NCBI RefSeq assembly: GCF_008274695.1
Contig: NZ_VTOU01000002.1
Span: forward strand, 806,001 to 870,000
Reading direction: 5' to 3'
DNA from: Sphingomonas montanisoli
GTDB taxonomy: Bacteria; Pseudomonadota; Alphaproteobacteria; Sphingomonadales; Sphingomonadaceae
Length of the DNA: 64,000 bases
In this document: one piece after another, positions 1-64,000 of the stretch
Position numbering within the stretch: the stretch's first letter is position 1
How the letters are laid out: the number at the start of each line of letters is the position of its first letter
Program-made: the position numbers and the translations under genes
Notes under the pieces: model-generated
What the model was told of the DNA's origin: nothing
The model's input: the letters and a program-made list of their open reading frames with translations, nothing else
Databases searched by the model: none

Positions 1-297
1 TTTGGCGGCGATTTCAACATGCGGCATTCGGAACCGCGTTGGGACAATCTGTCACGCTATCAGACGCTCCACCTCGTGCACCGGGTCTGCGCCGATCCAC
101 AATCGGGCTGCGATGTCCGCATGTCGTGGGACGGCGACGAACCGTGGATGGACACGCAGGATCTGCAATTCTTCGCCAACGGCAAGCGCGCGACCGTCCG
201 ACCCATCCGCGTCGAGGCGATGTTCGACGGCGGATCGAGCGGGCCGGAGCTGTCCGACCATGACGGCTTTCTGGTCACCTACCGCATCGATTGGTAA
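1..297 (+). CDS. Endonuclease/exonuclease/phosphatase family protein, C-terminal part (5' end outside window)
   Basis: The reading frame is open from the first base and ends at TAA 295-297, so only the last 98 residues are visible. They begin FGGDFN, which fits the GDFN active-site motif of the EEP (DNase I-like) fold. They end with SDHDG close to the C-terminus, the Asp-His pair of that superfamily. The fold is well supported. The substrate (DNA, phospholipid or phosphoinositide) cannot be told from this piece, because the N-terminal half that would show a signal peptide is missing. Confidence 0.75.
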   Translation, partial: FGGDFNMRHSEPRWDNLSRYQTLHLVHRVCADPQSGCDVRMSWDGDEPWMDTQDLQFFANGKRATVRPIRVEAMFDGGSSGPELSDHDGFLVTYRIDW

Positions 298-328
298 TGT
301 GGCGCGAAGCAGGCGCAGGGGAGCAGGG

Positions 329-712
329 ATGACCGAGAAAACGCCATCCGAACTGATCGACGGTCGCATCGCGGAACTGGGTGACTGGCGGGGCGAGACG
401 CTCGCGAGGGCCCGTGCGCTGATCCACCAGGCGGTGCCCGACCTCGTCGAAGAATGGAAATGGCGTGGCGTGCCGACCTGGTACGGCAATGGCGGCATCA
501 TCTGCACGGGCGAAACCTATAAGGACAAGGTCAAGCTGACCTTTGCTAAGGGCGCGTCGATCGACGATCCGGCGAAGCTGTTCAACGCCAGCCTCGACGG
601 CAATGCCCGCCGCGCGATCGACATCTTTGAAGGCGGGGCGATCGACGCCGGCGCGTTCAAGGCGCTGGTGCAGGCGGCGTCGGCGCTGAACGGGGCAAAG
701 CGGAAGACGTAG
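329..712 (+). CDS. DUF1801 (YdhG-like) domain protein
   Basis: A 127-residue protein. The ATG at 329 follows the purine stretch GGGGAGCAGGG. The core with EEWKWRGVPTWY and then a K-x-K-L-TF strand is typical of the DUF1801/YdhG family of small soluble proteins with no settled biochemical role. The gene lies 31 bp after the preceding partial gene on the same strand, so the two may be co-transcribed. The family call is good; the function is unknown. Confidence 0.75.
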   Translation: MTEKTPSELIDGRIAELGDWRGETLARARALIHQAVPDLVEEWKWRGVPTWYGNGGIICTGETYKDKVKLTFAKGASIDDPAKLFNASLDGNARRAIDIFEGGAIDAGAFKALVQAASALNGAKRKT

Positions 713-721
713 CGTCGACGC

Positions 722-751
722 TTGACCCACGGCGAAACGCCTTGCGATGAT
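722..751 (+). promoter_or_regulatory. Candidate sigma70-type promoter for the 777 gene
   Basis: TTGACC (722-727) is followed after 18 bp by GATGAT (746-751), placing a start site near 758 and leaving a short leader with the Shine-Dalgarno at 764-770. It is found by eye only; the -10 matches 4 of 6 consensus positions. Confidence 0.4.
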
Positions 752-776
752 CGCTCCCGATAAAGGGAGAGATGTG

Positions 777-1775
777 ATGAAGGCGATGGTGATCGACCGT
801 TTCGGCGGGCCGGAGGAATTCCGGGTGGCGGACTTGCCGGTGCCCGAACCGGCCGCGGAGCAGGTGCTGATCCGTGTCGCCTTCGCCAGCATCAATCCCG
901 CCGACTGGAAGACGCGCGCGGGCCTGTTGCCCGTGGTGCGGGGGCCGTTTCCGATGGTCGTCGGGATGGACTGTGCGGGCGTGATCGAAGCGGTCGGACC
1001 GGGCGTCACCGCCTTCGCACCGGGCGACAAGGTGATCGCGATGTCGGGTCTGGGGCAGGGCATGTCGGGCAGCTATGCCGAATATGCCTGCGTGCCCGAG
1101 ATGCGCGTGCTCAAACTGCCGTCCGCGCTGACGCTGGCCGAAGGGGCGACGATCCCGACCGCCTCGGCCAGCGCCGCATCGACGATCATCGAGGTGGCGA
1201 AGGTGGCGCCGGGCAGCACCGTATTCTTCAGCGGCGGCGCGGGGAGCGTCGGCACGTTCGGCGTCCAATATCTCAAGTGGATCGGTTGTCGGGTGGCGAC
1301 GACGTGCAGCACCCGCAATGTCGATCATGTCGCGGGCCTCGGCGCCGATCGGGTAATCGATTATACGAAGGAGGATACCAAGGCCGCGCTGGCCGAATGG
1401 GCACCGGACGGCATCGACGTCGTCATCGACGCGGTTGGTCAGCACAGCCTGCCCGCCGACATCGTCGACGTGATCAAGCCGGGCGGCGTCCTTGTCGTTA
1501 TCCAGAACCTGCTGACCGATGTGGAGGCCTATGACCTCGACAGCGCGAAGGCGCGCGGCATCCGCGTGGTCAACAACATCATGGACGCGCGCAAGCCCGA
1601 TGCGCGCTGGTTCCAGGTCGAGGCATGGCGCGAGCTGGTGAAAGGGATTGAGGCCGGCGCGATCCGCACGCCGCCCTATGCGGTCCTGCCGTTGGAGCAG
1701 GCGGGCGAGGGGCAACGCCGCGTCGAGGACGGGCATGTGCGGGGGAAGATCCTGCTCGAGGTGGCGGGGGAATAA
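777..1775 (+). CDS. NADP-dependent quinone oxidoreductase-type alcohol dehydrogenase (MDR superfamily)
   Basis: A 332-residue zinc-independent medium-chain dehydrogenase/reductase. The GroES-like N-terminal half (MKAMVIDRFGGPEE...) is followed by a Rossmann half with FFSGGAGSVGTFGVQ as the nucleotide-binding glycine loop and an LGADRVIDY turn. These proteins reduce quinones or activated double bonds with NADPH. The ATG at 777 is preferred to an upstream in-frame ATG at 747 because AAAGGGAGA lies 6-7 nt before it and MKAMVIDRFG is the conserved family start. The gene appears monocistronic, between its own promoter and a palindromic element. The substrate cannot be assigned. Confidence 0.85.
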   Translation: MKAMVIDRFGGPEEFRVADLPVPEPAAEQVLIRVAFASINPADWKTRAGLLPVVRGPFPMVVGMDCAGVIEAVGPGVTAFAPGDKVIAMSGLGQGMSGSYAEYACVPEMRVLKLPSALTLAEGATIPTASASAASTIIEVAKVAPGSTVFFSGGAGSVGTFGVQYLKWIGCRVATTCSTRNVDHVAGLGADRVIDYTKEDTKAALAEWAPDGIDVVIDAVGQHSLPADIVDVIKPGGVLVVIQNLLTDVEAYDLDSAKARGIRVVNNIMDARKPDARWFQVEAWRELVKGIEAGAIRTPPYAVLPLEQAGEGQRRVEDGHVRGKILLEVAGE

Positions 1776-1909
1776 GATCCTCCCCCGGAGGGGGAGGGGG
1801 ACCGGCGTAGCCGGTGGAGGAGTATTCGCCACAAGCGATGAACTCCGCTGCCGGCCAATACCTCTCCACCACCCTGCGGGTGGTCCCCCTCTCCCTCCGG
1901 GAGAGGATC
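1776..1909 (+). repeat. Long composite palindromic repeat, family A
   Basis: The left part GATCCTCCCCCGGAGGGGGA and the right part TCCCTCCGGGAGAGGATC are imperfect inverted copies. Inside them GGTGGAGGAGTATT is mirrored by AATACCTCTCCACC. The same architecture recurs almost unchanged at 36903-37029, so this is a mobile-type intergenic repeat rather than a simple terminator. It begins one base after the upstream stop codon. Confidence 0.85.
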
Positions 1910-1958
1910 GAGTTGTTTTGCTTGCCGTCCGCATCGCGGCACGGCACGCTGCGTTCCC

Positions 1959-3245
1959 ATGAAAACCGCCCTTTTCGCCGCCGCGGCGCTGCTCGCGCTC
2001 ACCCCCGCATATGCCGCGCCGGATTATGCCGCGCGCGTTGCGAAGATTTTGAAGAAGACCCCGCTGATCGACGGGCATAATGACTGGCCCGAGGCGCTGC
2101 GCGGCAATGCGGGGGAGGGGCGGTGGAGCCTCGATCTGACCAAGGGGCTGGGCACTGGCCCCGATCCGTACAACACCGATATCGAGCGGCTGCGCGCGGG
2201 CAAGGTCGGCGCGCAATTCTGGTCGGTGTGGGTGTCGGCGGGGCAACCGCCGCTTGATCAGGTCAAGGAGACGCTCGAGGAGATCGACCTCGTCAAGCAT
2301 ATCGTCGCGCGTTACCCCAACGACTTCGCGCTGGCGCGCACCGCTGCCGACGTGCGGCGCATCCACGCGCAGGGCAAGATCGCGTCGCTGATCGGGGTCG
2401 AGGGCGGCGGGCAGATCGACAGCAGCTTTTCCGTCCTGCGTGCCTATCATGATCTGGGCGCGGGTTATCTTACGCTCACCCATTCGCGCACGATCGACTG
2501 GGCGGATTCGGCGACCGACAATCCCAAACATGGCGGCCTGACCCCATTCGGCGAGGCGGTGGTGACGGAGCTGAACCGGCTCGGCATGCTTGTCGACCTG
2601 AGCCATGTCAGCGCGGAGACGATGCGCGACGCGCTGCGCGTGACGAAGGCGCCGGTGATCTTCTCGCACTCCAGCGCCTATGGCGTCGATCCGCACCCGC
2701 GCAACGTGCCCGACGATGTGCTGAAGCTGGTGACGGCGAATGGCGGTGTGGTGATGGTCAACTATGCCGACTCCTATGTGTCCGAAGCCTATTGGCGCTG
2801 GGAATCGGATCGCTCGGCCGAACGCGCGCGCCTCAACACGCCGCCCTTCGGGGGGATGCTGATCGGCCAGCCCGACAAGGCGGCCGAGGCGCTGAAGGCG
2901 TGGGAGGCGGCGCATCCCGCCCCCGTCGTCACGCTGGCGATGGTCGCCGACCATGTCGAGTATATCGCGAAGATGGCGGGCAAGGATCATGTCGGCCTGG
3001 GTTCCGATTTCGATGGCGTCAGCAACAAGCTGCCCAAGGGGCTGGAGGACGTGTCGACCTATCCCGCCCTGCTCGCCGAGTTGATGAAGCGCGGGTGGAG
3101 CGACGCCGACATCGCCAAGCTGGCGGGCGAGAATGTGCTGCGCGTGATGACGCAGGCGGAGAAGGTCGCGCTGGCGATGAAGGACGCACCGTGGGCGACC
3201 GCGACGGTCGAGGCGCTCGACGGGAAGAAGGGCGGCGCCAAATGA
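1959..3245 (+). CDS. Secreted membrane dipeptidase (peptidase family M19)
   Basis: A 428-residue zinc dipeptidase of the renal dipeptidase family with a clear signal peptide (about residues 1-20, ending TPAYAA), so it acts in the envelope. The metal site is visible: LIDGHNDWPE supplies the HxD pair, GVEGG the bridging Glu, and two later His motifs appear in VDLSHVS and IFSHSSAYG. GLGSDFDG near the C-terminus supplies the final Asp. Members hydrolyse dipeptides, including some with D-residues. The stop overlaps the start of the cyclophilin gene by 4 bp, so the two are translationally coupled. Confidence 0.92.
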   Translation: MKTALFAAAALLALTPAYAAPDYAARVAKILKKTPLIDGHNDWPEALRGNAGEGRWSLDLTKGLGTGPDPYNTDIERLRAGKVGAQFWSVWVSAGQPPLDQVKETLEEIDLVKHIVARYPNDFALARTAADVRRIHAQGKIASLIGVEGGGQIDSSFSVLRAYHDLGAGYLTLTHSRTIDWADSATDNPKHGGLTPFGEAVVTELNRLGMLVDLSHVSAETMRDALRVTKAPVIFSHSSAYGVDPHPRNVPDDVLKLVTANGGVVMVNYADSYVSEAYWRWESDRSAERARLNTPPFGGMLIGQPDKAAEALKAWEAAHPAPVVTLAMVADHVEYIAKMAGKDHVGLGSDFDGVSNKLPKGLEDVSTYPALLAELMKRGWSDADIAKLAGENVLRVMTQAEKVALAMKDAPWATATVEALDGKKGGAK

Positions 3246-3826
3246 TCCGCGCATCGCTCGCTCTGCTGGCGCTCGCCGTCTCCGCGCCGCTCGCGGCGGC
3301 CCCGGCCAAGCTGCCGCGCGTCGACATCAAGACCGACAAGGGCGACATCGTCATCGAACTGGAGGTGAAGAAGGCGCCGATCACCGCCACCAACTTCCTG
3401 AAATATGTCGACGGCAAGAAGCTCGATGGCACCACCTTCTATCGCGCGGCGCGGGCAAAGGGCGATCCCAAGATGGGCTTCGTCCAGGGCGGGATCCAGC
3501 ATAGCATCTTCCGATCCTTTCCCCCGATCGCGCACGAGCCGACCAGCAAGACCGGCCTCAAGCATATCGCAGGGACGATTTCGATGGCGCGGACCGAGCC
3601 GGGGACCGCGATGGGCGACTTTTTCATCATGGTCAGCCCGTCGCCGGGCATGGACGCCAAGGGCAAGAGCGTCGGCTATGCCGCGTTCGGCCGCGTGGTG
3701 AAGGGCATGGACGTGGTGAAGGCGATCCTGGCGGCCAGGACGATCGCCAATGCCGGATCGGGTTCGATGAAGGGGCAATATATCGAAAAGCCCGTCAAGA
3801 TTTTGAGCGTGCGGCGGGTTCCCTAA
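3242..3826 (+). CDS. Periplasmic peptidylprolyl isomerase, cyclophilin type
   Basis: A 194-residue cyclophilin with an N-terminal signal peptide ending around SAPLAAA. The fold markers are KGDIVIELE, APITATNFL, GTTFYRA, FVQGGI and MGDFFIMV; the catalytic Arg is probably the one in FYRAARA. The residues usually written FFI and the SPGMD loop are intact. It accelerates proline isomerisation of secreted proteins. The ATGA overlap (3242-3245) with the dipeptidase gene fixes the start and suggests coupled expression of two envelope enzymes. Confidence 0.92.
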   Translation: MIRASLALLALAVSAPLAAAPAKLPRVDIKTDKGDIVIELEVKKAPITATNFLKYVDGKKLDGTTFYRAARAKGDPKMGFVQGGIQHSIFRSFPPIAHEPTSKTGLKHIAGTISMARTEPGTAMGDFFIMVSPSPGMDAKGKSVGYAAFGRVVKGMDVVKAILAARTIANAGSGSMKGQYIEKPVKILSVRRVP

Positions 3827-4050
3827 GCCTCGCGCGCGATTTTGGAGGCTCGCGGAGCGCCTGCGACCGCTACGAGTCGCAGCGTCACGATGGTGCGCGA
3901 AAGTTGTCAAACTTGTCACTACGTCATCGCGGGAATGCATCCCTTTGATGGGATATTGATTGGCATTCGCAATAATGGCGCGACTGCTGACGATGAGAAA
4001 GAGCGACACGCGAGCGCGATAGGGTGAATTTGTACTCTGTTTGTTCTGGA

Positions 4051-4224
4051 CTTGATCCTGGGTCCAGCTTTTGGCTCCCTCTCCCGCTTGCGGGAGAGGG
4101 CTGGGGTGAGGATCTGCCTCGCCTCCGAGGGGCGGTGGAAGAAGGAAGAAGACCCTCATCCAAACCTTCTCCCGCAAGCGGGAGAAGGCTTCAGAAGGAA
4201 GAAGAAGCTGGACCCCGGATCAAG
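4051..4224. repeat. Nested palindromic repeat (families D and A-like)
   Basis: The outer arms are CTTGATCCTGGGTCCAGCTT (4051-4070) and AAGCTGGACCCCGGATCAAG (4205-4224). Inside are two hairpins, CCCTCTCCCGC/GCGGGAGAGGG at 4077-4100 and CCTTCTCCCGC/GCGGGAGAAGG at 4165-4188, themselves mirror copies. The outer arms share the CCGGATCAAGTCCGGGG type of sequence with the element at 16990-17065. Confidence 0.85.
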
Positions 4225-4268
4225 TCCGGGGTGACGTTGGGGGAGGGGAGGGCTTTGCGCGCTGGCTT

Positions 4269-4360
4269 CGTCATTGCGAGCGGAGGGAGGCGATCCGGTT
4301 CTCCGCGCCTCTCCAGTGCGGAGTGGATTGCCGCGTCGCCTGCGGCGCCTCGCAATGACG
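4269..4360. repeat. Palindromic repeat, family C (CGTCATTGCGAG type)
   Basis: CGTCATTGCGAG at 4269-4280 is exactly mirrored by CTCGCAATGACG at 4349-4360, with a GC-rich interior that can fold further. Related copies lie at 29744-29824 and 57163-57271. Confidence 0.85.
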
Positions 4361-4535
4361 AGGTAGGCGGGGCGAACATGGCGCCAGCTGGCGATGTTCG
4401 CGAGACTTCGCCGATTGAGATGCCTCAATGACGAAAAGCGATTTGCTACGCTGGGCAAAAGCGCGTTAGTCCCGAAAAATCGCGCACCGCCCGGAAAGAG
4501 GCGGGCGCAGGAGGTGTGAGATCGGGAGGGGCAGC

Positions 4536-5312
4536 ATGACCATCGGAATCGTCGCGCCGGACGCCGTGCTGCTGGTCGTCGGCGGCACGGGCGCGATCGG
4601 CATCGAGATCGCCGCGCAGGCCGCTGAAGGCGGCGCGCGGGTGATCGTTCACGGATCGCGCGAGGAGAGCTGCGCCAAGGCGATCGAGACGCTGGCGGCG
4701 CGCTGTCCGGAGGGCGGATTTACCCCGCTGATCGCCGATCTGACCGCGCCCGGATCGTCCGCGGCCTTGGTCGAGAAGGCTGTGGCGGTGCATGGTCGGC
4801 TCGACGCGCTGATCCATGCGGCGGGCTATGGACCGGCCGGCGCGATCAGCGGGCCGCTGAGCCGCACCGATCCGGCGGCCTATGGCGCCTTTCTGGAAAT
4901 GGGCGTCGCGAGCTTTCAGGAGATGTGCCACGCGGCGCTGCCGCACCTGAGCGAGACGCGCGGGGCGATCGTGGCGTTCGCGTCGGATTCGGGCCTGTTC
5001 GCGGCGCCGCGCCAGTCGCTGGTGGCGGCGCGGATGGCGGCGATCATCGCCTTCGTGCGCAATCTGGGGCTGGAGACGGCGCGCGACGGGGTGCGGATCA
5101 ACTGCATTTCGCCCAGCTATGTCGAACAGACGCCGATCTTCGATCGCTTCCTGGAGCTGGGCGGCGGTCGCGTGCAGAAGGCGCGCGACAAGGCCGGCCT
5201 CGGCCTGCCGACCCCCGCCGATATCGCGCCGCTCGCGCTTTTCCTGTGCGGGCCGCTGTCGACCAAGATCACCGGCCAGATCATCAGCATCAACGGAGGG
5301 CTCAATGCCTGA
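4536..5312 (+). CDS. SDR-fold oxidoreductase with a degenerate catalytic tetrad
   Basis: A 258-residue classical short-chain dehydrogenase/reductase fold. The cofactor loop is GGTGAIG (residues 16-22), HAAGYG corresponds to NNAG, and the C-terminus is GQIISINGGLNA. The active-site YxxxK is not present. In the segment RQSLVAARMAA the Tyr position is Leu162 and the Lys position is Arg166, so ordinary SDR catalysis is doubtful. The gene overlaps the following cupin gene by 8 bp and is the first of a three-gene operon with a transporter. It may be a non-catalytic or unusual family member. Confidence 0.8.
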   Translation: MTIGIVAPDAVLLVVGGTGAIGIEIAAQAAEGGARVIVHGSREESCAKAIETLAARCPEGGFTPLIADLTAPGSSAALVEKAVAVHGRLDALIHAAGYGPAGAISGPLSRTDPAAYGAFLEMGVASFQEMCHAALPHLSETRGAIVAFASDSGLFAAPRQSLVAARMAAIIAFVRNLGLETARDGVRINCISPSYVEQTPIFDRFLELGGGRVQKARDKAGLGLPTPADIAPLALFLCGPLSTKITGQIISINGGLNA

Positions 5313-5784
5313 CGCGCCTGCACCCGAAATCCGCTTCCGCCATGCCGATGAGGAAGAATGGCAGGAGGTGCGCGTCATAGGCGACGGCGCCAGTGATGGG
5401 GGCGGCCGCCGCATGGCCGTGCGCGAAAAGTGGCTGGAATTCACCCCCGGATCGATGACGCTGCTGGCCAGCTGGGATCCCGGCATGATCATCCGCAAGC
5501 ACGGCCATAACAGCCGCCAGGTGATCTACGTCCTGAAGGGATCGATGCGGTTCGGCGATGTCGAATGCAGCGCGGGGATGCAGATCGTGCTGGAGCAGGG
5601 GATGGCGGGCGGGCCGATGATCGCCGGTCCCGAGGGCGTGGAATTGTTCGAAGTTTTCATGGGCGATGCGCGGTCCTGGTCCGACGATCAGGCAGACTAT
5701 GAGGCGTTGCTGGCCGAACAGGGGCTGCGCGAATTGCCCCACGCCAAGCTGCGTTTTCCGGATTGGATGAACTATCATGGCTGA
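5305..5784 (+). CDS. Cupin-domain protein
   Basis: A 159-residue protein with one cupin barrel. The first motif is KHGHNSRQVIYVLKG and the second half includes GMQIVLEQGMAGG and GVELFEVF. GGAGGG 6 nt upstream within the preceding gene and the 8-bp overlap set the start at 5305. Single-domain cupins of this type bind a metal or act as small-molecule sensors, isomerases or dioxygenases. Its place between an SDR and an MFS transporter suggests work on the transported compound, which is not identifiable. Confidence 0.8.
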   Translation: MPDAPAPEIRFRHADEEEWQEVRVIGDGASDGGGRRMAVREKWLEFTPGSMTLLASWDPGMIIRKHGHNSRQVIYVLKGSMRFGDVECSAGMQIVLEQGMAGGPMIAGPEGVELFEVFMGDARSWSDDQADYEALLAEQGLRELPHAKLRFPDWMNYHG

Positions 5785-7105
5785 AGCGACCGCCGCCGCG
5801 ATATCCGAGGATGAACCGAAGGGCGGCCTGATCGGCTGGTTCTCGATCGGCATCCTGATGGTGATGACGATCCTGTCCTACCTCGATCGCGGGATCATCG
5901 CGCTGATGGTCGATCCCATCAAGGCGGACCTGCACCTGACCGACGTGCAGTTCAGCCTGATCCAGGGTTTTGCCTTCGCTTTGTTCTACGCGCTGTCGAG
6001 CGTGCCCATGGGGTGGCTGGCCGATCGGTTCTCCAGGCGCTGGGTGGTCTATTTCGGCGTCACCGGCTGGTCGATCGCGACGATGCTGTGCGGGATGGCG
6101 CAGAGTTACTGGCAATTGTTCGCGGCGCGCTTTGCGGTGGGGATGGGGGAGGCGACGCTTTCGCCGTCATCCTATGCGATCGTGGGCGATCTGTTTCCCA
6201 AAAGGCGGCTGACCTTCGCGATCGGCGTGCTGGCGGGCGGCATCGCGATCGGCGGGGGGCTGTCGCTCGCGATCGGTGGCTTCGTGATGAAATGGGCCGA
6301 GGGGATGGGCGGCCTGTGGGGCTTCAAGCCGTGGCAGGTGACGTTCCTGGTCGTCGGCGCGCCGGGCATTTTGATCGCCCCCCTGATCTTCCTGATCCCG
6401 CGCCCGAAGCGCGCTTTGCCGACGGCGCAGGAGGCGGCGGCGCTCGCGGCGGCACCTGGCTATGGCGCGTGGCTGCGCGCCAACGCCTTCTACATCACCA
6501 CGATCTCGATCGGCGTCGGGCTGCACGCGATCCTGGCCTATGCGGTCGCGGGCTGGGCGCCGGCCTATCTGGGGCGGCACTTCGGCTATGATGCGGCGAA
6601 GATCGGTTCGACTCTGGGGCTGGTGCAGGGCGTCGCCGGCTTCGCAGGGTTCGTGGGTGGAGGCTGGCTGGTCGACTGGTTGCACAATACCGGCATGCGC
6701 GATGCTCATTATCGCTATTTCGTGGTCAATTGCATCGCGCTGACCGTAGTGGGCGTGATCGCGTTCACGGTGATCGAGTCAGCGCCGGTCGTGCTGCTGA
6801 TGATCGGCATGATCCACATCATGCTGCCCTTCACCAGCCCCGCGATCGCGCACATCCAGGTGTCGACCCCGCAGCGTTTCCGCGCACGGACGATCGCGAT
6901 CTTCATGGTGGTGCTGAACCTGATCGGGATGATCACGGGCCCGTCGATCGTCGCGATCTTCACCGAGAAGGTCTATGGTGGGGCCGAGCATGTCGGGCTG
7001 GGTATCGCGACGACCTATGCGATCTTCGGGCCGGCTTCGGCGATCGTGTTGCTGATCGGCCTCAGGGCCGGGCGGAAGGCGATCGCGGCGAACGGGGCAG
7101 GGTGA
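5777..7105 (+). CDS. MFS transporter, spinster-like
   Basis: A 442-residue inner-membrane protein with about twelve hydrophobic segments. The MFS signature between TM2 and TM3 reads GWLADRFSRRWV, and TM1 carries the family-typical SYLDRGIIALM. A second-half segment GGWLVDWLH is the matching loop. It is the last gene of the SDR-cupin-MFS operon (8-bp overlap upstream). Its 3' end overlaps the convergent glycosyltransferase gene by 44 bp. The substrate is unknown; relatives often carry organic acids or aromatic compounds. Confidence 0.88.
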   Translation: MAEATAAAISEDEPKGGLIGWFSIGILMVMTILSYLDRGIIALMVDPIKADLHLTDVQFSLIQGFAFALFYALSSVPMGWLADRFSRRWVVYFGVTGWSIATMLCGMAQSYWQLFAARFAVGMGEATLSPSSYAIVGDLFPKRRLTFAIGVLAGGIAIGGGLSLAIGGFVMKWAEGMGGLWGFKPWQVTFLVVGAPGILIAPLIFLIPRPKRALPTAQEAAALAAAPGYGAWLRANAFYITTISIGVGLHAILAYAVAGWAPAYLGRHFGYDAAKIGSTLGLVQGVAGFAGFVGGGWLVDWLHNTGMRDAHYRYFVVNCIALTVVGVIAFTVIESAPVVLLMIGMIHIMLPFTSPAIAHIQVSTPQRFRARTIAIFMVVLNLIGMITGPSIVAIFTEKVYGGAEHVGLGIATTYAIFGPASAIVLLIGLRAGRKAIAANGAG

Positions 7106-8189
7106 GCAGGCCGAGCACCAGCAGCGCGGTCGCCACCGCATAGACGTTCGGCGCGTAGGGCCAGAAGCCGCTTTCGATATCGACGAAGCGCGCGCCGTGC
7201 AGCGGGATCGCGGCGGCTATGAAGGCTGGGAGGAGCGCGGCCGTCGCGCGCCAGCCGCCGGTGCTCAGGATGTAGAGGGTGAGCGCGACGATCGCGGGGA
7301 ACAGGTCATAGTCCTGCAGGCGTGGGTTCAGGATTGCGGCGAGGAAGAACAGCAGCAGGGCAAAGGCGGGGTCGGCGAGGCGCCCCTGCCTCCACGCCGA
7401 TCCGATCGCGATGGCGGCGGCGGTAAGGACGATCAGGCCATGCGCGATCAGCGCCCCGGCCGACCCCAATTGCCCGGCGAGGCGGCCATAAGACCCAATC
7501 CCCAGGTCGCCCTGCGCCAGCGTCTGGGTCGTCAGGTTGCGGATGAAGGTCGCCGTCTCGTCGGGCCGAACGACGGCGTAAAGCGCGATCAGTGCGACGA
7601 CCGCGCCGATCGTCGCCGCCGCCGCGATCATATGGGGGCGGAGCGGCTGACGGCGGCCCATCGCGACACCGAGGGGCAGGATCGCATAGGCGATCATATA
7701 AGGCTTCACGATCGCCGTGACCGCAACCGCCGCGAGGAAGGTCCAGCGGTCGCGCGGCGCATCGAAGCCGCGCGCGGCAAGGCCCAGGATCGCCAGTTGC
7801 ACGAAGGGCGTGATGTTGCCCGTGGTGATCGCCGCGACACCCAGACCGCCGATGGCGAGGCCCAGGAATGTCGCCAGCGCCGCGCCCGGCCGCGTGTGGA
7901 TCGTGGCGCCATAGAGCAGGGTCAGCAGGGTATAGACCGTCAGCAGCTTCAGATCGAACTGCGCGCCAAGCGCCTCGAAAAAGTGCCGCATGATCGGATG
8001 GTAGGTAAAATACATCGGCCCGTGCGGTGACCGGATCAGCGGCCCGTTCTCGGCCGCGCTGCGATAGACCGCGAGGTCGAGCATCGGGGCGTGGCGATGC
8101 TCGATCAGCGCATCGGCGAACTGCTCGGCCGCGAGCAGGATCAGCACCGCGAGGAGCAGCCAGTGGAGGGCGCGCTCTTTGGCTGTCAT
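7062..8189 (-). CDS. GT-C fold membrane glycosyltransferase (GT87/DUF2029-like), candidate arabinofuranosyltransferase
   Basis: A 375-residue protein with about nine or ten membrane segments and an early periplasmic loop containing APMLDLAVYR. This layout is seen in polyprenyl-phosphate-sugar-dependent GT-C enzymes. The ATG overlaps the stop of the DprE2-like gene (8186-8189), making it the last gene of the five-gene operon. The context suggests that it uses the polyprenyl-phosphoryl arabinose made by the other four gene products, transferring the sugar on the periplasmic side. That role is inferred; the sequence alone supports only a GT87-like membrane glycosyltransferase. Confidence 0.7.
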   Translation of the reverse strand: MTAKERALHWLLLAVLILLAAEQFADALIEHRHAPMLDLAVYRSAAENGPLIRSPHGPMYFTYHPIMRHFFEALGAQFDLKLLTVYTLLTLLYGATIHTRPGAALATFLGLAIGGLGVAAITTGNITPFVQLAILGLAARGFDAPRDRWTFLAAVAVTAIVKPYMIAYAILPLGVAMGRRQPLRPHMIAAAATIGAVVALIALYAVVRPDETATFIRNLTTQTLAQGDLGIGSYGRLAGQLGSAGALIAHGLIVLTAAAIAIGSAWRQGRLADPAFALLLFFLAAILNPRLQDYDLFPAIVALTLYILSTGGWRATAALLPAFIAAAIPLHGARFVDIESGFWPYAPNVYAVATALLVLGLLTLPRSPRSPSARP

Positions 8190-8929
8190 ATGTTGAGCTT
8201 GTGGAAGATCGGGCGCGGGAGCAGGCGCACGACCGCCATGATCACCGCCCAGAGTGCGGGCGCATAGACCACCGGGCTGCCGCGATCGATCGCGGCGACG
8301 ATCCGCTTGGCGACATCGGCGGGGGAGGCCATGCGCTGGCCCTTCGTCTGTAACGCGGCGGTCATCGCGGTCGCAGTCGGGCCGGGCTTGGCCAGGACGA
8401 CGCGGACGTTCGTGTTCGCCAGCCGGTGCTGCATCCCCTGCGCGTAGCGATCGACCAGCCCCTTGGCAGCGCCATAGACATAGTTCGCCTTGCGCCCCCG
8501 ATCGCCCGCGACCGACCCGATGATCGCGATCGTGCCGCGATCGACGGGGACCATGTGGCGCGCAAAAGCTTCGGCGAACAGAGCGGGCGAAACGCCGTTG
8601 ACCAGCATCGTGTCCGCCGCGAGCGCGCCGTCATTCTGGCACGCCTGCTGATCGGGCAGCGTGCCGTGTGCGATCAGGGCGATGTCGACCGGCCGTTCGG
8701 CACAGAGCGCGCCGACGATCATGTCGACGGCCTGCGGATCGAGGAAGTCGCTGGCCACCAGCGTGTCGATCGCCGACACGGGGCTGCGCACTTTGAGGTC
8801 GTCAGCGACGGCATCGAGGCGGGCCGTGTCGCGGCCCACGAGGGTCAGGTCATGGCCGCGCCCGGCCCACAATCGCGCGCAATGTTCGGCGATGCCCGAT
8901 GTCGCGCCGATGATCGCGATCCGGGTCAT
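8186..8929 (-). CDS. Decaprenylphospho-beta-D-erythro-pentofuranosid-2-ulose 2-reductase-like SDR (DprE2-like)
   Basis: A 247-residue SDR. It starts MTRIAIIGATSGIAEHCARLW with the TGxxxGI-type cofactor loop and keeps the catalytic pair as YGAAKGLVDRYAQG, with an upstream Ser in IIGSVAGDRG. It lies directly after a DprE1-like oxidase with a 4-bp overlap. In mycobacteria DprE2 reduces the 2-keto intermediate made by DprE1 with NADH, giving decaprenylphosphoryl-D-arabinose. The family assignment rests on the fold and, above all, on this neighbourhood. Confidence 0.82.
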   Translation of the reverse strand: MTRIAIIGATSGIAEHCARLWAGRGHDLTLVGRDTARLDAVADDLKVRSPVSAIDTLVASDFLDPQAVDMIVGALCAERPVDIALIAHGTLPDQQACQNDGALAADTMLVNGVSPALFAEAFARHMVPVDRGTIAIIGSVAGDRGRKANYVYGAAKGLVDRYAQGMQHRLANTNVRVVLAKPGPTATAMTAALQTKGQRMASPADVAKRIVAAIDRGSPVVYAPALWAVIMAVVRLLPRPIFHKLNI

Positions 8930-10215
8930 GACAGGCCCAGCCGCTTCGACTGGTGCGAGGCGAAGCGACCGATCGCGTGGTGGCGCGCGCGGACCTCCTG
9001 AAATGCCTGCCAGTTGGGGTAGCTCGCCTTGAACATCGCCTCGCTCATCCGCGCATCCTTCGCCAGATAGATTCGCCCGCCCAGATCGAGGACCGCCCGA
9101 TCGAGCAGGTCGAGCAATGCGAACACCGCCGGCGCCGCCTTGAAATCGAGCGCGAGCGTATAACCTTCGGTCGGGAAGGACAGCAGGTTTCGGTTCGCGC
9201 GCCCGAACTTCTTGAGGACGGCGAGAAACGCGCCCTGGCCCGACATGGCGATCGTTTCGAGGATGCGGCGCAGCCCCTCCGCGCTGGGCAGGACGAACTG
9301 GTACTGGACGAAGCCCTGCCGGCCGTAGAGACGGTTCCACTCGGCGAGGCCGTCGAGCGGGTGGAAATGCGGCTCGTAGGGGATCGTGCGCGTGCGGACG
9401 GTCGAGGGGCCGCGCGCGTAGAACAAGGCGTTGAACGCCTTGCCGGTCGCGCGGTTGAGCAGGCCCGAGGGCATGTCGAACGGGACGGCGCGGGGCGGTT
9501 TCGTGCGCGGCGCCAGCGGGCCTTCGTCGGCATGTTCGCCGAGCATGAGGAGCGATCGGCCAAGGCTTTTGCCGCGCGCGAGGCAATCGATCCAGGCAGC
9601 GGAATAGGTGGCGCTGCCGTGGGTTTCGAAGGCGGCGAGGATGGCGTCCAGATCGCGCGCCTTGACCGTGGTTTCGCGGATCAGGCTCGATCGGATCTTC
9701 CGCATCCGGATCGTGGCGGACAGGATCATGCCGGTCAGCCCCATGCCCCCGCAGGTCGCGTGGAACAGATCGGGCTGCGCGTCGGGGCCGATGCGGACGA
9801 CCTCACCATTGCCCAGCAGCAGATCGATCGCGACGACATGATCGCCGAACGTGCCGTCGACATGGTGGTTCTTGCCATGCACGTCGCTGGCGATCGCGCC
9901 GCCGACGGTGACGAAGCGTGTGCCAGGGGTGACGGGCAGGAACCAGCCGCGCGGGACGAGCAGGGTCAGGATTTCGTCGAGCGAGACGCCCGCGTCGCAG
10001 CTGAGCAGCCCGGTTTCGGTATCGAAGGCGTGGAAGCGATCGAGCCCGCACATCGCGACGACATCGTCCGCCAGCGCGCTATCCCCATAGGCCCGGCCGA
10101 GACCGCGCGCGATTGTCTGCGAGGCGGTGACCGCGCGCGCACAGGCCGTGGCATCGGTGGGGAACGCGACTTGCGCGTCGACACGCGGATAGCGCCCCCA
10201 GCCGCTCAGTTCCAT
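8926..10215 (-). CDS. FAD-dependent decaprenylphosphoryl-D-ribose 2-oxidase-like protein (DprE1-like)
   Basis: A 429-residue FAD-binding PCMH oxidase. PVTPGTRFVTVGGAIASDVHGKNHH (residues 95-118, with H113) is nearly the DprE1 FAD-site sequence. The C-terminal half keeps SFPTEGYTLALDF and IYLAKDAR; the Lys equivalent to mycobacterial K418 is K386. The residue equivalent to C387, the benzothiazinone target, is Ala355. It would oxidise the 2'-OH of a polyprenylphosphoryl ribose. The ATG at 10215 shares one base with the stop of the GtrA gene (TGATG). The long N-terminal extension of the open frame is not coding. Confidence 0.9.
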   Translation of the reverse strand: MELSGWGRYPRVDAQVAFPTDATACARAVTASQTIARGLGRAYGDSALADDVVAMCGLDRFHAFDTETGLLSCDAGVSLDEILTLLVPRGWFLPVTPGTRFVTVGGAIASDVHGKNHHVDGTFGDHVVAIDLLLGNGEVVRIGPDAQPDLFHATCGGMGLTGMILSATIRMRKIRSSLIRETTVKARDLDAILAAFETHGSATYSAAWIDCLARGKSLGRSLLMLGEHADEGPLAPRTKPPRAVPFDMPSGLLNRATGKAFNALFYARGPSTVRTRTIPYEPHFHPLDGLAEWNRLYGRQGFVQYQFVLPSAEGLRRILETIAMSGQGAFLAVLKKFGRANRNLLSFPTEGYTLALDFKAAPAVFALLDLLDRAVLDLGGRIYLAKDARMSEAMFKASYPNWQAFQEVRARHHAIGRFASHQSKRLGLS

Positions 10216-10628
10216 CAGGCGGCCGCCCGCGTGACGAACACGAAGCGCTTGTCGAGTTGATACTTGACGTGATTCCCCACAGCGAGGCCGATCGCGCCGC
10301 CGACATAGCGCATCACATCTGTGCCGAAAACGATCTGGAACGAATGTTCGATCACCCAGAAGATCGCGGTCGTGAACAGCCCGAGACCCGAATAGAGCAG
10401 GAACAGCCCGCCGTCGTGGCGCAGATTGTTCGCGGTGAAGGCGAAGATCCAGCGCTTCTCCAGCACATATTTGGGCGGCAGCGCGGCGCCGATGCCGATG
10501 ATCATCGACAATTCGATCGCGAACGGCCCGCTGTAGAGTGCGATCACGATCATCTGGACGATCAGGTTGATCGCCGAGGATGCTGCGGCAATGGCCGTGT
10601 AGAGGATGGCGATACGGGTCGCGCTCAT
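10215..10628 (-). CDS. GtrA-family membrane protein
   Basis: A 137-residue protein with four hydrophobic segments. The conserved positively charged GtrA loops are KYVLEKRWIF and KYQLDKRFVF. GtrA-like proteins accompany polyprenyl-phosphate-sugar systems and are proposed flippases or scaffolds; the mycobacterial homologue Rv3789 sits beside dprE1/dprE2. The ATG overlaps the UbiA stop by 4 bp. Its place between the prenyltransferase and the epimerase genes repeats the mycobacterial association. Confidence 0.88.
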   Translation of the reverse strand: MSATRIAILYTAIAAASSAINLIVQMIVIALYSGPFAIELSMIIGIGAALPPKYVLEKRWIFAFTANNLRHDGGLFLLYSGLGLFTTAIFWVIEHSFQIVFGTDVMRYVGGAIGLAVGNHVKYQLDKRFVFVTRAAA

Positions 10629-12067
10629 CCCAATCCCTTGGCCAGCGCGAAGACACCGAGAAAACCGACGCCGATCAGGATGCTGGCCTTGTCCTTGATC
10701 GCGAACACGATCGGATCGTCATGCATCTGGCCCCGGTGCGTGATCAGCCAGGCACGCGAAATCCAGTAGAGCAGGATCGGGCAGGCAAGCCAGATGAAGC
10801 GGGGCGATGCGTAAAGCTCCGCCGTCTGCGCGTCGTGAATGTAGAGCGCGAGGACCAGGACGGAGAGATAGCCCGCGCCCACGCCCATCGCCGACAGCAT
10901 CTCCAGATCCTGCGGCCCGTAGGATCGCCCGCGCAGCGAGGTTTCACGCCCGCTGGCCCGCGCGACGAGCAGTTCGCTGACCCGCTTGATGAGCGCGAGG
11001 CTGAGGAAGATGAAAAGCGCGAAGGTGAGCAGCCAGAAGGACAAGGGCACGTTGGTGGCGGCTGCACCCGCGACGATGCGGATCGAATAGAGGCCGGCGA
11101 GCACCAGCACGTCGACGATCGCGACCTGCTTCAATCGCAGCGAATAAGCGACGGTGACGACGAAATAGATCGCCAGCACACCCACGAAGGCCGGCGGCAG
11201 CGCGAGCGCGGCGATCAGCCCCGCGATCAGCAGCAGAGCAGGCCACAAGGCCCACCCGGCGAGCAGGCTGAGGTCGCCCGCCGCGAAGGGGCGGTGCCGT
11301 TTCAGCCGGTGATGGCGATCGTCGGCGACGTCGGCGAGGTCGTTCAGGATATAGGCGCTCGACGCGGTCAGCCCGAAGACGAGGAAGGCGATCAGCGCCG
11401 CGATCATCCCGTCGACATCGCGGAAATGGTGCGCGGCGAGGATCGGCACGAAGATCAGCAGATTCTTGACCCACTGGTGTGGGCGCAGCGCACGGAACAA
11501 GGCGGCGGGGGCGGGCTTGCGGCCATCGGCGAAGACGCAATCGAGCGTCGCGACGGCGCGGACGCGATCGGCGAAAGCGGCCGAGCTGTCTACCAGATAG
11601 GCCTTGTCGGCGACGGCCCAGACAGCCAGATCGGCGCCATCGTTGCCGACATAGTCGAAGCCTTTTTCGCCGTAGAGCGCGACCAGCGCATCCCGCTTCG
11701 CCTCCGCCTTCAGGTTCACGCCGTCGCCGGTGGCCAGCACCGTATCGAACAGGTCGAGATGATCGGCGACGGCCTGTGCGAGGCGGCGGTGGCTGGCGGT
11801 GGCCAGCACGATCGGACGGCCCTTCGCGCGTTCGGCGCGGAGCCATTCGATCACCTCTTCGTGATAGGGCAGGGCCGCCGGATCGAAGGGTGTCGCCTCC
11901 GCCAGCCGTTCCTTCAGCGCATGCTTGCCGGCCATCGTCCAGCCGGCGAGCCGGACAATACGCAGCGGATTGTCGGACAGATATTGGCTCGCGGTTTCGT
12001 GGAGCAGATCGGCGCGGATCAGGGTGCCATCCATGTCGACGACCAGCGGATGCTCGGACGACGGCAT
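10625..12067 (-). CDS. HAD phosphatase-UbiA prenyltransferase fusion, phosphoribosyl-polyprenyl-phosphate synthase-like
   Basis: A 480-residue two-domain protein. Residues 8-180 are a HAD hydrolase (VVDMDGTL with D11 and D13, and VGNDGADLAVW as the acidic motif). Residues 190-480 are a UbiA-type membrane domain with LRPHQWVKNLL (194-204) and the Asp-rich NDLADVADDRHH (242-253), as in decaprenyl-phosphate phosphoribosyltransferases. It probably transfers phosphoribose from PRPP to a polyprenyl phosphate, and the HAD domain could remove the 5-phosphate. The ATG at 12067 is preferred to a TTG at 12091. It is the first gene of the operon. Confidence 0.87.
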   Translation of the reverse strand: MPSSEHPLVVDMDGTLIRADLLHETASQYLSDNPLRIVRLAGWTMAGKHALKERLAEATPFDPAALPYHEEVIEWLRAERAKGRPIVLATASHRRLAQAVADHLDLFDTVLATGDGVNLKAEAKRDALVALYGEKGFDYVGNDGADLAVWAVADKAYLVDSSAAFADRVRAVATLDCVFADGRKPAPAALFRALRPHQWVKNLLIFVPILAAHHFRDVDGMIAALIAFLVFGLTASSAYILNDLADVADDRHHRLKRHRPFAAGDLSLLAGWALWPALLLIAGLIAALALPPAFVGVLAIYFVVTVAYSLRLKQVAIVDVLVLAGLYSIRIVAGAAATNVPLSFWLLTFALFIFLSLALIKRVSELLVARASGRETSLRGRSYGPQDLEMLSAMGVGAGYLSVLVLALYIHDAQTAELYASPRFIWLACPILLYWISRAWLITHRGQMHDDPIVFAIKDKASILIGVGFLGVFALAKGLG

Positions 12068-12143
12068 GATCCTGACGCTCTCCCCCCTCAATCGTCGGCG
12101 ACGGGCACGGTTTAGACGGCAAGGGCGGAAATGGCGATAGCGC

Positions 12144-12174
12144 TTGACCCGGCCCCTGGGGCCGCCCCGATAAG
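12144..12174 (+). promoter_or_regulatory. MerR-type promoter/operator with 19-bp spacer, probably giving a leaderless mRNA
   Basis: TTGACC (12144-12149) and GATAAG (12169-12174) are 19 bp apart, the overlong spacing characteristic of promoters controlled by MerR proteins. A perfect dyad GGCCCC-T-GGGGCC (12151-12163) fills the spacer. The predicted start site is at about 12181, the A of the downstream ATG, and that ATG has no Shine-Dalgarno sequence. Confidence 0.6.
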
Positions 12175-12180
12175 CGCGCT

Positions 12181-13017
12181 ATGCACCGAAACCTCTCCGC
12201 ATCGCAGGCTGCCGCCGCTCTGGGTGTCTCCGTGAAGGCGCTGCGCCTGTACGAACGCGCCGGGCTGATCGCGCCGGGGCGGAGCGCCGCGGGGTGGCGG
12301 ATCTATGCGCCGGACGAAATGGTGCGGGCGCGTGAAATCGCCGCGCTACGGGGGCTGGGCGTCGCCCTGCGCGAGATCGGGCCGATGCTCGATGCCGATC
12401 CGGGCGCGGGTCTGGCGCGGCATGAGGCGCGGTTGCGGAGCGAGGCGGCGCGGATCGCGGAGGCGATCGGGCGGCTGCGGGCGATGCGGCCTGCGGACGA
12501 GGAAGAGGCTACGATCGCGTTCGATCTGCCCTGGCCGTGGGGCGGCGAGCGGTTCGAATTGCGGGGTCTGCCACCGATCCTCTGGCTCACGGGTCCGCTG
12601 GGCAGCGGCAAGACGCGGCTGGCGATGCGGATCGCGGAAAGCCTGCCCAGCGGGCGTTTCGTGGGCCTCGAACGCGATCGGCCGATCGAGGCGCTGATCG
12701 CGGAGGGCGAGGGGCCGCTGGTGATCGACATGGTCGAGGAGGGGCTGGATGCGGACGAGCAGGTCGCACTGGCCGCCCGATTGCGCGCGCGGCCGGTTTG
12801 GGCGCGGCCGCTGGTGCTGATGACGCGATCGAGCGCGATGCTCGATCTGGGGATGGTGGGCGCGGGGGAGGCGATCATCCTCTGCCCCGCCAATCACAGC
12901 CCGCCGGTCTATGTCGACCCGGTGCCCGGCGCGCCGGGTTACGAGGCGCTGGCGACATGCCTTGCCGCGCCCGAGCTGCGCGCGCGGACGGCGGGGGTGA
13001 TCGCGATCAGAGGTTGA
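12181..13017 (+). CDS. MerR-type HTH regulator fused to a P-loop ATPase domain
   Basis: A 278-residue protein. Residues 3-72 form a MerR DNA-binding domain (ASQAAAALGVSVKALRLYERAGLI, then GWRIY), followed by a helical segment to about residue 105. The rest is a nucleotide-binding domain with WLTGPLGSGKTRLA (Walker A, GPLGSGKT 138-145) and PLVIDM as a likely Walker B strand. The usual MerR ligand-binding Cys cluster is absent. It may couple nucleotide state to transcription, probably of its own gene through the dyad upstream. It overlaps the convergent VOC gene by 11 bp. Confidence 0.82.
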   Translation: MHRNLSASQAAAALGVSVKALRLYERAGLIAPGRSAAGWRIYAPDEMVRAREIAALRGLGVALREIGPMLDADPGAGLARHEARLRSEAARIAEAIGRLRAMRPADEEEATIAFDLPWPWGGERFELRGLPPILWLTGPLGSGKTRLAMRIAESLPSGRFVGLERDRPIEALIAEGEGPLVIDMVEEGLDADEQVALAARLRARPVWARPLVLMTRSSAMLDLGMVGAGEAIILCPANHSPPVYVDPVPGAPGYEALATCLAAPELRARTAGVIAIRG

Positions 13018-13435
13018 TCGTCACCGACGGCGCGCTGCGCTGCGCCTCGCCGTGATAGACCGCCTCGATATTGTTGCCGTCGGGGTCGATCAGGAAGGCG
13101 GCATAATAGCCGGGATGATAGGGCCGCTCGCCCGGCGCGCCATTGTCGACGCCGCCAGCCACCAGTCCGGCCGCGTGGAAGGCGTCGACCATCGCGCGGT
13201 CCTGCGCCTGGAACGCGATGTGGCTGCGCCCCGTCGGCGCATCCTGGGCGGCTGCGCTGTCCATGGTCGAGACGAACAGCTCGTCGACCCAGAAATAATC
13301 CTCTTCCGAGCCGCCGATCGGCACGTCGAGCGCCTTCATCACCGCCTCGTAGAAGCGGCGGCTGGCGTCGATATCGACGACGACGAGCTGGAGATGATCG
13401 ATCAGTCGACCGCGTTGCAGCGTCTGCGTTTCCAT
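13007..13435 (-). CDS. VOC-family (glyoxalase/bleomycin-resistance fold) protein
   Basis: A 142-residue single-module VOC protein starting METQTLQRGRLIDHLQLVVVDI. The metal-type residues are H15 in DHLQLVV, the His in RSHIAFQA and the Glu in DPDGNNIEAVYHG. This set is typical of dioxygenases and lyases of the fold. DPDGNNIEAV is the hallmark C-terminal strand. No substrate can be named. The upstream part of the open frame overlaps a palindromic repeat and is not counted. Confidence 0.82.
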   Translation of the reverse strand: METQTLQRGRLIDHLQLVVVDIDASRRFYEAVMKALDVPIGGSEEDYFWVDELFVSTMDSAAAQDAPTGRSHIAFQAQDRAMVDAFHAAGLVAGGVDNGAPGERPYHPGYYAAFLIDPDGNNIEAVYHGEAQRSAPSVTINL

Positions 13436-13499
13436 GGCGAACCTCGCGGAAGGGTTTGGGCGGAAACGGCGGATGGGGAGGAATGATCCACGCATTTCC

Positions 13500-13624
13500 A
13501 TCCTCCCCCGCCAGGGGGAGGTGTCAGCGCAGCTGACGGAGGGGGAGGATGCGATGATCTGGAGTTGGTCGCCGTCCTCCCCCTCCGTCGCCTTCGGCGC
13601 CACCTCCCCCTGGCGGGGGAGGAT
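13500..13624. repeat. Palindromic repeat, family A
   Basis: ATCCTCCCCCGCCAGGGGG... (13500-13523) is a perfect 24-bp mirror of 13601-13624. The interior contains secondary hairpins (GTCAGCGCAGCTGAC and GGCGCC-type). It lies between two minus-strand genes. Confidence 0.88.
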
Positions 13625-13629
13625 GGTCG

Positions 13630-15051
13630 CTAGAGTTTCAGGCCCCTTGCGATCGTCTTGAGCGTGGTCTTGCCGTAGGGCGGCTTGAAGCCGGCGAGTT
13701 TCGTCACGTCGATCTTCGGCTGAACATACACCGCCTTGGCGTGGCTGAAGGTGCGGAAGCCGTCGATGCCGTGATAGCTGCCCATGCCCGACGGGCCGAC
13801 CCCGCCGAAGGGCAGATCGTCGATTCCGGCGTGGAACACGGTGTCGTTGACGGTCACGCCGCCCGAAATCGTGCGCGACAGAACCGCATCCCGCTCCCCC
13901 GCGTCGCGCCCGAAATAATAGAGGCCGAGCGGACGATCGTGCGCGTTCACATAAGCGATCGCGTCGTCGATCGCGGCGTAGCGCTTGACCGGCAGGATGG
14001 GGCCGAAAATCTCCTCGCGCATCACCGCCATGTCGTCGCTGGGGTTCAGGATGATGTGGAGCGGCATCTTGTGGCCGTTCGACCCGCCGAAATCCTCGTT
14101 AGCCGGATTGACCTCGATCACATCGCCGCCCTTGGCACGGGCATCGTCGAGATAGGCGTTCAGGCGGACATGATGCCGGTCGTTGATGACCGAGCTGTAA
14201 TCGGGATTGGCGAGCAGCGTGGGGTACATTGCCCTGACCGCCTGGGTCAGCCCGTCGACCACCGCGCGTTCGCTCTCCTGCGGGACGAGCAGATAATCCG
14301 GCGCGAGGCAGATCTGCCCGGCGTTGAGCATCTTGCCGGTCGCGATCCGATCGGTCGCCGTCGCGATATCGGCGGATCGGCCGATGATCGTCGGCGATTT
14401 GCCGCCGAGTTCGAGCGTCACCGGCACCAGATTGTCGGCGGCGGCGTGGAGGATGTGGCGCCCGATCGCGGTTGCGCCGGTGAAAAGGAGATGATCGAAG
14501 GGCAGTGCGGAGAATGCCTTCCCCTCGTCCGGCCCGCCGCCGAAGAAGGCGAGTTCGGTTTCTTCGAAATAGCGGGGCGCCGTCTCAGCGAAGAGGGCGG
14601 AGACGCGCGGCGTGATCTCCGACGTCTTGACCATCACGCGATTGCCGGCGGCGAAGGCGCCCGCGATCGGCCCGACGGCAAGCTGCACCGGGAAATTCCA
14701 CGGCGAGATCACGCCCACTACGCCCTTGGGCTGATAATCGATCCAGGCGCGCGCGCCGAGCAGGCCGAGCGGAAATTGGAGCGGACGCTTCTCGCGCCGC
14801 ATCCAGCGATCGAGATGCTTGAGCGCGTGCTTCACCAGCCCGACCGAGCTGACGATGTCGACCATCATCGATTGCTCGCGACTGCGGTGGCCGAAATCGT
14901 CGGACATGGCCCGCGCAAAGCCGTCGCCATTCTCGATCACCATCGCGGCGAGTCGCTTGAGCCGATCCCTTCGGGCGTCGGGCGATACGGGCAGTTCGGC
15001 GGAAAATGTCGCGCGCTGGGCCGTAAGGACAGCCTCCATCCGATCGCCCAT
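13630..15051 (-). CDS. Coniferyl-aldehyde-dehydrogenase-type NAD(P)+ aldehyde dehydrogenase
   Basis: A 473-residue class 3-like aldehyde dehydrogenase. It shows the cofactor segment GVVGVISPWNFPVQL, the catalytic Glu motif LELGGKSPTI and the catalytic Cys in NAGQICLAPDY. The long hydrophobic C-terminal part resembles coniferyl aldehyde dehydrogenases (HGIDGFRTFSHAKAVYVQ). It oxidises aromatic or medium-chain aldehydes to acids. GGGGGAA precedes the ATG at 15051. The divergent neighbour is an MDR oxidoreductase, with about 85 bp between them. Confidence 0.88.
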   Translation of the reverse strand: MGDRMEAVLTAQRATFSAELPVSPDARRDRLKRLAAMVIENGDGFARAMSDDFGHRSREQSMMVDIVSSVGLVKHALKHLDRWMRREKRPLQFPLGLLGARAWIDYQPKGVVGVISPWNFPVQLAVGPIAGAFAAGNRVMVKTSEITPRVSALFAETAPRYFEETELAFFGGGPDEGKAFSALPFDHLLFTGATAIGRHILHAAADNLVPVTLELGGKSPTIIGRSADIATATDRIATGKMLNAGQICLAPDYLLVPQESERAVVDGLTQAVRAMYPTLLANPDYSSVINDRHHVRLNAYLDDARAKGGDVIEVNPANEDFGGSNGHKMPLHIILNPSDDMAVMREEIFGPILPVKRYAAIDDAIAYVNAHDRPLGLYYFGRDAGERDAVLSRTISGGVTVNDTVFHAGIDDLPFGGVGPSGMGSYHGIDGFRTFSHAKAVYVQPKIDVTKLAGFKPPYGKTTLKTIARGLKL

Positions 15052-15135
15052 GACATTCCCCCTCTTGTTATTAGGTAGAGCTTTACACGCCGTCACGCGC
15101 GCAACAAGACGGGCATGACGCATGGGGAGGACAGT

Positions 15136-16173
15136 GTGGATCAGGGCTATGACCGGATCGTGGTGCGCCATTTCGGCGGCCCGGAAGAGCTCAAGATCGA
15201 GCATGAGCCTAGCCTGCCCGAACCCGGCCCCGGCGAGGTGCGCGTGGCCATAGAGGCGGCGGGCGTGGGCTTCACCGATACGATCCTGCGACGCGGCAAA
15301 TATATCGATTACAAGGGCGGCCTGCCGCTTACTCCGGGCTACGATCTGGTCGGCATCGTCGACAAGCCGGGCGAGGGCGTGAGCGGGCTGACGGTGGGTC
15401 AGCGCGTCGCCGACATGCCGATGAACGGCGGCTATTCGCAATATTTCGTAGGGCCGGCCGAGGATTTCGTGCCGGTGCCGGACGGGATCACACCCGAAGT
15501 GGCGGTCGACGTGCCGCTGATGTGGATGACGGCGTGGCAGATGCTGCGCCGCTGCCCGCGTCCGCCGGTAGGCTCGGCGATCCTCGTCGTCGGCGCGTCG
15601 GGCAGCGTGGGGCGCGCGCTGGTGCTGTTGGGACGGCATCTGGGCCTCACGGTCATCGGCACCTGCTCAGCGGGCAATATGGCGCAGGTTGAGGCGTTGG
15701 GGGCGATCCCGATCGACTATCGTCGCCCGGACCTAGCGGCGGCCATCAAGGCGGCGAGCGGGGGCGGGGTGGCGGTCGCGTACGATGCGATTGCGGGCCG
15801 AAGCTGGAAGACGAGCTGGCGGTCGCTCGCCAAGGGCGGCGTGCTGGTGGGTTATGGCGCGCAGGGCTTCGTCGACGGCGAGGGATCGGTCGCCAGCGTG
15901 ATCTGGGGCTTTGTCCTGCTCAACGCGATCTGGCCGAAGCTGGGGCGGATCGACGGGAGCACGCGGACGGCCACCTTCTACAACATCCTGCTCCGTCGCC
16001 GATCGCATCCCGACGAATATCGTGCCGACATGATCGAACTGTTCGATCTGATCGCGAGCGTGAAGGTGCCTGCGCCGCATGTGCAGGAGGTGCTGCCGCT
16101 TTCCGCTGCTGCGGAAGCGCATAAGCGTATTGCGCAAGGCGGGTTGACGGGACGGCTGGTCCTCAAGCCCTGA
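15136..16173 (+). CDS. Zinc-independent MDR oxidoreductase (VAT-1/quinone-reductase-like)
   Basis: About 345 residues. The fold is GroES-like followed by Rossmann, with AILVVGASGSVGRALV as the nucleotide loop and no zinc-ligand cysteines. An ATG at 15115 is in frame, but only the GTG at 15136 has a good ribosome site (GGGGAGGA 15124-15131, 4 nt away), so the GTG is chosen. It reduces quinones or enones with NADPH. Divergent from an aldehyde dehydrogenase and followed by an SDR 39 bp downstream, it looks like part of a small aldehyde/ketone detoxification or catabolic set. Confidence 0.82.
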   Translation: MDQGYDRIVVRHFGGPEELKIEHEPSLPEPGPGEVRVAIEAAGVGFTDTILRRGKYIDYKGGLPLTPGYDLVGIVDKPGEGVSGLTVGQRVADMPMNGGYSQYFVGPAEDFVPVPDGITPEVAVDVPLMWMTAWQMLRRCPRPPVGSAILVVGASGSVGRALVLLGRHLGLTVIGTCSAGNMAQVEALGAIPIDYRRPDLAAAIKAASGGGVAVAYDAIAGRSWKTSWRSLAKGGVLVGYGAQGFVDGEGSVASVIWGFVLLNAIWPKLGRIDGSTRTATFYNILLRRRSHPDEYRADMIELFDLIASVKVPAPHVQEVLPLSAAAEAHKRIAQGGLTGRLVLKP

Positions 16174-16212
16174 GCGTGCTTCGATGATGATAAAAGAACG
16201 GGAGAGGCAGAG

Positions 16213-16971
16213 ATGACGGATTTCACGGGACAGGTCGCGTTCGTGACGGGCGGCGGCGCGGGGATCGGGCTTGCGGTTGTCGAGGCGTTCGCCGCGGCGG
16301 GCGCGAAGGTGGTGGTCGCCGATATCGACGAGAAGGCAGGGCAGGCGGCCGCCGATGCGGTCACGGCCAAGGGTGGCGAGGCGATCTTCGTGCGGTGCGA
16401 CGTTTCCGATCAGGCGTCGGTCAACGCGGCGTTCGATGCGACGATCGCCAAGTTCGGCCGGGTCGACTGCGCGGTCAACAATGCCGGCATCGATCCGGAA
16501 ATCTATCCCGAGGCCAAGTGGGGCATCGACCTGTTCGACAAGATCCACCGCGTCAACGTGCGCGGCGTGGCCCTGTGCATGGAGCGCGAGATCGCCGAGA
16601 TGCTCAAGCAGGGCGGCGGCGCGATCGTCAACATGGGCAGCTTCGCCTCGCTCGCCGGTATCCAGAACAAGCCCTATTATGTCGCGTCGAAGCATGCGGT
16701 GCTGGGCATTACCAAATCGGCGGCGCTGCAATATGCGGCGAAGGGCATCCGCATCAACCTGGTCGCTCCGGGCGCGGTCGATACCCAGATCCTGAAGGAT
16801 AATATCGGACAGATGGCCGGCGACTATAAACCGCAGGGCGGCCAGCCGGGCGCGGGCCGCGTTTCGCAGCCGAGCGAGCAGGCGCATGCCGTGCTGTTCC
16901 TGTGCGATCCGAAGTCGAGCTTCATCGTCGGACACGCGCTGAGCGTCGACGGGGGCATTGCGGCGCGCTAG
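16213..16971 (+). CDS. Short-chain dehydrogenase/reductase
   Basis: A 252-residue classical SDR with all key motifs: TGGGAGIG (cofactor loop), NNAG, a catalytic Ser in NMGSFAS, YVASK (catalytic Tyr/Lys) and the C-terminal VDGG. The Asp at the end of beta2 (VVADID) points to NAD(H) preference. ACGGGAGAGG precedes the ATG. It is probably co-transcribed with the MDR gene upstream. The substrate is unknown. Confidence 0.88.
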   Translation: MTDFTGQVAFVTGGGAGIGLAVVEAFAAAGAKVVVADIDEKAGQAAADAVTAKGGEAIFVRCDVSDQASVNAAFDATIAKFGRVDCAVNNAGIDPEIYPEAKWGIDLFDKIHRVNVRGVALCMEREIAEMLKQGGGAIVNMGSFASLAGIQNKPYYVASKHAVLGITKSAALQYAAKGIRINLVAPGAVDTQILKDNIGQMAGDYKPQGGQPGAGRVSQPSEQAHAVLFLCDPKSSFIVGHALSVDGGIAAR

Positions 16972-16989
16972 CCCCCAATTTATCCGTCC

Positions 16990-17065
16990 CCCCGGACTTG
17001 ATCCGGGGTCCAGCTACCTTTCTCGACTATGGAAGAAGAAGCCAGATCCCGGATCAAGTCCGGGG
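16990..17065. repeat. Palindromic repeat, family D
   Basis: CCCCGGACTTGATCC (16990-17004) is perfectly mirrored by GGATCAAGTCCGGGG (17051-17065). GGTCCAGCT and AGCCAGATC-like flanks extend it imperfectly. It lies between the SDR and topA. Confidence 0.87.
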
Positions 17066-17124
17066 TGACGGGGTTAGGAAAGTCCTCGACCGGGCTTGAC
17101 GACTCCGCGCCGCGCCTTCCACCC

Positions 17125-17156
17125 TACATGTGTATGTATGCGCACGTGCGCACGTG
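17125..17156 (+). other. 32-nt perfect alternating pyrimidine-purine tract upstream of topA (potential Z-DNA)
   Basis: From 17125 to 17156 every step alternates pyrimidine and purine (TA CA TG TG TA TG TA TG CG CA CG TG CG CA CG TG). The tract contains the 14-bp palindrome CACGTGCGCACGTG (17143-17156). It ends 19 bp before the topA ATG. Such tracts adopt left-handed DNA under negative supercoiling, which topoisomerase I relaxes. A role in feedback control is inference. Confidence 0.65.
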
Positions 17157-17175
17157 AAGGGCGTCTCGGAAAATC

Positions 17176-19719
17176 ATGAAACTCGTCGTCGTCGAATCCC
17201 CCGCCAAGGCAAAGACCATCGAGAAATATCTGGGGCCGGGCCACCGCGTTCTGGCCTCCTACGGCCATGTCCGCGATCTGCCGCCCAAGGATGGATCGGT
17301 GAACCCCGACGATGGGTTCGCGATGGAATGGGAGCCCTATGCCGACAAGACCAAGCAGCTGAAGGCGATCGCCGACGAGGCGAAGAGCGCCGACACCCTG
17401 ATCCTCGCGACCGATCCCGATCGCGAGGGCGAGGCGATCAGCTGGCACGTTCAGGAGGTGCTGCGGAAGCGCAAGGCGCTGCCCAAGGACGTCCAGCGCG
17501 TCACGTTCAACGCGATCACCAAGCCCGCGGTGCTCGAAGCGATGGCGAACCCGCGCGAGTTGGACCTCGACCTGATCGATGCGTACCGCGCCCGCCGCGC
17601 GCTCGATTATCTGGTCGGCTTCACGCTGTCGCCGGTGCTGTGGCGCAAGCTGCCCGGCGCGAAGTCAGCCGGACGGGTGCAGTCGGTCGCGCTCCGCCTG
17701 GTCGTCGATCGCGAACGCGAGATCGAGCTGTTCAAGGCCCAGGAATATTGGTCGGTCACTGCGGACATGGAGCAGGACGGCGTGCCTTTCGTCGCGCGGC
17801 TCGTCCGCTGGAAGGGCGACAAGATCGATCGCCTGACGATCGGCAATGGCGGCGACGCGGCGGCAGCGAAGAAGGCGGTCGAGGAGGGGCGCTTCTCGGT
17901 CGTCTCGGTCGAAACCAAGCCCGTCACCCGCAATCCTCCGCCGCCGTTCACCACGTCGACCCTGCAGCAGGAGGCGGCGCGCAAGCTCGGCTTCTCGGCC
18001 AGCCACACGATGCGGCTGGCGCAGGCGCTCTACGAGGATGGCGCGATCACCTATATGCGGACCGACGGCGTCCAGATGGATGGCGGGGCGATCAACGAGG
18101 CGTGCGGTGCGATCGCCAAGCGCTATGATGCATCCTACGTGCCCGACAAGCCGCGGCAGTATCAGACCAAGGCGAAGAACGCGCAGGAAGCGCACGAGGC
18201 GATCCGCCCGACCGACTTTTCCAAGGATCGGGCGGGTTCGGGCGATCATGCGCGGCTGTACGATCTGGTGTTCAAGCGCGCGCTTGCCAGCCAGATGGCA
18301 TCGGCACGGATGGAGCGCACCACCGTCGAGATGCAGGACGGGACCGGCCAGCACAGCCTGCGCGCGACCGGCCAGGTCGTCCTCTTCCCTGGCTATCTCG
18401 CGCTCTACGAGGAAGGTCGCGACGACGAGGGCGACGAGGAATCGCGCCGCCTGCCGCGCATGAAGGAGGGCGACGCGCCGGCCAAGAAGAAGGTCGACGC
18501 CGAACAGCACTTCACCCAGCCGCCGCCGCGTTATTCGGAAGCGAGCCTGGTGAAGAAGATGGAGGAGCTGGGGATCGGTCGCCCGTCGACCTATGCCGCG
18601 ACGCTCCAGACGCTCAAGGACCGCGATTACGTCACGGTCGAAAAGAACCGCTTTACGCCGAACGAGAGCGGGCGGCTGGTGACGAGCTTCCTCGAGCGCT
18701 TCTTCGAACGCTACGTCAGCTACGACTATACCGCGCATCTCGAAGAGGAACTCGACGACGTGTCGGGCGGCCGCGCGGGCTGGCAGGCGGTGCTGGAAGC
18801 CTTCTGGAAGGACTTCAAGCCCAAGACCGCCGAGGTGATGGAGCAGAAGCCGTCCGAGGTGACGGCCGCGCTCGACCAGTTCCTTGCGCCCTATCTCTTT
18901 CCCGATAAGGAGGATGGCAGCGATCCACGCCTGTGCCCGACCTGCAAGGCGGGGCAACTCAGCCTGCGCGGCGGCAAGTTCGGCGCGTTCATCGCCTGCT
19001 CGAACTATCCCGAATGCAAGTTCACGCGCCGCTTCGCGCAGGGTGGGGCGGCCAATGACGGCGCCGATTCCGGCCCTGTCGTGCTGGGCACCGATCCCGA
19101 CACCGGGCTGGAAGTGTCGAAGCGCAGCGGGCGCTTCGGACCGTACATCCAGCTGGGCGAAGGCAAGGAGGCGAAGCGCGGCTCGATCCCCAAAGACGTG
19201 CCCGAGGCCGATCTGGATCTCACCATGGCGCTCAAGCTCGTCAGCCTGCCGCGCACGGTGGGCATGCACCCGGAAAGCGGCAAGCCGATCCAGGCATCGA
19301 TCGGGCGCTTCGGCCCCTATCTGCTCCATGACGGCAAATATGGCCGCCTGACATCGACCGCCGAGGTGTTCGAAGTCGGCATGAACGCGGCGGTCGTGAA
19401 GCTGGCCGAGGCGGCCGCCGGTGGCGGGCGCGGGCGTGGCGCGGCGCGCGAGCCGCTCAAGGTGTTCGGAACGAGCCCGGAAACGACGAAGGACGTCAAG
19501 CTGATGGAAGGGCGCTTCGGCCCCTACGTCACCGACGGCGTCACCAACGCGACCCTGCCCAAGACGGCGAACCCCGATGAGATGACGCTGGAATCGGCGC
19601 TCGTCCTGCTGGCGGAACGTGCGGCGAAGGGGCCGGCCAAGGGCAAGAAGCCGGTCAAGAAGGCCGCGCCGAAGAAAGCTCCCGCGAAGAAGCCGGCGGC
19701 GAAGAAGAAGGCGGAATAG
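17176..19719 (+). CDS. topA: DNA topoisomerase I (type IA)
   Basis: An 847-residue enzyme that relaxes negatively supercoiled DNA. The Toprim domain is at the N-terminus (VVVESPAKAKTI with the catalytic Glu, then ATDPDREGEAISWH). The nicking Tyr is Y293 in AITYMRTDG. A four-Cys zinc ribbon follows (CPTCKAGQ ... CSNYPEC), then several GRFGPY repeats typical of alphaproteobacterial TopA, and a Lys/Ala/Pro-rich basic tail of about 30 residues. The start codon is fixed by MKLVVVESPAK. An alternating tract that may sense supercoiling lies just upstream. Confidence 0.97.
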   Translation: MKLVVVESPAKAKTIEKYLGPGHRVLASYGHVRDLPPKDGSVNPDDGFAMEWEPYADKTKQLKAIADEAKSADTLILATDPDREGEAISWHVQEVLRKRKALPKDVQRVTFNAITKPAVLEAMANPRELDLDLIDAYRARRALDYLVGFTLSPVLWRKLPGAKSAGRVQSVALRLVVDREREIELFKAQEYWSVTADMEQDGVPFVARLVRWKGDKIDRLTIGNGGDAAAAKKAVEEGRFSVVSVETKPVTRNPPPPFTTSTLQQEAARKLGFSASHTMRLAQALYEDGAITYMRTDGVQMDGGAINEACGAIAKRYDASYVPDKPRQYQTKAKNAQEAHEAIRPTDFSKDRAGSGDHARLYDLVFKRALASQMASARMERTTVEMQDGTGQHSLRATGQVVLFPGYLALYEEGRDDEGDEESRRLPRMKEGDAPAKKKVDAEQHFTQPPPRYSEASLVKKMEELGIGRPSTYAATLQTLKDRDYVTVEKNRFTPNESGRLVTSFLERFFERYVSYDYTAHLEEELDDVSGGRAGWQAVLEAFWKDFKPKTAEVMEQKPSEVTAALDQFLAPYLFPDKEDGSDPRLCPTCKAGQLSLRGGKFGAFIACSNYPECKFTRRFAQGGAANDGADSGPVVLGTDPDTGLEVSKRSGRFGPYIQLGEGKEAKRGSIPKDVPEADLDLTMALKLVSLPRTVGMHPESGKPIQASIGRFGPYLLHDGKYGRLTSTAEVFEVGMNAAVVKLAEAAAGGGRGRGAAREPLKVFGTSPETTKDVKLMEGRFGPYVTDGVTNATLPKTANPDEMTLESALVLLAERAAKGPAKGKKPVKKAAPKKAPAKKPAAKKKAE

Positions 19720-19723
19720 TTCT

Positions 19724-19850
19724 TATCCTCCCCGCCGGGGGGAAGTGGCGCCGAAAGGCGACGGAGGGGAGGATGCGACTCAAACGAGTTGGCCGCCGTC
19801 CTCCCCCTCCGTCAGCTAAAGCTGACACCTCCCCCTGGCGGGGGAGGATA
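19724..19850. repeat. Palindromic repeat, family A
   Basis: TATCCTCCCC at 19724 is mirrored by GGGGAGGATA ending at 19850. The interior segments GGCGACGGAGGGGAGGATGCGA and TTGGCCGCCGTCCTCCCC closely match those at 13500-13624. It separates the convergent topA and trpS genes and may also work as a bidirectional terminator. Confidence 0.85.
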
Positions 19851-19856
19851 TTTCGG

Positions 19857-20852
19857 TCAGAGCCCCATCGCCTCGTAGGCGGCCTTGAGCGTCGGCTTGG
19901 CGAGCGTCTGCGCCTTCTCGGCACCCCGGAGCAGGATCGCGTCCAGCTCATCCGGGTTCGCTTTCAGCTCGGCCAGCCGCGCCGCGATCGGGCCGAGCTT
20001 CTCGACAAGCAGTTCGCCAAGCGCCGGCTTGAACGCGCCGAAGCCCTGGCCGCCGAACTGCGCCAGCACTGCGGCCGGCGTCGTATCGGTTATCGCGGCG
20101 TAGATGCCGACGAGGTTGCGCGCCTCGGGCCGCTCGGCCAGCCCGTCGATTTCGGACGGCAGCGGCTCGGGATCGGTCTTGGCCTTGCGGACCTTCGCCA
20201 TGATCGTGTCGACATCGTCGGTCAGGTTGATGCGGCTCGCGTCCGACGGATCGGACTTGGACATCTTGGCAGCACCATCGCGCAGCGACATCACGCGCGC
20301 CGCCGGCCCGCCGATGACGGGTTCTGGCAGGGTGAACAGCTCGACCCCGAAATCGGTGTTGAACTTGGTCGCGATGTCGCGCGCCAGCTCCAGATGCTGC
20401 TTCTGGTCCTCGCCCACCGGAACGTGCGTCGCGTTGTACAGCAGCACGTCGGCCGCCTGCAGCACCGGATAGGCATAGAGGCCGATCGAGGCACCTTCGC
20501 GGTTCTTGCCCGACTTCTCCTTGAACTGGGTCATGCGGTTGAGCCAGCCGATCCGCGCGGTGCCGTTCAGCAACCAGCACAGTTCGGCATGTTCGGGCAC
20601 CTGCCGCTGGCGGAACAGGATCGCCTTGTCCTGATCGATCCCGCACGCGATCAGCGCGGCGGCCATCTCGCGGATGTTGTTCTTCAGCGCGACCGGATCG
20701 TTGTGGACCGTGATCGCGTGGAGATCCGCCAGGAAGAACAGGCACTCGCCCGGCTCGTCCTGCATCTGCACCCAACGCCGGATCGCGCCGAGATAATTGC
20801 CGAGATGCAGGTTTCCGGTGGGCTGAATGCCCGAGACTGTGCGCTTTGTCAT
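19857..20852 (-). CDS. trpS: Tryptophanyl-tRNA synthetase
   Basis: A 331-residue class I synthetase that charges tRNA-Trp. The HIGH-type motif is [12 protein letters not shown] near the N-terminus and the KMSKS loop is intact ([11 protein letters not shown]). [24 protein letters not shown] is the conserved Trp/AMP-binding segment. The length matches bacterial TrpS. The ATG at 20852 gives the standard start [13 protein letters not shown]. murJ lies upstream on the same strand, 73 bp away, separated by a short hairpin. Confidence 0.96.
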
Positions 20853-20901
20853 AGTGCGGCGGCTTGTGGCGCGGGGGGCGGCGGGAATCAAGCGCCCCTT
20901 G

Positions 20902-20922
20902 TCCTCCCCGTGCCGGGGAGGA
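20902..20922. repeat. Single hairpin of family A between murJ and trpS
   Basis: TCCTCCCCG-TGC-CGGGGAGGA is a perfect 9-bp stem with a 3-nt loop. It has no T-tract, so it looks like a half copy of the repeat family rather than a clear intrinsic terminator. Confidence 0.75.
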
Positions 20923-20925
20923 TTG

Positions 20926-22503
20926 TCAGCGCCTGCGCCGCAACTGCCCCTTGAGCGTCGACAGCTTGTAGGCGCCCAGGCCAAACACCGCGCCGAAATA
21001 GACGACGAAGGCCGCGCCGATCAGCAGCGATATCGCCACGACGCGCTCGATCAGGGAACGGCCGGTCCACGGATCGACGAAGGGATTGGCGATCAGGAGC
21101 ATGCCCGCGAGCAAGGCTGTCGCCGCGAGCAGGCGCAGGCCGGTATGCGCCAGGCGCGCGTCGATCGCGAAATGATCGCGGCGGCGCAGGGTCCAATAGA
21201 GCAGGATCGCGTTGACCCAGGCCGAGATCGCGGTCGACAGCGCCAGGCCGACATGGCCGAGCGGCCAGATCAGGATGAGGTTGAGGACGAGGTTCACCGC
21301 CATCGCGACCAGAGCGATCCGCACCGGCGTCCGCGTGTCGGCGCGGGCGTAGAAGCCGGGGGTCAACACCTTGATCAGCACATAAGCGGGCAGGCCGATC
21401 GAGAAGGCGGCGAGCGCGTGGGCGCTGGCGATCGTGTCGGCGGCGTTGAACGCGCCATGCTGGAGCAGCGCACGGATCAGCGGCATCGCCGACACCATCA
21501 AAGCGGCGGTGGCGGGCAGGGTGAGCAGCAGGACCAGTTCGATCGCGCGGTTCTGCGTATCGAGCGCGGCCTTGTGGTCGCCGCCGCCAAGCTGGCGCGA
21601 CAGGCTGGGCAGCATCGCGGTGCCCACGCCGATCCCGATCAGGCCGAGCGGCAACTGGTTCAGGCGATCGGCATAATAAAGATAGGACACCGATCCTTCG
21701 GGCAGGAAGCGCGCGGCGAGCGTGGTCGAGATCAGCAGGTTGAACTGCACCGCCCCCGCGCCGAGCGCGGCCGGGCCGATCAGCTTGAGCAGGCGCTTCA
21801 CCTCCGGGCTGACGCGCGGCAGGCGGATGCGCAGGCGCACCCCGGCCTGCCAGCAGGCCAGCACCAGCCAGGCGAGCTGGAGCGCGCCCGACACCGTCAC
21901 CGCGATCGCCTGAGTCCGCGCGGTTTCGACGTCGCTAGCCCCACGGAAGAACAGCAGGCCGACGATCAGGCAGATGTTGAGCAGGATCGGCGCGGCCGCA
22001 TTCACCCAGAAGCGGTTGAGCGAATTGAGGATGCCGCCGAGCAGCGACACCAGGCTGATCAGCATCAGATAGGGGAAGGTGATCCGCGTATATTGGGTCG
22101 CCAGCGCGAACTTTTCCGGGCCGCCGTCGGGAAAGCCGCCGGTCATCGCGTAGACGATCGGCCCGGCCGCCAGCATCATGACGACGGTGAAGACGATCAG
22201 GATTGGCAGCAGGACCGACAGCACATCCTCGGCGAAGTGGATGCCCGTGGCCAGGCCGGTGCCCTCGGCTTCCTTGTCACCCTCGGCAACCGTCCGGTTG
22301 AACATGGGCACGAAGGCGGCGGAGAAGGCGCCCTCGGCGAAGAGGGCGCGGAACAGGTTGGGCAGGCGCCACGCGATCAGGAAGGCGTCCGACGCGAAAC
22401 CCGCGCCCACAAACCGTGCCATCAGCATGTCGCGCACGAAGCCGAGCACGCGGCTGACCAATGTCAGCCCGCCGATCGTGGCCGAGGCGCGGAGCAGGTT
22501 CAT
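20926..22503 (-). CDS. murJ: Lipid II flippase MurJ (MviN family)
   Basis: A 525-residue inner-membrane protein with about fourteen hydrophobic segments. It flips undecaprenyl-PP-MurNAc-pentapeptide-GlcNAc (lipid II) outward for peptidoglycan synthesis. It shows the MVF signature from the start ([19 protein letters not shown], then [23 protein letters not shown]) and the conserved [15 protein letters not shown] and [15 protein letters not shown]. The start [10 protein letters not shown] at 22503 matches the family. The extra eight residues of the longer frame come from the adjoining repeat. It is probably transcribed together with secB or trpS. Confidence 0.95.
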
Positions 22504-22514
22504 GCGGTGAGAAA

Positions 22515-22635
22515 TCCTCCCCGGCACGGGGAGGTGTCAGCGAAGCTGACGGAGGGGGCTGGAGGCGAGCGATGCCGTTTGTGGCCAGCCCCCTCCACCA
22601 TGCTGCGCATGGTCCCCCTCCCCGTGCCGGGGAGG
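22515..22635. repeat. Palindromic repeat, family A, between secB and murJ
   Basis: TCCTCCCCGGCACGGGGAGG (starting at 22515) is mirrored by CCTCCCCGTGCCGGGGAGGA (ending at 22635). Inner GGTGTCAG/GCTGAC and CCATGCTGCGCATGG hairpins are present. Its GGGGAGGA lies about 11 nt before the murJ ATG on the minus strand and could serve as a weak ribosome site. Confidence 0.85.
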
Positions 22636-22646
22636 AGCATAGGGGT

Positions 22647-23159
22647 TTAAGCCTCGCCAGCGGGCTGGGCGTTGGCGAGTTCGGCCTGCTGGGCGGCCTG
22701 CTGCAGATAGAGCGTGCCGAAATCGATCGGCTCGAGCACCAGCGGCGAGAAATTGCCGTCGCGGATCGCATCGGCGACCACGCGGCGCGCGAACGGGAAG
22801 AGCAGGCGCGGCGCTTCGGCGAAGAGGAACGCTTGGATCTGCTCGGCCGGGATGTTGCGCAGGCCGAAGAGGCCCGCATAGACCAGCTCGACCGCATAGC
22901 CGAGCGTTTCGTCGAACGTGGCCGAAACCTCGATCTTCAGCGCGACTTCGAACACGTCCTCGGCCGCCTGCTGCGAACCGATGTTGAACTGGACGTCGAT
23001 CTTGGGCTGTTCGGGCGCCTGGTAGATTGACGGCGAGTTCGGGTTCTCGAACGAGAGATCCTTCACATATTGCGCGATCATCATCACCTGCGGCTCGTTG
23101 TCGATGCCGTTGGGAATCGTTGCTTCCGCGCCCTGATCGGTGCCCTGTTCGTCGGCCAT
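22647..23159 (-). CDS. secB: Protein-export chaperone SecB
   Basis: A 170-residue cytosolic chaperone that keeps preproteins unfolded and delivers them to SecA. Family markers are YVKDLSFENPNSP at the start, VYAGLFGLRNIP, EAPRLLFPFARRVVADA and the closing GNFSPLVLEPIDFGTLY. Alphaproteobacterial SecB proteins carry similar N- and C-terminal extensions. The ATG at 23159 (MADEQG) has AGGAAC 8 nt upstream and is preferred to the ATG at 23177. It is divergent from the Tim44-like gene, a conserved arrangement in this class. Confidence 0.95.
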   Translation of the reverse strand: MADEQGTDQGAEATIPNGIDNEPQVMMIAQYVKDLSFENPNSPSIYQAPEQPKIDVQFNIGSQQAAEDVFEVALKIEVSATFDETLGYAVELVYAGLFGLRNIPAEQIQAFLFAEAPRLLFPFARRVVADAIRDGNFSPLVLEPIDFGTLYLQQAAQQAELANAQPAGEA

Positions 23160-23261
23160 TATGTCGTTCCTGCCCATGTTGATTGGAGGGCCGGGCGCGT
23201 CGCCCGGCGATGGCGCCCGCGCCTAGCAAAGCGGGCGGTGCAGGGCAATGGCGCGCGCCAT

Positions 23262-23290
23262 TTGAAAGTCGGGCCACTTGCTCCTATGTA
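23262..23290 (+). promoter_or_regulatory. Candidate promoter for the Tim44-mltA-smr operon
   Basis: TTGAAA (23262-23267) is followed after 17 bp by TATGTA (23285-23290), placing a start near 23297 and leaving a leader of about 35 nt. The -10 is imperfect. The position in the divergent secB/Tim44 gap is what makes it plausible. Confidence 0.4.
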
Positions 23291-23331
23291 GGCGGTTCGA
23301 TTTCGCGCCCGTTTGGCGCATGGGAGGACTG

Positions 23332-23982
23332 GTGGCCACGATAGTCATTCTCGCGATGGTGTTTCTGTTCGTCGCGTTCCGTCTTTGGAGCGTCCTCGGC
23401 CGCCGTACCGGCCACGAACAGACCATCGCGCGCCCGGCCGAGGCCACCCCCGCGCCGATCGCGGCGGGTCGTTCGCTGCCTGACACCACCGCGCCCATTG
23501 CCCCCGGACGTCCCGCTCTGGTCGAACCGCGTGCCGAAACCGGCCTGCGCGCCATCCAGTCGGTGGAGTCCCATTTCGATGCCGCGCAGTTCGTCGAAGG
23601 TGCCCGCTCGGCCTATCGCATGATCCTCGAAGCCTATTGGGAAGAGGATCTGGATACGCTGCGCAACCTGACCGGCGACTCGGTCTATGATGCGTTCGCC
23701 GATGCGATCGCGCAGCGTAAGGATGCGGGCCAGAAGCTCGACAATCGCCTCGTCACGATCGAGAGCGCGGTTATCGAGGCTGCGTCGCTTTCCGGCCGGC
23801 AGGCGAGCATCACCGTGCGCTTCGAAGCTGATATCGCTGCGGTCACGCGCGATGCCGAGGATCATGTGATCGCCGGTTCGCTGACCGATGCGGTGCCGAC
23901 CCACGACGTCTGGACCTTTGCGCGCGAAGTGAAGTCGGACGATCCCAATTGGGTGCTGATCGAAACCGACGAGGCCGCGTGA
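23332..23982 (+). CDS. Tim44/TimA-family membrane-anchored protein
   Basis: About 216 residues: one N-terminal transmembrane helix (IVILAMVFLFVAFRL), a Pro/Ala-rich linker, then a Tim44-like domain from about residue 75 (ALVEPRAETGLRAIQSVESHFDAAQFVEGARSAYRMI, then FRNLTGD-like RNLTGDSVYDAF). Alphaproteobacterial Tim44-like proteins resemble the mitochondrial import subunit and work at the inner membrane in an unclear role. The GTG at 23332 follows GGGAGGA; an ATG at 23320 is the alternative. The stop overlaps the mltA start (GTGA). Confidence 0.85.
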   Translation: MATIVILAMVFLFVAFRLWSVLGRRTGHEQTIARPAEATPAPIAAGRSLPDTTAPIAPGRPALVEPRAETGLRAIQSVESHFDAAQFVEGARSAYRMILEAYWEEDLDTLRNLTGDSVYDAFADAIAQRKDAGQKLDNRLVTIESAVIEAASLSGRQASITVRFEADIAAVTRDAEDHVIAGSLTDAVPTHDVWTFAREVKSDDPNWVLIETDEAA

Positions 23983-25214
23983 TCCGCCGCTTTTGTCTGA
24001 GCGTCGCGGGCCTCGCGACGCTCTCCGCCTGCGCGACCGTCGTTCCCCAGCCGGGCGCCTCCACGCCCGCGCCCACGCATCACGCGCGTCCGACGCCAAC
24101 GCCAGCCCCCAAACCGACGCCATCGATCAAGCCGACGACCGCCGCTGCGGCCGGCATCGCGCGCGGCCCGGCTTATACCCAACTCGGCGTCACGCCGACG
24201 TCGGCGAGCGCGGCTTTGGTGGCGTTCCGCCTGTCCTGCCCCGCGCTCAAGCGGCGCAACGACGCGAGCGGGCTGACGCGTGCGGGCGATTGGGACGGTG
24301 CCTGTGCGGCTGCGGCCGGCTGGCCCGACAGCGACGCGCCCAACTTCTTCTCGGCGCAGTTCCAGACGGTTGCCGTCGGTGACGGACAGGCCTTCGCAAC
24401 CGGCTATTACGAGCCGGAGATCGCCGGCTCGCGGGAGCCGCGCCTCGGTTACGAAGTGCCGGTTTACAAGAAGCCGTCCGATCTCGTCGAAGGCGATCTG
24501 GGCGATTTCTATCCCGACCTGAAGGGCAAGAAGATCCGTGGCCGCGTCCAGAACGGCCGGCTCGTCCCCTATCCCGATCGCGGCGCGATCGAGGATGGCG
24601 CGCTCAAGGGACGCGGTCTCGAAATCGGCTATGCCGCCGACGCGGTCGAGTTCTTCTTCCTGCAGGTTCAGGGTTCGGGGCGGCTGCGCCAACCCGACGG
24701 CCGCATCATCCGCATCGGCTATGACGGGCAGAATGGCCGCGAATATGTCGGCATCGGTAAGCTGATGCGCGACCGCGGATTGCTCGGCCCCGGTGAACTT
24801 TCGATGCAGGGCGTGATGGCCTGGCTGCGCGCGCACCCCGCCGAGGGCGACGCGATCATGCGCGAGAACAAGAGCTTCGTGTTCTTTCGCGAACTCACCG
24901 GCGCCGGCCCGCTGGGCGCGTTGAACGTCGCGGTGACGGGGCGGACGACCGTCGCCGCCGATCCGGCCTTCATCCCGCTGGGCGCGCCTGTCGTGCTGTC
25001 GCTCGATCGGACCGAGGCGAACGGGCTGTGGGTGGCGCAGGATACCGGCGGCGCGATCAAGGGCGCGAACCGTTTCGATACGTTCTGGGGCGCCGGCGAC
25101 GATGCGCGCCGGATCGCAGGCGGCATGAGCGGGCGCGGCAAGGCGTGGTTGCTGCTGCCGCGCGCTTCGGTCGACCGGCTGGAGGCCCAAGGTGCCGCGC
25201 AGGCGCGGTCCTGA
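23979..25214 (+). CDS. mltA: Membrane-bound lytic murein transglycosylase A
   Basis: A 411-residue lipoprotein that cleaves peptidoglycan glycan strands with 1,6-anhydro product formation. The signal ends in the lipobox LSAC (about residue 17), followed by a Pro/Thr-rich tether. The MltA domain shows TGYYEPEIAGSR, FFFLQVQGSGRL and YVGIGKLM. The C-terminal 3D domain carries the catalytic Asp in VAQDTGGAIKGANRFDTFWG. The GTG start overlaps the Tim44 stop by 4 bp, and the smr gene overlaps the 3' end by 23 bp. Confidence 0.93.
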   Translation: MIRRFCLSVAGLATLSACATVVPQPGASTPAPTHHARPTPTPAPKPTPSIKPTTAAAAGIARGPAYTQLGVTPTSASAALVAFRLSCPALKRRNDASGLTRAGDWDGACAAAAGWPDSDAPNFFSAQFQTVAVGDGQAFATGYYEPEIAGSREPRLGYEVPVYKKPSDLVEGDLGDFYPDLKGKKIRGRVQNGRLVPYPDRGAIEDGALKGRGLEIGYAADAVEFFFLQVQGSGRLRQPDGRIIRIGYDGQNGREYVGIGKLMRDRGLLGPGELSMQGVMAWLRAHPAEGDAIMRENKSFVFFRELTGAGPLGALNVAVTGRTTVAADPAFIPLGAPVVLSLDRTEANGLWVAQDTGGAIKGANRFDTFWGAGDDARRIAGGMSGRGKAWLLLPRASVDRLEAQGAAQARS

Positions 25215-25767
25215 CCTCGAACCCGACGAGGCCGCGCTCTGGGAGCGTGTGACAGAAACCGTCCGCCCGTTGCGCAAGCGTGCCTTGCCACGCCCATCGC
25301 CTGTGCTTGCCGATCCCCTATCCCCCGTCGCCGTCGCCAAGCCGCCCAAGGGCCGCGTGCCGCCTGCGCGGGTTGCGGCCATCAAGCCGGTTCCGCCGCG
25401 TGACCTGACCGCCGATGGCCTCGATGGCGGCTGGGACCGGCGTCTGCTCAAGGGCTTGGCGCGGCCCGATCGCACGCTCGATCTGCACGGCCACACGCTC
25501 GCGACGGCGCATCGCGCCTTCGATGCGGGGCTGCGCGAGGCGCTGGCGGATGGGGTGCGGGTGTTGCTGCTCGTAACGGGGCGCCCGCCGCGCGAGGCCG
25601 ATGACCGGCGCGGTGGTGCCGCGCGGCGCGGGGCGATCCGGGGCGAGGTCGACAGCTGGATCGCCGCCAGCCCCCATGCCGATCGCATCGCCGCCGTGCG
25701 TGGCGCGCATCCCCGTCACGGCGGGGCGGGCGCGCTCTACCTGATCCTGCGCCGCCCGCGCGGTTAG
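25192..25767 (+). CDS. Smr-domain protein
   Basis: A 191-residue protein with a basic/Pro-rich N-terminal half and a C-terminal Smr (MutS2-related) domain. LDLHGHTLATAH is the LDLHG motif, and GALYLILRRPRG is the last strand. The usual TGKG-type loop reads VTGRPPREADDRRGGAARRG, longer and Arg-rich. Smr domains are endonucleases or act on ribosomes and RNA. The GTG start inside the mltA end has GGAGG upstream. It is the third gene of a conserved operon. Confidence 0.87.
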   Translation: MPRRRGPDLEPDEAALWERVTETVRPLRKRALPRPSPVLADPLSPVAVAKPPKGRVPPARVAAIKPVPPRDLTADGLDGGWDRRLLKGLARPDRTLDLHGHTLATAHRAFDAGLREALADGVRVLLLVTGRPPREADDRRGGAARRGAIRGEVDSWIAASPHADRIAAVRGAHPRHGGAGALYLILRRPRG

Positions 25768-26780
25768 AAGTCCGTCGACAGGGTCAGCGCGAGGCCCGAA
25801 CCGGGGCGTGCATCGCCCGCCACGCGTATGCGATATTCGCTGGCAAGGGTCACGGTCGCCCGATCGACCGGCAGGGCGAGCGCGATGCGCGGCCCGACGT
25901 CGAGGCGCGAGACGCCCGGTTGCGCCGCGCCCCAGGCGCCGGCGCCCACGATGATGGCGCGCTTATGGTCGATCCGCACGTGTCGGCCCGCGCGCACGGC
26001 ACCGTCGGCGAACAGGTCGCGCCGCTGCGCGCCGACCATGCCGGCCTGCGCATAGGCATCGGCGACGATGTCGGCCCCGAATTCGCGATACAGCCCGCCC
26101 GCGGCATAAGCCGCCCAGGCGTTGCGCCCGCCGCGCGTGATGCGGAAGCGCCGTTCGACGCTGAGGCGAAGTGCGGCATGGCGCAGAGGTTCGATCTCGA
26201 CGCCGACGGCGCCTTCTGCCCCGTTTCGGGTTCGCAGGGGGGTATAGGCGCGCGCGGCGATCGAGATCGGGATCCGCCCGCTGCCGTCGACCCGCCACGC
26301 GATCCGCGCCCCCGCCTGCGATCCGCCGAGCTGGCCGAAGCGCGCCAGATCGACATCGCCACCGCGCCGCGCGAACAACCAGGCCGAACCATGCCATCGC
26401 CTGCCCGTCGATGCGGTGGCGGGAAGGGGCGGAAGCGGGAGTGTCGGAACGGGGGGCGCTTCGGCGGCGTCTGCCTCAATCCTGGCGAACTGCGCGAAGT
26501 CTGACGGAAGTGTCGCCGTGACGGCCCGGGGGCGTCGCCTTTCCCCCGGCTGCACCGTGCGCCCGGATGGCGGAGTGCTGTCCGATAGCATTATCGGTGC
26601 GATCGCCACCGGGGCCACGGCGGCGAGAACCTGGCGGACAACCCGCGCACTTCTCGCTGGGGTCTCGACCTTCGCCGTTACCGGCAGGCCACTGAGCAAG
26701 CCGAAGACCGCGCGCATGGCGCACCAGCCGCCCACGATGATCCACAGGAACCGGATCGGCGCCAGCTGCCGCACTGTCAT
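25764..26780 (-). CDS. NfrA C-terminal-domain-like outer membrane protein (tentative)
   Basis: A 338-residue protein. After a hydrophobic N-terminal segment (IRFLWIIVGGWCAMRAVFGLL) and a Pro-rich linker comes a beta-rich region with alternating patterns and repeated Gly-Arg turns (VGVEIEPLRHAALRLSVERRF). It ends in ALTLSTDF, a terminal Phe as in outer membrane barrels. The segment with IEPLR and LSVERRF resembles the C-terminal domain of NfrA, the phage N4 receptor partner of NfrB. The ATGA overlap with the NfrB-like gene supports the pairing. The assignment is by pattern and context only. Confidence 0.55.
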   Translation of the reverse strand: MTVRQLAPIRFLWIIVGGWCAMRAVFGLLSGLPVTAKVETPARSARVVRQVLAAVAPVAIAPIMLSDSTPPSGRTVQPGERRRPRAVTATLPSDFAQFARIEADAAEAPPVPTLPLPPLPATASTGRRWHGSAWLFARRGGDVDLARFGQLGGSQAGARIAWRVDGSGRIPISIAARAYTPLRTRNGAEGAVGVEIEPLRHAALRLSVERRFRITRGGRNAWAAYAAGGLYREFGADIVADAYAQAGMVGAQRRDLFADGAVRAGRHVRIDHKRAIIVGAGAWGAAQPGVSRLDVGPRIALALPVDRATVTLASEYRIRVAGDARPGSGLALTLSTDF

Positions 26781-28138
26781 TCGGCGGGCAGTTCGGCCGG
26801 AAAGGCGTGGCTGGTCTTGTCCCAGGCGACCGGCCCGCGCGCATAAGCGAACACCGCCCGCCGCGCCGATGCGATCGCGATCAGATTGCCGACGAACAGG
26901 CGCGGCACCGACAGCAGGCCCTGCCGCACGCCATAAGCATGCGCGACGAAGCCGGCGCGCATCACCATCCGCCACACCAACAGCGCGCTGTTGAAGCCCA
27001 GCAGCGCCTGCAAGGCAGCGCCGCCGCGCATCGGCTGTCCCAGCAGCCATTGGATCGAGGCGCACAGCATCCCGGCATAAGCCGCCGTCAGCACGATCGC
27101 GGCCAGGACGGAGCGGCGATCGCGCATCCGCATCCAACCTTCGGCCAGATCGCCAGTCCAACCGAGCTTTTCCCAGCCCGCCAGCGCGATGCCGATCATC
27201 CACCGGGTCTTCTGCCGCACGGCGGCGTCGAGCGTGTTGGGGAAATAAGCGCGCGTGGCGATCGGCGACCCGCCCGGACGACCCGCGATGCGTGCAAAAC
27301 GCGCGCTGCGGCCGAGCGCGTTCAGCCGCAGCCCCATCTCATAATCTTCGGTCAGGCTCGCCGCGTCGAACGGATCGCCGCCGCGCACGTCGGCGAGGGC
27401 CGCCATCGCATCGCGCGATATGGCGCAGCCGACACCTGCCAGCGGCATTCCCGCGCCCAGCCGCTCGCGCACCAGCATCTGCTTACCATGCGATTCCGCG
27501 AACTCGTCGATATAATGGCCCGAAATCCACGGCGAGCGCGGATCCGCAAGCGGGAAGACCGGGATCTGCACGAGGTCGCTCGTCTCGATCAGCCGATCGA
27601 ACAGAGCGAGTTCGAGCGGGTGGATCACGTCCTCGGCATCGTGAAGCACGATCGCCTTCACGCGCATGCCATCGCGCGCCTCGTCCTCCAACACCGCGCG
27701 CCAGCATCGGTTGAGACATTCGGCCTTGGTGGTCGGGCCGTAGAGCGTGCCCGATACGATGCGGATATGCGGGCTGTTTACCGTGCGCGCGGCCGCGATC
27801 GTGGCGGGATCGTTGGGATAGACGCCGACATAGATGCGATAATCATCGTGCCGGATCCGATCGACCGCGCTGCGCAGCATCGATCCGATGACGTCCTGTT
27901 CATCCCAGGCGGGGATCAGGATGGCGATCCGGCCTGGCGATTGCGGGGCGGGCAGCGCGTCGATCGATGGCGCGCCGGTGCGCCGACGCCCACCGATCCA
28001 GGCGCGCAAGACATCGGCCAGCCATATGCAGTCGATTGCAAGATCATCGATGCCGCCGATCAGCAATCCGATGCACGCGAAGAGCATCAATTCATGCGTG
28101 ATGAAGTCGAGCGCCTGCAGCGCCGCATCGACGATCAT
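26777..28138 (-). CDS. NfrB-like inner-membrane GT2 glycosyltransferase
   Basis: A 453-residue protein. The N-terminal membrane segment with GGIDDLAIDCIWL is characteristic of NfrB. A GT2 domain follows: IAILIPAWDEQDVIGSML, HDAEDVIHPLEL (the D-x-D region), SLTEDYEMGLRL (the TED motif) and RQKTRWMIGIAL (a QxxRW variant). Two or three C-terminal membrane helices end the protein. NfrB synthesises a secreted amino-sugar polysaccharide in E. coli. The regulatory C-terminal extension of E. coli NfrB is absent here. It is coupled by overlap to the downstream NfrA-like gene. Confidence 0.8.
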   Translation of the reverse strand: MIVDAALQALDFITHELMLFACIGLLIGGIDDLAIDCIWLADVLRAWIGGRRRTGAPSIDALPAPQSPGRIAILIPAWDEQDVIGSMLRSAVDRIRHDDYRIYVGVYPNDPATIAAARTVNSPHIRIVSGTLYGPTTKAECLNRCWRAVLEDEARDGMRVKAIVLHDAEDVIHPLELALFDRLIETSDLVQIPVFPLADPRSPWISGHYIDEFAESHGKQMLVRERLGAGMPLAGVGCAISRDAMAALADVRGGDPFDAASLTEDYEMGLRLNALGRSARFARIAGRPGGSPIATRAYFPNTLDAAVRQKTRWMIGIALAGWEKLGWTGDLAEGWMRMRDRRSVLAAIVLTAAYAGMLCASIQWLLGQPMRGGAALQALLGFNSALLVWRMVMRAGFVAHAYGVRQGLLSVPRLFVGNLIAIASARRAVFAYARGPVAWDKTSHAFPAELPAE

Positions 28139-28165
28139 GAAATTCCCCCGAATCCGAGGGAAGTA

Positions 28166-29683
28166 TTATCGGAAATGGATCTTTTCGAAAGTCACGAAAT
28201 CGGCTTCGAGCAGGGCCTGTTGATGCGCTTTGGGACTTGCGGAGAGAAAGGCGGCGCACGACGCGCTTTTCATGTCAGCGCAGGCAGTGACGCGGCCGAC
28301 ACCCGAACGATCCGCCCACAGGCTCGCACCTTGAAGGAAGGCATATTGCAGCCCGTCGCGCGCAATGGCCTTAAGTTCGTGATAATCGAGATGTTGTTCG
28401 GTCGCGGCGCGCAGATATTCGTTGGTCATGTCGCTGCGCGCGACGCCCTCGTCATCGGTCGACAGCACCACCGGCACGCCATAGCTGCGGTAGAGGGCGA
28501 GCGGGTGGTCGCCGCCCTTCACGCCCAGGATCACGTCGTTGCTGGTCAGGTTGATCTCCACCGCGACGCGATCCTTCGCCATGCGGCGCAGCAGGGCGGG
28601 AGCGTCCGCCTCATATGCGATGTCGACGCCGTGGCCGATCCGCTTGGCACCCGCCACCTCGACCGCCTGGGCGATGTGCGACTTCAGGTCGCGCGGGGGC
28701 ACGAGGCCGAGCGTGAGTTCGCCCGCGTGGAGCGACAGCGCGACGTTGGGGTGCTTGGCCTTCAGCCATTTGAGCATCGCCATGTGGAGCGCATAGTCGC
28801 GGCGGGGCACCGGCTCATGTTCGGGCGCGACGATGTTGACGCCGACGAAGCGCGTATCCGCCTCGGCCAGCGCGAAGCCATAGGCCAGCTGCGCGAAGAC
28901 GATGCGCGGATCGAGATTGCGCAGCGCGCAGGGCAGGTAACGTATCGCGACCGCGCAGCCGGGCTGCGCCGACGCGGTGCCGCAACCGAGCATCCGCTTC
29001 GCCTCCGCCTCGGCCGCGTCCATCTCCGCACGACCGGCGGCGACGGCCTGCGCCATTGCGGGTGCGATTGCGGCGTCGAGTTTTGCGAAGTCGGTGCCGT
29101 CGCCGCCGTCGCGCATCGCCACGGGGATCAGCGCGCGCATCGGCGACAGGATCGTCATCGGCTCGATATAGCCGACATGATCATAGGCGGCCTGTTCGAG
29201 CGTGGCGGCGATGATCTTGCCCGTCTGCCCGCGCGTGCCGGGGCCGAACGCTTCGAACGTGTGGAAGAAGCGGTCCTGCCCCGGCACCTTCGGATCGCCG
29301 AAACCGCGTTCGAACCCGCGCGTCGAAATGGCGTCGACGACGCGCGAATAGAGCTTCGCGTCGGCATCAAGTCCCTTGGCGGGAACGGTGTCAGGGGCCT
29401 TGCAGGGGCCATCGACGATATGTGCGGTAACCAAGTCGATGCACAGCCCCGCATCGCCGGCCCAGCTCAGAGCATCCTCGGCATAGGTCGATCCGCCCAG
29501 ATGGTTGTGGAGATCGGCGCCCTTGGGCATCGCCTGCAGGAACAGGCGCAGCTTCGCCCGATCGCCCGCGATCGATGCCATATAGGCGGCGGTGCGCGCC
29601 TCCGGGCTCGGCGTGGGCGTGCCCTTCGCAGCGAGCGGCGACGCGACGACGAGCATGGCGGCGGACAGGATCGACAGGCGCAT
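28166..29683 (-). CDS. Secreted adenosine deaminase-like metallohydrolase (ADGF-like)
   Basis: A 505-residue protein with a signal peptide (MRLSILSAAMLVVASPLAAKG) and an adenosine deaminase fold. PKGADLHNHLGGS gives the HxH zinc pair, LSLHAGEL the third His with the catalytic Glu, RIGHGVDIAY another conserved His, and LSTDDEGV the zinc-binding Asp. The long region between the first two motifs resembles secreted growth-factor-type deaminases (ADGF/CECR1). It probably deaminates nucleosides in the periplasm. AAGGGGAA precedes the ATG at 29683; the longer open frame is a repeat artefact. It is divergent from the purine catabolic operon. Confidence 0.87.
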   Translation of the reverse strand: MRLSILSAAMLVVASPLAAKGTPTPSPEARTAAYMASIAGDRAKLRLFLQAMPKGADLHNHLGGSTYAEDALSWAGDAGLCIDLVTAHIVDGPCKAPDTVPAKGLDADAKLYSRVVDAISTRGFERGFGDPKVPGQDRFFHTFEAFGPGTRGQTGKIIAATLEQAAYDHVGYIEPMTILSPMRALIPVAMRDGGDGTDFAKLDAAIAPAMAQAVAAGRAEMDAAEAEAKRMLGCGTASAQPGCAVAIRYLPCALRNLDPRIVFAQLAYGFALAEADTRFVGVNIVAPEHEPVPRRDYALHMAMLKWLKAKHPNVALSLHAGELTLGLVPPRDLKSHIAQAVEVAGAKRIGHGVDIAYEADAPALLRRMAKDRVAVEINLTSNDVILGVKGGDHPLALYRSYGVPVVLSTDDEGVARSDMTNEYLRAATEQHLDYHELKAIARDGLQYAFLQGASLWADRSGVGRVTACADMKSASCAAFLSASPKAHQQALLEADFVTFEKIHFR

Positions 29684-29743
29684 GGAATTCCCCTTTTGCA
29701 CCAAGGGTGACCGAAGCCGTTCGCACTCGCAACACTTTCTCCT

Positions 29744-29824
29744 CGTCACTGCGAGCATAGCGAAGCAATCCACGCCGCAGTTCGGGGTGCATTGCTTCGT
29801 CGCCTCCGGCTCCTCGCAAGGACG
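29744..29824. repeat. Palindromic repeat, family C, in a divergent promoter region
   Basis: CGTCACTGCGAGCATAGCGA is mirrored imperfectly by TCGTCGCCTCCGGCTCCTCG...GGACG, and GAAGCAATCCA matches the 57163-57271 copy. It lies between the divergent deaminase and AtzG-like genes. Confidence 0.75.
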
Positions 29825-29922
29825 ATCGAAGGATGGAGGTGTTCGCACCTGCAAAAACTGCTTGCCGAAACGGGCGCAAATCCGCATCAATTCATAATTC
29901 TCTTACTTCGGGGGAATTGGCG

Positions 29923-30087
29923 ATGGCGGAAGATCGGGTCGGGGAGGCGTTGCGTATATCGGCAGCGGCGATCGGCCTTGCCCTCCCGCCAGAGACGCTC
30001 GAGGGCGTGCGCGCCAACGCCGTGCTGCTCGAAGCGCATGCCGCGAAGCTGGCCGATTTCCCCCTGCCGGACGATCCGCACCCATGA
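29923..30087 (+). CDS. AtzG/HpxX-like small subunit (DUF4089)
   Basis: A 54-residue protein starting MAEDRVGEALRI and made largely of two helices (LPPETLEGVRANAVLLEAHAAKLADF). AtzG-type peptides form a complex with AtzE amidases. The Klebsiella hpxX-hpxY pair of the purine cluster has the same arrangement. GGGGAA lies about 6 nt before the ATG. The stop overlaps the amidase ATG (30084-30087), so a stoichiometric complex is likely. Confidence 0.82.
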   Translation: MAEDRVGEALRISAAAIGLALPPETLEGVRANAVLLEAHAAKLADFPLPDDPHP

Positions 30088-31412
30088 TGTCCGCCGCCGC
30101 CATCGCCGCCGAGGTGCGATCGGGCCAGCGCAGCGCGCGCGCCTTCGCCGAGGCCGCCATCGCCGCGATCCGCGCGAAGGACGGCGCGATCGGGGCGGTG
30201 ACGCGGTTACTCGACGAACGCGCGCTGGCCGAAGCTGATGCGGTCGACGCGATCGTAGCGGCGGGGCGCGATCCGGGGCCGCTGGCGGGCGTGCCTTATG
30301 GCGTGAAGGATCTGTTTGATGTCGCGGGCCTGCCCACCACCGCGGGTGCGGGGATGCGCGCCGATGCGACGCCTGCGCGTGCGGATGCCGAGGCGGTGGT
30401 GCGGATGAAAGCCGCAGGCGCGGTGCTGATCGCGACGCTCAACATGGACGAATATGCCTATGGCTTCGTCACGGTGAACGCGGCCTATGGTACGACACGC
30501 AATCCGCATGATGGGGCGCGGCTGTGCGGGGGATCGTCGGGCGGTTCGGCGGCGGCGGTCGCTGCGGGGATGCTGCCGCTGTCGCTCGGCTCCGATACCA
30601 ACGGATCGATCCGCATCCCGGCGGCGCTGACGGGCCTGTACGGGTTGAAGCCGACCCATGGCGCGCTGCCGATGGCGGGGGTGTTTCCGTTCGTGGAGAG
30701 CTTCGACGATATCGGGCCGTTTGCAAGGTCGGTCGAGGATTTGCGGCTGGCGTGGACTGCCCTTCTTAATCCTCCCCCTGGCGGGGGAGGATTAAGGGTG
30801 GGGCGACTTGACGGCTGGTTTCGCGCCGATCCCGATCCCGAATTGCTCGACGGCCTCGATAGCCTCGCCGATGCGCTCGGCGGCGGGCCGCTGGTCGAAC
30901 TGCCCGAGGTCGATCGTGCGCGATCGGCTGCGTTCGTGATGACGGCGGCGGAGGGCGGGGCACTGCATCTGGCGACCTTGCGCGCCCGCGCGATGGACTA
31001 TGACCCCGCGACCCGCGACCGGCTGCTCGCCGGCGCGCTACTGCCCGCGGCACATTATGTCCGCGCGCAGCGTTTCCGGAGCTGGTTCGCGGCGCGCGCG
31101 GCCGAACTTTTTGAACGGTTCGACGTGCTGCTCGCCCCCGCCGCACCCTGCGTCGCGCCCTTGATCGACGATCCGACAATGATGGTCGGTGGCGAGAAGG
31201 TACCGGCGCGCGCCAATATCGGGTTACTCACGCAGCCGCTCAGCTTCATCGGGCTTCCCGTTCTCACCATGCCGCTGCTTCGGCCCGGCAAATTGCCGCT
31301 GGGCGTCCAGCTGGTCGGCAAGCCCGGCAGCGAAGCCACCCTGTTCGCCGCCGCCGCCCGACTGGAGGCCGCAGGGCTGACGGGCTTTTCGGAGCCGCGC
31401 GATGTGCGATAG
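30084..31412 (+). CDS. AtzE/HpxY-like amidase, candidate oxalurate-processing enzyme, with an in-frame hairpin insertion
   Basis: A 442-residue amidase-signature enzyme. The Ser-cisSer-Lys triad lies in PYGVKDLFDVAG (Lys), GGSSGGSAAAV (cis-Ser) and GSDTNGSIRIPAALTG (nucleophile Ser), with the conserved GLKPTHGALP following. AtzE hydrolyses 1-carboxybiuret; oxalurate, the product expected from the PucG-like enzyme in this cluster, is structurally similar, so hydrolysis of oxalurate is a reasonable inference. Residues 228-238 (LNPPPGGGGL region) are encoded by a perfect 30-bp hairpin of a genomic repeat family, placed away from the triad. Confidence 0.85.
   Translation: MMSAAAIAAEVRSGQRSARAFAEAAIAAIRAKDGAIGAVTRLLDERALAEADAVDAIVAAGRDPGPLAGVPYGVKDLFDVAGLPTTAGAGMRADATPARADAEAVVRMKAAGAVLIATLNMDEYAYGFVTVNAAYGTTRNPHDGARLCGGSSGGSAAAVAAGMLPLSLGSDTNGSIRIPAALTGLYGLKPTHGALPMAGVFPFVESFDDIGPFARSVEDLRLAWTALLNPPPGGGGLRVGRLDGWFRADPDPELLDGLDSLADALGGGPLVELPEVDRARSAAFVMTAAEGGALHLATLRARAMDYDPATRDRLLAGALLPAAHYVRAQRFRSWFAARAAELFERFDVLLAPAAPCVAPLIDDPTMMVGGEKVPARANIGLLTQPLSFIGLPVLTMPLLRPGKLPLGVQLVGKPGSEATLFAAAARLEAAGLTGFSEPRDVR
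30766..30795. repeat. Perfect hairpin of family A inside the amidase gene
   Basis: TTAATCCTCCCCC and GGGGGAGGATTAA form 13-bp perfect arms around a TGGC loop. The hairpin is read through in frame as part of LNPPPGGGGLR. It matches the terminal arms of the intergenic repeats at 13500-13624 and 19724-19850. Confidence 0.9.
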
Positions 31413-31478
31413 GGTGATGGCGATCGGTAACGGCCGGCGCGCGGGAGGAGAAAGACACGCCAAGGGGGTGGCAGACGC

Positions 31479-32801
31479 ATGAGCGCGATCGAACGTTATT
31501 TCGGCCTGGCGGAGCGGGGGACCAATACCCGGACCGAGATCGTCGCGGGCACGACCACCTTCCTGACGATGGCCTATATCATCCTGGTGAACCCGGCGAT
31601 CCTGGGGCAGGCTGGGATGCCGGTCGCTGCGGTCGCCGCCGCGACCTGCCTCGCCGCCGCCTTCGCCAGCATATTGATGGGTTTTGCGGCCAACGTGCCA
31701 CTGGCGCTCGCGCCCGGCATGGGGCTGAATGCCTATTTCAGCTTCACCGTCGTTCAGCAGATGGGCGTGCCGTGGCCGGTCGCGCTCGGCTGCGTATTCG
31801 TGTCGGGCGTGGTGTTCCTGCTGCTGACTCTCGGCGGTATCCGGCAGATGATCGTCGCCGCGATCCCGCCGCATCTGTTCGCGGCGGTGGCGGGCGGCAT
31901 CGGCCTGTTCATCGGCTTCATCGGGCTGAAAAATGCCGGGATTGTCGTGTCCAACCCGGCGACCTCGGTCGCGCTGGGCGATCTTCACGCGGCGGGGCCG
32001 CTGCTCGCGATTGCGGGGCTCGTGATCATCTCGGTGCTCAGCATGTGGAACGTGCGCGGGGCGATGCTGATCGGGATCGTGGTGACGACCCTGCTCGGCT
32101 GGGCTTTCGGTGCGGTTCAGTTCAAGCCCGAACCCTATGATCTGGGCGCGATGACCGAGACCGCGTTCAAGCTCGATCTCGCGGGCGTATTCGGCGCGTC
32201 GGGCCACCACGGCCTCGGCCTGCTCGAAATCCTGTTCGTCTTCCTGTTCGTCGATCTGTTCGACAATATCGGCACGCTGGTGGCGGTGACCAAGCGCGCC
32301 GGCCTGATCGAGCCCGACGGCAAGATCCCGCGCCTGAACCGCATCCTCTTCACCGATTCGATCGCGACGATCTTCGGGTCGATGGCGGGCACCAGCACCG
32401 TCACCTCCTATGTCGAAAGCGCGGCGGGCGTGCAGGCCGGCGGACGCACCGGCCTGACCGCCGTGGTGACCGGCGTGCTGTTCCTGCTGGCGATGTTCGT
32501 GGCGCCTTATGCGCAACTGATCCCACTCGCCGCGACCGCGCCCGCTTTGATCCTGGTCGGCGGGCTGATGATGGCACCGCTCGTCGAAGTGCCGTGGGAC
32601 GATGCGGAGATGGCGATCCCCGCTTTCCTGACGCTGGCACTCATCCCCCTGACCTTCTCGATCGCCAATGGCCTTGCCTTCGGCATCACCGCGCATGCGG
32701 CGCTCAAGCTGTTCAAGGGCAAGGCGACCAAGCGCGACTGGCTGCTGTTCGTTCTCGCCGGTTTGTTCGTCGTGCGCTTCGCGTGGATGGCGGGGGGCTG
32801 A
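31479..32801 (+). CDS. AzgA-type NCS2 purine permease (adenine/guanine/hypoxanthine)
   Basis: A 440-residue inner-membrane transporter with about 12-14 hydrophobic segments. It has the family-typical N-terminus ERYFGLAERGTNTRTEIVAGTTTFLTMAYI and the substrate motif ALAPGMGLNAYF. The later motif is LFDNIGTLVAVTKRAG, and the second pseudo-repeat is GTSTVTSYVESAAGV. Members import purine bases with protons, which fits the surrounding degradation genes. The stop shares one base with the next start (TGATG). Confidence 0.92.
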   Translation: MSAIERYFGLAERGTNTRTEIVAGTTTFLTMAYIILVNPAILGQAGMPVAAVAAATCLAAAFASILMGFAANVPLALAPGMGLNAYFSFTVVQQMGVPWPVALGCVFVSGVVFLLLTLGGIRQMIVAAIPPHLFAAVAGGIGLFIGFIGLKNAGIVVSNPATSVALGDLHAAGPLLAIAGLVIISVLSMWNVRGAMLIGIVVTTLLGWAFGAVQFKPEPYDLGAMTETAFKLDLAGVFGASGHHGLGLLEILFVFLFVDLFDNIGTLVAVTKRAGLIEPDGKIPRLNRILFTDSIATIFGSMAGTSTVTSYVESAAGVQAGGRTGLTAVVTGVLFLLAMFVAPYAQLIPLAATAPALILVGGLMMAPLVEVPWDDAEMAIPAFLTLALIPLTFSIANGLAFGITAHAALKLFKGKATKRDWLLFVLAGLFVVRFAWMAGG

Positions 32802-34375
32802 TGCTCCACACGCCGAAATCGCTGCGCGGGATGGTGACCGCGCCGCATCACCTCGCAAGCCAGGCGGGGCTTTCGGTGTTGCAGGATGGCGGATCGGCGA
32901 TCGAGGCCGCGGTCGCGACCGCGGCAGCGCTGGCGGTGGTCTATCCGCACATGAACTCGATCGGCGGCGACAGCTTCTGGCTGGTCGCGGAGCCGGACGG
33001 GAGCGTCCACGCGGTGAGCGCGGTCGGCGGCGCGGCGCAGGCGGCCAACCTTGATCTCTATGCCGGGATGAGCGCGGTGCCGTGGCGCGGGCCGCTGGCG
33101 GCGAACACGGTCGCGGGGACGATTTCGGGGTGGGCGGCGATGCTGGCGCGCGTGGCCGATCCGCTGCCGCTCGGCAGGATTCTGCGTGATGCGATCCACC
33201 ATGCCGATGCGGGCGTGGTGGTGACGAAAGGCGGGGCGGAAATCGCCAAGACCAAGGATGCCGAACTGCGCGATGTGTTCGGTTATTCGGACATATTCCG
33301 GGGCGGGGGGAAACCGCTGGCGGAGGGCGGGATCCTGCGCCAGCCGGCGCTGGCGGAAACGCTGCGCCGGCTGGCGTCGCAGGGTCTCGCCGACTTCTAC
33401 ACCGGTGCGCTGGCGGCCGACATCGCCGCCGATCTGGCGGCCGCAGGAAGCCCGGTGACGGCGGCCGACCTTGCCGCCCACCGCACGACCACGCCCGATC
33501 CGCTGAGCGTCGCGATTTCGGGCGCGCGCCTCTTCAACATGACCCCGCCGACGCAGGGAATCGCCTCGCTCCTGATCCTCGCTTTGTTCGATCGGCTCGA
33601 CGCGGGCGTGATAGACGGTTTCGATCATATCCACGGATTGATAGAGGCGACCAAACAAGCCTTCCTGTTCCGCGATGCCGAGGTTGGCGACCCCGCGTAC
33701 ATGACGGTCGACTGCCAGACGCTGCTCGACGATGCCGCCGCGCTCGATGCGAGGGCGGCGCGGATCGATCGGGCGAAGGCGATGCCGTGGCCGCATGTGC
33801 CGGCGCTGGGCGATACCGTGTGGTTCGGTGCGATCGACGACGAGGGGCGAGCGGTCAGCGCGATCCAGTCGACCTATTTCGAGTTCGGATCGGGTGTGAC
33901 CCTGCCGCGCACCGGCATCGTCTGGCAGAATCGTGGCGCGAGCTTCCGCCTCGCGCCCGATGGCTGGAATGCGCTCCGCCCGGGGCGCAAGCCGTTCCAC
34001 ACGCTCAATCCCGCCATCGCCTTGTTCGATGACGGGCGGCGCATGGCCTATGGCACGATGGGCGGCGAAGGGCAGCCGCAGACGCAGGCGGCGGTCTTTT
34101 CGCGCTACAATCTGGGCATGCCGCTGCAGGCCGCGATCACCGCGCCGCGATGGTTGCTCGGCAAGACCTGGGGCGAGGAGAGTGTGACCCTCAAGCTGGA
34201 GGACCGCTTCGATCCCGCGCTTGTGCGGCAGTTGGCCGAGGCGGGGCATGATGTCGAACTGCTGAGTGGCTTCACTTCGACGATGGGCCATGCCGGCGCG
34301 CTGGTCCGCCATTCCGACGGCGTGATCGAGGGCGCGACCGACCCGCGCAGCGACGGCGCGGTGGCGGCATGGTGA
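32801..34375 (+). CDS. Gamma-glutamyltransferase-fold amidohydrolase, candidate oxamate amidohydrolase (HpxW-like)
   Basis: A 524-residue Ntn-hydrolase of the GGT family without a signal peptide, hence cytosolic, unlike secreted glutathione-degrading GGT. The autoprocessing nucleophile is T339 in ALGDTVWFGAID. The large and small subunit parts are both intact, including YGTMGGEGQPQTQA. Klebsiella HpxW, an oxamate amidohydrolase of the same fold, lies with hpxXY in purine clusters, exactly the company this gene keeps. The role is inferred from context; a general GGT function is the alternative. Confidence 0.8.
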   Translation: MLHTPKSLRGMVTAPHHLASQAGLSVLQDGGSAIEAAVATAAALAVVYPHMNSIGGDSFWLVAEPDGSVHAVSAVGGAAQAANLDLYAGMSAVPWRGPLAANTVAGTISGWAAMLARVADPLPLGRILRDAIHHADAGVVVTKGGAEIAKTKDAELRDVFGYSDIFRGGGKPLAEGGILRQPALAETLRRLASQGLADFYTGALAADIAADLAAAGSPVTAADLAAHRTTTPDPLSVAISGARLFNMTPPTQGIASLLILALFDRLDAGVIDGFDHIHGLIEATKQAFLFRDAEVGDPAYMTVDCQTLLDDAAALDARAARIDRAKAMPWPHVPALGDTVWFGAIDDEGRAVSAIQSTYFEFGSGVTLPRTGIVWQNRGASFRLAPDGWNALRPGRKPFHTLNPAIALFDDGRRMAYGTMGGEGQPQTQAAVFSRYNLGMPLQAAITAPRWLLGKTWGEESVTLKLEDRFDPALVRQLAEAGHDVELLSGFTSTMGHAGALVRHSDGVIEGATDPRSDGAVAAW

Positions 34376-35685
34376 GCGGTGGCGCTAAACCTAGCGGACA
34401 ACGCGCCGTCGCGCGGTGCGACGAACTGGGCGTCGCGCCGTATAGCGACAGCGCGGACGGGCTGTTTCGCGCCTATCTGACGCCGGCCCATGCCGCGTCG
34501 CTCGAACGGCTCGGCGGCTGGATGGAGGAAGCGGGGATGGCCGTGCGGCTCGATCCCGCCGCAAACCTGATCGGGCGTTACGAAGGTTCGGACCCGGATG
34601 CGCCCGCTTTACTGATCGGATCGCATATCGACAGCGTGCGCGATGCGGGCCGCTATGACGGGCCGCTGGGGATCATGCTGGGGATCGAGGCGGTCGCGGC
34701 GCTCGGCGGGCGGCAGATGCCCTTTCCGATCGAGGTGATCGCGTTCGGCGATGAGGAAGGCTCGCGCTTTCCGGCGTCGATGCTGTGCAGTCGGGCGATA
34801 GCGGGGACGCTGGAGGCCGGGGCGCTTGAGGTCGCGGATCGTGATGGGGTGGGATTGGTCGATGCCATTTCCACCTTCCCCGTTCGTGTCGAGCGAAGTC
34901 GAGACACGTTCTCAAGCGATGCACCGAGCCAACGTGTCTCGACTTCGCTCGACACGAGCAGACTGTTTTTGAGTGCGCGCTACAAAACCGCTCTCGCCTT
35001 CCTCGAACCGCATATCGAGCAGGGGCCGGTCCTCGAAGCCGAAGGGCTGGCGCTCGGCGTCGTCTCCGGCATTGCCGCGCAGCTGCGTTATCAGGTCCGC
35101 ATCACCGGCAAGGCGGGCCATGCCGGCACCAATGCGATGCACCTGCGCCGCGACGCGCTGACCGGGGCGGCGGACGCGGTGCTCGTGGTCGAGCGGATCG
35201 CGCATGAGGTCGGTGGCGATCTGGTGGCGACGGTCGGGCGGATGATCGTGGGTCCCGGCGCGGTCAATGTCGTGCCGGGCGAGGTCGATTTTTCGATCGA
35301 CGTGCGATCGGGCATCGAAACGGTGCGCAACGCCGCCGCCGAGCGGATCGTTCATGAGATCGGCAAGGTCGCGCAGGCACGCGGCCTCGAACTCACCGTC
35401 GAACAGGTGCAGGATCTGGGCGCATCGCCCTGCGACGCGAAGCTCACCGCGATGCTCGAAGACGCGCTGGTCGAGAGCGGGCATCGGGTGCGCACACTCG
35501 TTTCGGGCGCGGGGCACGATACGATGGTGATGGCGAGCCTGTGCCCCACCGCGATGCTGTTCATCCGCTGCGAAGGCGGGGTCAGCCACAATCCGGCCGA
35601 GGCGGTGACGGCGGACGATGCCGAGGCGGCGTTGCAGGTGATGCGCCGGTTCATCGACAAATTGGGAGCGAACTACGTTGGTTGA
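34369..35685 (+). CDS. allC: Allantoate amidohydrolase-type M20 metalloenzyme with an in-frame palindromic insertion
   Basis: A 438-residue hydantoinase/carbamoylase-family amidohydrolase. The metal ligands are intact: GSHIDSV (His), RYDGPLGI (Asp), AFGDEEGSRF (Glu pair), EPHIEQGP (His) and VSHNPAEA (His). In the purine cluster its likely reaction is allantoate to ureidoglycine, ammonia and CO2. Residues 172-197 (RVERSRDT...RVSTSLDT) are encoded by a 74-bp palindrome shared with addB and fall just before the EPHIEQGP motif. The start overlaps the upstream stop by 7 bp. Ureidoglycolate hydrolase or a carbamoylase are the alternatives. Confidence 0.83.
   Translation: MVSGGAKPSGQRAVARCDELGVAPYSDSADGLFRAYLTPAHAASLERLGGWMEEAGMAVRLDPAANLIGRYEGSDPDAPALLIGSHIDSVRDAGRYDGPLGIMLGIEAVAALGGRQMPFPIEVIAFGDEEGSRFPASMLCSRAIAGTLEAGALEVADRDGVGLVDAISTFPVRVERSRDTFSSDAPSQRVSTSLDTSRLFLSARYKTALAFLEPHIEQGPVLEAEGLALGVVSGIAAQLRYQVRITGKAGHAGTNAMHLRRDALTGAADAVLVVERIAHEVGGDLVATVGRMIVGPGAVNVVPGEVDFSIDVRSGIETVRNAAAERIVHEIGKVAQARGLELTVEQVQDLGASPCDAKLTAMLEDALVESGHRVRTLVSGAGHDTMVMASLCPTAMLFIRCEGGVSHNPAEAVTADDAEAALQVMRRFIDKLGANYVG
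34884..34957. repeat. Palindromic element, family B, inside the allantoate amidohydrolase gene
   Basis: Perfect 27-bp arms at 34884-34910 and 34931-34957 (TCGTGTCGAGCGAAGTCGAG...) enclose a 20-nt loop. The arms are the same sequence as those inside addB at 51825-51901, whereas the loops differ. Confidence 0.93.
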
Positions 35686-36904
35686 TCTCTATAGCCAGAT
35701 CGATCCGCCGCAGCGGCTGCTGATGGGGCCGGGGCCGGTGAACGCGCATCCACGCGTGCTGCGCGCGATGTCGGCCGATCTGCTGGGGCAGTTCGATCCC
35801 GAATTCACGACCTATATGAACGAGGTCATGGCGCTCTACCGCGCCGTTTTCCAGACCGAGAACCGCTGGACCTTCCTGATCGACGGCACCGCGCGGGCGG
35901 GGATCGAGGCGGCGCTCGTCTCGCTGATCGAGCCGGGGGCGACCGTGCTGCTCGTCCGCTCCGGGCGCTTCGGGCTGCTGCTGTCGGAGATCGTCGAGCG
36001 GTGCGGCGGGAGCATCGTCACGGTCGATGCCGAATGGGGCGAGGTGGTGCCCATGGCGGCGATCGCCGAGGCGGTCGCCACGCACAAGCCGGCGGTGGTG
36101 GCGTGCGTCCACGGCGATACGTCGACGACGATGGCGCAGCCGCTCGATGGCTTGGGTGACATCTGCCGGGCGCATGGCGCGCTGTCCTATGTCGATGCGA
36201 CCGCGACGTTGGGCGGGATGGCGGTAGAGACCGACACGTGGGGCGCGGATATCGTGACCGGCGGGCTGCAGAAGTGCATGGGCGGCCCCTCGGGTTCGGC
36301 GCCGATCACGATTTCGGATCGCGCGGCCGAGTTCATCTTCGCGCGCCGCCATACCGAAAAGGGGATTGCCCGCGACGATCTGGCACAGGGCGGGCGGGCG
36401 CGGATCGGCTCCAACTATTTCGATCTCGCGATGGTGATGGATTATTGGGGCGAGAAGCGCCTCAACCACCATACCGAGGCGACGACGATGCTCTACGGCG
36501 CGCGCGAATGTGCGCGGATCGTGCTGGGCGAGGGGTTGGAGGCGCGCTTTGCCCGTCATGCGGCGGCGGGGCGGGCGATGACCGCGGGGCTGCGCGGCAT
36601 GGGGTTGACGGTCTATGGCGACGATACGCATCGCATGGCGAACGTGACCGGGGTGTATATTCCCGAGGGCGTCGATGGCGAGGCGGTGCGCCGCCGGATG
36701 CGCGAGGATTTCGAGATTGAGATCGGCACGGCGTTCGGACCGCTGCAGGGCCGGATCTGGCGGATCGGCGCGATGGGTTACAACGCCATGAAGCATAAGG
36801 TGCTGATCACATTGGGCGCGCTGGAGGCGGTGCTGCGCGCGGAGGGCTTTGCGGTGAAGTCCGGCGCGGGGGTGGATGCAGCGCTGGAGGCTTGGTCATG
36901 TTGA
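35678..36904 (+). CDS. pucG: (S)-ureidoglycine-glyoxylate aminotransferase-like class V aminotransferase
   Basis: A 408-residue PLP enzyme of the alanine-glyoxylate aminotransferase family. It opens LLMGPGPVNAHPRVLRAM. The PLP Lys lies in VTGGLQKCMGGPSG, and VDATATLGG supplies the Asp that contacts the cofactor ring. RIGAMGYNA carries the substrate Arg. PucG-type enzymes pass the amino group of ureidoglycine to glyoxylate, giving oxalurate and glycine, which fits its place after the allantoate enzyme. The TTG start (35678) overlaps the upstream gene by 8 bp and has GGGAG upstream. Confidence 0.85.
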   Translation: MVDLYSQIDPPQRLLMGPGPVNAHPRVLRAMSADLLGQFDPEFTTYMNEVMALYRAVFQTENRWTFLIDGTARAGIEAALVSLIEPGATVLLVRSGRFGLLLSEIVERCGGSIVTVDAEWGEVVPMAAIAEAVATHKPAVVACVHGDTSTTMAQPLDGLGDICRAHGALSYVDATATLGGMAVETDTWGADIVTGGLQKCMGGPSGSAPITISDRAAEFIFARRHTEKGIARDDLAQGGRARIGSNYFDLAMVMDYWGEKRLNHHTEATTMLYGARECARIVLGEGLEARFARHAAAGRAMTAGLRGMGLTVYGDDTHRMANVTGVYIPEGVDGEAVRRRMREDFEIEIGTAFGPLQGRIWRIGAMGYNAMKHKVLITLGALEAVLRAEGFAVKSGAGVDAALEAWSC

Positions 36905-37029
36905 TCCTCCCCTGGAAGGGGAGGGGGACCGCGCGAAGCGTGGTGGAGGGGTATTCTCCACGAGCGCATTGCTGCCGGCCAATACCCCTCCACCGCTTCG
37001 CGGTCCCCCTCCCCCTCCGGGGGAGGATC
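36903..37029. repeat. Long composite palindromic repeat, family A, between pucG and puuE
   Basis: GATCCTCCCCTGGAAGGGGA on the left and TCCCCCTCCGGGGGAGGATC on the right are inverted copies. The inner GGTGGAGGGGTATT mirrors AATACCCCTCCACC. It is near-identical in plan to 1776-1909. The left end supplies two bases of the pucG stop and the right end the Shine-Dalgarno of puuE. Confidence 0.92.
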
Positions 37030-37031
37030 TG

Positions 37032-37916
37032 ATGGAGCGCGACCTCGTCGGCTACGGGCAGAACCCGCCCGATCCGCACTGGCCGAACGGCGCGCGGATC
37101 GCGGTGCAGTTCGTGATCAATTATGAGGAGGGGGCGGAGAACAGCGTCCTCAACGGCGATGCGGGTTCGGAGGCGTTCCTGTCCGAAATGGTGGGTGCGC
37201 AGAGCCATGTCGGCGAGCGTTCGGCGGCGATGGAGAGCCTGTACGAATATGGCAGCCGCTCAGGGTTCTGGCGGCTCCACCGGCTGTTCACTTCGCGCAA
37301 TGCGCCCGTCACCGTCTTCGGCGTGGCCAAGGCGATGGAGAGCAATCCGGAGGCCGTCGCCGCGATGCAGGCGGCCGGGTGGGAGATCGCGACCCACGGG
37401 CTCAAGTGGATCGACTATCAGAAGGTACAAGAGGACGTGGAGCGCGCCCACATCGCCGAAGCGATTGCGCTGCACACGAAGCTGACCGGCGAACGGCCGT
37501 TGGGCTGGTATCAGGGGCGGACCAGCCCGAACACGGCGCGGCTCGTCGTCGAGGAAGGCGGCTTCGTCTATGATGCCGACAGCTATGCCGATGACCTGCC
37601 TTATTATGATCGGCGGTACGGCAAGCCGCAGCTGATCGTGCCCTATACGTTGGACGTCAATGACATGAAGATCGTGGCGTTGAACGGTTTTACCGAGGGC
37701 GAGCAGTTCTTCCGCCACATGCGCGATACGTTCGACGCGCTCCATGCCGAGGGCGGGCGGATGATGTCGATTGGGCTGCATGGCCGGATCGCGGGCAAGC
37801 CGGGGCGTGCCGCGGCAGTGGGGCGCTTCCTCGATCATGTGCTGGCGCATCCGGATGCGTGGATCGCGCGGCGGATCGATATCGCGCGCCACTGGCTGGA
37901 GGTGCATCCGGCATGA
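37032..37916 (+). CDS. puuE: Allantoinase PuuE (polysaccharide-deacetylase fold)
   Basis: A 294-residue metal-independent allantoinase of the NodB-like fold. It hydrolyses allantoin to allantoate. Family segments are YGQNPPDPHWPNGARIAVQFVINYEEGAE, EYGSRSGFWR, WEIATHGLKWIDY, GWYQGRTSPNT and DSYADDLPYY. ATG 37032 is 4 nt after GGGGGAGGA, which belongs to the preceding palindromic element. Its neighbours UraD and UraH feed it allantoin. Confidence 0.94.
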   Translation: MERDLVGYGQNPPDPHWPNGARIAVQFVINYEEGAENSVLNGDAGSEAFLSEMVGAQSHVGERSAAMESLYEYGSRSGFWRLHRLFTSRNAPVTVFGVAKAMESNPEAVAAMQAAGWEIATHGLKWIDYQKVQEDVERAHIAEAIALHTKLTGERPLGWYQGRTSPNTARLVVEEGGFVYDADSYADDLPYYDRRYGKPQLIVPYTLDVNDMKIVALNGFTEGEQFFRHMRDTFDALHAEGGRMMSIGLHGRIAGKPGRAAAVGRFLDHVLAHPDAWIARRIDIARHWLEVHPA

Positions 37917-37925
37917 TCCCCATTT

Positions 37926-38014
37926 CGTCACCCCCGCGGAGGCGGGGGCCTATCCAGTCGGGAGGTTGCGCGCCACGCGAGAGCGGATGGGCCTCCGCCT
38001 CCGCGGGGGTGACG
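37926..38014. repeat. Palindromic repeat, family E (CGTCACCCCCGCGG type), between puuE and uraD
   Basis: CGTCACCCCCGCGGAGGCGG at 37926 is mirrored by CCGCCTCCGCGGGGGTGACG ending at 38014. A related copy with CCTATCCAGT-like interior lies at 40266-40349. Confidence 0.9.
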
Positions 38015-38025
38015 GGAAGAGGCTT

Positions 38026-38529
38026 ATGACGGTCGAAGAAGTGAACGCCCTCTCCACATCGGACTTCAACGCGAAGTTCGATTTCCTGTTCGAACATTCG
38101 CCGTGGATCGTCGCGGCGGCGGAAGCGCGGCGGCCGTTCGCGAGCATCGCGGCGATGGAGGCGGCCTTTGCCGATGTGATCGAGGAAGCGGGCGAGGCGA
38201 AGCAGATCGCGCTGCTACGCGCGCATCCCGAACTGGCGGGCAAGGCGGCGATTGCCAAGGAATTGACCGATGCCTCGACCGCCGAGCAGGCATCGGCGGG
38301 GCTCGATCGGCTGTCGCCCGATGAATATGCGTTGTTTCATCAGCTGAACGACGCCTACCGGACGCGCTTCGGCTTCCCCTTCATCATCGCGGTGCGGACG
38401 ACCACCAAGCGGGGTATCCTGACCGCGATGCACGATCGCGCAGCGAACGATGTGCCCGCCGAGATCGCGACGGCGCGGGGCGAGATCGCCAAGATCGTTC
38501 ACCTGCGGCTGGCGGACGCGCTCGCATGA
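38026..38529 (+). CDS. uraD: 2-oxo-4-hydroxy-4-carboxy-5-ureidoimidazoline (OHCU) decarboxylase
   Basis: A 167-residue all-helical enzyme that decarboxylates OHCU to (S)-allantoin. The markers are FEHSPWIVAAAEARRPF, RAHPELAGK (with the active-site His), LTDASTAEQASAGL and the GFPFIIAVR motif. GGGAAGAGG upstream sets the ATG at 38026. The stop overlaps the start of the flavin monooxygenase gene by 4 bp, tying that gene to urate metabolism. Confidence 0.94.
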   Translation: MTVEEVNALSTSDFNAKFDFLFEHSPWIVAAAEARRPFASIAAMEAAFADVIEEAGEAKQIALLRAHPELAGKAAIAKELTDASTAEQASAGLDRLSPDEYALFHQLNDAYRTRFGFPFIIAVRTTTKRGILTAMHDRAANDVPAEIATARGEIAKIVHLRLADALA

Positions 38530-39908
38530 GTCTCGACGATCTCAACGCGCAGGTCGCGGCCGATCTGACGAAGATCGAGGCCGGCAAGCCGACCTGGGTG
38601 CGCGAGACGCGGGGCGTCTATGACGTCGTGATCGTCGGCGGCGGGCAATCGGGGCTGGGCGCGGCGTTCGGGCTGATCCGCGAGCGCATGTCGAACATCC
38701 TGATCATCGACGAAAATCCCGCGGGCTATGAAGGCCCGTGGGACACCTATGCGCGGATGGTAACGCTGCGCACGCCCAAGGAGATCACGTCGATCGACCT
38801 AGGCATCCCCTCGCTCACCTTCCGCAGCTTCTGGGAGGCGCAGCACGGCGCCGAGGGCTGGGCGGCGATCGACAAGATCCCGCGCGGCGACTGGATGGAG
38901 TATCTGCGCTGGTATCGCGCGGTCCTGTCGTTGCCGGTCGAGAATGAGACGCGGCTGACCCTGCTCGATCGCGGATCGGACGGGCATTGGCGGCTGAGTG
39001 TCGAGGGGCCGGGCGGCGAACGGACGATGGCCGCGCGCAAGGTGATCCTCGCGACGGGCATTCAAGGCGGCGGCGAATGGCATACACCCGACCTCGTCAA
39101 GCATTTGCCGCGCGATCGTTATGCGCACACGTCCGAAGCGATCGACTTCGCGACGCTGGCGGGCAAGCGGATCGCGATTCTGGGCGCGGGCGCATCCTCG
39201 TTCGACAACGCCCAACACGCGCTGTCGCACGGCGTGGCCGAAGCGCATGTTTTCGTGCGCAGGAAAGCGCTGCCGCAGGTCAATCCGATCCGCTTCATGG
39301 AACGCTGGGGGATGACGGGGCGGTTCGCAGCACTCGACGATGCCGCGAAGTACCGCGTGATGGCGAGCTTCTTCGCACGCAACCAGCCGCCGACCAACGA
39401 TACGTTCCAGCGCGCGGCGGCGTGGCCGGGCTTTCGCTTGCATCTCGGCGCGCCGTGGCTGTCGGTGCGCGAGGCGGATGGTGAGGTGATCGTAGAGACG
39501 CCGGAGGGACATCACGGCTTCGACTTCCTGATCCTGTCGACCGGGCTGATCACCGATCCCAAATTGCGGCCCGAACTCGCCTTGCTTGCCGAGGATATCG
39601 CGCGGTGGCGCGATCGATACGAAGCGCCCGCCGATCTCGCCAATCCGCTGATCGACGATCACCCCTATCTGGGGCCGGGTTTCCAGTTGCAGGGAAGCCC
39701 GAAGCTGCACGGCCTGTTCGCGTTCAACTATTCAGGGCTGATCAGCCTGGGGCTGTCGGCGTCGGCGCTGTCGGGCCTCAAATATGCGATCCCCCGGCTG
39801 GTCGAGGGGGTCGCGAACCAGCTGTTCCTTGACGATCAGGAGGCCGCATTGACCGACTATCTGGCCTATGACGAGCCCGAATTCGTTTCGACTTGGGAGC
39901 CGCGCTGA
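38526..39908 (+). CDS. Flavin-containing monooxygenase-like protein between uraD and uraH; candidate urate-oxidising enzyme
   Basis: A 460-residue two-dinucleotide-binding flavoprotein. The FAD loop VVIVGGGQSG is at residues 34-43, the NADP loop AILGAGASS at 217-225, and the ATG motif after the FAD domain at 177-179. RDRYAHTSEAIDF sits where FMO and BVMO proteins carry their FxGxxxH fingerprint, in a variant form. It overlaps uraD by 4 bp and uraH by 1 bp. UraH and UraD act on the urate oxidation product, yet no UricaseZ, HpxO or PuuD gene is visible. Urate 5-hydroxylation by this protein is therefore inferred from context, not from homology. Confidence 0.75.
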   Translation: MSLDDLNAQVAADLTKIEAGKPTWVRETRGVYDVVIVGGGQSGLGAAFGLIRERMSNILIIDENPAGYEGPWDTYARMVTLRTPKEITSIDLGIPSLTFRSFWEAQHGAEGWAAIDKIPRGDWMEYLRWYRAVLSLPVENETRLTLLDRGSDGHWRLSVEGPGGERTMAARKVILATGIQGGGEWHTPDLVKHLPRDRYAHTSEAIDFATLAGKRIAILGAGASSFDNAQHALSHGVAEAHVFVRRKALPQVNPIRFMERWGMTGRFAALDDAAKYRVMASFFARNQPPTNDTFQRAAAWPGFRLHLGAPWLSVREADGEVIVETPEGHHGFDFLILSTGLITDPKLRPELALLAEDIARWRDRYEAPADLANPLIDDHPYLGPGFQLQGSPKLHGLFAFNYSGLISLGLSASALSGLKYAIPRLVEGVANQLFLDDQEAALTDYLAYDEPEFVSTWEPR

Positions 39909-40243
39909 TGGGGCTTTCGACCCATGTTCTCGACACGACCAACGGCGTGCCCGCGCGCGGTGTCGCGATCACGCTGCTGCATGAAGGCGCGGCGTGGTTC
40001 GAGGGCGTGACCAACGAGGACGGGCGCTGCCCCGGCCTGCTCGGCGATCGGCCGCTGGAGATCGGGCATTACAGCCTGACCTTCGCGGTGGCCGATTATT
40101 TTCGGACGGTGGGGCATGTCCTGCCCGAACCGCCGTTCATCGATCGGGTGACGATCGACTTCGCGGTGGCCGATGCGAGCGCGCATTATCATGTGCCGCT
40201 GCTCGTCTCGCCCTTCGGCTATTCGACCTATCGGGGCAGTTGA
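39908..40243 (+). CDS. uraH: 5-hydroxyisourate hydrolase
   Basis: A 111-residue transthyretin-related protein that opens the ring of 5-hydroxyisourate to OHCU. LSTHVLDTTNGVPARGV carries the first active-site His. TNEDGRCPGLL holds the Asp/Gly turn, and the C-terminus YHVPLLVSPFGYSTYRGS is the diagnostic YRGS ending. The ATG shares one base with the FMO stop. No signal peptide, so it is cytosolic. Confidence 0.95.
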   Translation: MGLSTHVLDTTNGVPARGVAITLLHEGAAWFEGVTNEDGRCPGLLGDRPLEIGHYSLTFAVADYFRTVGHVLPEPPFIDRVTIDFAVADASAHYHVPLLVSPFGYSTYRGS

Positions 40244-40265
40244 GTGGCTGTTTCTCCCCACAAAC

Positions 40266-40349
40266 CGTCATCCCCGCGAAGGCGGGGACCCATCCAGTGT
40301 CATCACATGGGAAAGCTTTGGATAGGCCCCCGCCTACGCGGGGGTGACG
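40266..40349. repeat. Palindromic repeat, family E, between uraH and guaD
   Basis: CGTCATCCCCGCGAAGGCGGGG starts at 40266 and GCCTACGCGGGGGTGACG ends at 40349, inverted copies with a few mismatches. Inner ATCCAGT/ACATGGGAAAGC is not conserved. Its last bases (GGGGGTGA) lie 6-7 nt before the guaD GTG. Confidence 0.85.
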
Positions 40350-40353
40350 AACT

Positions 40354-41646
40354 GTGATCGAGGCGTTCCGCGCCGAAATTCTGGCCGTCCCGGACGATCC
40401 GAGGAACGGCGCGTCTATCGTCCATCATGCCGATGGGTTGCTGGTGGTCGAGGACGAGATCGTCGTCGCGATCGGTGATCATGCCGATCTGGCGGGACGA
40501 TTTGCCGACGCGTCGGTTACGCATTTCCCCGGCAAGACGATCGTGCCAGGCTTCGTCGATGCTCATGTCCATTATCCGCAGACCGAACGGATCGCGGCGC
40601 ATGGGGCGCAACTGCTGGACTGGCTTGATCGGCATATCTTCCCGGCCGAGACCGCTTTCGCCGATCGCGATCATGCCGATGCGATTGCGGGCTTCTTCCT
40701 CGACGAACTGTTGAGGAACGGCACGACCAGCGCGCTCGTCTATGCGACGGTTCATCCGGAATCGGTCGATGCCTTGTTCGAAGCCGCGCTGACCCGCGAC
40801 ATGCGGATCGTTTCGGGCAAGGTGTTGATGGACCAGGGCGCGCCCGACGGGCTGCGCGATACCGTGGAGACCGGGCGGGCCGACAGCGAGGCGCTGATCG
40901 CCCGATGGCGCGGGCGGGGGCGGCTGCGTTATGCGGTGACGCCGCGCTTCGCGCTGACGTCGAGCGACGCGCAACTGGCGAGCGCGGGCGAACTGGTCGC
41001 GGCGCACCCGGACGTGCTGATGCATACGCATCTCGCCGAAAATCTGGGCGAGGTGGCGGCGGTCGGCGCGCGTTTCACGACGGCGAAGGACTATCTCGAC
41101 GTCTATGATCGCTTCGGGCTGGTCGGCGATCGATCGGTGTTCGCGCACTGCATCCAGATGGACGACGACGCCTTTGCGCGCATGGGGGCGAAGGGCGCGC
41201 ATGCCGCCTTCTGCCCGACGTCGAACCTGTTCCTGGGATCGGGCCTGTTCGATCTGGAGAAAGCGTGCACGCATGGTGTCGGCGTCGGGATCGGCACCGA
41301 TATCGGCGCGGGGACCAGCTTCTCGCTGCTCCATACATTGGGGGAGGCATACAAGGTCGGCCAGATGCGCGGGGTGAGCCTCGATCCGTTCCGCGCGCTC
41401 CATCTCGCGACGGTCGGCGGGGCGAGGGCGCTCGGCATCGCCGATCGGGTGGGGGCGCTGAAGGTGGGGCAGGAGGCCGACTTTGCGGTGCTCGATCCAT
41501 GCGCCACGCCGCTGCTCGCGCGGCGGACAGCGGGGGCGTCGCTCCACGACAGATTGTTCGCGCTGCAGATCCTGGGGGATGACCGCGCGGTCGCCTTCAC
41601 CTATCTGGCGGGCAAACTCGCCCACCAACGGGATCATATCCGATGA
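40354..41646 (+). CDS. guaD: Guanine deaminase
   Basis: A 430-residue amidohydrolase converting guanine to xanthine. PGFVDAHVHYPQTE gives the HxH zinc pair. LMHTHLAEN, FAHCIQMDD and GIGTDIGAGTSFSLL give the remaining His and Asp ligands and the substrate loop. The long insertion with LDWLDRHIFPAE is typical of GuaD. The GTG start is preceded by GGGGGTGA from a palindromic element. The stop overlaps the adenine deaminase start by 4 bp. Cytosolic. Confidence 0.94.
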   Translation: MIEAFRAEILAVPDDPRNGASIVHHADGLLVVEDEIVVAIGDHADLAGRFADASVTHFPGKTIVPGFVDAHVHYPQTERIAAHGAQLLDWLDRHIFPAETAFADRDHADAIAGFFLDELLRNGTTSALVYATVHPESVDALFEAALTRDMRIVSGKVLMDQGAPDGLRDTVETGRADSEALIARWRGRGRLRYAVTPRFALTSSDAQLASAGELVAAHPDVLMHTHLAENLGEVAAVGARFTTAKDYLDVYDRFGLVGDRSVFAHCIQMDDDAFARMGAKGAHAAFCPTSNLFLGSGLFDLEKACTHGVGVGIGTDIGAGTSFSLLHTLGEAYKVGQMRGVSLDPFRALHLATVGGARALGIADRVGALKVGQEADFAVLDPCATPLLARRTAGASLHDRLFALQILGDDRAVAFTYLAGKLAHQRDHIR

Positions 41647-42659
41647 ACCTCGACGCCTTCGTCTCCGGCCTGCCCAAGGCCGAACTCCACCTCCATATCG
41701 AAGGCAGCCTCGAGCCCGAGATGATGTTCGCGCTGGCCGCACGCAACAAGGTCGAGATCCCGTTCAAGAGCGTCGAGGAGGTGCGGGCGGCATACGAATT
41801 CTCGAACCTTCAGGACTTTCTCGACATCTATTATGCTGGCGCGAACGTTCTGCGCAGCGAATGGGATTTCTGCGACCTCGCGACCGCCTATTTCGATCGC
41901 GCCGCCGCCGACAATGTTCGTCACGCTGAGATATTCTTCGATCCGCAGACGCATACCGATCGCGGTATCCCGTTCGACGTGGCGATCGATGGCCTGCTCG
42001 CGGGGATGGCCTCGGCAGAGGCGAAGCACGGCCTGACCTCGAAGCTGATCCTCTGCTTCCTGCGTCACCTCGACGAGGAAGCCGCCTTCGCGACGCTCAA
42101 GGCCGCCGAGCCCTGGCTCGATCGCATTGCGGCGGTCGGCCTCGACAGTTCCGAGTTGGGCCATCCGCCGTCGAAGTTCGAGCGTGTCTTCGCGCGCGCC
42201 GGCGAGATGGGGCTGCTCCGCGTCGCGCATGCGGGGGAGGAGGGGCCGGCGGACTATGTTCACGAGGCGCTCGACCTGCTCCACGTCGATCGGCTCGATC
42301 ATGGCAATCGCAGCTTGGACGATCCGGCGCTGACCGCACGACTCGCGCGCAGCGGCATGACGCTGACGGTCTGCCCGTTGTCGAACCTCAAGCTGTGCGT
42401 GGTCGACGACATCGATGCACACCCGATTGAGCGGATGTTGCGCGCGGGCCTGCGCGCGACGATCAATTCCGACGATCCGGCCTATTTTGGTGGTTATGTG
42501 AACGACAATTACCGTGCGCTGATCCCCGCCGGACGGCTCGACGCGAAGGACTTCGCACGCCTTGCCCGCAACAGCTTCCTCGGTTCCTTCCTGCCCGACG
42601 ATGCGGTGGCGAAACATTTGGCGGCACTCGATGCCTATGTGACCGCTACGGACGCTTGA
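41643..42659 (+). CDS. Adenine deaminase (adenosine-deaminase-fold, type 2)
   Basis: A 338-residue metalloenzyme. KAELHLHIEGSLEP is the HxH motif, VAHAGEEGPADY the third His with the catalytic Glu, and INSDDPAYFGGY the zinc-binding Asp. CPLSNLKLCVVDD and NSDDPAYFGGY are characteristic of adenine aminohydrolases (yeast Aah1, Pseudomonas PA0148 type). True adenosine deaminases instead have PSSN and NTDDP. It probably makes hypoxanthine from adenine. ATGA overlap with guaD. Confidence 0.9.
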   Translation: MNLDAFVSGLPKAELHLHIEGSLEPEMMFALAARNKVEIPFKSVEEVRAAYEFSNLQDFLDIYYAGANVLRSEWDFCDLATAYFDRAAADNVRHAEIFFDPQTHTDRGIPFDVAIDGLLAGMASAEAKHGLTSKLILCFLRHLDEEAAFATLKAAEPWLDRIAAVGLDSSELGHPPSKFERVFARAGEMGLLRVAHAGEEGPADYVHEALDLLHVDRLDHGNRSLDDPALTARLARSGMTLTVCPLSNLKLCVVDDIDAHPIERMLRAGLRATINSDDPAYFGGYVNDNYRALIPAGRLDAKDFARLARNSFLGSFLPDDAVAKHLAALDAYVTATDA

Positions 42660-42711
42660 TCGACGGGCAATCCGTGCGCATAAGCCCCGCTTTCCGTCGC
42701 CTTCGGAGATC

Positions 42712-43230
42712 ATGATGCCGACCCTGACCCCCGTCGAGCAGGCCGAGTTCCTGACCGCCGTCCATTATGTCGCCGCCCGCGTGAAGGAGAGCAACTGGGA
42801 GCCGAGCTTCATCATCGGCGTCGGCCGTGGTGGCCTGACCCCGGCGGTTTATCTGAGCCACGCGACGAGCATCCCGATGCTGTCGGTCGACTATTCGTCG
42901 AACGTGCCCGACTTCGCGGCCGAACTGCTCGTGAAGCTCGCCAAGCGCACCCAGACGGGGGAGCGGCTGCTGTTCGTCGACGACATCAACGATTCGGGCG
43001 GCACGATCACCCATTTGCGCACCGGGCTGTCGGCGGCCGGCGCGGTGGCGGACAATGTCCGCTTCGCCGTGCTGATCGACAACACGATCTCGGCCGAGCG
43101 CGTCGACTATCGCTTCCGCATGATCGATCGGTCGCAGAACAAGGACTGGTTCGTGTTCCCGTGGGAAACGGTGTCGACGGTCGACAAGATCGTCGAGGAT
43201 TCGGAAGTGGTGCCGGAACGGCTGGCTTAA
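42712..43230 (+). CDS. Purine phosphoribosyltransferase (xanthine/hypoxanthine-guanine type)
   Basis: A 172-residue type I PRTase. IIGVGRGGLTPAVYLSH is the pyrophosphate loop and LLFVDDINDSGGTI the PRPP-binding acidic motif. The C-terminal hood has KDWFVFPWET. It would recycle the bases made by the deaminases to nucleotides, giving the island a salvage exit. Two adjacent ATGs (42712, 42715) follow CGGAGA. The end overlaps the convergent TetR gene by 4 bp. The exact base preference is not visible. Confidence 0.88.
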   Translation: MMPTLTPVEQAEFLTAVHYVAARVKESNWEPSFIIGVGRGGLTPAVYLSHATSIPMLSVDYSSNVPDFAAELLVKLAKRTQTGERLLFVDDINDSGGTITHLRTGLSAAGAVADNVRFAVLIDNTISAERVDYRFRMIDRSQNKDWFVFPWETVSTVDKIVEDSEVVPERLA

Positions 43231-43910
43231 GGCCGCACCCAAGCGCGCAGCAGATCGATGCTGTGGGTGAGCCATGCGGCACGCCAGTCCGCGCTGGTCA
43301 GGTCCACGCCCAACACGTTGGACAAGGTGTGGCTGTTGGCGAGGTGAAAGCGGCTCAGCGCCGTGATCGTCACGTAGAGCTGCACCGGATCGATGCCTGC
43401 GCGCATCACCCGCTTCGCCTCCCCCGCCGCGATGACGCCCGAGAGCCGTTCCTTCAGCCGCTCCGCCGCCTCGGGCACGCTGTGCGACTGGCGCAGGAAA
43501 CGGCCCTGCATCATGTTTTCGGAGCGGATCAGCCCTTCGAGCAGCGGGTTCTTTTCGAAATAGCCGAAGGTGAAACGCAACAGCGCCTCGACGCTGGCCA
43601 GCGGATCGGCGGAGTCGAGCACGACCGCAGCCTCCTTGGCGCGCAGATCGGCATAAGCCGCCTCGATCACCGTCAGGTACAGTGCCTGCTTGTTGCCGAA
43701 ATGGTGGTAGAGGAGGCGAATATTGCAGCGGGCGGCAGCGGCGATCCTTTCGATACGCCCGCCCGAAAAGCCATGCGTGCCGAACTCGCGCGTCGCCGCG
43801 CGCAGAATCGCGGCGCGCGTGCGATCGGAGTCGCGCTTTCGTGGTTCGCCCACTTGTGTTGCCGCATCTGCGATGATGTCACCCCCGTTACGAACACTAT
43901 AATGTTGCAA
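43227..43910 (-). CDS. TetR-family regulator
   Basis: Up to 227 residues. The N-terminal HTH reads RAAILRAATREFGTHGFSGGRIERIAAAARCNIRLLYHHFGNKQALY. The ligand domain includes GYFEKNPLLEGLIRSENM and resembles the RutR/YcdC-type C-terminal family. It is the only regulator in the purine island and faces both the catabolic operon end and the nucleoside-binding protein gene, so it probably controls them. The start is uncertain: TTG at 43910 has no ribosome site, and GTG at 43853 would place a 10-bp repeat copy (43858-43867) just in front of it. Confidence 0.85.
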   Translation of the reverse strand: MQHYSVRNGGDIIADAATQVGEPRKRDSDRTRAAILRAATREFGTHGFSGGRIERIAAAARCNIRLLYHHFGNKQALYLTVIEAAYADLRAKEAAVVLDSADPLASVEALLRFTFGYFEKNPLLEGLIRSENMMQGRFLRQSHSVPEAAERLKERLSGVIAAGEAKRVMRAGIDPVQLYVTITALSRFHLANSHTLSNVLGVDLTSADWRAAWLTHSIDLLRAWVRP

Positions 43911-43919
43911 TGCGGCAAC
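43858..43919. promoter_or_regulatory. Candidate TetR operator pair: 10-bp inverted repeat
   Basis: GTTGCCGCAT (43858-43867) and ATGCGGCAAC (43910-43919) are exact reverse complements 42 bp apart. The second also forms a local dyad GTTGC-N6-GCAAC (43904-43919). The position at the 5' end of the TetR gene, in the divergent gap, suggests autoregulation. Confidence 0.45.
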
Positions 43920-44037
43920 CGTAAGTAAGAATCCTGTTACCTCGTCTTGCGGACGGTCACACTTATGTTAGGATCGCCCCAACCCGCGCATGACGGGAGT
44001 AGGGGAGAGGGCGCCCGCAGGGGAACAAGGGGGCCCA

Positions 44038-45159
44038 ATGGAAAAGGTTTCGCAGCGCAACACTCTGCGCCGTCATTTGTTGGCGGCTGCCGCGCTGTCA
44101 TTCGCGTGGATCGCACCTGCGCACGCGGCCGAACCGGCGCCTGCCGCTCCGCTTCCGATTCGCATGGTGATCGTCACCGCGTTCGAGGTCGGTGCCGATA
44201 CTGGCGACAAGGCTGGCGAGTTTCAGGCGTGGGCGACCGTGATGCCCGACAAGATCGCTTTCCCGATGGGGTTTCGCGATCTGCGTTATGACGCGAAGAA
44301 GCAGGCGCTGCTGTTGTCGACCGGGGTCGGCACGAATCGCGCCGCCGCGTCGACGATGGCGCTCGGCCTCGATCCGCGTTTCGACCTCAGCAAAGCCTAT
44401 TGGATGATCGCCGCGATCGCGGGCGTGAACCCGAACGAAGCGTCGCTCGGCTCCGCTGCCTGGATCGGCGACGTGATCGACAGCGATTATGGCTATGCGG
44501 TCGACGTGCGCGAGGCGCCCAAGGGGTGGACCGCAGGGCAGTGGCCGCGCGATCGATCGGCGCCCTATCAACTGCCGCGTTCGCCCGAGACGAGCTACAA
44601 CCTGTTCCCGGTCAACAAGGGGCTGCGCGACTGGGCCTATACGCTCACCGCCAACGTGAAGTTGGCCGACACGCCCGATCTGCAGAAGATGCGCGCGACC
44701 TATACCGGCTTCCCCAAGGCGATGGAGCCGCCCAAGGTCATCAAGGGCGACGAGATTACGGGCCAGACCTTCTGGCACGGCGCTTTGCTCAACGCGCATT
44801 TCGAGAAATGGACGACCTATTGGGCGGGTGACAAAGCCCGCTTCGTGATGACCGCGATGGAAGATTCGGGCGTCATCCAGTCCATCAAGATGCTCGCCAA
44901 GTCGGGCAAGGCCGATCCGCAGCGCGTGCTCGTCCTGCGCACCGGCAGCAATTATTCGATGCCGTCGCCCGCGTCCGGGCTGGGCGCGGCGGAAAGCCTG
45001 AATTCCGAGAATTCGGGCGGCTATTCGGGGCTTCAGCCGTCGCTGGATGCTGCCTTCATCATCGGCGGCAAGGTCGTCGACGAGATTACCGACCATTGGG
45101 ACCGCTATCGGGATACGGTGCCGGGCGTCGCCGCGGGAGGGGCTTCCGCGGGGCCATAA
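44038..45159 (+). CDS. Periplasmic purine nucleoside permease/phosphorylase-like protein (NUP family)
   Basis: A 373-residue protein with a signal peptide (ending APAHAAEPA), homologous in pattern to fungal NUP purine nucleoside permeases. Markers are VVIVTAFEVGADTGDKAGEFQ, LLSTGVGTNRAAASTMAL, YWMIAAIAGVNPNEASLGSAAW and a C-terminal LRTGSNYSMP. The fold is related to nucleoside phosphorylases, so it may bind or cleave nucleosides in the periplasm. AAGGGGG precedes the ATG at 44038. With the TonB receptor downstream it looks like the outer uptake step of the purine island. Confidence 0.85.
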   Translation: MEKVSQRNTLRRHLLAAAALSFAWIAPAHAAEPAPAAPLPIRMVIVTAFEVGADTGDKAGEFQAWATVMPDKIAFPMGFRDLRYDAKKQALLLSTGVGTNRAAASTMALGLDPRFDLSKAYWMIAAIAGVNPNEASLGSAAWIGDVIDSDYGYAVDVREAPKGWTAGQWPRDRSAPYQLPRSPETSYNLFPVNKGLRDWAYTLTANVKLADTPDLQKMRATYTGFPKAMEPPKVIKGDEITGQTFWHGALLNAHFEKWTTYWAGDKARFVMTAMEDSGVIQSIKMLAKSGKADPQRVLVLRTGSNYSMPSPASGLGAAESLNSENSGGYSGLQPSLDAAFIIGGKVVDEITDHWDRYRDTVPGVAAGGASAGP

Positions 45160-45265
45160 CCAGGCCACGATATTCCAGGTCGTCCGCAGGGGGATGGATC
45201 GAGGGCAGGACGCCAAAGGCGCCACCCGAAGATCGGACCAGGGATTGCAAAAGGGGGACTGAAAC

Positions 45266-48200
45266 ATGCGTCATTATTTGAACGCAGGCGCGGCGGCCAT
45301 CGCCATCGTCGCCTGTTCGACTGCGGCTTACGCGCAGGAGACCACATCGTCGATCCGCGGCACCGTCCTTTCGGCGGGCGCGCCGGTCGGCGGTGCCAGC
45401 GTCACCGTGACCCACGTTCCGTCGGGCACGACCGCAACGGCGACCACGGGCGCCGACGGCGGCTTCACGGCTTCGGGCCTGCGCCCGGGCGGTCCGTTCA
45501 CCGTCGTCGTCACGGCGGCCGGCTATGCCGACTCGACTGTCACCGACATCAACCTGACCGCCGGCCAGCCGCTGCGCTTGCCCGTCGAGCTGGCGACGCA
45601 GGACGCGATCGTCGTCACCGCCGCGAGCATCCGCGCGACCGAGCTGTCACCCGGCCCGATCACCTCGATCGGCCGCGAACAGATCGCCACGATCGCGTCG
45701 GTCAGCCGCGACATCCGCGACATCGCCCGCCGCGATCCGTTCGCGACGATCGATCCGGGCCAGAGCCGCGGCGTCATGATTGCGGGCCAGAATGCCCGCC
45801 TGAACAAATTCTCGGTCGACGGCCTCGGTTTCTCGGACGATTTCGGCCTGAACGTCGGCGGCCTGCCCACCTCGCGCGGCCCGGTGCCGCTCAGCGCGAT
45901 CGAGCAGTTCTCGGTCAAGGTCGCGCCCTATGATGTCTCCGAAGGCAATTTCCAGGGCGGCGCGATCAACGTCATCCTGCGTTCGGGCACCAACAAGCTG
46001 ACCGGCGAAGCCTTCTACACCTACAACAGCGACAAGCTGACCGGTGACAAGATCCGGACCGGCAAGATCAATCTCGACTTCAAGTCGAAAACCTACGGCG
46101 GCTTCCTGTCGGGCCCGATCATCAAGGACAAGCTGTTCCTTGCAGTGTCCTACGAACACCTCAAGGAAGGCACGCCGATCCAGATCGGCACCGCAGGCTT
46201 CCCCAACGTCGTGCCGAACCTGACCGACGCGCAGATAACCAACATCAGTACGATCGCCAAGGCAGCCTATAACTACGACACGCTGGGCGTTCAGCAGTCG
46301 ACGATCGAAACCGACGAGAAGTGGACGGTCAAGGCAGACTGGAACATCACCGAGGGACACCGCCTCTCGGCGACCTGGATCCACAACGACTCGAACAACA
46401 GCTCGACCGCCGGTTTTTCGTCGATCGTCGGCACGTCGCCGGTGCTGGGGCTCCAGTCGAACAACTATAATCGTCCGGAAAAGGTCGATTCCTACGTCAG
46501 CCAGTTGATCTCCGATTGGTCAGACAGCTTCCACACCGAAGTCCGCGGCAATTATCGCAAATATGATCTGACCCCGCTGCCGTTCGGCGAGTTCAATTTC
46601 GCGCAGATGCAGGTCTGTCTCGACCCGACCGCAGCCGCGCAGCAGAACGGCGCCGCGAACACCAACGCGACCCTCTGCTCGCAGGGTTCGACCGCAGCGC
46701 CCGGTGCCGCGCGCCTCTATTTCGGGCCGGACCAGTTCCGCCACTTCAACTATGTTCGCTACAAGCAATATGGCGGCGATACGGCAGTCCGGTGGGAATA
46801 TAAGGACTTCTCGTTCAAGCTGACGGCGGCTTACAGCCACTTGGATGTCCAGAACGCCTTCCTTCAGAACGCCTTCGGCAACTATTATTTCGACTCAGTT
46901 GCGGACTTCCAGGCGCGCCGGGCCGGCAGCCTTGCGCTCGGCGGTTCGATCACCGGCAACCTGAACGATGCGCTCGCGAGCTTCCAGTATGATAGCTACA
47001 CGATCGGTCAGCAGGTCGCCTGGGATCCCAGCCCTGATCTGAACGTCACCGCCGGCTTCCGCACCGACATGTATGGCGGTCTCACCCCGCCGCCATTGAA
47101 CAGCTTCTTCACCGCGCGCTATGGCTTCTCAAACCGTGCGACGATCAACGGCAAATATGTCATTCAGCCGCGCTTCAGCTACACGTGGAGCCCGCTCGAC
47201 AAGCTGACGGTCAAGGGTGGCGTCGGCCTGTTCGCGGGCGGCTCGCCCAACGTGTTCCTGGGCAACAGCTACTCGGTGTCGGGTGTCGTGCAGAACAGCT
47301 TCACGATCTCGCGCAACCTGAACGGCGTCGGCTGTCAGGGTGGCATTTCGGCTGCGCTCTGTTCGGCCGCGCTCGACAATGTCGACGGTCGCACGCTCAA
47401 TCCGCTGGTGCAGTCGTTCCTGCGCACCAACACGGCGTCGCTGTCGCTCGCCAACGTCAACGCGCTCGATCCCGACTTCAAGCTGCAGTCGACCTGGAAG
47501 GCCAACTTCTCGGTCAGCTACGATCATGACTTCGACAACTTCCTGGGGTCGGGCTGGACCGCGGGCGTCGATCTGTACGGCAGCAAGGTCAATTACGCGC
47601 CGATGTATCAGGATCTCCGTCTGCGCCAGATCGGTACGGCGGCGGACGGTCGCGCGCGTTACACCTCGATCACGCCGACCAGCGCCAATACCGATCTCTA
47701 TCTGACCAACACCCGCATGGGCCACTCGCTCATCGGCGCGGTCAGCTGGAACAAGCACTTCGACTACGGCATCGACGTAGGCGGCACCTACACGCGCCAG
47801 AGCGTGAAGGATCTCAGCTCGATGAACGGCACGACCGCTTCGGGCACCTATGGCCAGAACCCGGTGATCGATCCGAATCGTGCCGCCTATGGTCGCTCGA
47901 TCTACGAGATCAAGAACAGCTGGAAGCTGCACCTCGATTTCGAGCATGAATATATCGATGGCTACAAGACCCGCCTGAATATCTTCGCCGAGCGTCGTTC
48001 GGGCATTCCGTACAGCCTGACGATGAACGACAGCGTTCAGACCAACAGCCACGGCAACGTCTTCGGCACCGCCGGCAGCTCGAACCGCTACCTGCTCTAT
48101 GTGCCGAACGTGTCGAGCATCACCGCCGATCCGCTGGTCACCTATGACTCGACCGCGACCTTCAACAACTTCGCAGCCTTCGTGACCGCGAACGGGCTGA

Positions 48201-48541
48201 AGCAGGGCAAGATCGCGAAGAAGAATTCGCAGACCGCGCCGCATTGGGACAAGATCGATCTCCACATCGATCAGGAAATCCCGCTGCCGATCGTTTCGAC
48301 GGGGAAGATCACGGTCTTCGCCGATCTCGAAAACGTGCTGAACATGCTCAACAAGAACTGGGGTTCGCTCCGCCAGGTCTCGTTCCCCTATCTCGCATCG
48401 GTGGTGAACGTCGCTTGCTCGACGACCGTGGGCAACAACTGCACCCAATATCGTTACTCGAACTTCTCGAACCCGGCGGTGGCCAACCAGGGCCGCGTCT
48501 CGCTGTGGGCGCTGCGTCTGGGTGCGCGCGTCGGGTTCTGA
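45266..48541 (+). CDS. Oar-like TonB-dependent receptor with N-terminal carboxypeptidase-regulatory-like domain
   Basis: A 1091-residue outer membrane receptor. A signal peptide (residues 1-23, ending AYAQE) is followed by an Ig-like regulatory domain (SIRGTVLSAGAPVGGASVTVT, to about residue 105). A TonB-box-like DAIVVTA precedes the plug (GRVMI-like RGVMIAGQNARLNKFSVDGLGF). A long beta-barrel ends LRLGARVGF, the terminal Phe needed for insertion. AAGGGGGA precedes the ATG. It lies about 106 bp after the nucleoside-binding gene on the same strand, so purine nucleosides or nucleotides are the likely cargo; that is inference. Confidence 0.9.
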   Translation: MRHYLNAGAAAIAIVACSTAAYAQETTSSIRGTVLSAGAPVGGASVTVTHVPSGTTATATTGADGGFTASGLRPGGPFTVVVTAAGYADSTVTDINLTAGQPLRLPVELATQDAIVVTAASIRATELSPGPITSIGREQIATIASVSRDIRDIARRDPFATIDPGQSRGVMIAGQNARLNKFSVDGLGFSDDFGLNVGGLPTSRGPVPLSAIEQFSVKVAPYDVSEGNFQGGAINVILRSGTNKLTGEAFYTYNSDKLTGDKIRTGKINLDFKSKTYGGFLSGPIIKDKLFLAVSYEHLKEGTPIQIGTAGFPNVVPNLTDAQITNISTIAKAAYNYDTLGVQQSTIETDEKWTVKADWNITEGHRLSATWIHNDSNNSSTAGFSSIVGTSPVLGLQSNNYNRPEKVDSYVSQLISDWSDSFHTEVRGNYRKYDLTPLPFGEFNFAQMQVCLDPTAAAQQNGAANTNATLCSQGSTAAPGAARLYFGPDQFRHFNYVRYKQYGGDTAVRWEYKDFSFKLTAAYSHLDVQNAFLQNAFGNYYFDSVADFQARRAGSLALGGSITGNLNDALASFQYDSYTIGQQVAWDPSPDLNVTAGFRTDMYGGLTPPPLNSFFTARYGFSNRATINGKYVIQPRFSYTWSPLDKLTVKGGVGLFAGGSPNVFLGNSYSVSGVVQNSFTISRNLNGVGCQGGISAALCSAALDNVDGRTLNPLVQSFLRTNTASLSLANVNALDPDFKLQSTWKANFSVSYDHDFDNFLGSGWTAGVDLYGSKVNYAPMYQDLRLRQIGTAADGRARYTSITPTSANTDLYLTNTRMGHSLIGAVSWNKHFDYGIDVGGTYTRQSVKDLSSMNGTTASGTYGQNPVIDPNRAAYGRSIYEIKNSWKLHLDFEHEYIDGYKTRLNIFAERRSGIPYSLTMNDSVQTNSHGNVFGTAGSSNRYLLYVPNVSSITADPLVTYDSTATFNNFAAFVTANGLKQGKIAKKNSQTAPHWDKIDLHIDQEIPLPIVSTGKITVFADLENVLNMLNKNWGSLRQVSFPYLASVVNVACSTTVGNNCTQYRYSNFSNPAVANQGRVSLWALRLGARVGF

Positions 48542-48640
48542 TCACGACGAAGCCGCATGCCCCGGTTCGCCGGGGGATGCTTCTGGGCCGCCTCTCCCGA
48601 CAGGGAGGGGCGGCTCCCTTTGTTGGGCGGGTGGGGATCG

Positions 48641-49369
48641 ATGGTTCGACCGCCCGACATGCTCGACACGAAGGGGCAGAAGCGTCATAGCCCCGAAATG
48701 CTGGACGGACGCATTCTCTTCATCGACGCCGAAGCGATCATCATCGACAAGCCTGCGGGGTTGCCGGTCGATGCGCCGCGCGACGGATCACTGAGCGTCG
48801 AAAACCACCTCCAGTCGCTCAGCTTCGGGTTCAAGCGCTGGCCGCTGCCGGTCCACCGGCTCGATCGCGACACGTCGGGCTGCCTGCTGCTCGCGCGCAC
48901 GCCCAAGGCGCACAAGCGCTTTCAGCAGGTGTTCGAGGAGGGGACGGTCCAGAAGGTCTATCTCGCGGTCCTCGACGGCATCCCCGAGGCGAGCGAGGGC
49001 GTGGTCGACATGCCGCTTACCAAGGTCTCGACCCGCGAGACGGGGTGGCGGATGGTGGCGAGCCCCAAGGGCAAGGCGGCCACCACCACATGGCGCACCG
49101 TGGCGACGCAGGGCGGCCGCGCGCTGGTCGAATTTCGGCCCACCACCGGCCGCACCCACCAGATCCGCGTCCACGCCGCGAGCGGGATCGGCGTGCCGAT
49201 CCTGGGCGATCCGGTCTATGGCCGCGAACTGGCGCATCTGATGCTGCTCCATGCCGCCTCGCTGTCGGTGCCGCGCGAGGGCAAAAGTGCGGCCGCCGCG
49301 ACCGCGCCGATGCCCGACACGTTCAAGGCGCTCGGCTTCGGCGATGACGCCAAAGATGCCAAGGGCTGA
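48641..49369 (+). CDS. RluA-family RNA pseudouridine synthase
   Basis: About 242 residues. The catalytic Asp lies in PVHRLDRDTSGCLLLA, with IIIDKPAGLPVDAP (motif I) before it and GRTHQIRVHAASGIGVPILGDPVYG (motif III) after it. It isomerises specific uridines in rRNA or tRNA. No S4 domain is present. In-frame ATGs at 48641, 48659 and 48698 compete; 48641 has GGGTGGGGAT upstream. The 3' end overlaps arfB by 26 bp. Confidence 0.88.
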   Translation: MVRPPDMLDTKGQKRHSPEMLDGRILFIDAEAIIIDKPAGLPVDAPRDGSLSVENHLQSLSFGFKRWPLPVHRLDRDTSGCLLLARTPKAHKRFQQVFEEGTVQKVYLAVLDGIPEASEGVVDMPLTKVSTRETGWRMVASPKGKAATTTWRTVATQGGRALVEFRPTTGRTHQIRVHAASGIGVPILGDPVYGRELAHLMLLHAASLSVPREGKSAAAATAPMPDTFKALGFGDDAKDAKG

Positions 49370-49769
49370 CGCGCCGGCGCTGCCCGAAAGCGCGATCGAG
49401 GAACGCTTCCTCGCCGCGACCGGGCCTGGCGGGCAGAACGTCAACAAGGTGGCGACCGCGGCGCAGATCCGGCTCGATGTCTTCGCGCTCGGCCTCGCGC
49501 CCGATGTCTATCGCCGGCTGAAGGTGCTGGCGGGCAGCAAGTGGACGAACGAGGGCGAGATCGTCATCACCGCGCGCAGCCACCGCGCGCGCGAAGCGAA
49601 CCGCGAGGATGGCCGCCGCCGCCTCGCCGAACTTGTCGCTGCAGCCCGCGTCCGCCCGGAAAGGCGGGTCAAGACCAAGCCCAGCAAGGCCGCCAAGGCC
49701 AAGCGGGTTGAAGCCAAGACCTCGCGGGGCCAGATCAAGCGTGGCCGCGCGCGGCCGAACCTGGAGTGA
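49344..49769 (+). CDS. arfB: Alternative ribosome-rescue peptidyl-tRNA hydrolase ArfB
   Basis: A protein of about 141 residues with the GGQ hydrolase motif (TGPGGQNVNKVATAAQIRLDV) and a Lys/Arg-rich C-terminal tail. The tail enters the mRNA channel of stalled ribosomes in ArfB-type factors. It releases the nascent chain without a stop codon. The N-terminus starts inside the rluA-type gene (ATG at 49344 or 49356). Length and domain order match ArfB/ICT1 rather than RF1/RF2. Confidence 0.9.
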   Translation: MTPKMPRADAPALPESAIEERFLAATGPGGQNVNKVATAAQIRLDVFALGLAPDVYRRLKVLAGSKWTNEGEIVITARSHRAREANREDGRRRLAELVAAARVRPERRVKTKPSKAAKAKRVEAKTSRGQIKRGRARPNLE

Positions 49770-49776
49770 TCCCTCG

Positions 49777-50271
49777 ATGTACGAATTCGCGGCCAAGGCT
49801 GGCTCGGACAAGCAGACCCTCTATGCCGACCTGCTTTCGGCGATCGGCGCGATTACGGCCGACGAACGCGATCCCATCGCCAACATGGCCAATGCCGCCG
49901 CTCTGATCTGGGAATTCCTGCCCGATCTCAACTGGGCGGGCTTCTACCGCGTCGACGAAGCAGGCACGGACCTCGTCCTCGGGCCGTTTCAGGGCAAGGC
50001 GGCGTGCATCCGGATCGAAAACGGGCGCGGCGTATGCGGCACGGCGATGGCCACGCGCGAGATACAGTGCATCGAAGACGTCCACGCCTTTCCCGGCCAC
50101 ATCGCCTGCGACGCGGCGTCGGCCTCCGAACTGGTCGTGCCGATCGAACATGAGGGACGGTTGCTAGGTGTTCTCGACCTCGACAGCCCGATTCCGGGCC
50201 GCTTCGATCATGACGACGTTGTCGGATGCGCCGAACTGATGGCGGTGCTGGGTCCGCGCATCGCGGGGTGA
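49777..50271 (+). CDS. msrC: Free methionine-(R)-sulfoxide reductase (GAF-domain)
   Basis: A 164-residue GAF-fold enzyme that reduces free L-methionine-(R)-sulfoxide. The three cysteines used in catalysis are in place: AACIRIENG, GRGVCGTA and HIACDA. NWAGFYRVD at the front and ELVVPIEHEGRLLGVLDLDSP at the back are family-typical. The ATG at 49777 lies 8 nt after the arfB stop, with GGAGTG upstream. It continues an rluA-arfB-msrC run. Confidence 0.92.
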   Translation: MYEFAAKAGSDKQTLYADLLSAIGAITADERDPIANMANAAALIWEFLPDLNWAGFYRVDEAGTDLVLGPFQGKAACIRIENGRGVCGTAMATREIQCIEDVHAFPGHIACDAASASELVVPIEHEGRLLGVLDLDSPIPGRFDHDDVVGCAELMAVLGPRIAG

Positions 50272-50306
50272 CGATCGGCGTTGGGGCGACTAGCATTGTA
50301 CCGTCC

Positions 50307-53300
50307 ATGCCCGCCGTCTTCACCATTCCCGCCAACCGTGCCTTCGCCGACGCGCTCGCCGCCGGGTTGATCGCGCTGACCAAGGACGAACCGCTGGGGC
50401 TGGCGCGGGCGACGTTGTTCGTGCCGAGCAATCGCGCGGGAAAGGCGATTTCGGATGCGTTCGTAAGGCGGGCCGAGGGTGGCTTGTTGCTTCCGCGCCT
50501 GATCGCGGTGGGCGATCCTAATCTCGATGAGCGGCTGGGCGGGCTGTTCGATCCGCTGCTGGCCGAGCCGGTGCCGCCCGCGATCGATCCGGTCGAGCGG
50601 CAGTTCATCCTCGCGCGACTGGTGAGCGAAGCCCGCGCGCTGGCAGGTGAACCGATCGAGGGGGCGGAGGCGGTGCGGCTCGCGGCCGACCTGGCCCGTA
50701 CGATCGACGAGCTGACGATCGAAGGGGTGACGACCGCCGATCTCGCGGGCGCGGTCGACAATCCCGATCTGTCCGATCATTGGCGGCGCGCGCTTTCGGT
50801 GCTGGAGGCGGTTGCCGATCGCTGGCCGGGGGAATTGGCGAAGCGCGGTCAGATCGACATGGCGGATCGGCGCAACCGGCTGTTGCGCGGGTTGGGTCAG
50901 CGTTGGCGCGATGCGCCGCCTGCGAGGCTGGTGGTCGCGGCGGGCATCAGCAGCGGCGCGCCGGCGGTGGCCGAATTGCTCCATGTGATCGCGCGACTGC
51001 CGCTGGGGATGGTGGTTCTGCCGGGTGTCGAAGCCAGCGGGCCTGAGGCGGAGTGGGACGCGCTGGGGCCGTTTGCGCGCGAGGACGGTGTTGCCCCACG
51101 CCGTTCGATCGAGACGCATCCGCAATTTCAGATGAAGCTGCTGCTCGACCGGCTGGGCGTGGCGCGCGGTGAGGTTCAGCGGTGGCGCTGGGGCGGGCGG
51201 CGCGACGCAGCGGCGGTGCGCGCGCGGGCGATTGCGAATGCGATGGCGCCGGCCGAGTTCACCGACAAATGGGCCACCCTGCCCAATGCCGAACGCCGTC
51301 TGTCGGGCGTGCGCGCGATCGAACTCGCCAATCCGGCGGAAGAGGCGCAGGCGATTGCGATTGCCCTGCGCGGCGCGATCGAAACGCCTGGGCGAACGGC
51401 CGCTCTGGTGACGCCCGATCGCGCGCTCGCGCGGCGCGTGGCGGCGCATCTGAAGCGCTGGGACATCGTGGCGGACGACAGCGCGGGCACGCCGCTGTCG
51501 CTGACGCCTGCGGGCACATTGTTGCTCGGTATCGCCGAGGCGGCGGCGGAACGCTTTGCGCCGGTGCCACTGCTGGCTTTGCTCAAGCATCCGCTGGTGA
51601 TGAAGGGGGACGAACGGCTCGACTGGCTGGAGGGTGCGCGTGCACTCGACGTCGCGCTGCGCGGTCCGCGGCCGGCGCCGGGGCTGGGCGGGGTGACGGC
51701 CTTCCTGCTCGACGGCGATCGCCATACGGCGTGGAAGCGCAAGGCGGCGCTGGGCTTCTGGGGCGATGCGCGCAAGCTGCTGGAGCCGCTTGAACGGGCC
51801 TTCAGCAATCCCTCCTCCCCCCATCCGTTCGTGTCGAGCGAAGTCGAGACACGTGGGCTGGGCGCTGGTGAACGTGTCTCGACTTCGCTCGACACGAACG
51901 GAACTCTTGGGGGCTACTTAGCCGCGCTCCGCGAAGCCGCGACCGCGCTCACCGGCGATGCCGCCTGGGCAGGGCCGGACGGGCGCGCGGCGGCGGATAT
52001 GATCGCAGAGCTGGAGGCGGCGGCGCCGCTCGGCCCCGAACGCTTCGATCCGGCCGGGCTGGTGCCGATGCTGCGCGGGTTCATGGATGCCAATGCTGTG
52101 CGGCCGCCGCAGGGCGGGCATCCGCGCGTGTCGATCTGGGGTTTGCTCGAAGCGCGTCTGCAGCAGGCCGATCTGATGGTGCTGGGCGGGCTGAACGAAG
52201 GAGTCTGGCCAACCCTGCCGAGCCCCGATCCGTGGCTTGCGCCGCGCATCCGCGCCGAACTGGGCCTGCCGGGGCTGGAACGGCGGATCGGGCTGTCGGC
52301 GCATGATTTCGCGATGGCGCTGGGCGCGAAACAGGTGATCGTCACCCGCGCCCGGCGCGATGCGCGCGCGCCGACGATCGCGTCGCGCTTCTGGTTGCGG
52401 CTCGAGGCGATGACCGGCGGCATGACGCGCGATCCCGCGCTGCGCAGTTGGGCGGGCGCGCTCGATCGCACGCCTGAGGTGCCGCCTGCGCGCCGCCCCG
52501 CGCCGGTGCCGCCGGTCGCCGATCGGCCGAAGGAGATCGCGGTCACCAAGCTCGATCGGCTCAAGGCGGACCCTTACGCTTTCTACGCCGACGCGATGCT
52601 CAAGCTCTATCCGCTCGACGCGGTCGATGCGGATCCGACTGCGGCGTGGCGCGGCACGGCGGTCCATGCGGTCCTCGAAGCGTGGATGAAGGAGGATGCG
52701 GCCGATCCCGAGCAATTGCTGCCCCGCGCCCGCGCGATGCTCGATGCGATGGCGGCGCATCCGGTGATGCGGGCGCTTTGGGAGCCGCGCTTGCTGGAGG
52801 CGATCGGGCAGTTCGCCGATTTCTTCCGCGACATGAAGCGCGAGGGGCGCCGTCCGCTCGTCGCCGAAGTGAAGGGGACGGCGGCGATTTCGGGCGTCAC
52901 CTTGAAGGGCACGGTCGACCGGATCGATCGTCTGCCCGACGGCGGCCTTGCGATCGTCGATTACAAGACGGGCACGCCGCCCAAGGGCAAACAGGTCGCC
53001 GCTGGATATGCGATGCAGCTGGGCCTGCTCGGTTTGATCGCCGAGCGGGGCGGGTTCGAGGATGTGGACGGCGTGCCCGCCGCGTTCGAATATTGGTCGC
53101 TCGCGCGTGACATCAAGACCGGGTTGCTCGGCTATACCTCGTCGCCGGTGGGCGGGCGGAACGGGATCGACCCGGCCGACTTCATGCCGCTGGCCGCATC
53201 GACCTTCGCGGAGGCGGTGGAAAAGTGGCTGCTGGGGCTGGAACCTTTCACCGCCAAGCTTCACCCTGAACATGCGCCTTATGGGGATTTTGATCAGCTG

Positions 53301-53336
53301 ATGCGCCTCGACGAATGGTATGGGCGGGGCCAATGA
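50307..53336 (+). CDS. addB: Double-strand break repair protein AddB, with an in-frame palindromic insertion
   Basis: A 1009-residue subunit of the AddAB helicase-nuclease that processes DNA ends for RecA. The N-terminal part is the degenerate helicase-like region of alphaproteobacterial AddB. The C-terminal RecB-type nuclease carries GTVDRIDRLPDGGLAIVDYKTG, with the catalytic Asp-x(n)-DYK set. Residues 507-532 (PFVSSEVETRGLGAGERVSTSLDTN) are encoded by a 77-bp palindrome (51825-51901), probably in a surface linker. The ATG at 50307 starts at the conserved FTIPANRAFADAL. The end overlaps addA by 4 bp. Confidence 0.93.
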   Translation: MPAVFTIPANRAFADALAAGLIALTKDEPLGLARATLFVPSNRAGKAISDAFVRRAEGGLLLPRLIAVGDPNLDERLGGLFDPLLAEPVPPAIDPVERQFILARLVSEARALAGEPIEGAEAVRLAADLARTIDELTIEGVTTADLAGAVDNPDLSDHWRRALSVLEAVADRWPGELAKRGQIDMADRRNRLLRGLGQRWRDAPPARLVVAAGISSGAPAVAELLHVIARLPLGMVVLPGVEASGPEAEWDALGPFAREDGVAPRRSIETHPQFQMKLLLDRLGVARGEVQRWRWGGRRDAAAVRARAIANAMAPAEFTDKWATLPNAERRLSGVRAIELANPAEEAQAIAIALRGAIETPGRTAALVTPDRALARRVAAHLKRWDIVADDSAGTPLSLTPAGTLLLGIAEAAAERFAPVPLLALLKHPLVMKGDERLDWLEGARALDVALRGPRPAPGLGGVTAFLLDGDRHTAWKRKAALGFWGDARKLLEPLERAFSNPSSPHPFVSSEVETRGLGAGERVSTSLDTNGTLGGYLAALREAATALTGDAAWAGPDGRAAADMIAELEAAAPLGPERFDPAGLVPMLRGFMDANAVRPPQGGHPRVSIWGLLEARLQQADLMVLGGLNEGVWPTLPSPDPWLAPRIRAELGLPGLERRIGLSAHDFAMALGAKQVIVTRARRDARAPTIASRFWLRLEAMTGGMTRDPALRSWAGALDRTPEVPPARRPAPVPPVADRPKEIAVTKLDRLKADPYAFYADAMLKLYPLDAVDADPTAAWRGTAVHAVLEAWMKEDAADPEQLLPRARAMLDAMAAHPVMRALWEPRLLEAIGQFADFFRDMKREGRRPLVAEVKGTAAISGVTLKGTVDRIDRLPDGGLAIVDYKTGTPPKGKQVAAGYAMQLGLLGLIAERGGFEDVDGVPAAFEYWSLARDIKTGLLGYTSSPVGGRNGIDPADFMPLAASTFAEAVEKWLLGLEPFTAKLHPEHAPYGDFDQLMRLDEWYGRGQ
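51825..51901. repeat. Palindromic element, family B, inside addB
   Basis: Perfect 30-bp arms (51825-51854 and 51872-51901, CCGTTCGTGTCGAGCGAAGT...) surround a 17-nt loop. The arms equal those inside the allantoate amidohydrolase gene. The left arm is read in a different frame from that copy, the right arm in the same frame (RVSTSLDT). Confidence 0.93.
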
Positions 53337-56300
53337 GTCGGCGGCTGAAGCCCCTGATGCCGTTGATGGCGCAGCAGCGCGATGCGTCCGATCCGGGGGC
53401 GCTCGTCTGGCTGTCGGCATCGGCGGGAACGGGCAAGACGCACGTCCTGACCGCGCGGGTGCTGCGCTTGCTGCTCAACGGCGTTCGGCCCGAGACGATC
53501 TTGTGCCTGACCTTCACCAAGGCGGGCGCGGCCGAGATGGCCGAGCGTATCCACGGCCGGCTGGCGCATTGGGCGCGGCTCAAGCCCAATCTGCTCGCGC
53601 AGGACCTGTTCCAGCTGGGCGAGGCGCATGGCGATGAAGCGGTTGCCCGCGCGCGCAAATTGTTTGCGCGGGTGCTGGAGGCGCCTGGCGGCGGGCTGCG
53701 GATCCAGACGATCCACGCCTTCTGCCAAACCCTGCTCGCGGGATTCCCGGCGGAGGCAGGGTTGGTGCCCGGTTTCCGCCCGATCGAAGGGCGCGAGGAG
53801 GCGGCGCTGGCGCGTTCGACGCTGGCGACGATGCTGGCCGATGCGACGCAGGGCGGCGATCTGCCGCTGATCCGCGACGTGCAGACGCTCAGCCGCCGGC
53901 TGGGCGAGGACAAGGCCGAAAGCTATCTGATGGACTGTGCGCGGCGGCCCGATGCGATGCGGGCGCTGGGCATGCGCGAGGGGATCGAGGCGCGGCTGCG
54001 CATGGCGCTGGGCGTGCCGATCGGCGATGTCGAGAGCGTGATCGTCGATCGGTGCGCGGAACTCGACATGGGCTGCTTCCACGCGATCGCGCAGGCCAAT
54101 GGCGGCTGGGGAACGGCGACGGGGTTGAAGGATGCCGACCGGGTGGTCGCGTTCATCAATGCGGGCGCCGCAGCGCGGGCGGCGATGCTCGACGACATCA
54201 TCGGCGTGGCGCTGACCAAGGACGGCTCCCCGCGCAAATATTCGCAGAAGCTGATCGACGCCGAGCCGCTCTACGTCACGCATTGCGAGCGCCTGGTCGA
54301 GCAGGTGCGCGCGCTGATCGAGCTGCGGATGAAGGCGGCGCTCGCGGCGTTGCTGGGCGCGGCGCTGCGCGCAGGACAGAGCTATGCCCTGGCCTACGAA
54401 GGGGCGAAGCGCGCCGGTGGGCTGGTCGACTTCGACGATCTGATCCGCGCGACCGTGCGCCTGCTCGATACGCCGGGCATGGGCGAGTGGGTCCGCTTCA
54501 AACTCGATCAGCAGACCGACCATATTCTGGTCGACGAGGCGCAGGATACCAACCGGTCCCAATGGGACATTGTCGAGGCGCTGGCGGGCGAGTTCTTCGC
54601 GGGCGAAGGCGCGCGCGATGCCCGCGTCGTGCGGACGATGTTCACCGTCGGCGACTTCAAGCAGGCGATCTTTGGTTTCCAGGGCACCGACCCCCGCGCG
54701 TTCGAGCGCGCCCGGATCGCGTTCCAGCTCAAGGCGATCCGGGGCGAGCGTGAGTTTGCCGAACTGTCGCTCGATCGCAGCTTTCGTTCGACACCGCCAG
54801 TGCTCGAACTGGTCGACCGGATGATCGCCGATCTGGGCAGTGATGGGCTGGGCCTCCAGCAGCTTGCCGAACCCCACATGTCGGCGCGGTCGCATCTGCC
54901 GGGGGTCGTCACCCTGTGGAAGCCGCTGTCGATCGAGGCGGTCGACGATGTCGAGGATGCCGGCGAGGAAAGCTGGGAGAGTGATGCGACCCGCGAGTTC
55001 GCGACCCGGCTCGCGCGGCAGATCAAGCTGTGGCTGGCCGAGCCGCTCTACATGCCGGGGCTGGGAAGGACGCTGCGGCCTGAGGACATCCTGGTGCTGG
55101 TGCGGCGGCGGGGGAGCCTTGCCTCGCTGATCGTCGCGCGGTTGCATGCCGAGGGGGTTCCGGTGGCGGGCGTCGATCGCCTGCGGTTGAATGCGCCGCT
55201 GGCGGTGCGCGATCTGCTCGCGGCGGTGCGCTTCGCGTTGCAGCCGGGGGATGATCTTAGCCTCGCATCGTTGCTCGTCTCGCCCTTGTTCGGGTGGAGC
55301 CAGGAACGGCTCTACGAGGTCGGCTTCGGGCGCAAGGGCGCGCTGTGGAAGGCGGTGCGCGACAGCGGGGACGATGCGGTCGCGATGCTCGACGATCTGC
55401 TCAACCAGGCCGATTTCACCACGCCCTATCGTTTCCTCGAACATATGCTGACCGGCCCGATGCAGGGTCGCGCGCGGCTGATCGCGCGGCTGGGGCAGGA
55501 GGCACGCGATCCGATCGAGGAACTGCTCAACGCTGCGCTCCAGTTCGAAGGGGTGGCAACCGCCTCGCTTCAGCGCTTCCTCGACTGGTTTGATCGCGGC
55601 GATGTCGAGATCACGCGCGATCCGTCTGCCCCCGCCGATGCGGTGCGGGTGATGACGGCGCATGGCTCGAAAGGGCTGCAGGCGCCGCTCGTCATTCTGG
55701 CCGATGCGACCGGCGATCCGGACGCGAACCGCGGCGCCACGCTCGGCTGGACGATCGATGAGGACATGCATCCCGTCCCCGTCCCGCGCCCCAAGAAGGA
55801 TGAGATGGTCGACGAACTGCGCCGCGACGCTGACGATCATGCCGCGCGCGAGGCGGCCGAACATTGGCGCTTGCTCTATGTCGCCGCCACGCGCGCCGAG
55901 GAGCATCTGGTGATCGGCGGCGCGCTGGGCCCACGTGCCAAGGGCGTGCCCCCGTCGCGCAGCTGGTATGGCGCGATCGAGGCGGCGATGACCGGGGTGG
56001 GCGCCGAGCCGGTCGAGGACGAGCTGTGGGGCACGGCCAGCCATTTCCGCGGCAGCGCGCCGTTGGCGGCGGGCACGCGCAAGGAACCGAAGCCGCGCTC
56101 CGAACTGCCGGTGATCAGCGAACCGGCCTGGCTCCGTATCGGCGCACCGCGCGAGGAGAGGCCGCCGCGTCCGCTCGCGCCGTCGTCGCTGGGGCCGGAC
56201 GAGGTTGCCGATCCGCCACCGACGCCTGCGATGCGCGCGGCGGGGCGGCGCGGCTCGCTGCTCCATGCGCTGTTCGAGCGGTTGCCGGGCGTGGCGCCGG

Positions 56301-56770
56301 CCGATCGGTCGGGCGCTGCCGAACGCTGGCTGGAACATTCGGCGGGCGTGGCGGATGCCGATGAACGCCGCGCGCTGGTGGCCGACGCCTGCGCGGTGAT
56401 CGATCATCCCGCTTTCGCCGCCGTCTTTGCCTCCGACGCCCTTGCCGAAGCGCCGATCGCAGCGGTGGTCGACGGCGATGTGATTGCGGGCACGGTCGAT
56501 CGCCTGCTGGTGTCGGCCGATCGCGTGCTGGTGGTCGATTTCAAGACCGGGCGGCGGGTGCCGGGTTCGGTCGAGGCGGTGCCGATACATCATCTGCGGC
56601 AGATGGGTGCTTATGCCGCCGCGCTCGCGACCATCTTTCCGGGGCGACGGATCGAGGCCGGGCTGCTCTACACGAGCGGGCCTGCGCTGATCGTGCTGCC
56701 GCCCGACGTGCTCGCGGCGCACAAGCCGGGCTTTAGGGGGGCGGAGCAAAAGCAGGCGTCAGGCCGTTGA
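53333..56770 (+). CDS. addA: Double-strand break repair helicase AddA
   Basis: A 1145-residue UvrD-type helicase with a C-terminal RecB-like nuclease domain. Walker A is SASAGTGKTHVL near the N-terminus. Motif Ia/II segments are LCLTFTKAGAAEMAERI and HILVDEAQDTNRSQWDI, motif III is TVGDFKQAIFGFQG, and motif VI is LLYVAATRAEEHL. The nuclease end shows VLVVDFKTGRR. It works as a complex with AddB. The ATGA overlap (53333-53336) fixes the start. trxA follows 53 bp later. Confidence 0.96.
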   Translation: MSRRLKPLMPLMAQQRDASDPGALVWLSASAGTGKTHVLTARVLRLLLNGVRPETILCLTFTKAGAAEMAERIHGRLAHWARLKPNLLAQDLFQLGEAHGDEAVARARKLFARVLEAPGGGLRIQTIHAFCQTLLAGFPAEAGLVPGFRPIEGREEAALARSTLATMLADATQGGDLPLIRDVQTLSRRLGEDKAESYLMDCARRPDAMRALGMREGIEARLRMALGVPIGDVESVIVDRCAELDMGCFHAIAQANGGWGTATGLKDADRVVAFINAGAAARAAMLDDIIGVALTKDGSPRKYSQKLIDAEPLYVTHCERLVEQVRALIELRMKAALAALLGAALRAGQSYALAYEGAKRAGGLVDFDDLIRATVRLLDTPGMGEWVRFKLDQQTDHILVDEAQDTNRSQWDIVEALAGEFFAGEGARDARVVRTMFTVGDFKQAIFGFQGTDPRAFERARIAFQLKAIRGEREFAELSLDRSFRSTPPVLELVDRMIADLGSDGLGLQQLAEPHMSARSHLPGVVTLWKPLSIEAVDDVEDAGEESWESDATREFATRLARQIKLWLAEPLYMPGLGRTLRPEDILVLVRRRGSLASLIVARLHAEGVPVAGVDRLRLNAPLAVRDLLAAVRFALQPGDDLSLASLLVSPLFGWSQERLYEVGFGRKGALWKAVRDSGDDAVAMLDDLLNQADFTTPYRFLEHMLTGPMQGRARLIARLGQEARDPIEELLNAALQFEGVATASLQRFLDWFDRGDVEITRDPSAPADAVRVMTAHGSKGLQAPLVILADATGDPDANRGATLGWTIDEDMHPVPVPRPKKDEMVDELRRDADDHAAREAAEHWRLLYVAATRAEEHLVIGGALGPRAKGVPPSRSWYGAIEAAMTGVGAEPVEDELWGTASHFRGSAPLAAGTRKEPKPRSELPVISEPAWLRIGAPREERPPRPLAPSSLGPDEVADPPPTPAMRAAGRRGSLLHALFERLPGVAPADRSGAAERWLEHSAGVADADERRALVADACAVIDHPAFAAVFASDALAEAPIAAVVDGDVIAGTVDRLLVSADRVLVVDFKTGRRVPGSVEAVPIHHLRQMGAYAAALATIFPGRRIEAGLLYTSGPALIVLPPDVLAAHKPGFRGAEQKQASGR

Positions 56771-56823
56771 GCGTGACGCGGACCCGCCTTACATCGTTGC
56801 GGTAACGAAGGAGTTTTCAGCAC

Positions 56824-57144
56824 ATGCCGACCAAAGCCATCACCGACTCGTCGTTTCACAGCGACGTCATCGCCGCCGACGGCCCCGTCCTCGTCGATTT
56901 CTGGGCCGAGTGGTGCGGCCCGTGTAAGATGATCGGCCCCAGCCTCGAGGAAATCTCGGAGGAACTGGGTGAGAAGGTGACGATCACCAAGCTCAACATC
57001 GACGAGAATCCCGAAGCGCCCGGCCGTTACGGGGTGCGCGGCATCCCGACGATGATCCTGTTCAAGAACGGTCAGCCGACCGCCACCAAGGTGGGCGCCG
57101 CCCCCAAGAGTCAGCTCAAGGGGTGGCTCGAAGGCGAGCTGTAA
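56824..57144 (+). CDS. trxA: Thioredoxin
   Basis: A 106-residue thioredoxin with the redox centre WCGPC in [19 protein letters not shown]. The cis-Pro lies in [14 protein letters not shown]. It is the usual cytosolic dithiol donor for ribonucleotide and methionine sulfoxide reductases. AAGGAG (56808-56813) lies 10 nt before the ATG. A weak promoter (TTGAGC 56767, TACATC 56790) overlaps the addA stop and could drive it separately. Confidence 0.96.
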
Positions 57145-57162
57145 GCTCGCCACATCATCTCT

Positions 57163-57271
57163 CGTCATTGCGAGCGTAGCGAAGCAATCCAGGCCCGAAC
57201 CAACTGAGGTTCGTGACCTTCTCTCCAGCAGGACTGGATTGCTTCGTCGCCTTCGGCTTATCGCAATGACG
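57163..57271. repeat. Palindromic repeat, family C, after trxA
   Basis: CGTCATTGCGA (57163-57173) mirrors TCGCAATGACG (57261-57271), and GAAGCAATCCA (57181-57191) mirrors TGGATTGCTTC (57236-57246). The two nested stems give an element of about 109 bp. Confidence 0.9.
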
Positions 57272-57329
57272 ATATGAACTGCGCGACGCGGTGGAGCGAG
57301 GTGTTGCCCGCTCGTACACACATCCCATT

Positions 57330-57359
57330 CGTCACCCCGGACCAAGCCCCGGGGTGACG
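57330..57359. repeat. Short hairpin of family D/E between convergent genes
   Basis: CGTCACCCC (57330-57338) and GGGGTGACG (57351-57359) flank GGACCAAGCCCC. It lies just after the stop of the minus-strand SDR gene and could act as its terminator, although no T-tract follows. Confidence 0.7.
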
Positions 57360-57367
57360 GTGGTAAT

Positions 57368-58114
57368 CTAGCCCCGCACCAGCGCCCCGCCGTTGACGTC
57401 GATCACCTGCCCCGTGATCCACTCGCCGTCGTCCGAATGGAGCAAGGTGGCGATGCCCGCGACGTCGTCGGGCTTGCCGAGGCGCGGGCTCCACGCGTTG
57501 GCGAGGCCCGCATCGATGAATTTTTGCGGCAGGCCCGCCTTGGCGCGCTCGGTCAGGATCATGCCGTAGGACAGCGTGTTGCAGCGTATCCCCTGCTTGC
57601 CGTAGCGGCGCGCCACATGGCGGGTCATTGTTTCGACCCCGGCCTTCGCGGTTTGATAGCCGAGCCGGGTGACATCGACCCCGCGACATGAATTGGACGA
57701 CGTGAAGACGATCGATCCGCCGCCGGTCATCAGCGGGATCGCGGTCTTGGCCGCCTGTGCATAGCCATAGAGATGCGCGTCGATCTGCGACTGCCAGATG
57801 TCGAAGTCGAGCGCGAGCAGATCGGCGTCATGCGGCATGGCGGTCGGGTTGCCGGCAATCATGTGGACCCCGTCGAGCCGGCCCTGGACGGCCGCAACGC
57901 TCTCGATCATCGCGGTGATGCTCGCCCGATCGCGCAGGTCGAAGCGGTGCGCGCTGGCCTTGTCGCCGATCTCGGCGGCGAGCCGCTCGGCCCCGTCGAA
58001 ATCGAAATCGCCGATCGCGACATGCGCACCCTCGGCAGCTAGCCGTCGCGACACCGCCTCGCCCGATCCGCCGGCACCACCGCCGATGATGATCACTTTG
58101 CCTGTCAGCCTCAT
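57368..58114 (-). CDS. Short-chain dehydrogenase/reductase
   Basis: A 248-residue SDR starting MRLTGKVIIIGGGAGGSG. The cofactor loop is unusual (IGGGAGGSG instead of TGxxxGIG). The catalytic Ser is in FTSSNS and YQTAKAG gives the Tyr/Lys pair. The acid after beta2 (IGDFDFDG) suggests NAD(H). The ATG at 58114 is favoured by GGGAGAAAATGGG upstream. It is probably co-expressed with maiA, 55 bp upstream on the same strand. Substrate unknown. Confidence 0.85.
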   Translation of the reverse strand: MRLTGKVIIIGGGAGGSGEAVSRRLAAEGAHVAIGDFDFDGAERLAAEIGDKASAHRFDLRDRASITAMIESVAAVQGRLDGVHMIAGNPTAMPHDADLLALDFDIWQSQIDAHLYGYAQAAKTAIPLMTGGGSIVFTSSNSCRGVDVTRLGYQTAKAGVETMTRHVARRYGKQGIRCNTLSYGMILTERAKAGLPQKFIDAGLANAWSPRLGKPDDVAGIATLLHSDDGEWITGQVIDVNGGALVRG

Positions 58115-58169
58115 CCCATTTTCTCCCATTTCGAAAGAAAATTCTATGGCATGACGGACCATATGCCCG

Positions 58170-58805
58170 CTAGTCGGCGTCTGATTGGCTTGACGGATGG
58201 GTCGCGGAAACCGCTTCGATCGCCTGCGTCCGTTCCGACACGGCGACGAGGCGTGGATATGCGGACAGGTCGACCGCGAAGCGCTTGGCTGAATAGACCT
58301 GCGGCACCAGGCAGCAGTCGGCGATCGTCGGCTTGTCGCCATAGGCAAAGCCCGCGCCATGGCGCGCGATCAGGGTTTCAAGCGCCGCGAAGCCATCGCC
58401 GATCCAGCGCGCGATCCAGGCGTCGACCTGCGGCTGCTCGGCCCCCAGATCGGCCCTGAGTGTATTCAGCACGCGCAGATTGTTGAGTGGGTGGATGTCG
58501 CACGCGATCAAGGCCGCCATCGATCGGACGATCGCGCGGCCTGCTGCGTCGGCCGGGAGCAAAGCGGGCTTCGGCCAGCTCTCCTCGATCCACTCCAGAA
58601 TCGCGAGGCTTTGCGTCAGGGTCATCCCGTCGGCCTCGATCGCGGGCACCAGCCCCTGCGGCGCGAGCGCGACATAAGCCGGATCGCGTTGCGCGCCGGT
58701 GCGCAGATCGTGGGTGACGCGATCATGCGCCACGCCTTTGAGCGCCAGCGCGATCCGCACGCGATAGCCCGCCCCCGATCGCCAATAATCGTGAAGGATC
58801 AGCAT
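58170..58805 (-). CDS. maiA: Maleylacetoacetate isomerase (zeta-class glutathione transferase)
   Basis: A 211-residue GST-fold enzyme. The N-terminal thioredoxin-like domain starts ILHDYWRSGAGYRVRIAL, where the Ser/Gly/Tyr-Arg segment binds glutathione, and QGLVPAIE and TQSLAILEWIEE follow. The C-terminal domain has CDIHPLNNLRVL and PTIADCCLVPQVYSAKRF. It isomerises maleylacetoacetate to fumarylacetoacetate in tyrosine/homogentisate breakdown. No hgd or fah gene is present next to it. It is divergent from an Lrp-type regulator, which may control it. Confidence 0.9.
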   Translation of the reverse strand: MLILHDYWRSGAGYRVRIALALKGVAHDRVTHDLRTGAQRDPAYVALAPQGLVPAIEADGMTLTQSLAILEWIEESWPKPALLPADAAGRAIVRSMAALIACDIHPLNNLRVLNTLRADLGAEQPQVDAWIARWIGDGFAALETLIARHGAGFAYGDKPTIADCCLVPQVYSAKRFAVDLSAYPRLVAVSERTQAIEAVSATHPSSQSDAD

Positions 58806-58898
58806 GGGGGCATCCTCGCAGAGTTGGGGCGCGATGGCGTTTCATATTTCGTCCGATCGTCGCTATCGCTGTGCAATCTGCATCGGAACGCCGCGAAT

Positions 58899-59369
58899 AT
58901 GAAACAGGTTCATCAACTCGACGCGATCGATCGCCGCATCGTCACCGCGCTTCAACGCAACGGGGCGCTCACCCACGCCGATCTGGCGGAGGAGGTGGGG
59001 GCCTCGGCTGCCTCCTGCTGGCGACGGATCAAGGCGCTGGAGGCGGCGGGCGTGCTGATCGGCACGGTGCGCCTGGTCGATCCCGATCGGGTGGGGCGCG
59101 GAGTCAACGTGCTGTGCAGCGTGCGGATGCGCAGCCACGCCCCCGCCGACCGCGCCGCTTTCGAGGATTTCGCCCGCGCGGCGCCCGAGATCCTCGAATG
59201 TTTCTCGATGTCGGGCGAATGGGATTATCTGCTGCGGATCGTGGTGGCCGATGTCGGCGACTATGAGCGTTTCCTGATGCGCAGCCTGCTGGGGCATCCG
59301 ACGGTTCTGACCGCAAGTTCGCACTTCGCGCTCGGGCTCATTAAATACAGCACCGCGATACCGGTGTAG
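58899..59369 (+). CDS. Lrp/AsnC-family transcriptional regulator
   Basis: A 156-residue protein. The N-terminal winged helix is LDAIDRRIVTALQRNGALTHADLAEEVGASAASCWRRIKALEAAGVL. The C-terminal RAM domain has ILECFSMSGEWDYLLRIVVADVGDYERFL and HPTVLTASSHFALGLIKYSTAIPV. Such regulators sense amino acids or their derivatives. It is divergent from maiA by 93 bp and 8 nt ahead of the enoyl-CoA hydratase gene, so it probably controls both sides. Confidence 0.92.
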   Translation: MKQVHQLDAIDRRIVTALQRNGALTHADLAEEVGASAASCWRRIKALEAAGVLIGTVRLVDPDRVGRGVNVLCSVRMRSHAPADRAAFEDFARAAPEILECFSMSGEWDYLLRIVVADVGDYERFLMRSLLGHPTVLTASSHFALGLIKYSTAIPV

Positions 59370-59377
59370 GAGGGGAC

Positions 59378-60262
59378 ATGACCACTACGACACTCGCCAC
59401 GCAGCTGGACGAACAGGGCATATTGCTGGTCACGCTCGACCGGCCCGACAAGCTGAACGCCTTTACGGTGGAGATGGCGGACGAGTTGGAAGCGTTGTTT
59501 CGAAGCGCCAATGACGACGATGCGATCCGCGCGATCGTGGTGACGGGGGCGGGGCGGGCCTTTTGCGCGGGAATGGACCTGTCGGTGGGCGGCAACGTCT
59601 TCGGTCTGGACGAAAGCCAGACGCCCACGATGGCCGACATGACTGACCGGCTGCACGATCCCGCGATAGAGCGCGGCGTGCGCGATACTGGCGGGCGCGT
59701 GACCCTGGCGATCCACGATTGCGTCAAGCCCGTCATCGCCGCGATCAACGGCCCCGCAGTCGGCATCGGCGCGACGATGACCTTGGCGATGGATATCCGT
59801 TTGGCGAGCAAGGCTGCGCGGATCGGGTTCGTGTTCGGGCGGATCGGGGTGACGCCCGAAGCCTGCTCGACCTGGTTCCTGCCGCGGATCGTGGGGATGC
59901 AGACCGCGCTCGAATGGGTGCTGTCGGCCGATATCCTCGATGCCGATACGGCCAAGGCGGGCGGGCTGGTGCGCAGCGTCCATGATGATCGCGACGCCCT
60001 GCTCGTCGAGGCGATCGGGCTCGCGCGCAAGTTCACCGAGCATCGCTCGCCGGTCGCAATCGCTTATGCCAAGCAGATGATGCGCCGGAACGCCGCGCTC
60101 CCGCACCCGATCGACGCGCACCGGATCGACTCGCTCGCGATGTTCCATTCGAGCGTGGGTGACGGCAAGGAAGGGGTCGCGGCCTTCCTGGAGAAGCGCC
60201 CGCCCGATTTCAAAGGCAAGGCGTCCGCGCTGCCGTTCGATCCGTGGGGGGACGCCAAGTGA
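59378..60262 (+). CDS. Enoyl-CoA hydratase/isomerase family protein
   Basis: A 294-residue crotonase-fold enzyme. The oxyanion-hole segments are GRAFCAGMDLSVGG and AAINGPAVGIGATMTLAMDIR. The catalytic Glu region FVFGRIGVTPEACSTWFLPRIVG retains one of the two canonical Glu positions, and the second is less clear. It acts on CoA thioesters in fatty-acid or aromatic catabolism. The stop overlaps the next start by 4 bp (GTGA). Confidence 0.88.
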   Translation: MTTTTLATQLDEQGILLVTLDRPDKLNAFTVEMADELEALFRSANDDDAIRAIVVTGAGRAFCAGMDLSVGGNVFGLDESQTPTMADMTDRLHDPAIERGVRDTGGRVTLAIHDCVKPVIAAINGPAVGIGATMTLAMDIRLASKAARIGFVFGRIGVTPEACSTWFLPRIVGMQTALEWVLSADILDADTAKAGGLVRSVHDDRDALLVEAIGLARKFTEHRSPVAIAYAKQMMRRNAALPHPIDAHRIDSLAMFHSSVGDGKEGVAAFLEKRPPDFKGKASALPFDPWGDAK

Positions 60263-60963
60263 AGGCGCTGATCGTCCATGCCCATTCGGAAAGCGACAGC
60301 TTCGTCGCGGCGATGCGCGATGCCGCGGTCGCGGCACTGATCGCGCAGGGGGCCGAGATCGCGCAGTCCGATCTCTACGCTATGGGCTTCAACCCCGTCC
60401 TGTCGCCCGCCGATTTCGGCAGCCGCAAGAACGAAGCCCACCTGACCTACGCGCTCGAACAGCGATACAATTACGACGCCGGCACGCTCGCGCCCGATAT
60501 CGTAGCCGAGATCGAGAAGGTGCTGGCCGCCGACCTGATCGTCTTCACCTTCCCGGTCTTCTGGTTCAGCGTGCCCGCGATCCTGAAGGGTTGGATCGAC
60601 CGGGTGTTCATCTCCGGCCCCTTCTATGGCGGGCGGCGGGTCTATGGGGCGGGGCCGCTCAAGGGCAAGAAGGCACTCGCGGCCTTCTCGCTGGGTGGGC
60701 GCGAGCATATGTTCGGGCCGGGATCGATCCACGGCGAGCTGGAAACCGGGATGCTCCGCCATTTCTTCCAGGGTGCGCTGGGCTATGTCGGGTGCGACGT
60801 GCTCGAACCGTTCGTCGCGTGGCACACGCCTTATGTGACGCACGACGCGCGCGTCGCGATGCTCGATGCGCTGGGGGGCTATGTCGCGGGCTGGGGCAGC
60901 TTGCCGGTTCTCCCGATGCCCGACCTGACGAGGTTCGACGACAGCTTCGCGCCGAAGGGGTGA
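60259..60963 (+). CDS. NAD(P)H:quinone oxidoreductase-like flavodoxin-fold protein (NQO1/KefF-like)
   Basis: A 234-residue flavoprotein. It opens VKALIVHAHSESDSF, the FMN phosphate loop. SDLYAMGFNP, FTFPVFWFSVPAILKGWIDRVF (the flavin-ring segment) and GRRVYGAGPLKGKKAL follow. It would transfer two electrons from NAD(P)H to quinones. The GTG start overlaps the enoyl-CoA hydratase stop. The longer frame with the upstream start codon is not needed. Confidence 0.9.
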   Translation: MKALIVHAHSESDSFVAAMRDAAVAALIAQGAEIAQSDLYAMGFNPVLSPADFGSRKNEAHLTYALEQRYNYDAGTLAPDIVAEIEKVLAADLIVFTFPVFWFSVPAILKGWIDRVFISGPFYGGRRVYGAGPLKGKKALAAFSLGGREHMFGPGSIHGELETGMLRHFFQGALGYVGCDVLEPFVAWHTPYVTHDARVAMLDALGGYVAGWGSLPVLPMPDLTRFDDSFAPKG

Positions 60964-60972
60964 ACCTCATAT

Positions 60973-61000
60973 CGTCATCCCCGCGAAAGCTGGGATGACG
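60973..61000. terminator. Hairpin between convergent genes, possibly a bidirectional terminator
   Basis: CGTCATCCC (60973-60981) pairs with GGGATGACG (60992-61000). It resembles half of a family E element. No run of T follows, so termination is presumed only from the convergent position. Confidence 0.5.
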
Positions 61001-61019
61001 AAGAGAAGTGGCGAAGCGG

Positions 61020-63629
61020 CTACCGCTCCATCAGATCCCGGATCTTGTTCGACAGCGCGTTCATCGCAAAGGGCTTGGTAATCACCTCCATGCCGGGCGC
61101 GAGCAGGCCGTTGCCGACCGCCGCATTTTCGGCGAAGCCGGTGATGAAAAGCACCTTCAGCGCCGAACGATAGACGCGCGCGGCATCGGCCACCTGTCGG
61201 CCGTTCATGCCGCCGGGCAAGCCCACGTCGGTGATCAGCAGGTCGATCCGCTGGTCGGTCGACAGGATTTGCAGGCCGCTCGCGCCGTCGGGTGCCTCGA
61301 TCGCGACATAGCCGGCATCTTCGAGCACTTCGACCACAAGCGCGCGGATCGCGGGCTCGTCGTCGATCACCAGCACGCGCTCGCCGTCGCCATGATCGGT
61401 CTCGTGGCCATGGGCCAGCGCCTCTTCCTCGGCCGTGCCGTGGTGACGGGGCAGATAGATGCACATGTTGGTGCCGCGTCCGACCTCCGAATAGATCCGC
61501 ACCTGCCCGCCGGACTGACGCGCGAAGCCATAGACCATCGACAGGCCCAGGCCGGTGCCTTCGCCCAGCGGCTTGGTGGTGAAGAACGGGTCGAAGGCGC
61601 GCGCCATCGTCTCGCCATCCATACCGGTGCCGGTGTCGCTGACGCAGATCGAGATATATTGGCCCGGCGCCATATCGCGCTCCATCGACGCGCGATCATC
61701 GAGCCACTTGTTCGCGGTCTCGATCGTGATCCGCCCGCCATTCGGCGCCATCGCGTCGCGCGCGTTGATGCACAGATTGAGCAGCGCATTTTCGAGCTGG
61801 GGCGCGTCGATCCGCGTCGTCCACAGCCCCGCTGCGCCGACGATCTCCAACTCGTTGAGCGGGCCGATCGAGCGGTGGACGAGATCCTCCATGCCCAGGA
61901 TCAGGCGGTTGACGTCGGTCGGCTTGGGATCGAGCGTCTGGCGGCGTGAGAAGGCGAGCAGCCGCTGGGTCAGCGCCGCCGCGCGCCGCGCGCCGCCCTG
62001 TGCGTTGTCGATATAACGCTGCAGCCCCGCGACGCGGCCCTGATCGATCCGCTTTTCCAGCAGCTCCAGATTGCCGCTGATCGCCGCGAGCAGATTGTTG
62101 AAATCATGCGCCAGGCCGCCGGTCAGCTGGCCGACCGCTTCCATCTTCTGCGCCTGGCGAAGTGCGTCTTCGGCACGGACGCGCGCGGTGACTTCGACCG
62201 CCTCGGGCACCAGCGCGACGATCCTGCCCGCCGGATCGAAGGCCGGACGCATCGAGAATTCATAGACACGCTCGCCACCGGGCAGATGGAGCGGCATGGT
62301 GAACTGGACGCTCTCGCCGGCTGCGACACGTGCGACCGCGTCCCGCACCTTGTCCATCATCTCGGGCGTGCCGCTATACCAGGGCGTGTCCCAATAATCG
62401 CGACCAGCGACGTCATCGAGCTTCGCATCGATCGCCGACAAAGCGGTCGCGTTGAGGTAGAGAATCTGTCCCTCGGGGGTCAGCAGCCCCTGCGCCATGA
62501 ACGAATTTTCGAACACGGTGCGGACCGTGGCTTCGCTCTGCTGGAGCTGGGCGGCGCGTTCGGCGACGCGGGCCTCGAGCGTTTCGTTGAGGTGGCGAAG
62601 GCTCTCGGCGGTCTCGCGCAGTTCGGCCTCGGCGCCAACACGCTCAATATGCGCCCAGCTGCGTTCGGCGACTTCGCGGATCAGGGCGAGTTCCGCGTCG
62701 CTCCATGGATGCGCCTGGGCGCGGTGGACCGCCATCAGCGCGATCAGGCGTCCCTCCTTGACCAGCGGCACGCACAGGGTCGCGTTGATGCCGAGCGCTT
62801 CGTAAGTGGCGGCGCTCCTGGGGCCGAGTTCGGTGCGATCGTTGACGATCTGCGGCCGGCCGGCACTGAGTTCGGTTACTGCCTCCTTGCCGAAATCGGC
62901 AAGGACATGATGGCCGATCGCGCTGCCCGATCCGGGTGCAGCCCAGCCGCCGCGTACGCGAAAGCCCAGCTCGTCGGCGTCCATGTCGGCATAGGAGCAG
63001 ATCGACACCCCCATATGCTGGCCGGTCATCCGGGTGGTGATGTCGAGGATTTCGTCGGCGTCGCGGCTGATGGCGGTGGCGCTGTTCAGCGCATCGAGGA
63101 AACGCAGGCGATTCCCGTCGGCGAGGAGCTGTCGCTCGGCCTTCACCTTGTCGGTGATCTCTATGACGATCGCCAGCACGCCCGCCGGCACCCCTTCATC
63201 GTCGTAGATCGGCGAATAATCGAGATCGAGATAGACATCCTCGAACTCGCCGGTCCGGTTGAGCGTGAGGATGAAGTCGCGATAGGCCAGCGTGCCGCCC
63301 GCCAGCCCGACCTTCATCACATTGTCGTTGAAGTCGGCGACCTCGTCCCACCCTTCGCGCACCTTGCTGCCCAGTAGAACGGGGTGTCGATCGCCGGCGA
63401 AGACCGAATAGCCGTCATTGTAGAGCATGATGCCGTCGTCGCCCCACAGCATCACGATCGGCACCGGCGAATGGACGACGAAGGCGACGATCGTACGCAG
63501 CGATTGGGGCCAGGCCTCGATCGGGCCGAGCGAGGCCGACCAGTCGAACGCTGCGATCCGATCGCCCATCTCCCCGCCGCCTGCGAGGAAGAGCAGCGGG
63601 TCGCGCGAATATTCGGTAGTTGTGCTCAC
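61020..63629 (-). CDS. Hybrid sensor histidine kinase/response regulator (PAS-GAF-PAS-HisKA-HATPase-REC)
   Basis: An 869-residue soluble kinase with no membrane segment, so a cytosolic sensor. Order: PAS about 25-165, GAF about 175-335, a coiled coil (LNETLEARVAERAAQLQQSE), PAS about 365-490, then the HisKA H-box LTGGLAHDFNNLLAAISGNLELL near 510. HATPase has NLCINARDAMAPNGG, SDTGTGMD and GEGTGLGLSMVYGF. The receiver at the C-terminus has VLVIDDEPAIR and the phospho-Asp in LLITDVGLP. The GTG at 63629 follows CAGGGGGA. The signal is unknown; a light-sensing PAS cannot be claimed. Confidence 0.92.
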   Translation of the reverse strand: MSTTTEYSRDPLLFLAGGGEMGDRIAAFDWSASLGPIEAWPQSLRTIVAFVVHSPVPIVMLWGDDGIMLYNDGYSVFAGDRHPVLLGSKVREGWDEVADFNDNVMKVGLAGGTLAYRDFILTLNRTGEFEDVYLDLDYSPIYDDEGVPAGVLAIVIEITDKVKAERQLLADGNRLRFLDALNSATAISRDADEILDITTRMTGQHMGVSICSYADMDADELGFRVRGGWAAPGSGSAIGHHVLADFGKEAVTELSAGRPQIVNDRTELGPRSAATYEALGINATLCVPLVKEGRLIALMAVHRAQAHPWSDAELALIREVAERSWAHIERVGAEAELRETAESLRHLNETLEARVAERAAQLQQSEATVRTVFENSFMAQGLLTPEGQILYLNATALSAIDAKLDDVAGRDYWDTPWYSGTPEMMDKVRDAVARVAAGESVQFTMPLHLPGGERVYEFSMRPAFDPAGRIVALVPEAVEVTARVRAEDALRQAQKMEAVGQLTGGLAHDFNNLLAAISGNLELLEKRIDQGRVAGLQRYIDNAQGGARRAAALTQRLLAFSRRQTLDPKPTDVNRLILGMEDLVHRSIGPLNELEIVGAAGLWTTRIDAPQLENALLNLCINARDAMAPNGGRITIETANKWLDDRASMERDMAPGQYISICVSDTGTGMDGETMARAFDPFFTTKPLGEGTGLGLSMVYGFARQSGGQVRIYSEVGRGTNMCIYLPRHHGTAEEEALAHGHETDHGDGERVLVIDDEPAIRALVVEVLEDAGYVAIEAPDGASGLQILSTDQRIDLLITDVGLPGGMNGRQVADAARVYRSALKVLFITGFAENAAVGNGLLAPGMEVITKPFAMNALSNKIRDLMER

Positions 63630-63714
63630 GGTCCCCCTGCGGCCCTATCTACTCTCGGCCCGTTGGCCGAATGGTTCAGGGGAACGAAGGTTCCGGACCG
63701 TGCAGAACTATTCT

Positions 63715-64000
63715 CTAGGCCATCGCCTTCAGCGCCGTCACCAGCTTCGCCATGTCGGCGGCGCTGTTGGTGAAAGAGGGGGAGACGCGCACACAGCAGC
63801 CCTTGGCGGGGCCGTCGCGCTCGATCGTGAAGATGCGATGAAGGTCGAACAGCGCCTGTCGCAGCGCGCGATTGGCCTCGATCGAGGTGCGGCCGGTCAG
63901 GCGGAAGGATGTGATGCCGCCGTGAAGCGCGGGATCGTCCGGGGTGAGGATCTCGATCCCCTTCACGCCCCGCAGCGGCTTCACCCACAGATCGCGCAGG
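63715..64000 (-). CDS. Class V aminotransferase-fold protein, C-terminal part (5' end outside window)
   Basis: The frame is open to the window edge and stops at 63715-63717, so about 94 C-terminal residues are visible. VRVSPSFTNSAADMAKLVTALKAMA is the usual end of the small domain of class V PLP enzymes of the isopenicillin-N-epimerase/cysteine-desulfurase-like type. RLTGRTSIEANRALRQAL fits the same domain. The PLP lysine is outside the window, so activity cannot be judged. Confidence 0.7.
   Translation of the reverse strand, partial: LRDLWVKPLRGVKGIEILTPDDPALHGGITSFRLTGRTSIEANRALRQALFDLHRIFTIERDGPAKGCCVRVSPSFTNSAADMAKLVTALKAMA

Follow-up and report, generated by a model that had tools for sequence, protein, structure and literature searches.

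Five overlapping genes of Sphingomonas montanisoli probably make polyprenyl-phosphoryl-beta-D-arabinofuranose and spend it outside the inner membrane. They lie in a 64,000-nucleotide stretch of DNA (hereafter, the window). D-arabinofuranose is usually regarded as a mycobacterial sugar. The donor-making part of the operon belongs to a known kind, widespread outside mycobacteria, while the predicted terminal transferase is an orphan. From homology, gene order, gene overlaps, retained motifs, and low dN/dS, this reading predicts each reaction, the identity of the sugar, its flipping, and its acceptor. Specifically, following 5-phosphoribosyl transfer to the lipid, the fused HAD domain would take off the 5-phosphate, the DprE1-like enzyme would oxidize C2, and the DprE2-like enzyme would reduce the product to the arabino form. 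GtrA would aid in flipping the lipid, and in the periplasm the fifth protein would then add arabinofuranose to an acceptor on the cell surface. By analogy to published three-component systems, we consider an exported polysaccharide, or else another glycan of the envelope, the likeliest acceptor. Among the matches listed in PMC, judged by title and the start of the abstract, no paper addresses D-arabinofuranose in sphingomonads.

Operon layout and conservation

Five minus-strand open reading frames within 7062-12067 encode, successively, a HAD-UbiA fusion, GtrA, a DprE1-like protein, a DprE2-like protein, and a polytopic protein (Table 1). By their coordinates, successive genes overlap by 4, 1, 4, and 4 bp, confirming an earlier note on this DNA that had described five overlapping minus-strand genes. 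The A of the DprE1-like ATG start is the final base of the GtrA stop codon. The fifth gene also overlaps a convergent MFS gene by 44 bp. The sister species G001 harbors orthologues of all five genes, with dN/dS of 0.09-0.23; thus, the set is not a chance assembly. All five reading frames are intact in the window and in G001, and, judged from these comparisons, selection looks to be conserving all five genes between the two species.

Table 1. Predicted genes of the operon and its divergent neighbor (positions in the window)
Feature	Position	Strand	Basis
HAD-UbiA fusion: predicted polyprenyl-phosphate 5-phosphoribosyltransferase with its own 5'-phosphatase	10625..12067	-	Pfam, NCBIfam, PDB, alignment
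Small GtrA-family membrane protein, predicted to flip the lipid-linked pentose	10215..10628	-	NCBIfam, hydrophobic segments, Ensifer identity
DprE1-like FAD oxidase, predicted C2 oxidation of polyprenyl-phospho-ribose	8926..10215	-	NCBIfam, PDB, inspected positions
DprE2-like SDR reductase, predicted	8186..8929	-	NCBIfam, PDB, motif alignment
Orphan polytopic protein, predicted GT-C-type arabinofuranosyltransferase	7062..8189	-	Topology, position, dN/dS 0.23
Divergent MerR-type gene, possible regulator	12181..13017	+	Pfam MerR_1, 51 bits

At 1e-20, the MerR-type gene occurs only in G000 and G001 among 14 genus members, and these are the two members with the closest DprE1. A scan of 11900-12350 revealed no sigma-70 promoter, and tRNA and Rfam scans across the window returned nothing.

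Predicted donor-making enzymes

The HAD and UbiA domains reside in a single protein (Pfam: HAD, 40 bits at residues 9-119; UbiA, 71 bits at 210-451). Among NCBIfam models, this protein scores 632 bits with PRK08238 and 162 bits with DPPR synthase, below the DPPR synthase cut-offs, versus 24 bits with the proteobacterial ubiquinone UbiA model. A ubiquinone-type enzyme was rejected on the latter two scores. The best PDB match is the DPPR synthase 8j8j (104 bits), and PDB matches are to DPPR synthase only. In a 10-row alignment of the window protein and nine sequences of our choosing, HAD residues D11 and D13 and UbiA residues N242, D243, D246, and D250 are invariant. The UbiA domain is thus the predicted DPPR-synthase-type phosphoribosyltransferase of the donor pathway, and the HAD domain, carrying a DxD motif in the same protein, is the candidate 5-phosphatase.

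GtrA scores 148 bits with NCBIfam gtrA_1 (cut-off 50) and 31 bits with the Pfam GtrA/DPMS transmembrane family, and it has four hydrophobic segments. With it, the operon has a predicted flippase gene, as a three-component pentofuranose system does.

The DprE1-like protein scores 452 bits with NCBIfam DprE1, under the cut-off of 500, and 62 bits with Pfam FAD_binding_4. Against the PDB, it matches DprE1 at 301 bits and the top non-DprE1 chain at 44 bits, which led us to reject an unrelated FAD oxidase. Compared with Rhodococcus DprE1 at nine inspected positions, it agrees in eight and has Ala for Cys in the other.

The DprE2-like protein matches Pfam adh_short at 87 bits. Both of its NCBIfam scores are under cut-off: 246 bits for PRK07102 (267) and 138 bits for DprE2 (250). 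Its best PDB match is the DprE2 chain 21gq_C (81 bits). It aligns with Rhodococcus DprE2 over the C-terminal PRxIFxKL motif and over a stretch with S-Y-K, the SDR catalytic set. The window protein is the weakest of four non-actinobacterial reductases scored.

The earlier note had assigned a mycobacterial-type donor pathway, subject to profile searches. These support it: UbiA scores with DPPR synthases and not with ubiquinone-type enzymes, DprE1 is the best model and supplies the best solved structures for the oxidase, the reductase is nearest to DprE2 in the PDB, and GtrA is present. Counting against our reading are the sub-threshold scores of the window DprE1-like and DprE2-like proteins with their equivalog models (452/500 and 138/250), along with a fifth gene of no detectable family. 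The Ensifer noeCHOP and Pseudomonas indica kin are also under cut-off (DprE1, 403 and 403 bits; DprE2, 198 and 197 bits).

Relation to known systems

Citrobacter youngae ORF12-15 resembles the window in its N-terminal HAD fused to a UbiA phosphoribosyltransferase and in its combination of lipid-linked donor, flippase, and GT-C transferase, the last of these predicted here. The HAD-UbiA protein ORF15 makes polyprenyl-phospho-ribose (Kelly et al. 2024, PMC11127046). When the ORF15 HAD domain carries D18A, the 5-phosphate is mostly retained but some product is still made; thus, the HAD step is not absolute in Citrobacter. The UbiA mutants N247A, D248A, and D255A are barely active in cells (PMC11127046). 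The flippase is MATE in Citrobacter and GtrA in the window, the transferase is a GT136 protein with a CBM in the former and a 375-residue orphan in the latter, and the Citrobacter O2 epimerase is a single SDR. The Araf cases among three-component systems carry DprE1/E2 homologues, according to PMC11127046.

The noeCHOP systems of Azorhizobium and Ensifer alkalisoli act in the arabinosylation of Nod factors. An Ensifer/Sinorhizobium alkalisoli plasmid possesses, near nodABC, the same order of UbiA, GtrA, DprE1, DprE2, and "hypothetical protein." This noeCHOP locus is termed arabinosylating in an excerpt of PMC6689892. Identities to the window by BLAST are 48% (UbiA), 42% (GtrA), 46% (DprE1), and 32% (DprE2). 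The Ensifer UbiA is annotated without a HAD match, whereas the window UbiA is fused to HAD. The fifth genes are unrelated by BLAST, yet that of Ensifer is likewise polytopic, with 6 hydrophobic segments under a strict rule and 11 under a loose rule. Among the window genes inspected, none was recognized as a nodulation gene.

Pseudomonas paraeruginosa also has a D-Araf donor pathway outside actinobacteria (PSPA7_6245-6251, with TfpW); PMC12369383 reports that the bacterium has pathway genes of its own for D-Araf synthesis and attaches the sugar to type IVa pilin. There, the phosphatase is separate and of another family (PMC11127046), as opposed to the fused HAD of the window. Given these two published cases (PMC12369383 and PMC11127046), the Azorhizobium noeCHOP locus, which the earlier note had named as the nearest proteobacterial precedent, is not the only one. 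Finally, the mycobacterial DPA pathway (Rv3806c, Rv3789, DprE1, DprE2) comprises the same enzymatic steps by homology. Its phosphatase is a separate, non-HAD protein (PMC11127046). The window further differs in the DprE1 Cys-to-Ala change, seen relative to Rhodococcus, and in a fifth gene with no Pfam or PDB counterpart.

The terminal protein

The fifth protein has 375 residues and 7 hydrophobic segments by the strict rule or 11 by the loose rule. A 44-residue loop (30-73), holding D38, follows the first segment. Searches of NCBIfam and the PDB gave nothing, and no Pfam hit with an E value up to 5 exceeded its cut-off, so the GT-C label relies on topology and position. Topology and place in the operon fit the earlier GT-C proposal, and a family match to back it was not found. 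At 1e-8, the gene occurs only in G000 and G001 among 397 family genomes, at 1e-3 in its own genome alone among 398 phylum genomes, and at 1e-3 in no plasmid. Its dN/dS is 0.23.

The corresponding position in other cassettes is variable. Specifically, 16 of 83 related loci have a polytopic non-UbiA gene after DprE2, and by our rule 62 have no polytopic gene directly there. Twelve of the 16 were scanned, yielding Pfam GT87 in two and PMT_2 in one. At BLAST 1e-5, the 16 proteins together with those of the window and noeCHOP fall into 15 groups. Profile comparison of the fifth protein with 15 other polytopic groups from near related cassettes, and with its MFS neighbor, gave at best 11.5% probability over 27 columns. 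We tentatively entertain the possibility that the fifth protein founds a new family of GT-C arabinofuranosyltransferases, known to date only from two sister sphingomonad species, that places D-arabinofuranose onto an envelope acceptor not yet known to carry it, with the donor genes a travelling module that partners with unrelated transferases. If so, each host would gain a different arabinosylated surface.

Alternative readings

The lipid-linked pentofuranose could be a sugar other than arabinose, either because the diverged reductase yields another product or because mainly ribofuranose is delivered. We judge this improbable. The SDR does score best with PRK07102 rather than DprE2 and falls below three kin with both models (246 and 138 bits versus 330-343 and 180-198), and Kelly et al. 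(PMC11127046) report comparable systems for Ribf and Xylf. However, ribose needs no oxidase-reductase pair, PRK07102 is likewise the top-scoring model for the Ensifer noeCHOP SDR, and the window SDR retains the S-Y-K stretch and the C-terminal motif. Marginally less probable still is that the fifth protein is a second flippase or other membrane protein and that the true transferase is encoded elsewhere. A candidate exists in the one GT87 protein over cut-off in the genome (C10:339518), and the missing family match and the 62 loci lacking a polytopic gene after DprE2 fit this notion. Against it are the 4-bp overlap of the fifth gene with DprE2, the D-containing loop, and the 16 loci with a polytopic gene at the same place, GT87 and PMT_2 members among them.

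Pilin arabinosylation, as by TfpW and as the earlier note had suggested, is very unlikely. Its attraction is the P. paraeruginosa pathway, but according to PMC12369383 TfpW is encoded beside the pilin gene, whereas the fifth gene of the window adjoins donor genes. Moreover, a search of the S. montanisoli genome (15 contigs, 99.94% complete) found no PilT-family match over cut-off (best 173 bits, cut-off 319). The search covered type IVa pili; type IVa pilin is therefore disfavored, and we rejected it as the acceptor. The note's two other suggestions, a surface glycan and a hopanoid-type lipid, are candidate acceptors. Hardly credible is the idea that the operon is part of a functionless, decaying island. 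Orthologues of the adjacent MerR and MFS genes turned up in just 2 of 14 genus members at the thresholds used, so the region is patchy, but the intact frames and the dN/dS of 0.09-0.23 across all five genes led us to reject decay.

Distribution and origin

Donor genes of this kind are already known outside mycobacteria and are widespread there. Of 289 genomes sampled from the class, 33 hold a DprE1 relative, as do 55 of 398 sampled from the phylum. Among the 80 best named loci, 75 have a DprE2 relative close by. The earlier note's view of the cassette as an exception is thus not supported. With DprE1 relatives in approximately one tenth of alphaproteobacterial and one seventh of phylum genomes sampled, many Gram-negative surfaces may carry D-arabinofuranose unnoticed. 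The variable position after DprE2, in turn, offers a ready source of uncharacterized transferases.

In a quick DprE1 tree, built without bootstrap from hits taken in order of their similarity to the window, the window and L034 fall in an eight-row set (SH-aLRT 99) with four betaproteobacteria, one gammaproteobacterium, and one Conexibacter. The actinobacterium Conexibacter is the immediate sister of the window DprE1 (SH-aLRT 89). Two genomes of other alphaproteobacterial families (58 and 60% identity) are absent from this tree. Because the window DprE1 groups mostly with beta- and gammaproteobacteria and not with other sphingomonads, the tree suggests transfer: the cassette probably came from a donor that was not a sphingomonad, and the nearest named source is beta- or gammaproteobacteria. 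DprE1 has no phage match at 1e-20. Among 72,556 plasmid records, 64 hold a DprE1 relative, all below 60% identity; therefore, such genes do travel.

A probable donor operon of known type

Five minus-strand genes occupy 7062-12067 of the window, as the earlier note had claimed, and coordinates give overlaps of 4, 1, 4, and 4 bp between successive genes. The five genes look like a single operon. Their GC contents (0.60-0.69) lie near the 0.67 of the window, and a convergent MFS gene shares 44 bp with the end of the last gene. A sigma-70 consensus promoter scan of 11900-12350, which permitted only spacers of 16-18 nt, returned none.

Genes of the cassette, in order of transcription
Gene	Position	Strand	Type
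HAD-UbiA fusion gene	10625-12067	-	ORF
GtrA gene	10215-10628	-	ORF
DprE1-like gene	8926-10215	-	ORF
DprE2-like gene	8186-8929	-	ORF
Last gene (polytopic protein)	7062-8189	-	ORF

The earlier assignment to a DPA-type pathway is well supported: the UbiA protein groups with DPPR synthases, and the oxidase best matches DprE1 in the PDB. Specifically, the first protein is a single polypeptide with HAD at its N-terminus and UbiA at its C-terminus (Pfam). Its top NCBIfam model is PRK08238 (632 bits, above the cut-off of 351), three DPPR synthase models rank next (129-162 bits, each under its own cut-off), and the proteobacterial ubiquinone UbiA model scores 24 bits. At 1e-3, its PDB matches are two DPPR synthase sequences and no others. 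The HAD DxD and UbiA N/D motifs are invariant in a 10-row alignment of this protein with nine hand-picked relatives.

The DprE1-like protein matches PDB DprE1 chains at 275-301 bits (next chain, 44 bits). For the DprE2-like protein, DprE2 is best at 81 bits and the runner-up has 57; in NCBIfam, PRK07102 (246 bits) outscores the DprE2 model (138 bits). Both proteins miss the curated NCBIfam cut-offs. On the same models, a Rhodococcus DprE1/DprE2 pair, which adjoins a gene annotated arabinofuranosyltransferase, scores 808 and 399 bits, the noeCHOP pair 403 and 198, and the Pseudomonas indica pair 403 and 197. Thus, in this small set, non-actinobacterial relatives generally fall under these cut-offs. 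The window's DprE1 outscores noeCHOP DprE1 on the DprE1 model, and its DprE2 is weaker than its scored relatives on the DprE2 model. Eight of nine inspected DprE1 positions, all with recognized roles, are identical to Rhodococcus; the exception is Cys to Ala. In actinobacterial DprE1, that Cys is the site attacked by benzothiazinones. Across 100 aligned rows the position holds 89 Ala (window included), 7 Thr, 1 Ser, 1 Gly, and 1 gap, with Cys in the Rhodococcus reference only.

Comparable systems have been published. Kelly et al. 2024 (PMC11127046) show a HAD-UbiA protein making polyprenyl-phospho-ribose, describe a flippase and a GT-C enzyme as users of that product, and state that their Araf cases have DprE1/E2 homologs. 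In other published work, the type IV pilin of P. paraeruginosa bears D-Araf (PMC12369383), a plasmid of an Ensifer alkalisoli strain carries nodEFnoeCHOP (PMC6689892), and a D-arabinose precursor is suggested as the product of Azorhizobium noeC, H, and O (PMC2443382). The cassette is thus a module of already known type, and the earlier choice of Azorhizobium noeCHOP as nearest proteobacterial precedent framed the matter too narrowly, given the systems of PMC11127046 and PMC12369383. At the locus from that Ensifer plasmid (L164:5422-10262), five genes, GtrA among them, stand in a row, one more than the gene names available for them (noeC, H, O, and P).

Distribution and origin

Nor is the proposal that the operon is exceptional supported: its donor genes are widespread. 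DprE1 relatives at 1e-40 occur in 18/397 family, 33/289 class, and 55/398 phylum genomes, all samples that include and count the window's own genome. In the genus, strong DprE1-model matches (at least 372 bits) occur in 4/14 genomes and weak ones (at most 66 bits) in 14/14. A scan of named genomes found at least 580 DprE1 relatives, of which the best 80 were retained. Within 4 kb of these 80, and with loci broken by contig ends scored as misses, DprE2 relatives accompany 75 (lowest 90 bits), UbiA relatives 66 (lowest 92 bits; 26 HAD-fused and 40 unfused, by a rough rule of >250 bits to the window's HAD-UbiA protein), and GtrA 35 (lowest 69 bits); fused UbiA, GtrA, and DprE2 occur together at 18. 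Seventeen family loci (16 of the 18 DprE1 matches plus G010, with the window's genome and the broken G170 omitted) include fused UbiA in 15, GtrA in 10, and DprE2 in 16.

A quick 98-row DprE1 tree, made without bootstrap from matches ranked by likeness to the window, places the window and its sister species within an 8-row set (SH-aLRT 99). The set's other members are four from Betaproteobacteria, one from Gammaproteobacteria, and, as the immediate sister of the pair, the actinobacterium Conexibacter (SH-aLRT 89). Outside the set fall 14 family loci (L057-L070) and two further genus members (L035, L036); the tree leaves out two genomes of other alphaproteobacterial families (DprE1 58 and 60% identity). 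Of the named genomes among the matches listed, a Burkholderiales bin (68% identity) and Rugamonas (66%) come nearest. Together, tree placement and closest relatives point to acquisition of the cassette by transfer.

The putative orphan transferase and its place

The donor pathway itself is of a known and widespread kind; the interest of the cassette lies in the putative orphan transferase and its acceptor. The last protein has no NCBIfam match, no PDB match, and no Pfam family above cut-off, and no similarity to the protein at the same place in the noeCHOP locus. A strict rule finds 7 hydrophobic segments in it and a looser rule 11, and its N-terminus is probably inside. A catalytic Asp is expected in the first loop of GT-C enzymes; here, a 44-residue loop with Asp at 38 follows the first segment. 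A small outside domain behind the first helix is usual in such enzymes, according to PMC11127046. With at most four candidates scored per genome, so that distant kin may escape, the protein was found among 397 family genomes only in the window's genome and the sister species (1e-8), and its two-row profile found only the window's genome among 398 phylum genomes (1e-3).

Between these two genomes, dN/dS is 0.091 for UbiA, 0.088 for GtrA, 0.137 for DprE1, 0.120 for DprE2, and 0.233 for the last gene; the flanking MFS and MerR-type genes give 0.095 and 0.206. Judged by such comparison, the function of the cassette appears to be kept between the two species.

The place after DprE2 was surveyed in 83 loci where DprE2 adjoins DprE1 on the same strand with space beyond (six more lack the space). 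A polytopic protein lies directly behind DprE2 in 21 of them, five being UbiA relatives. The other 16, with those of the window and noeCHOP, form 15 groups (BLAST, 1e-5). Pfam, run on 12 of the 16, gave GT87 in 2, PMT_2 in 1, and nothing above cut-off in 9. In loci with a transferase-like gene the donor part is stable and the user part variable, a pattern comparable to that of Gtr systems (PMC11127046). The remaining 62/83 loci have no such gene directly behind DprE2, so the window's layout is not general.

Proposed pathway and acceptor

We infer every reaction from homology. PRPP and polyprenyl phosphate would yield a phosphoribosyl lipid, which would then be dephosphorylated. The lipid-linked sugar would be epimerized at C2 by oxidation and then reduction; GtrA would help to flip it, and on the outside it would serve the last protein as donor. 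The window's genome encodes two Wzy_C proteins above cut-off, so Wzy-type exported polysaccharides are possible, and one may be the acceptor. PilT is absent above cut-off from this genome. In a Sedimenticola bin (L073:2099-10494), a PMT_2 GT-C protein, a GT4 transferase, and a carbamoyltransferase flank the donor genes; these neighbors may hint at acceptors of close kin.

Neighboring features

By eye, 12068-12180 contains TTGACC-19 bp-GATAAG, with the GC palindrome CGGCCCCTGGGGCCG inside the spacer, facing the divergent MerR-type gene (12181-13017, plus strand); alignment shows the element kept in the sister species. Read against the MerR promoter layout, it resembles a self-regulated promoter of the MerR kind more than one serving the cassette. 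The MerR-type product has a MerR-type N-terminus (Pfam) and, by eye, a P-loop-like stretch, GPLGSGKTRLA, further along. Its gene is seen in only 2/14 genus members at 1e-20, both of which carry the cassette. Elsewhere, 30084-45159 encodes amidase, amidohydrolase, adenosine deaminase, phosphoribosyltransferase, and purine nucleoside permease domains, and is likely a purine-breakdown cluster.
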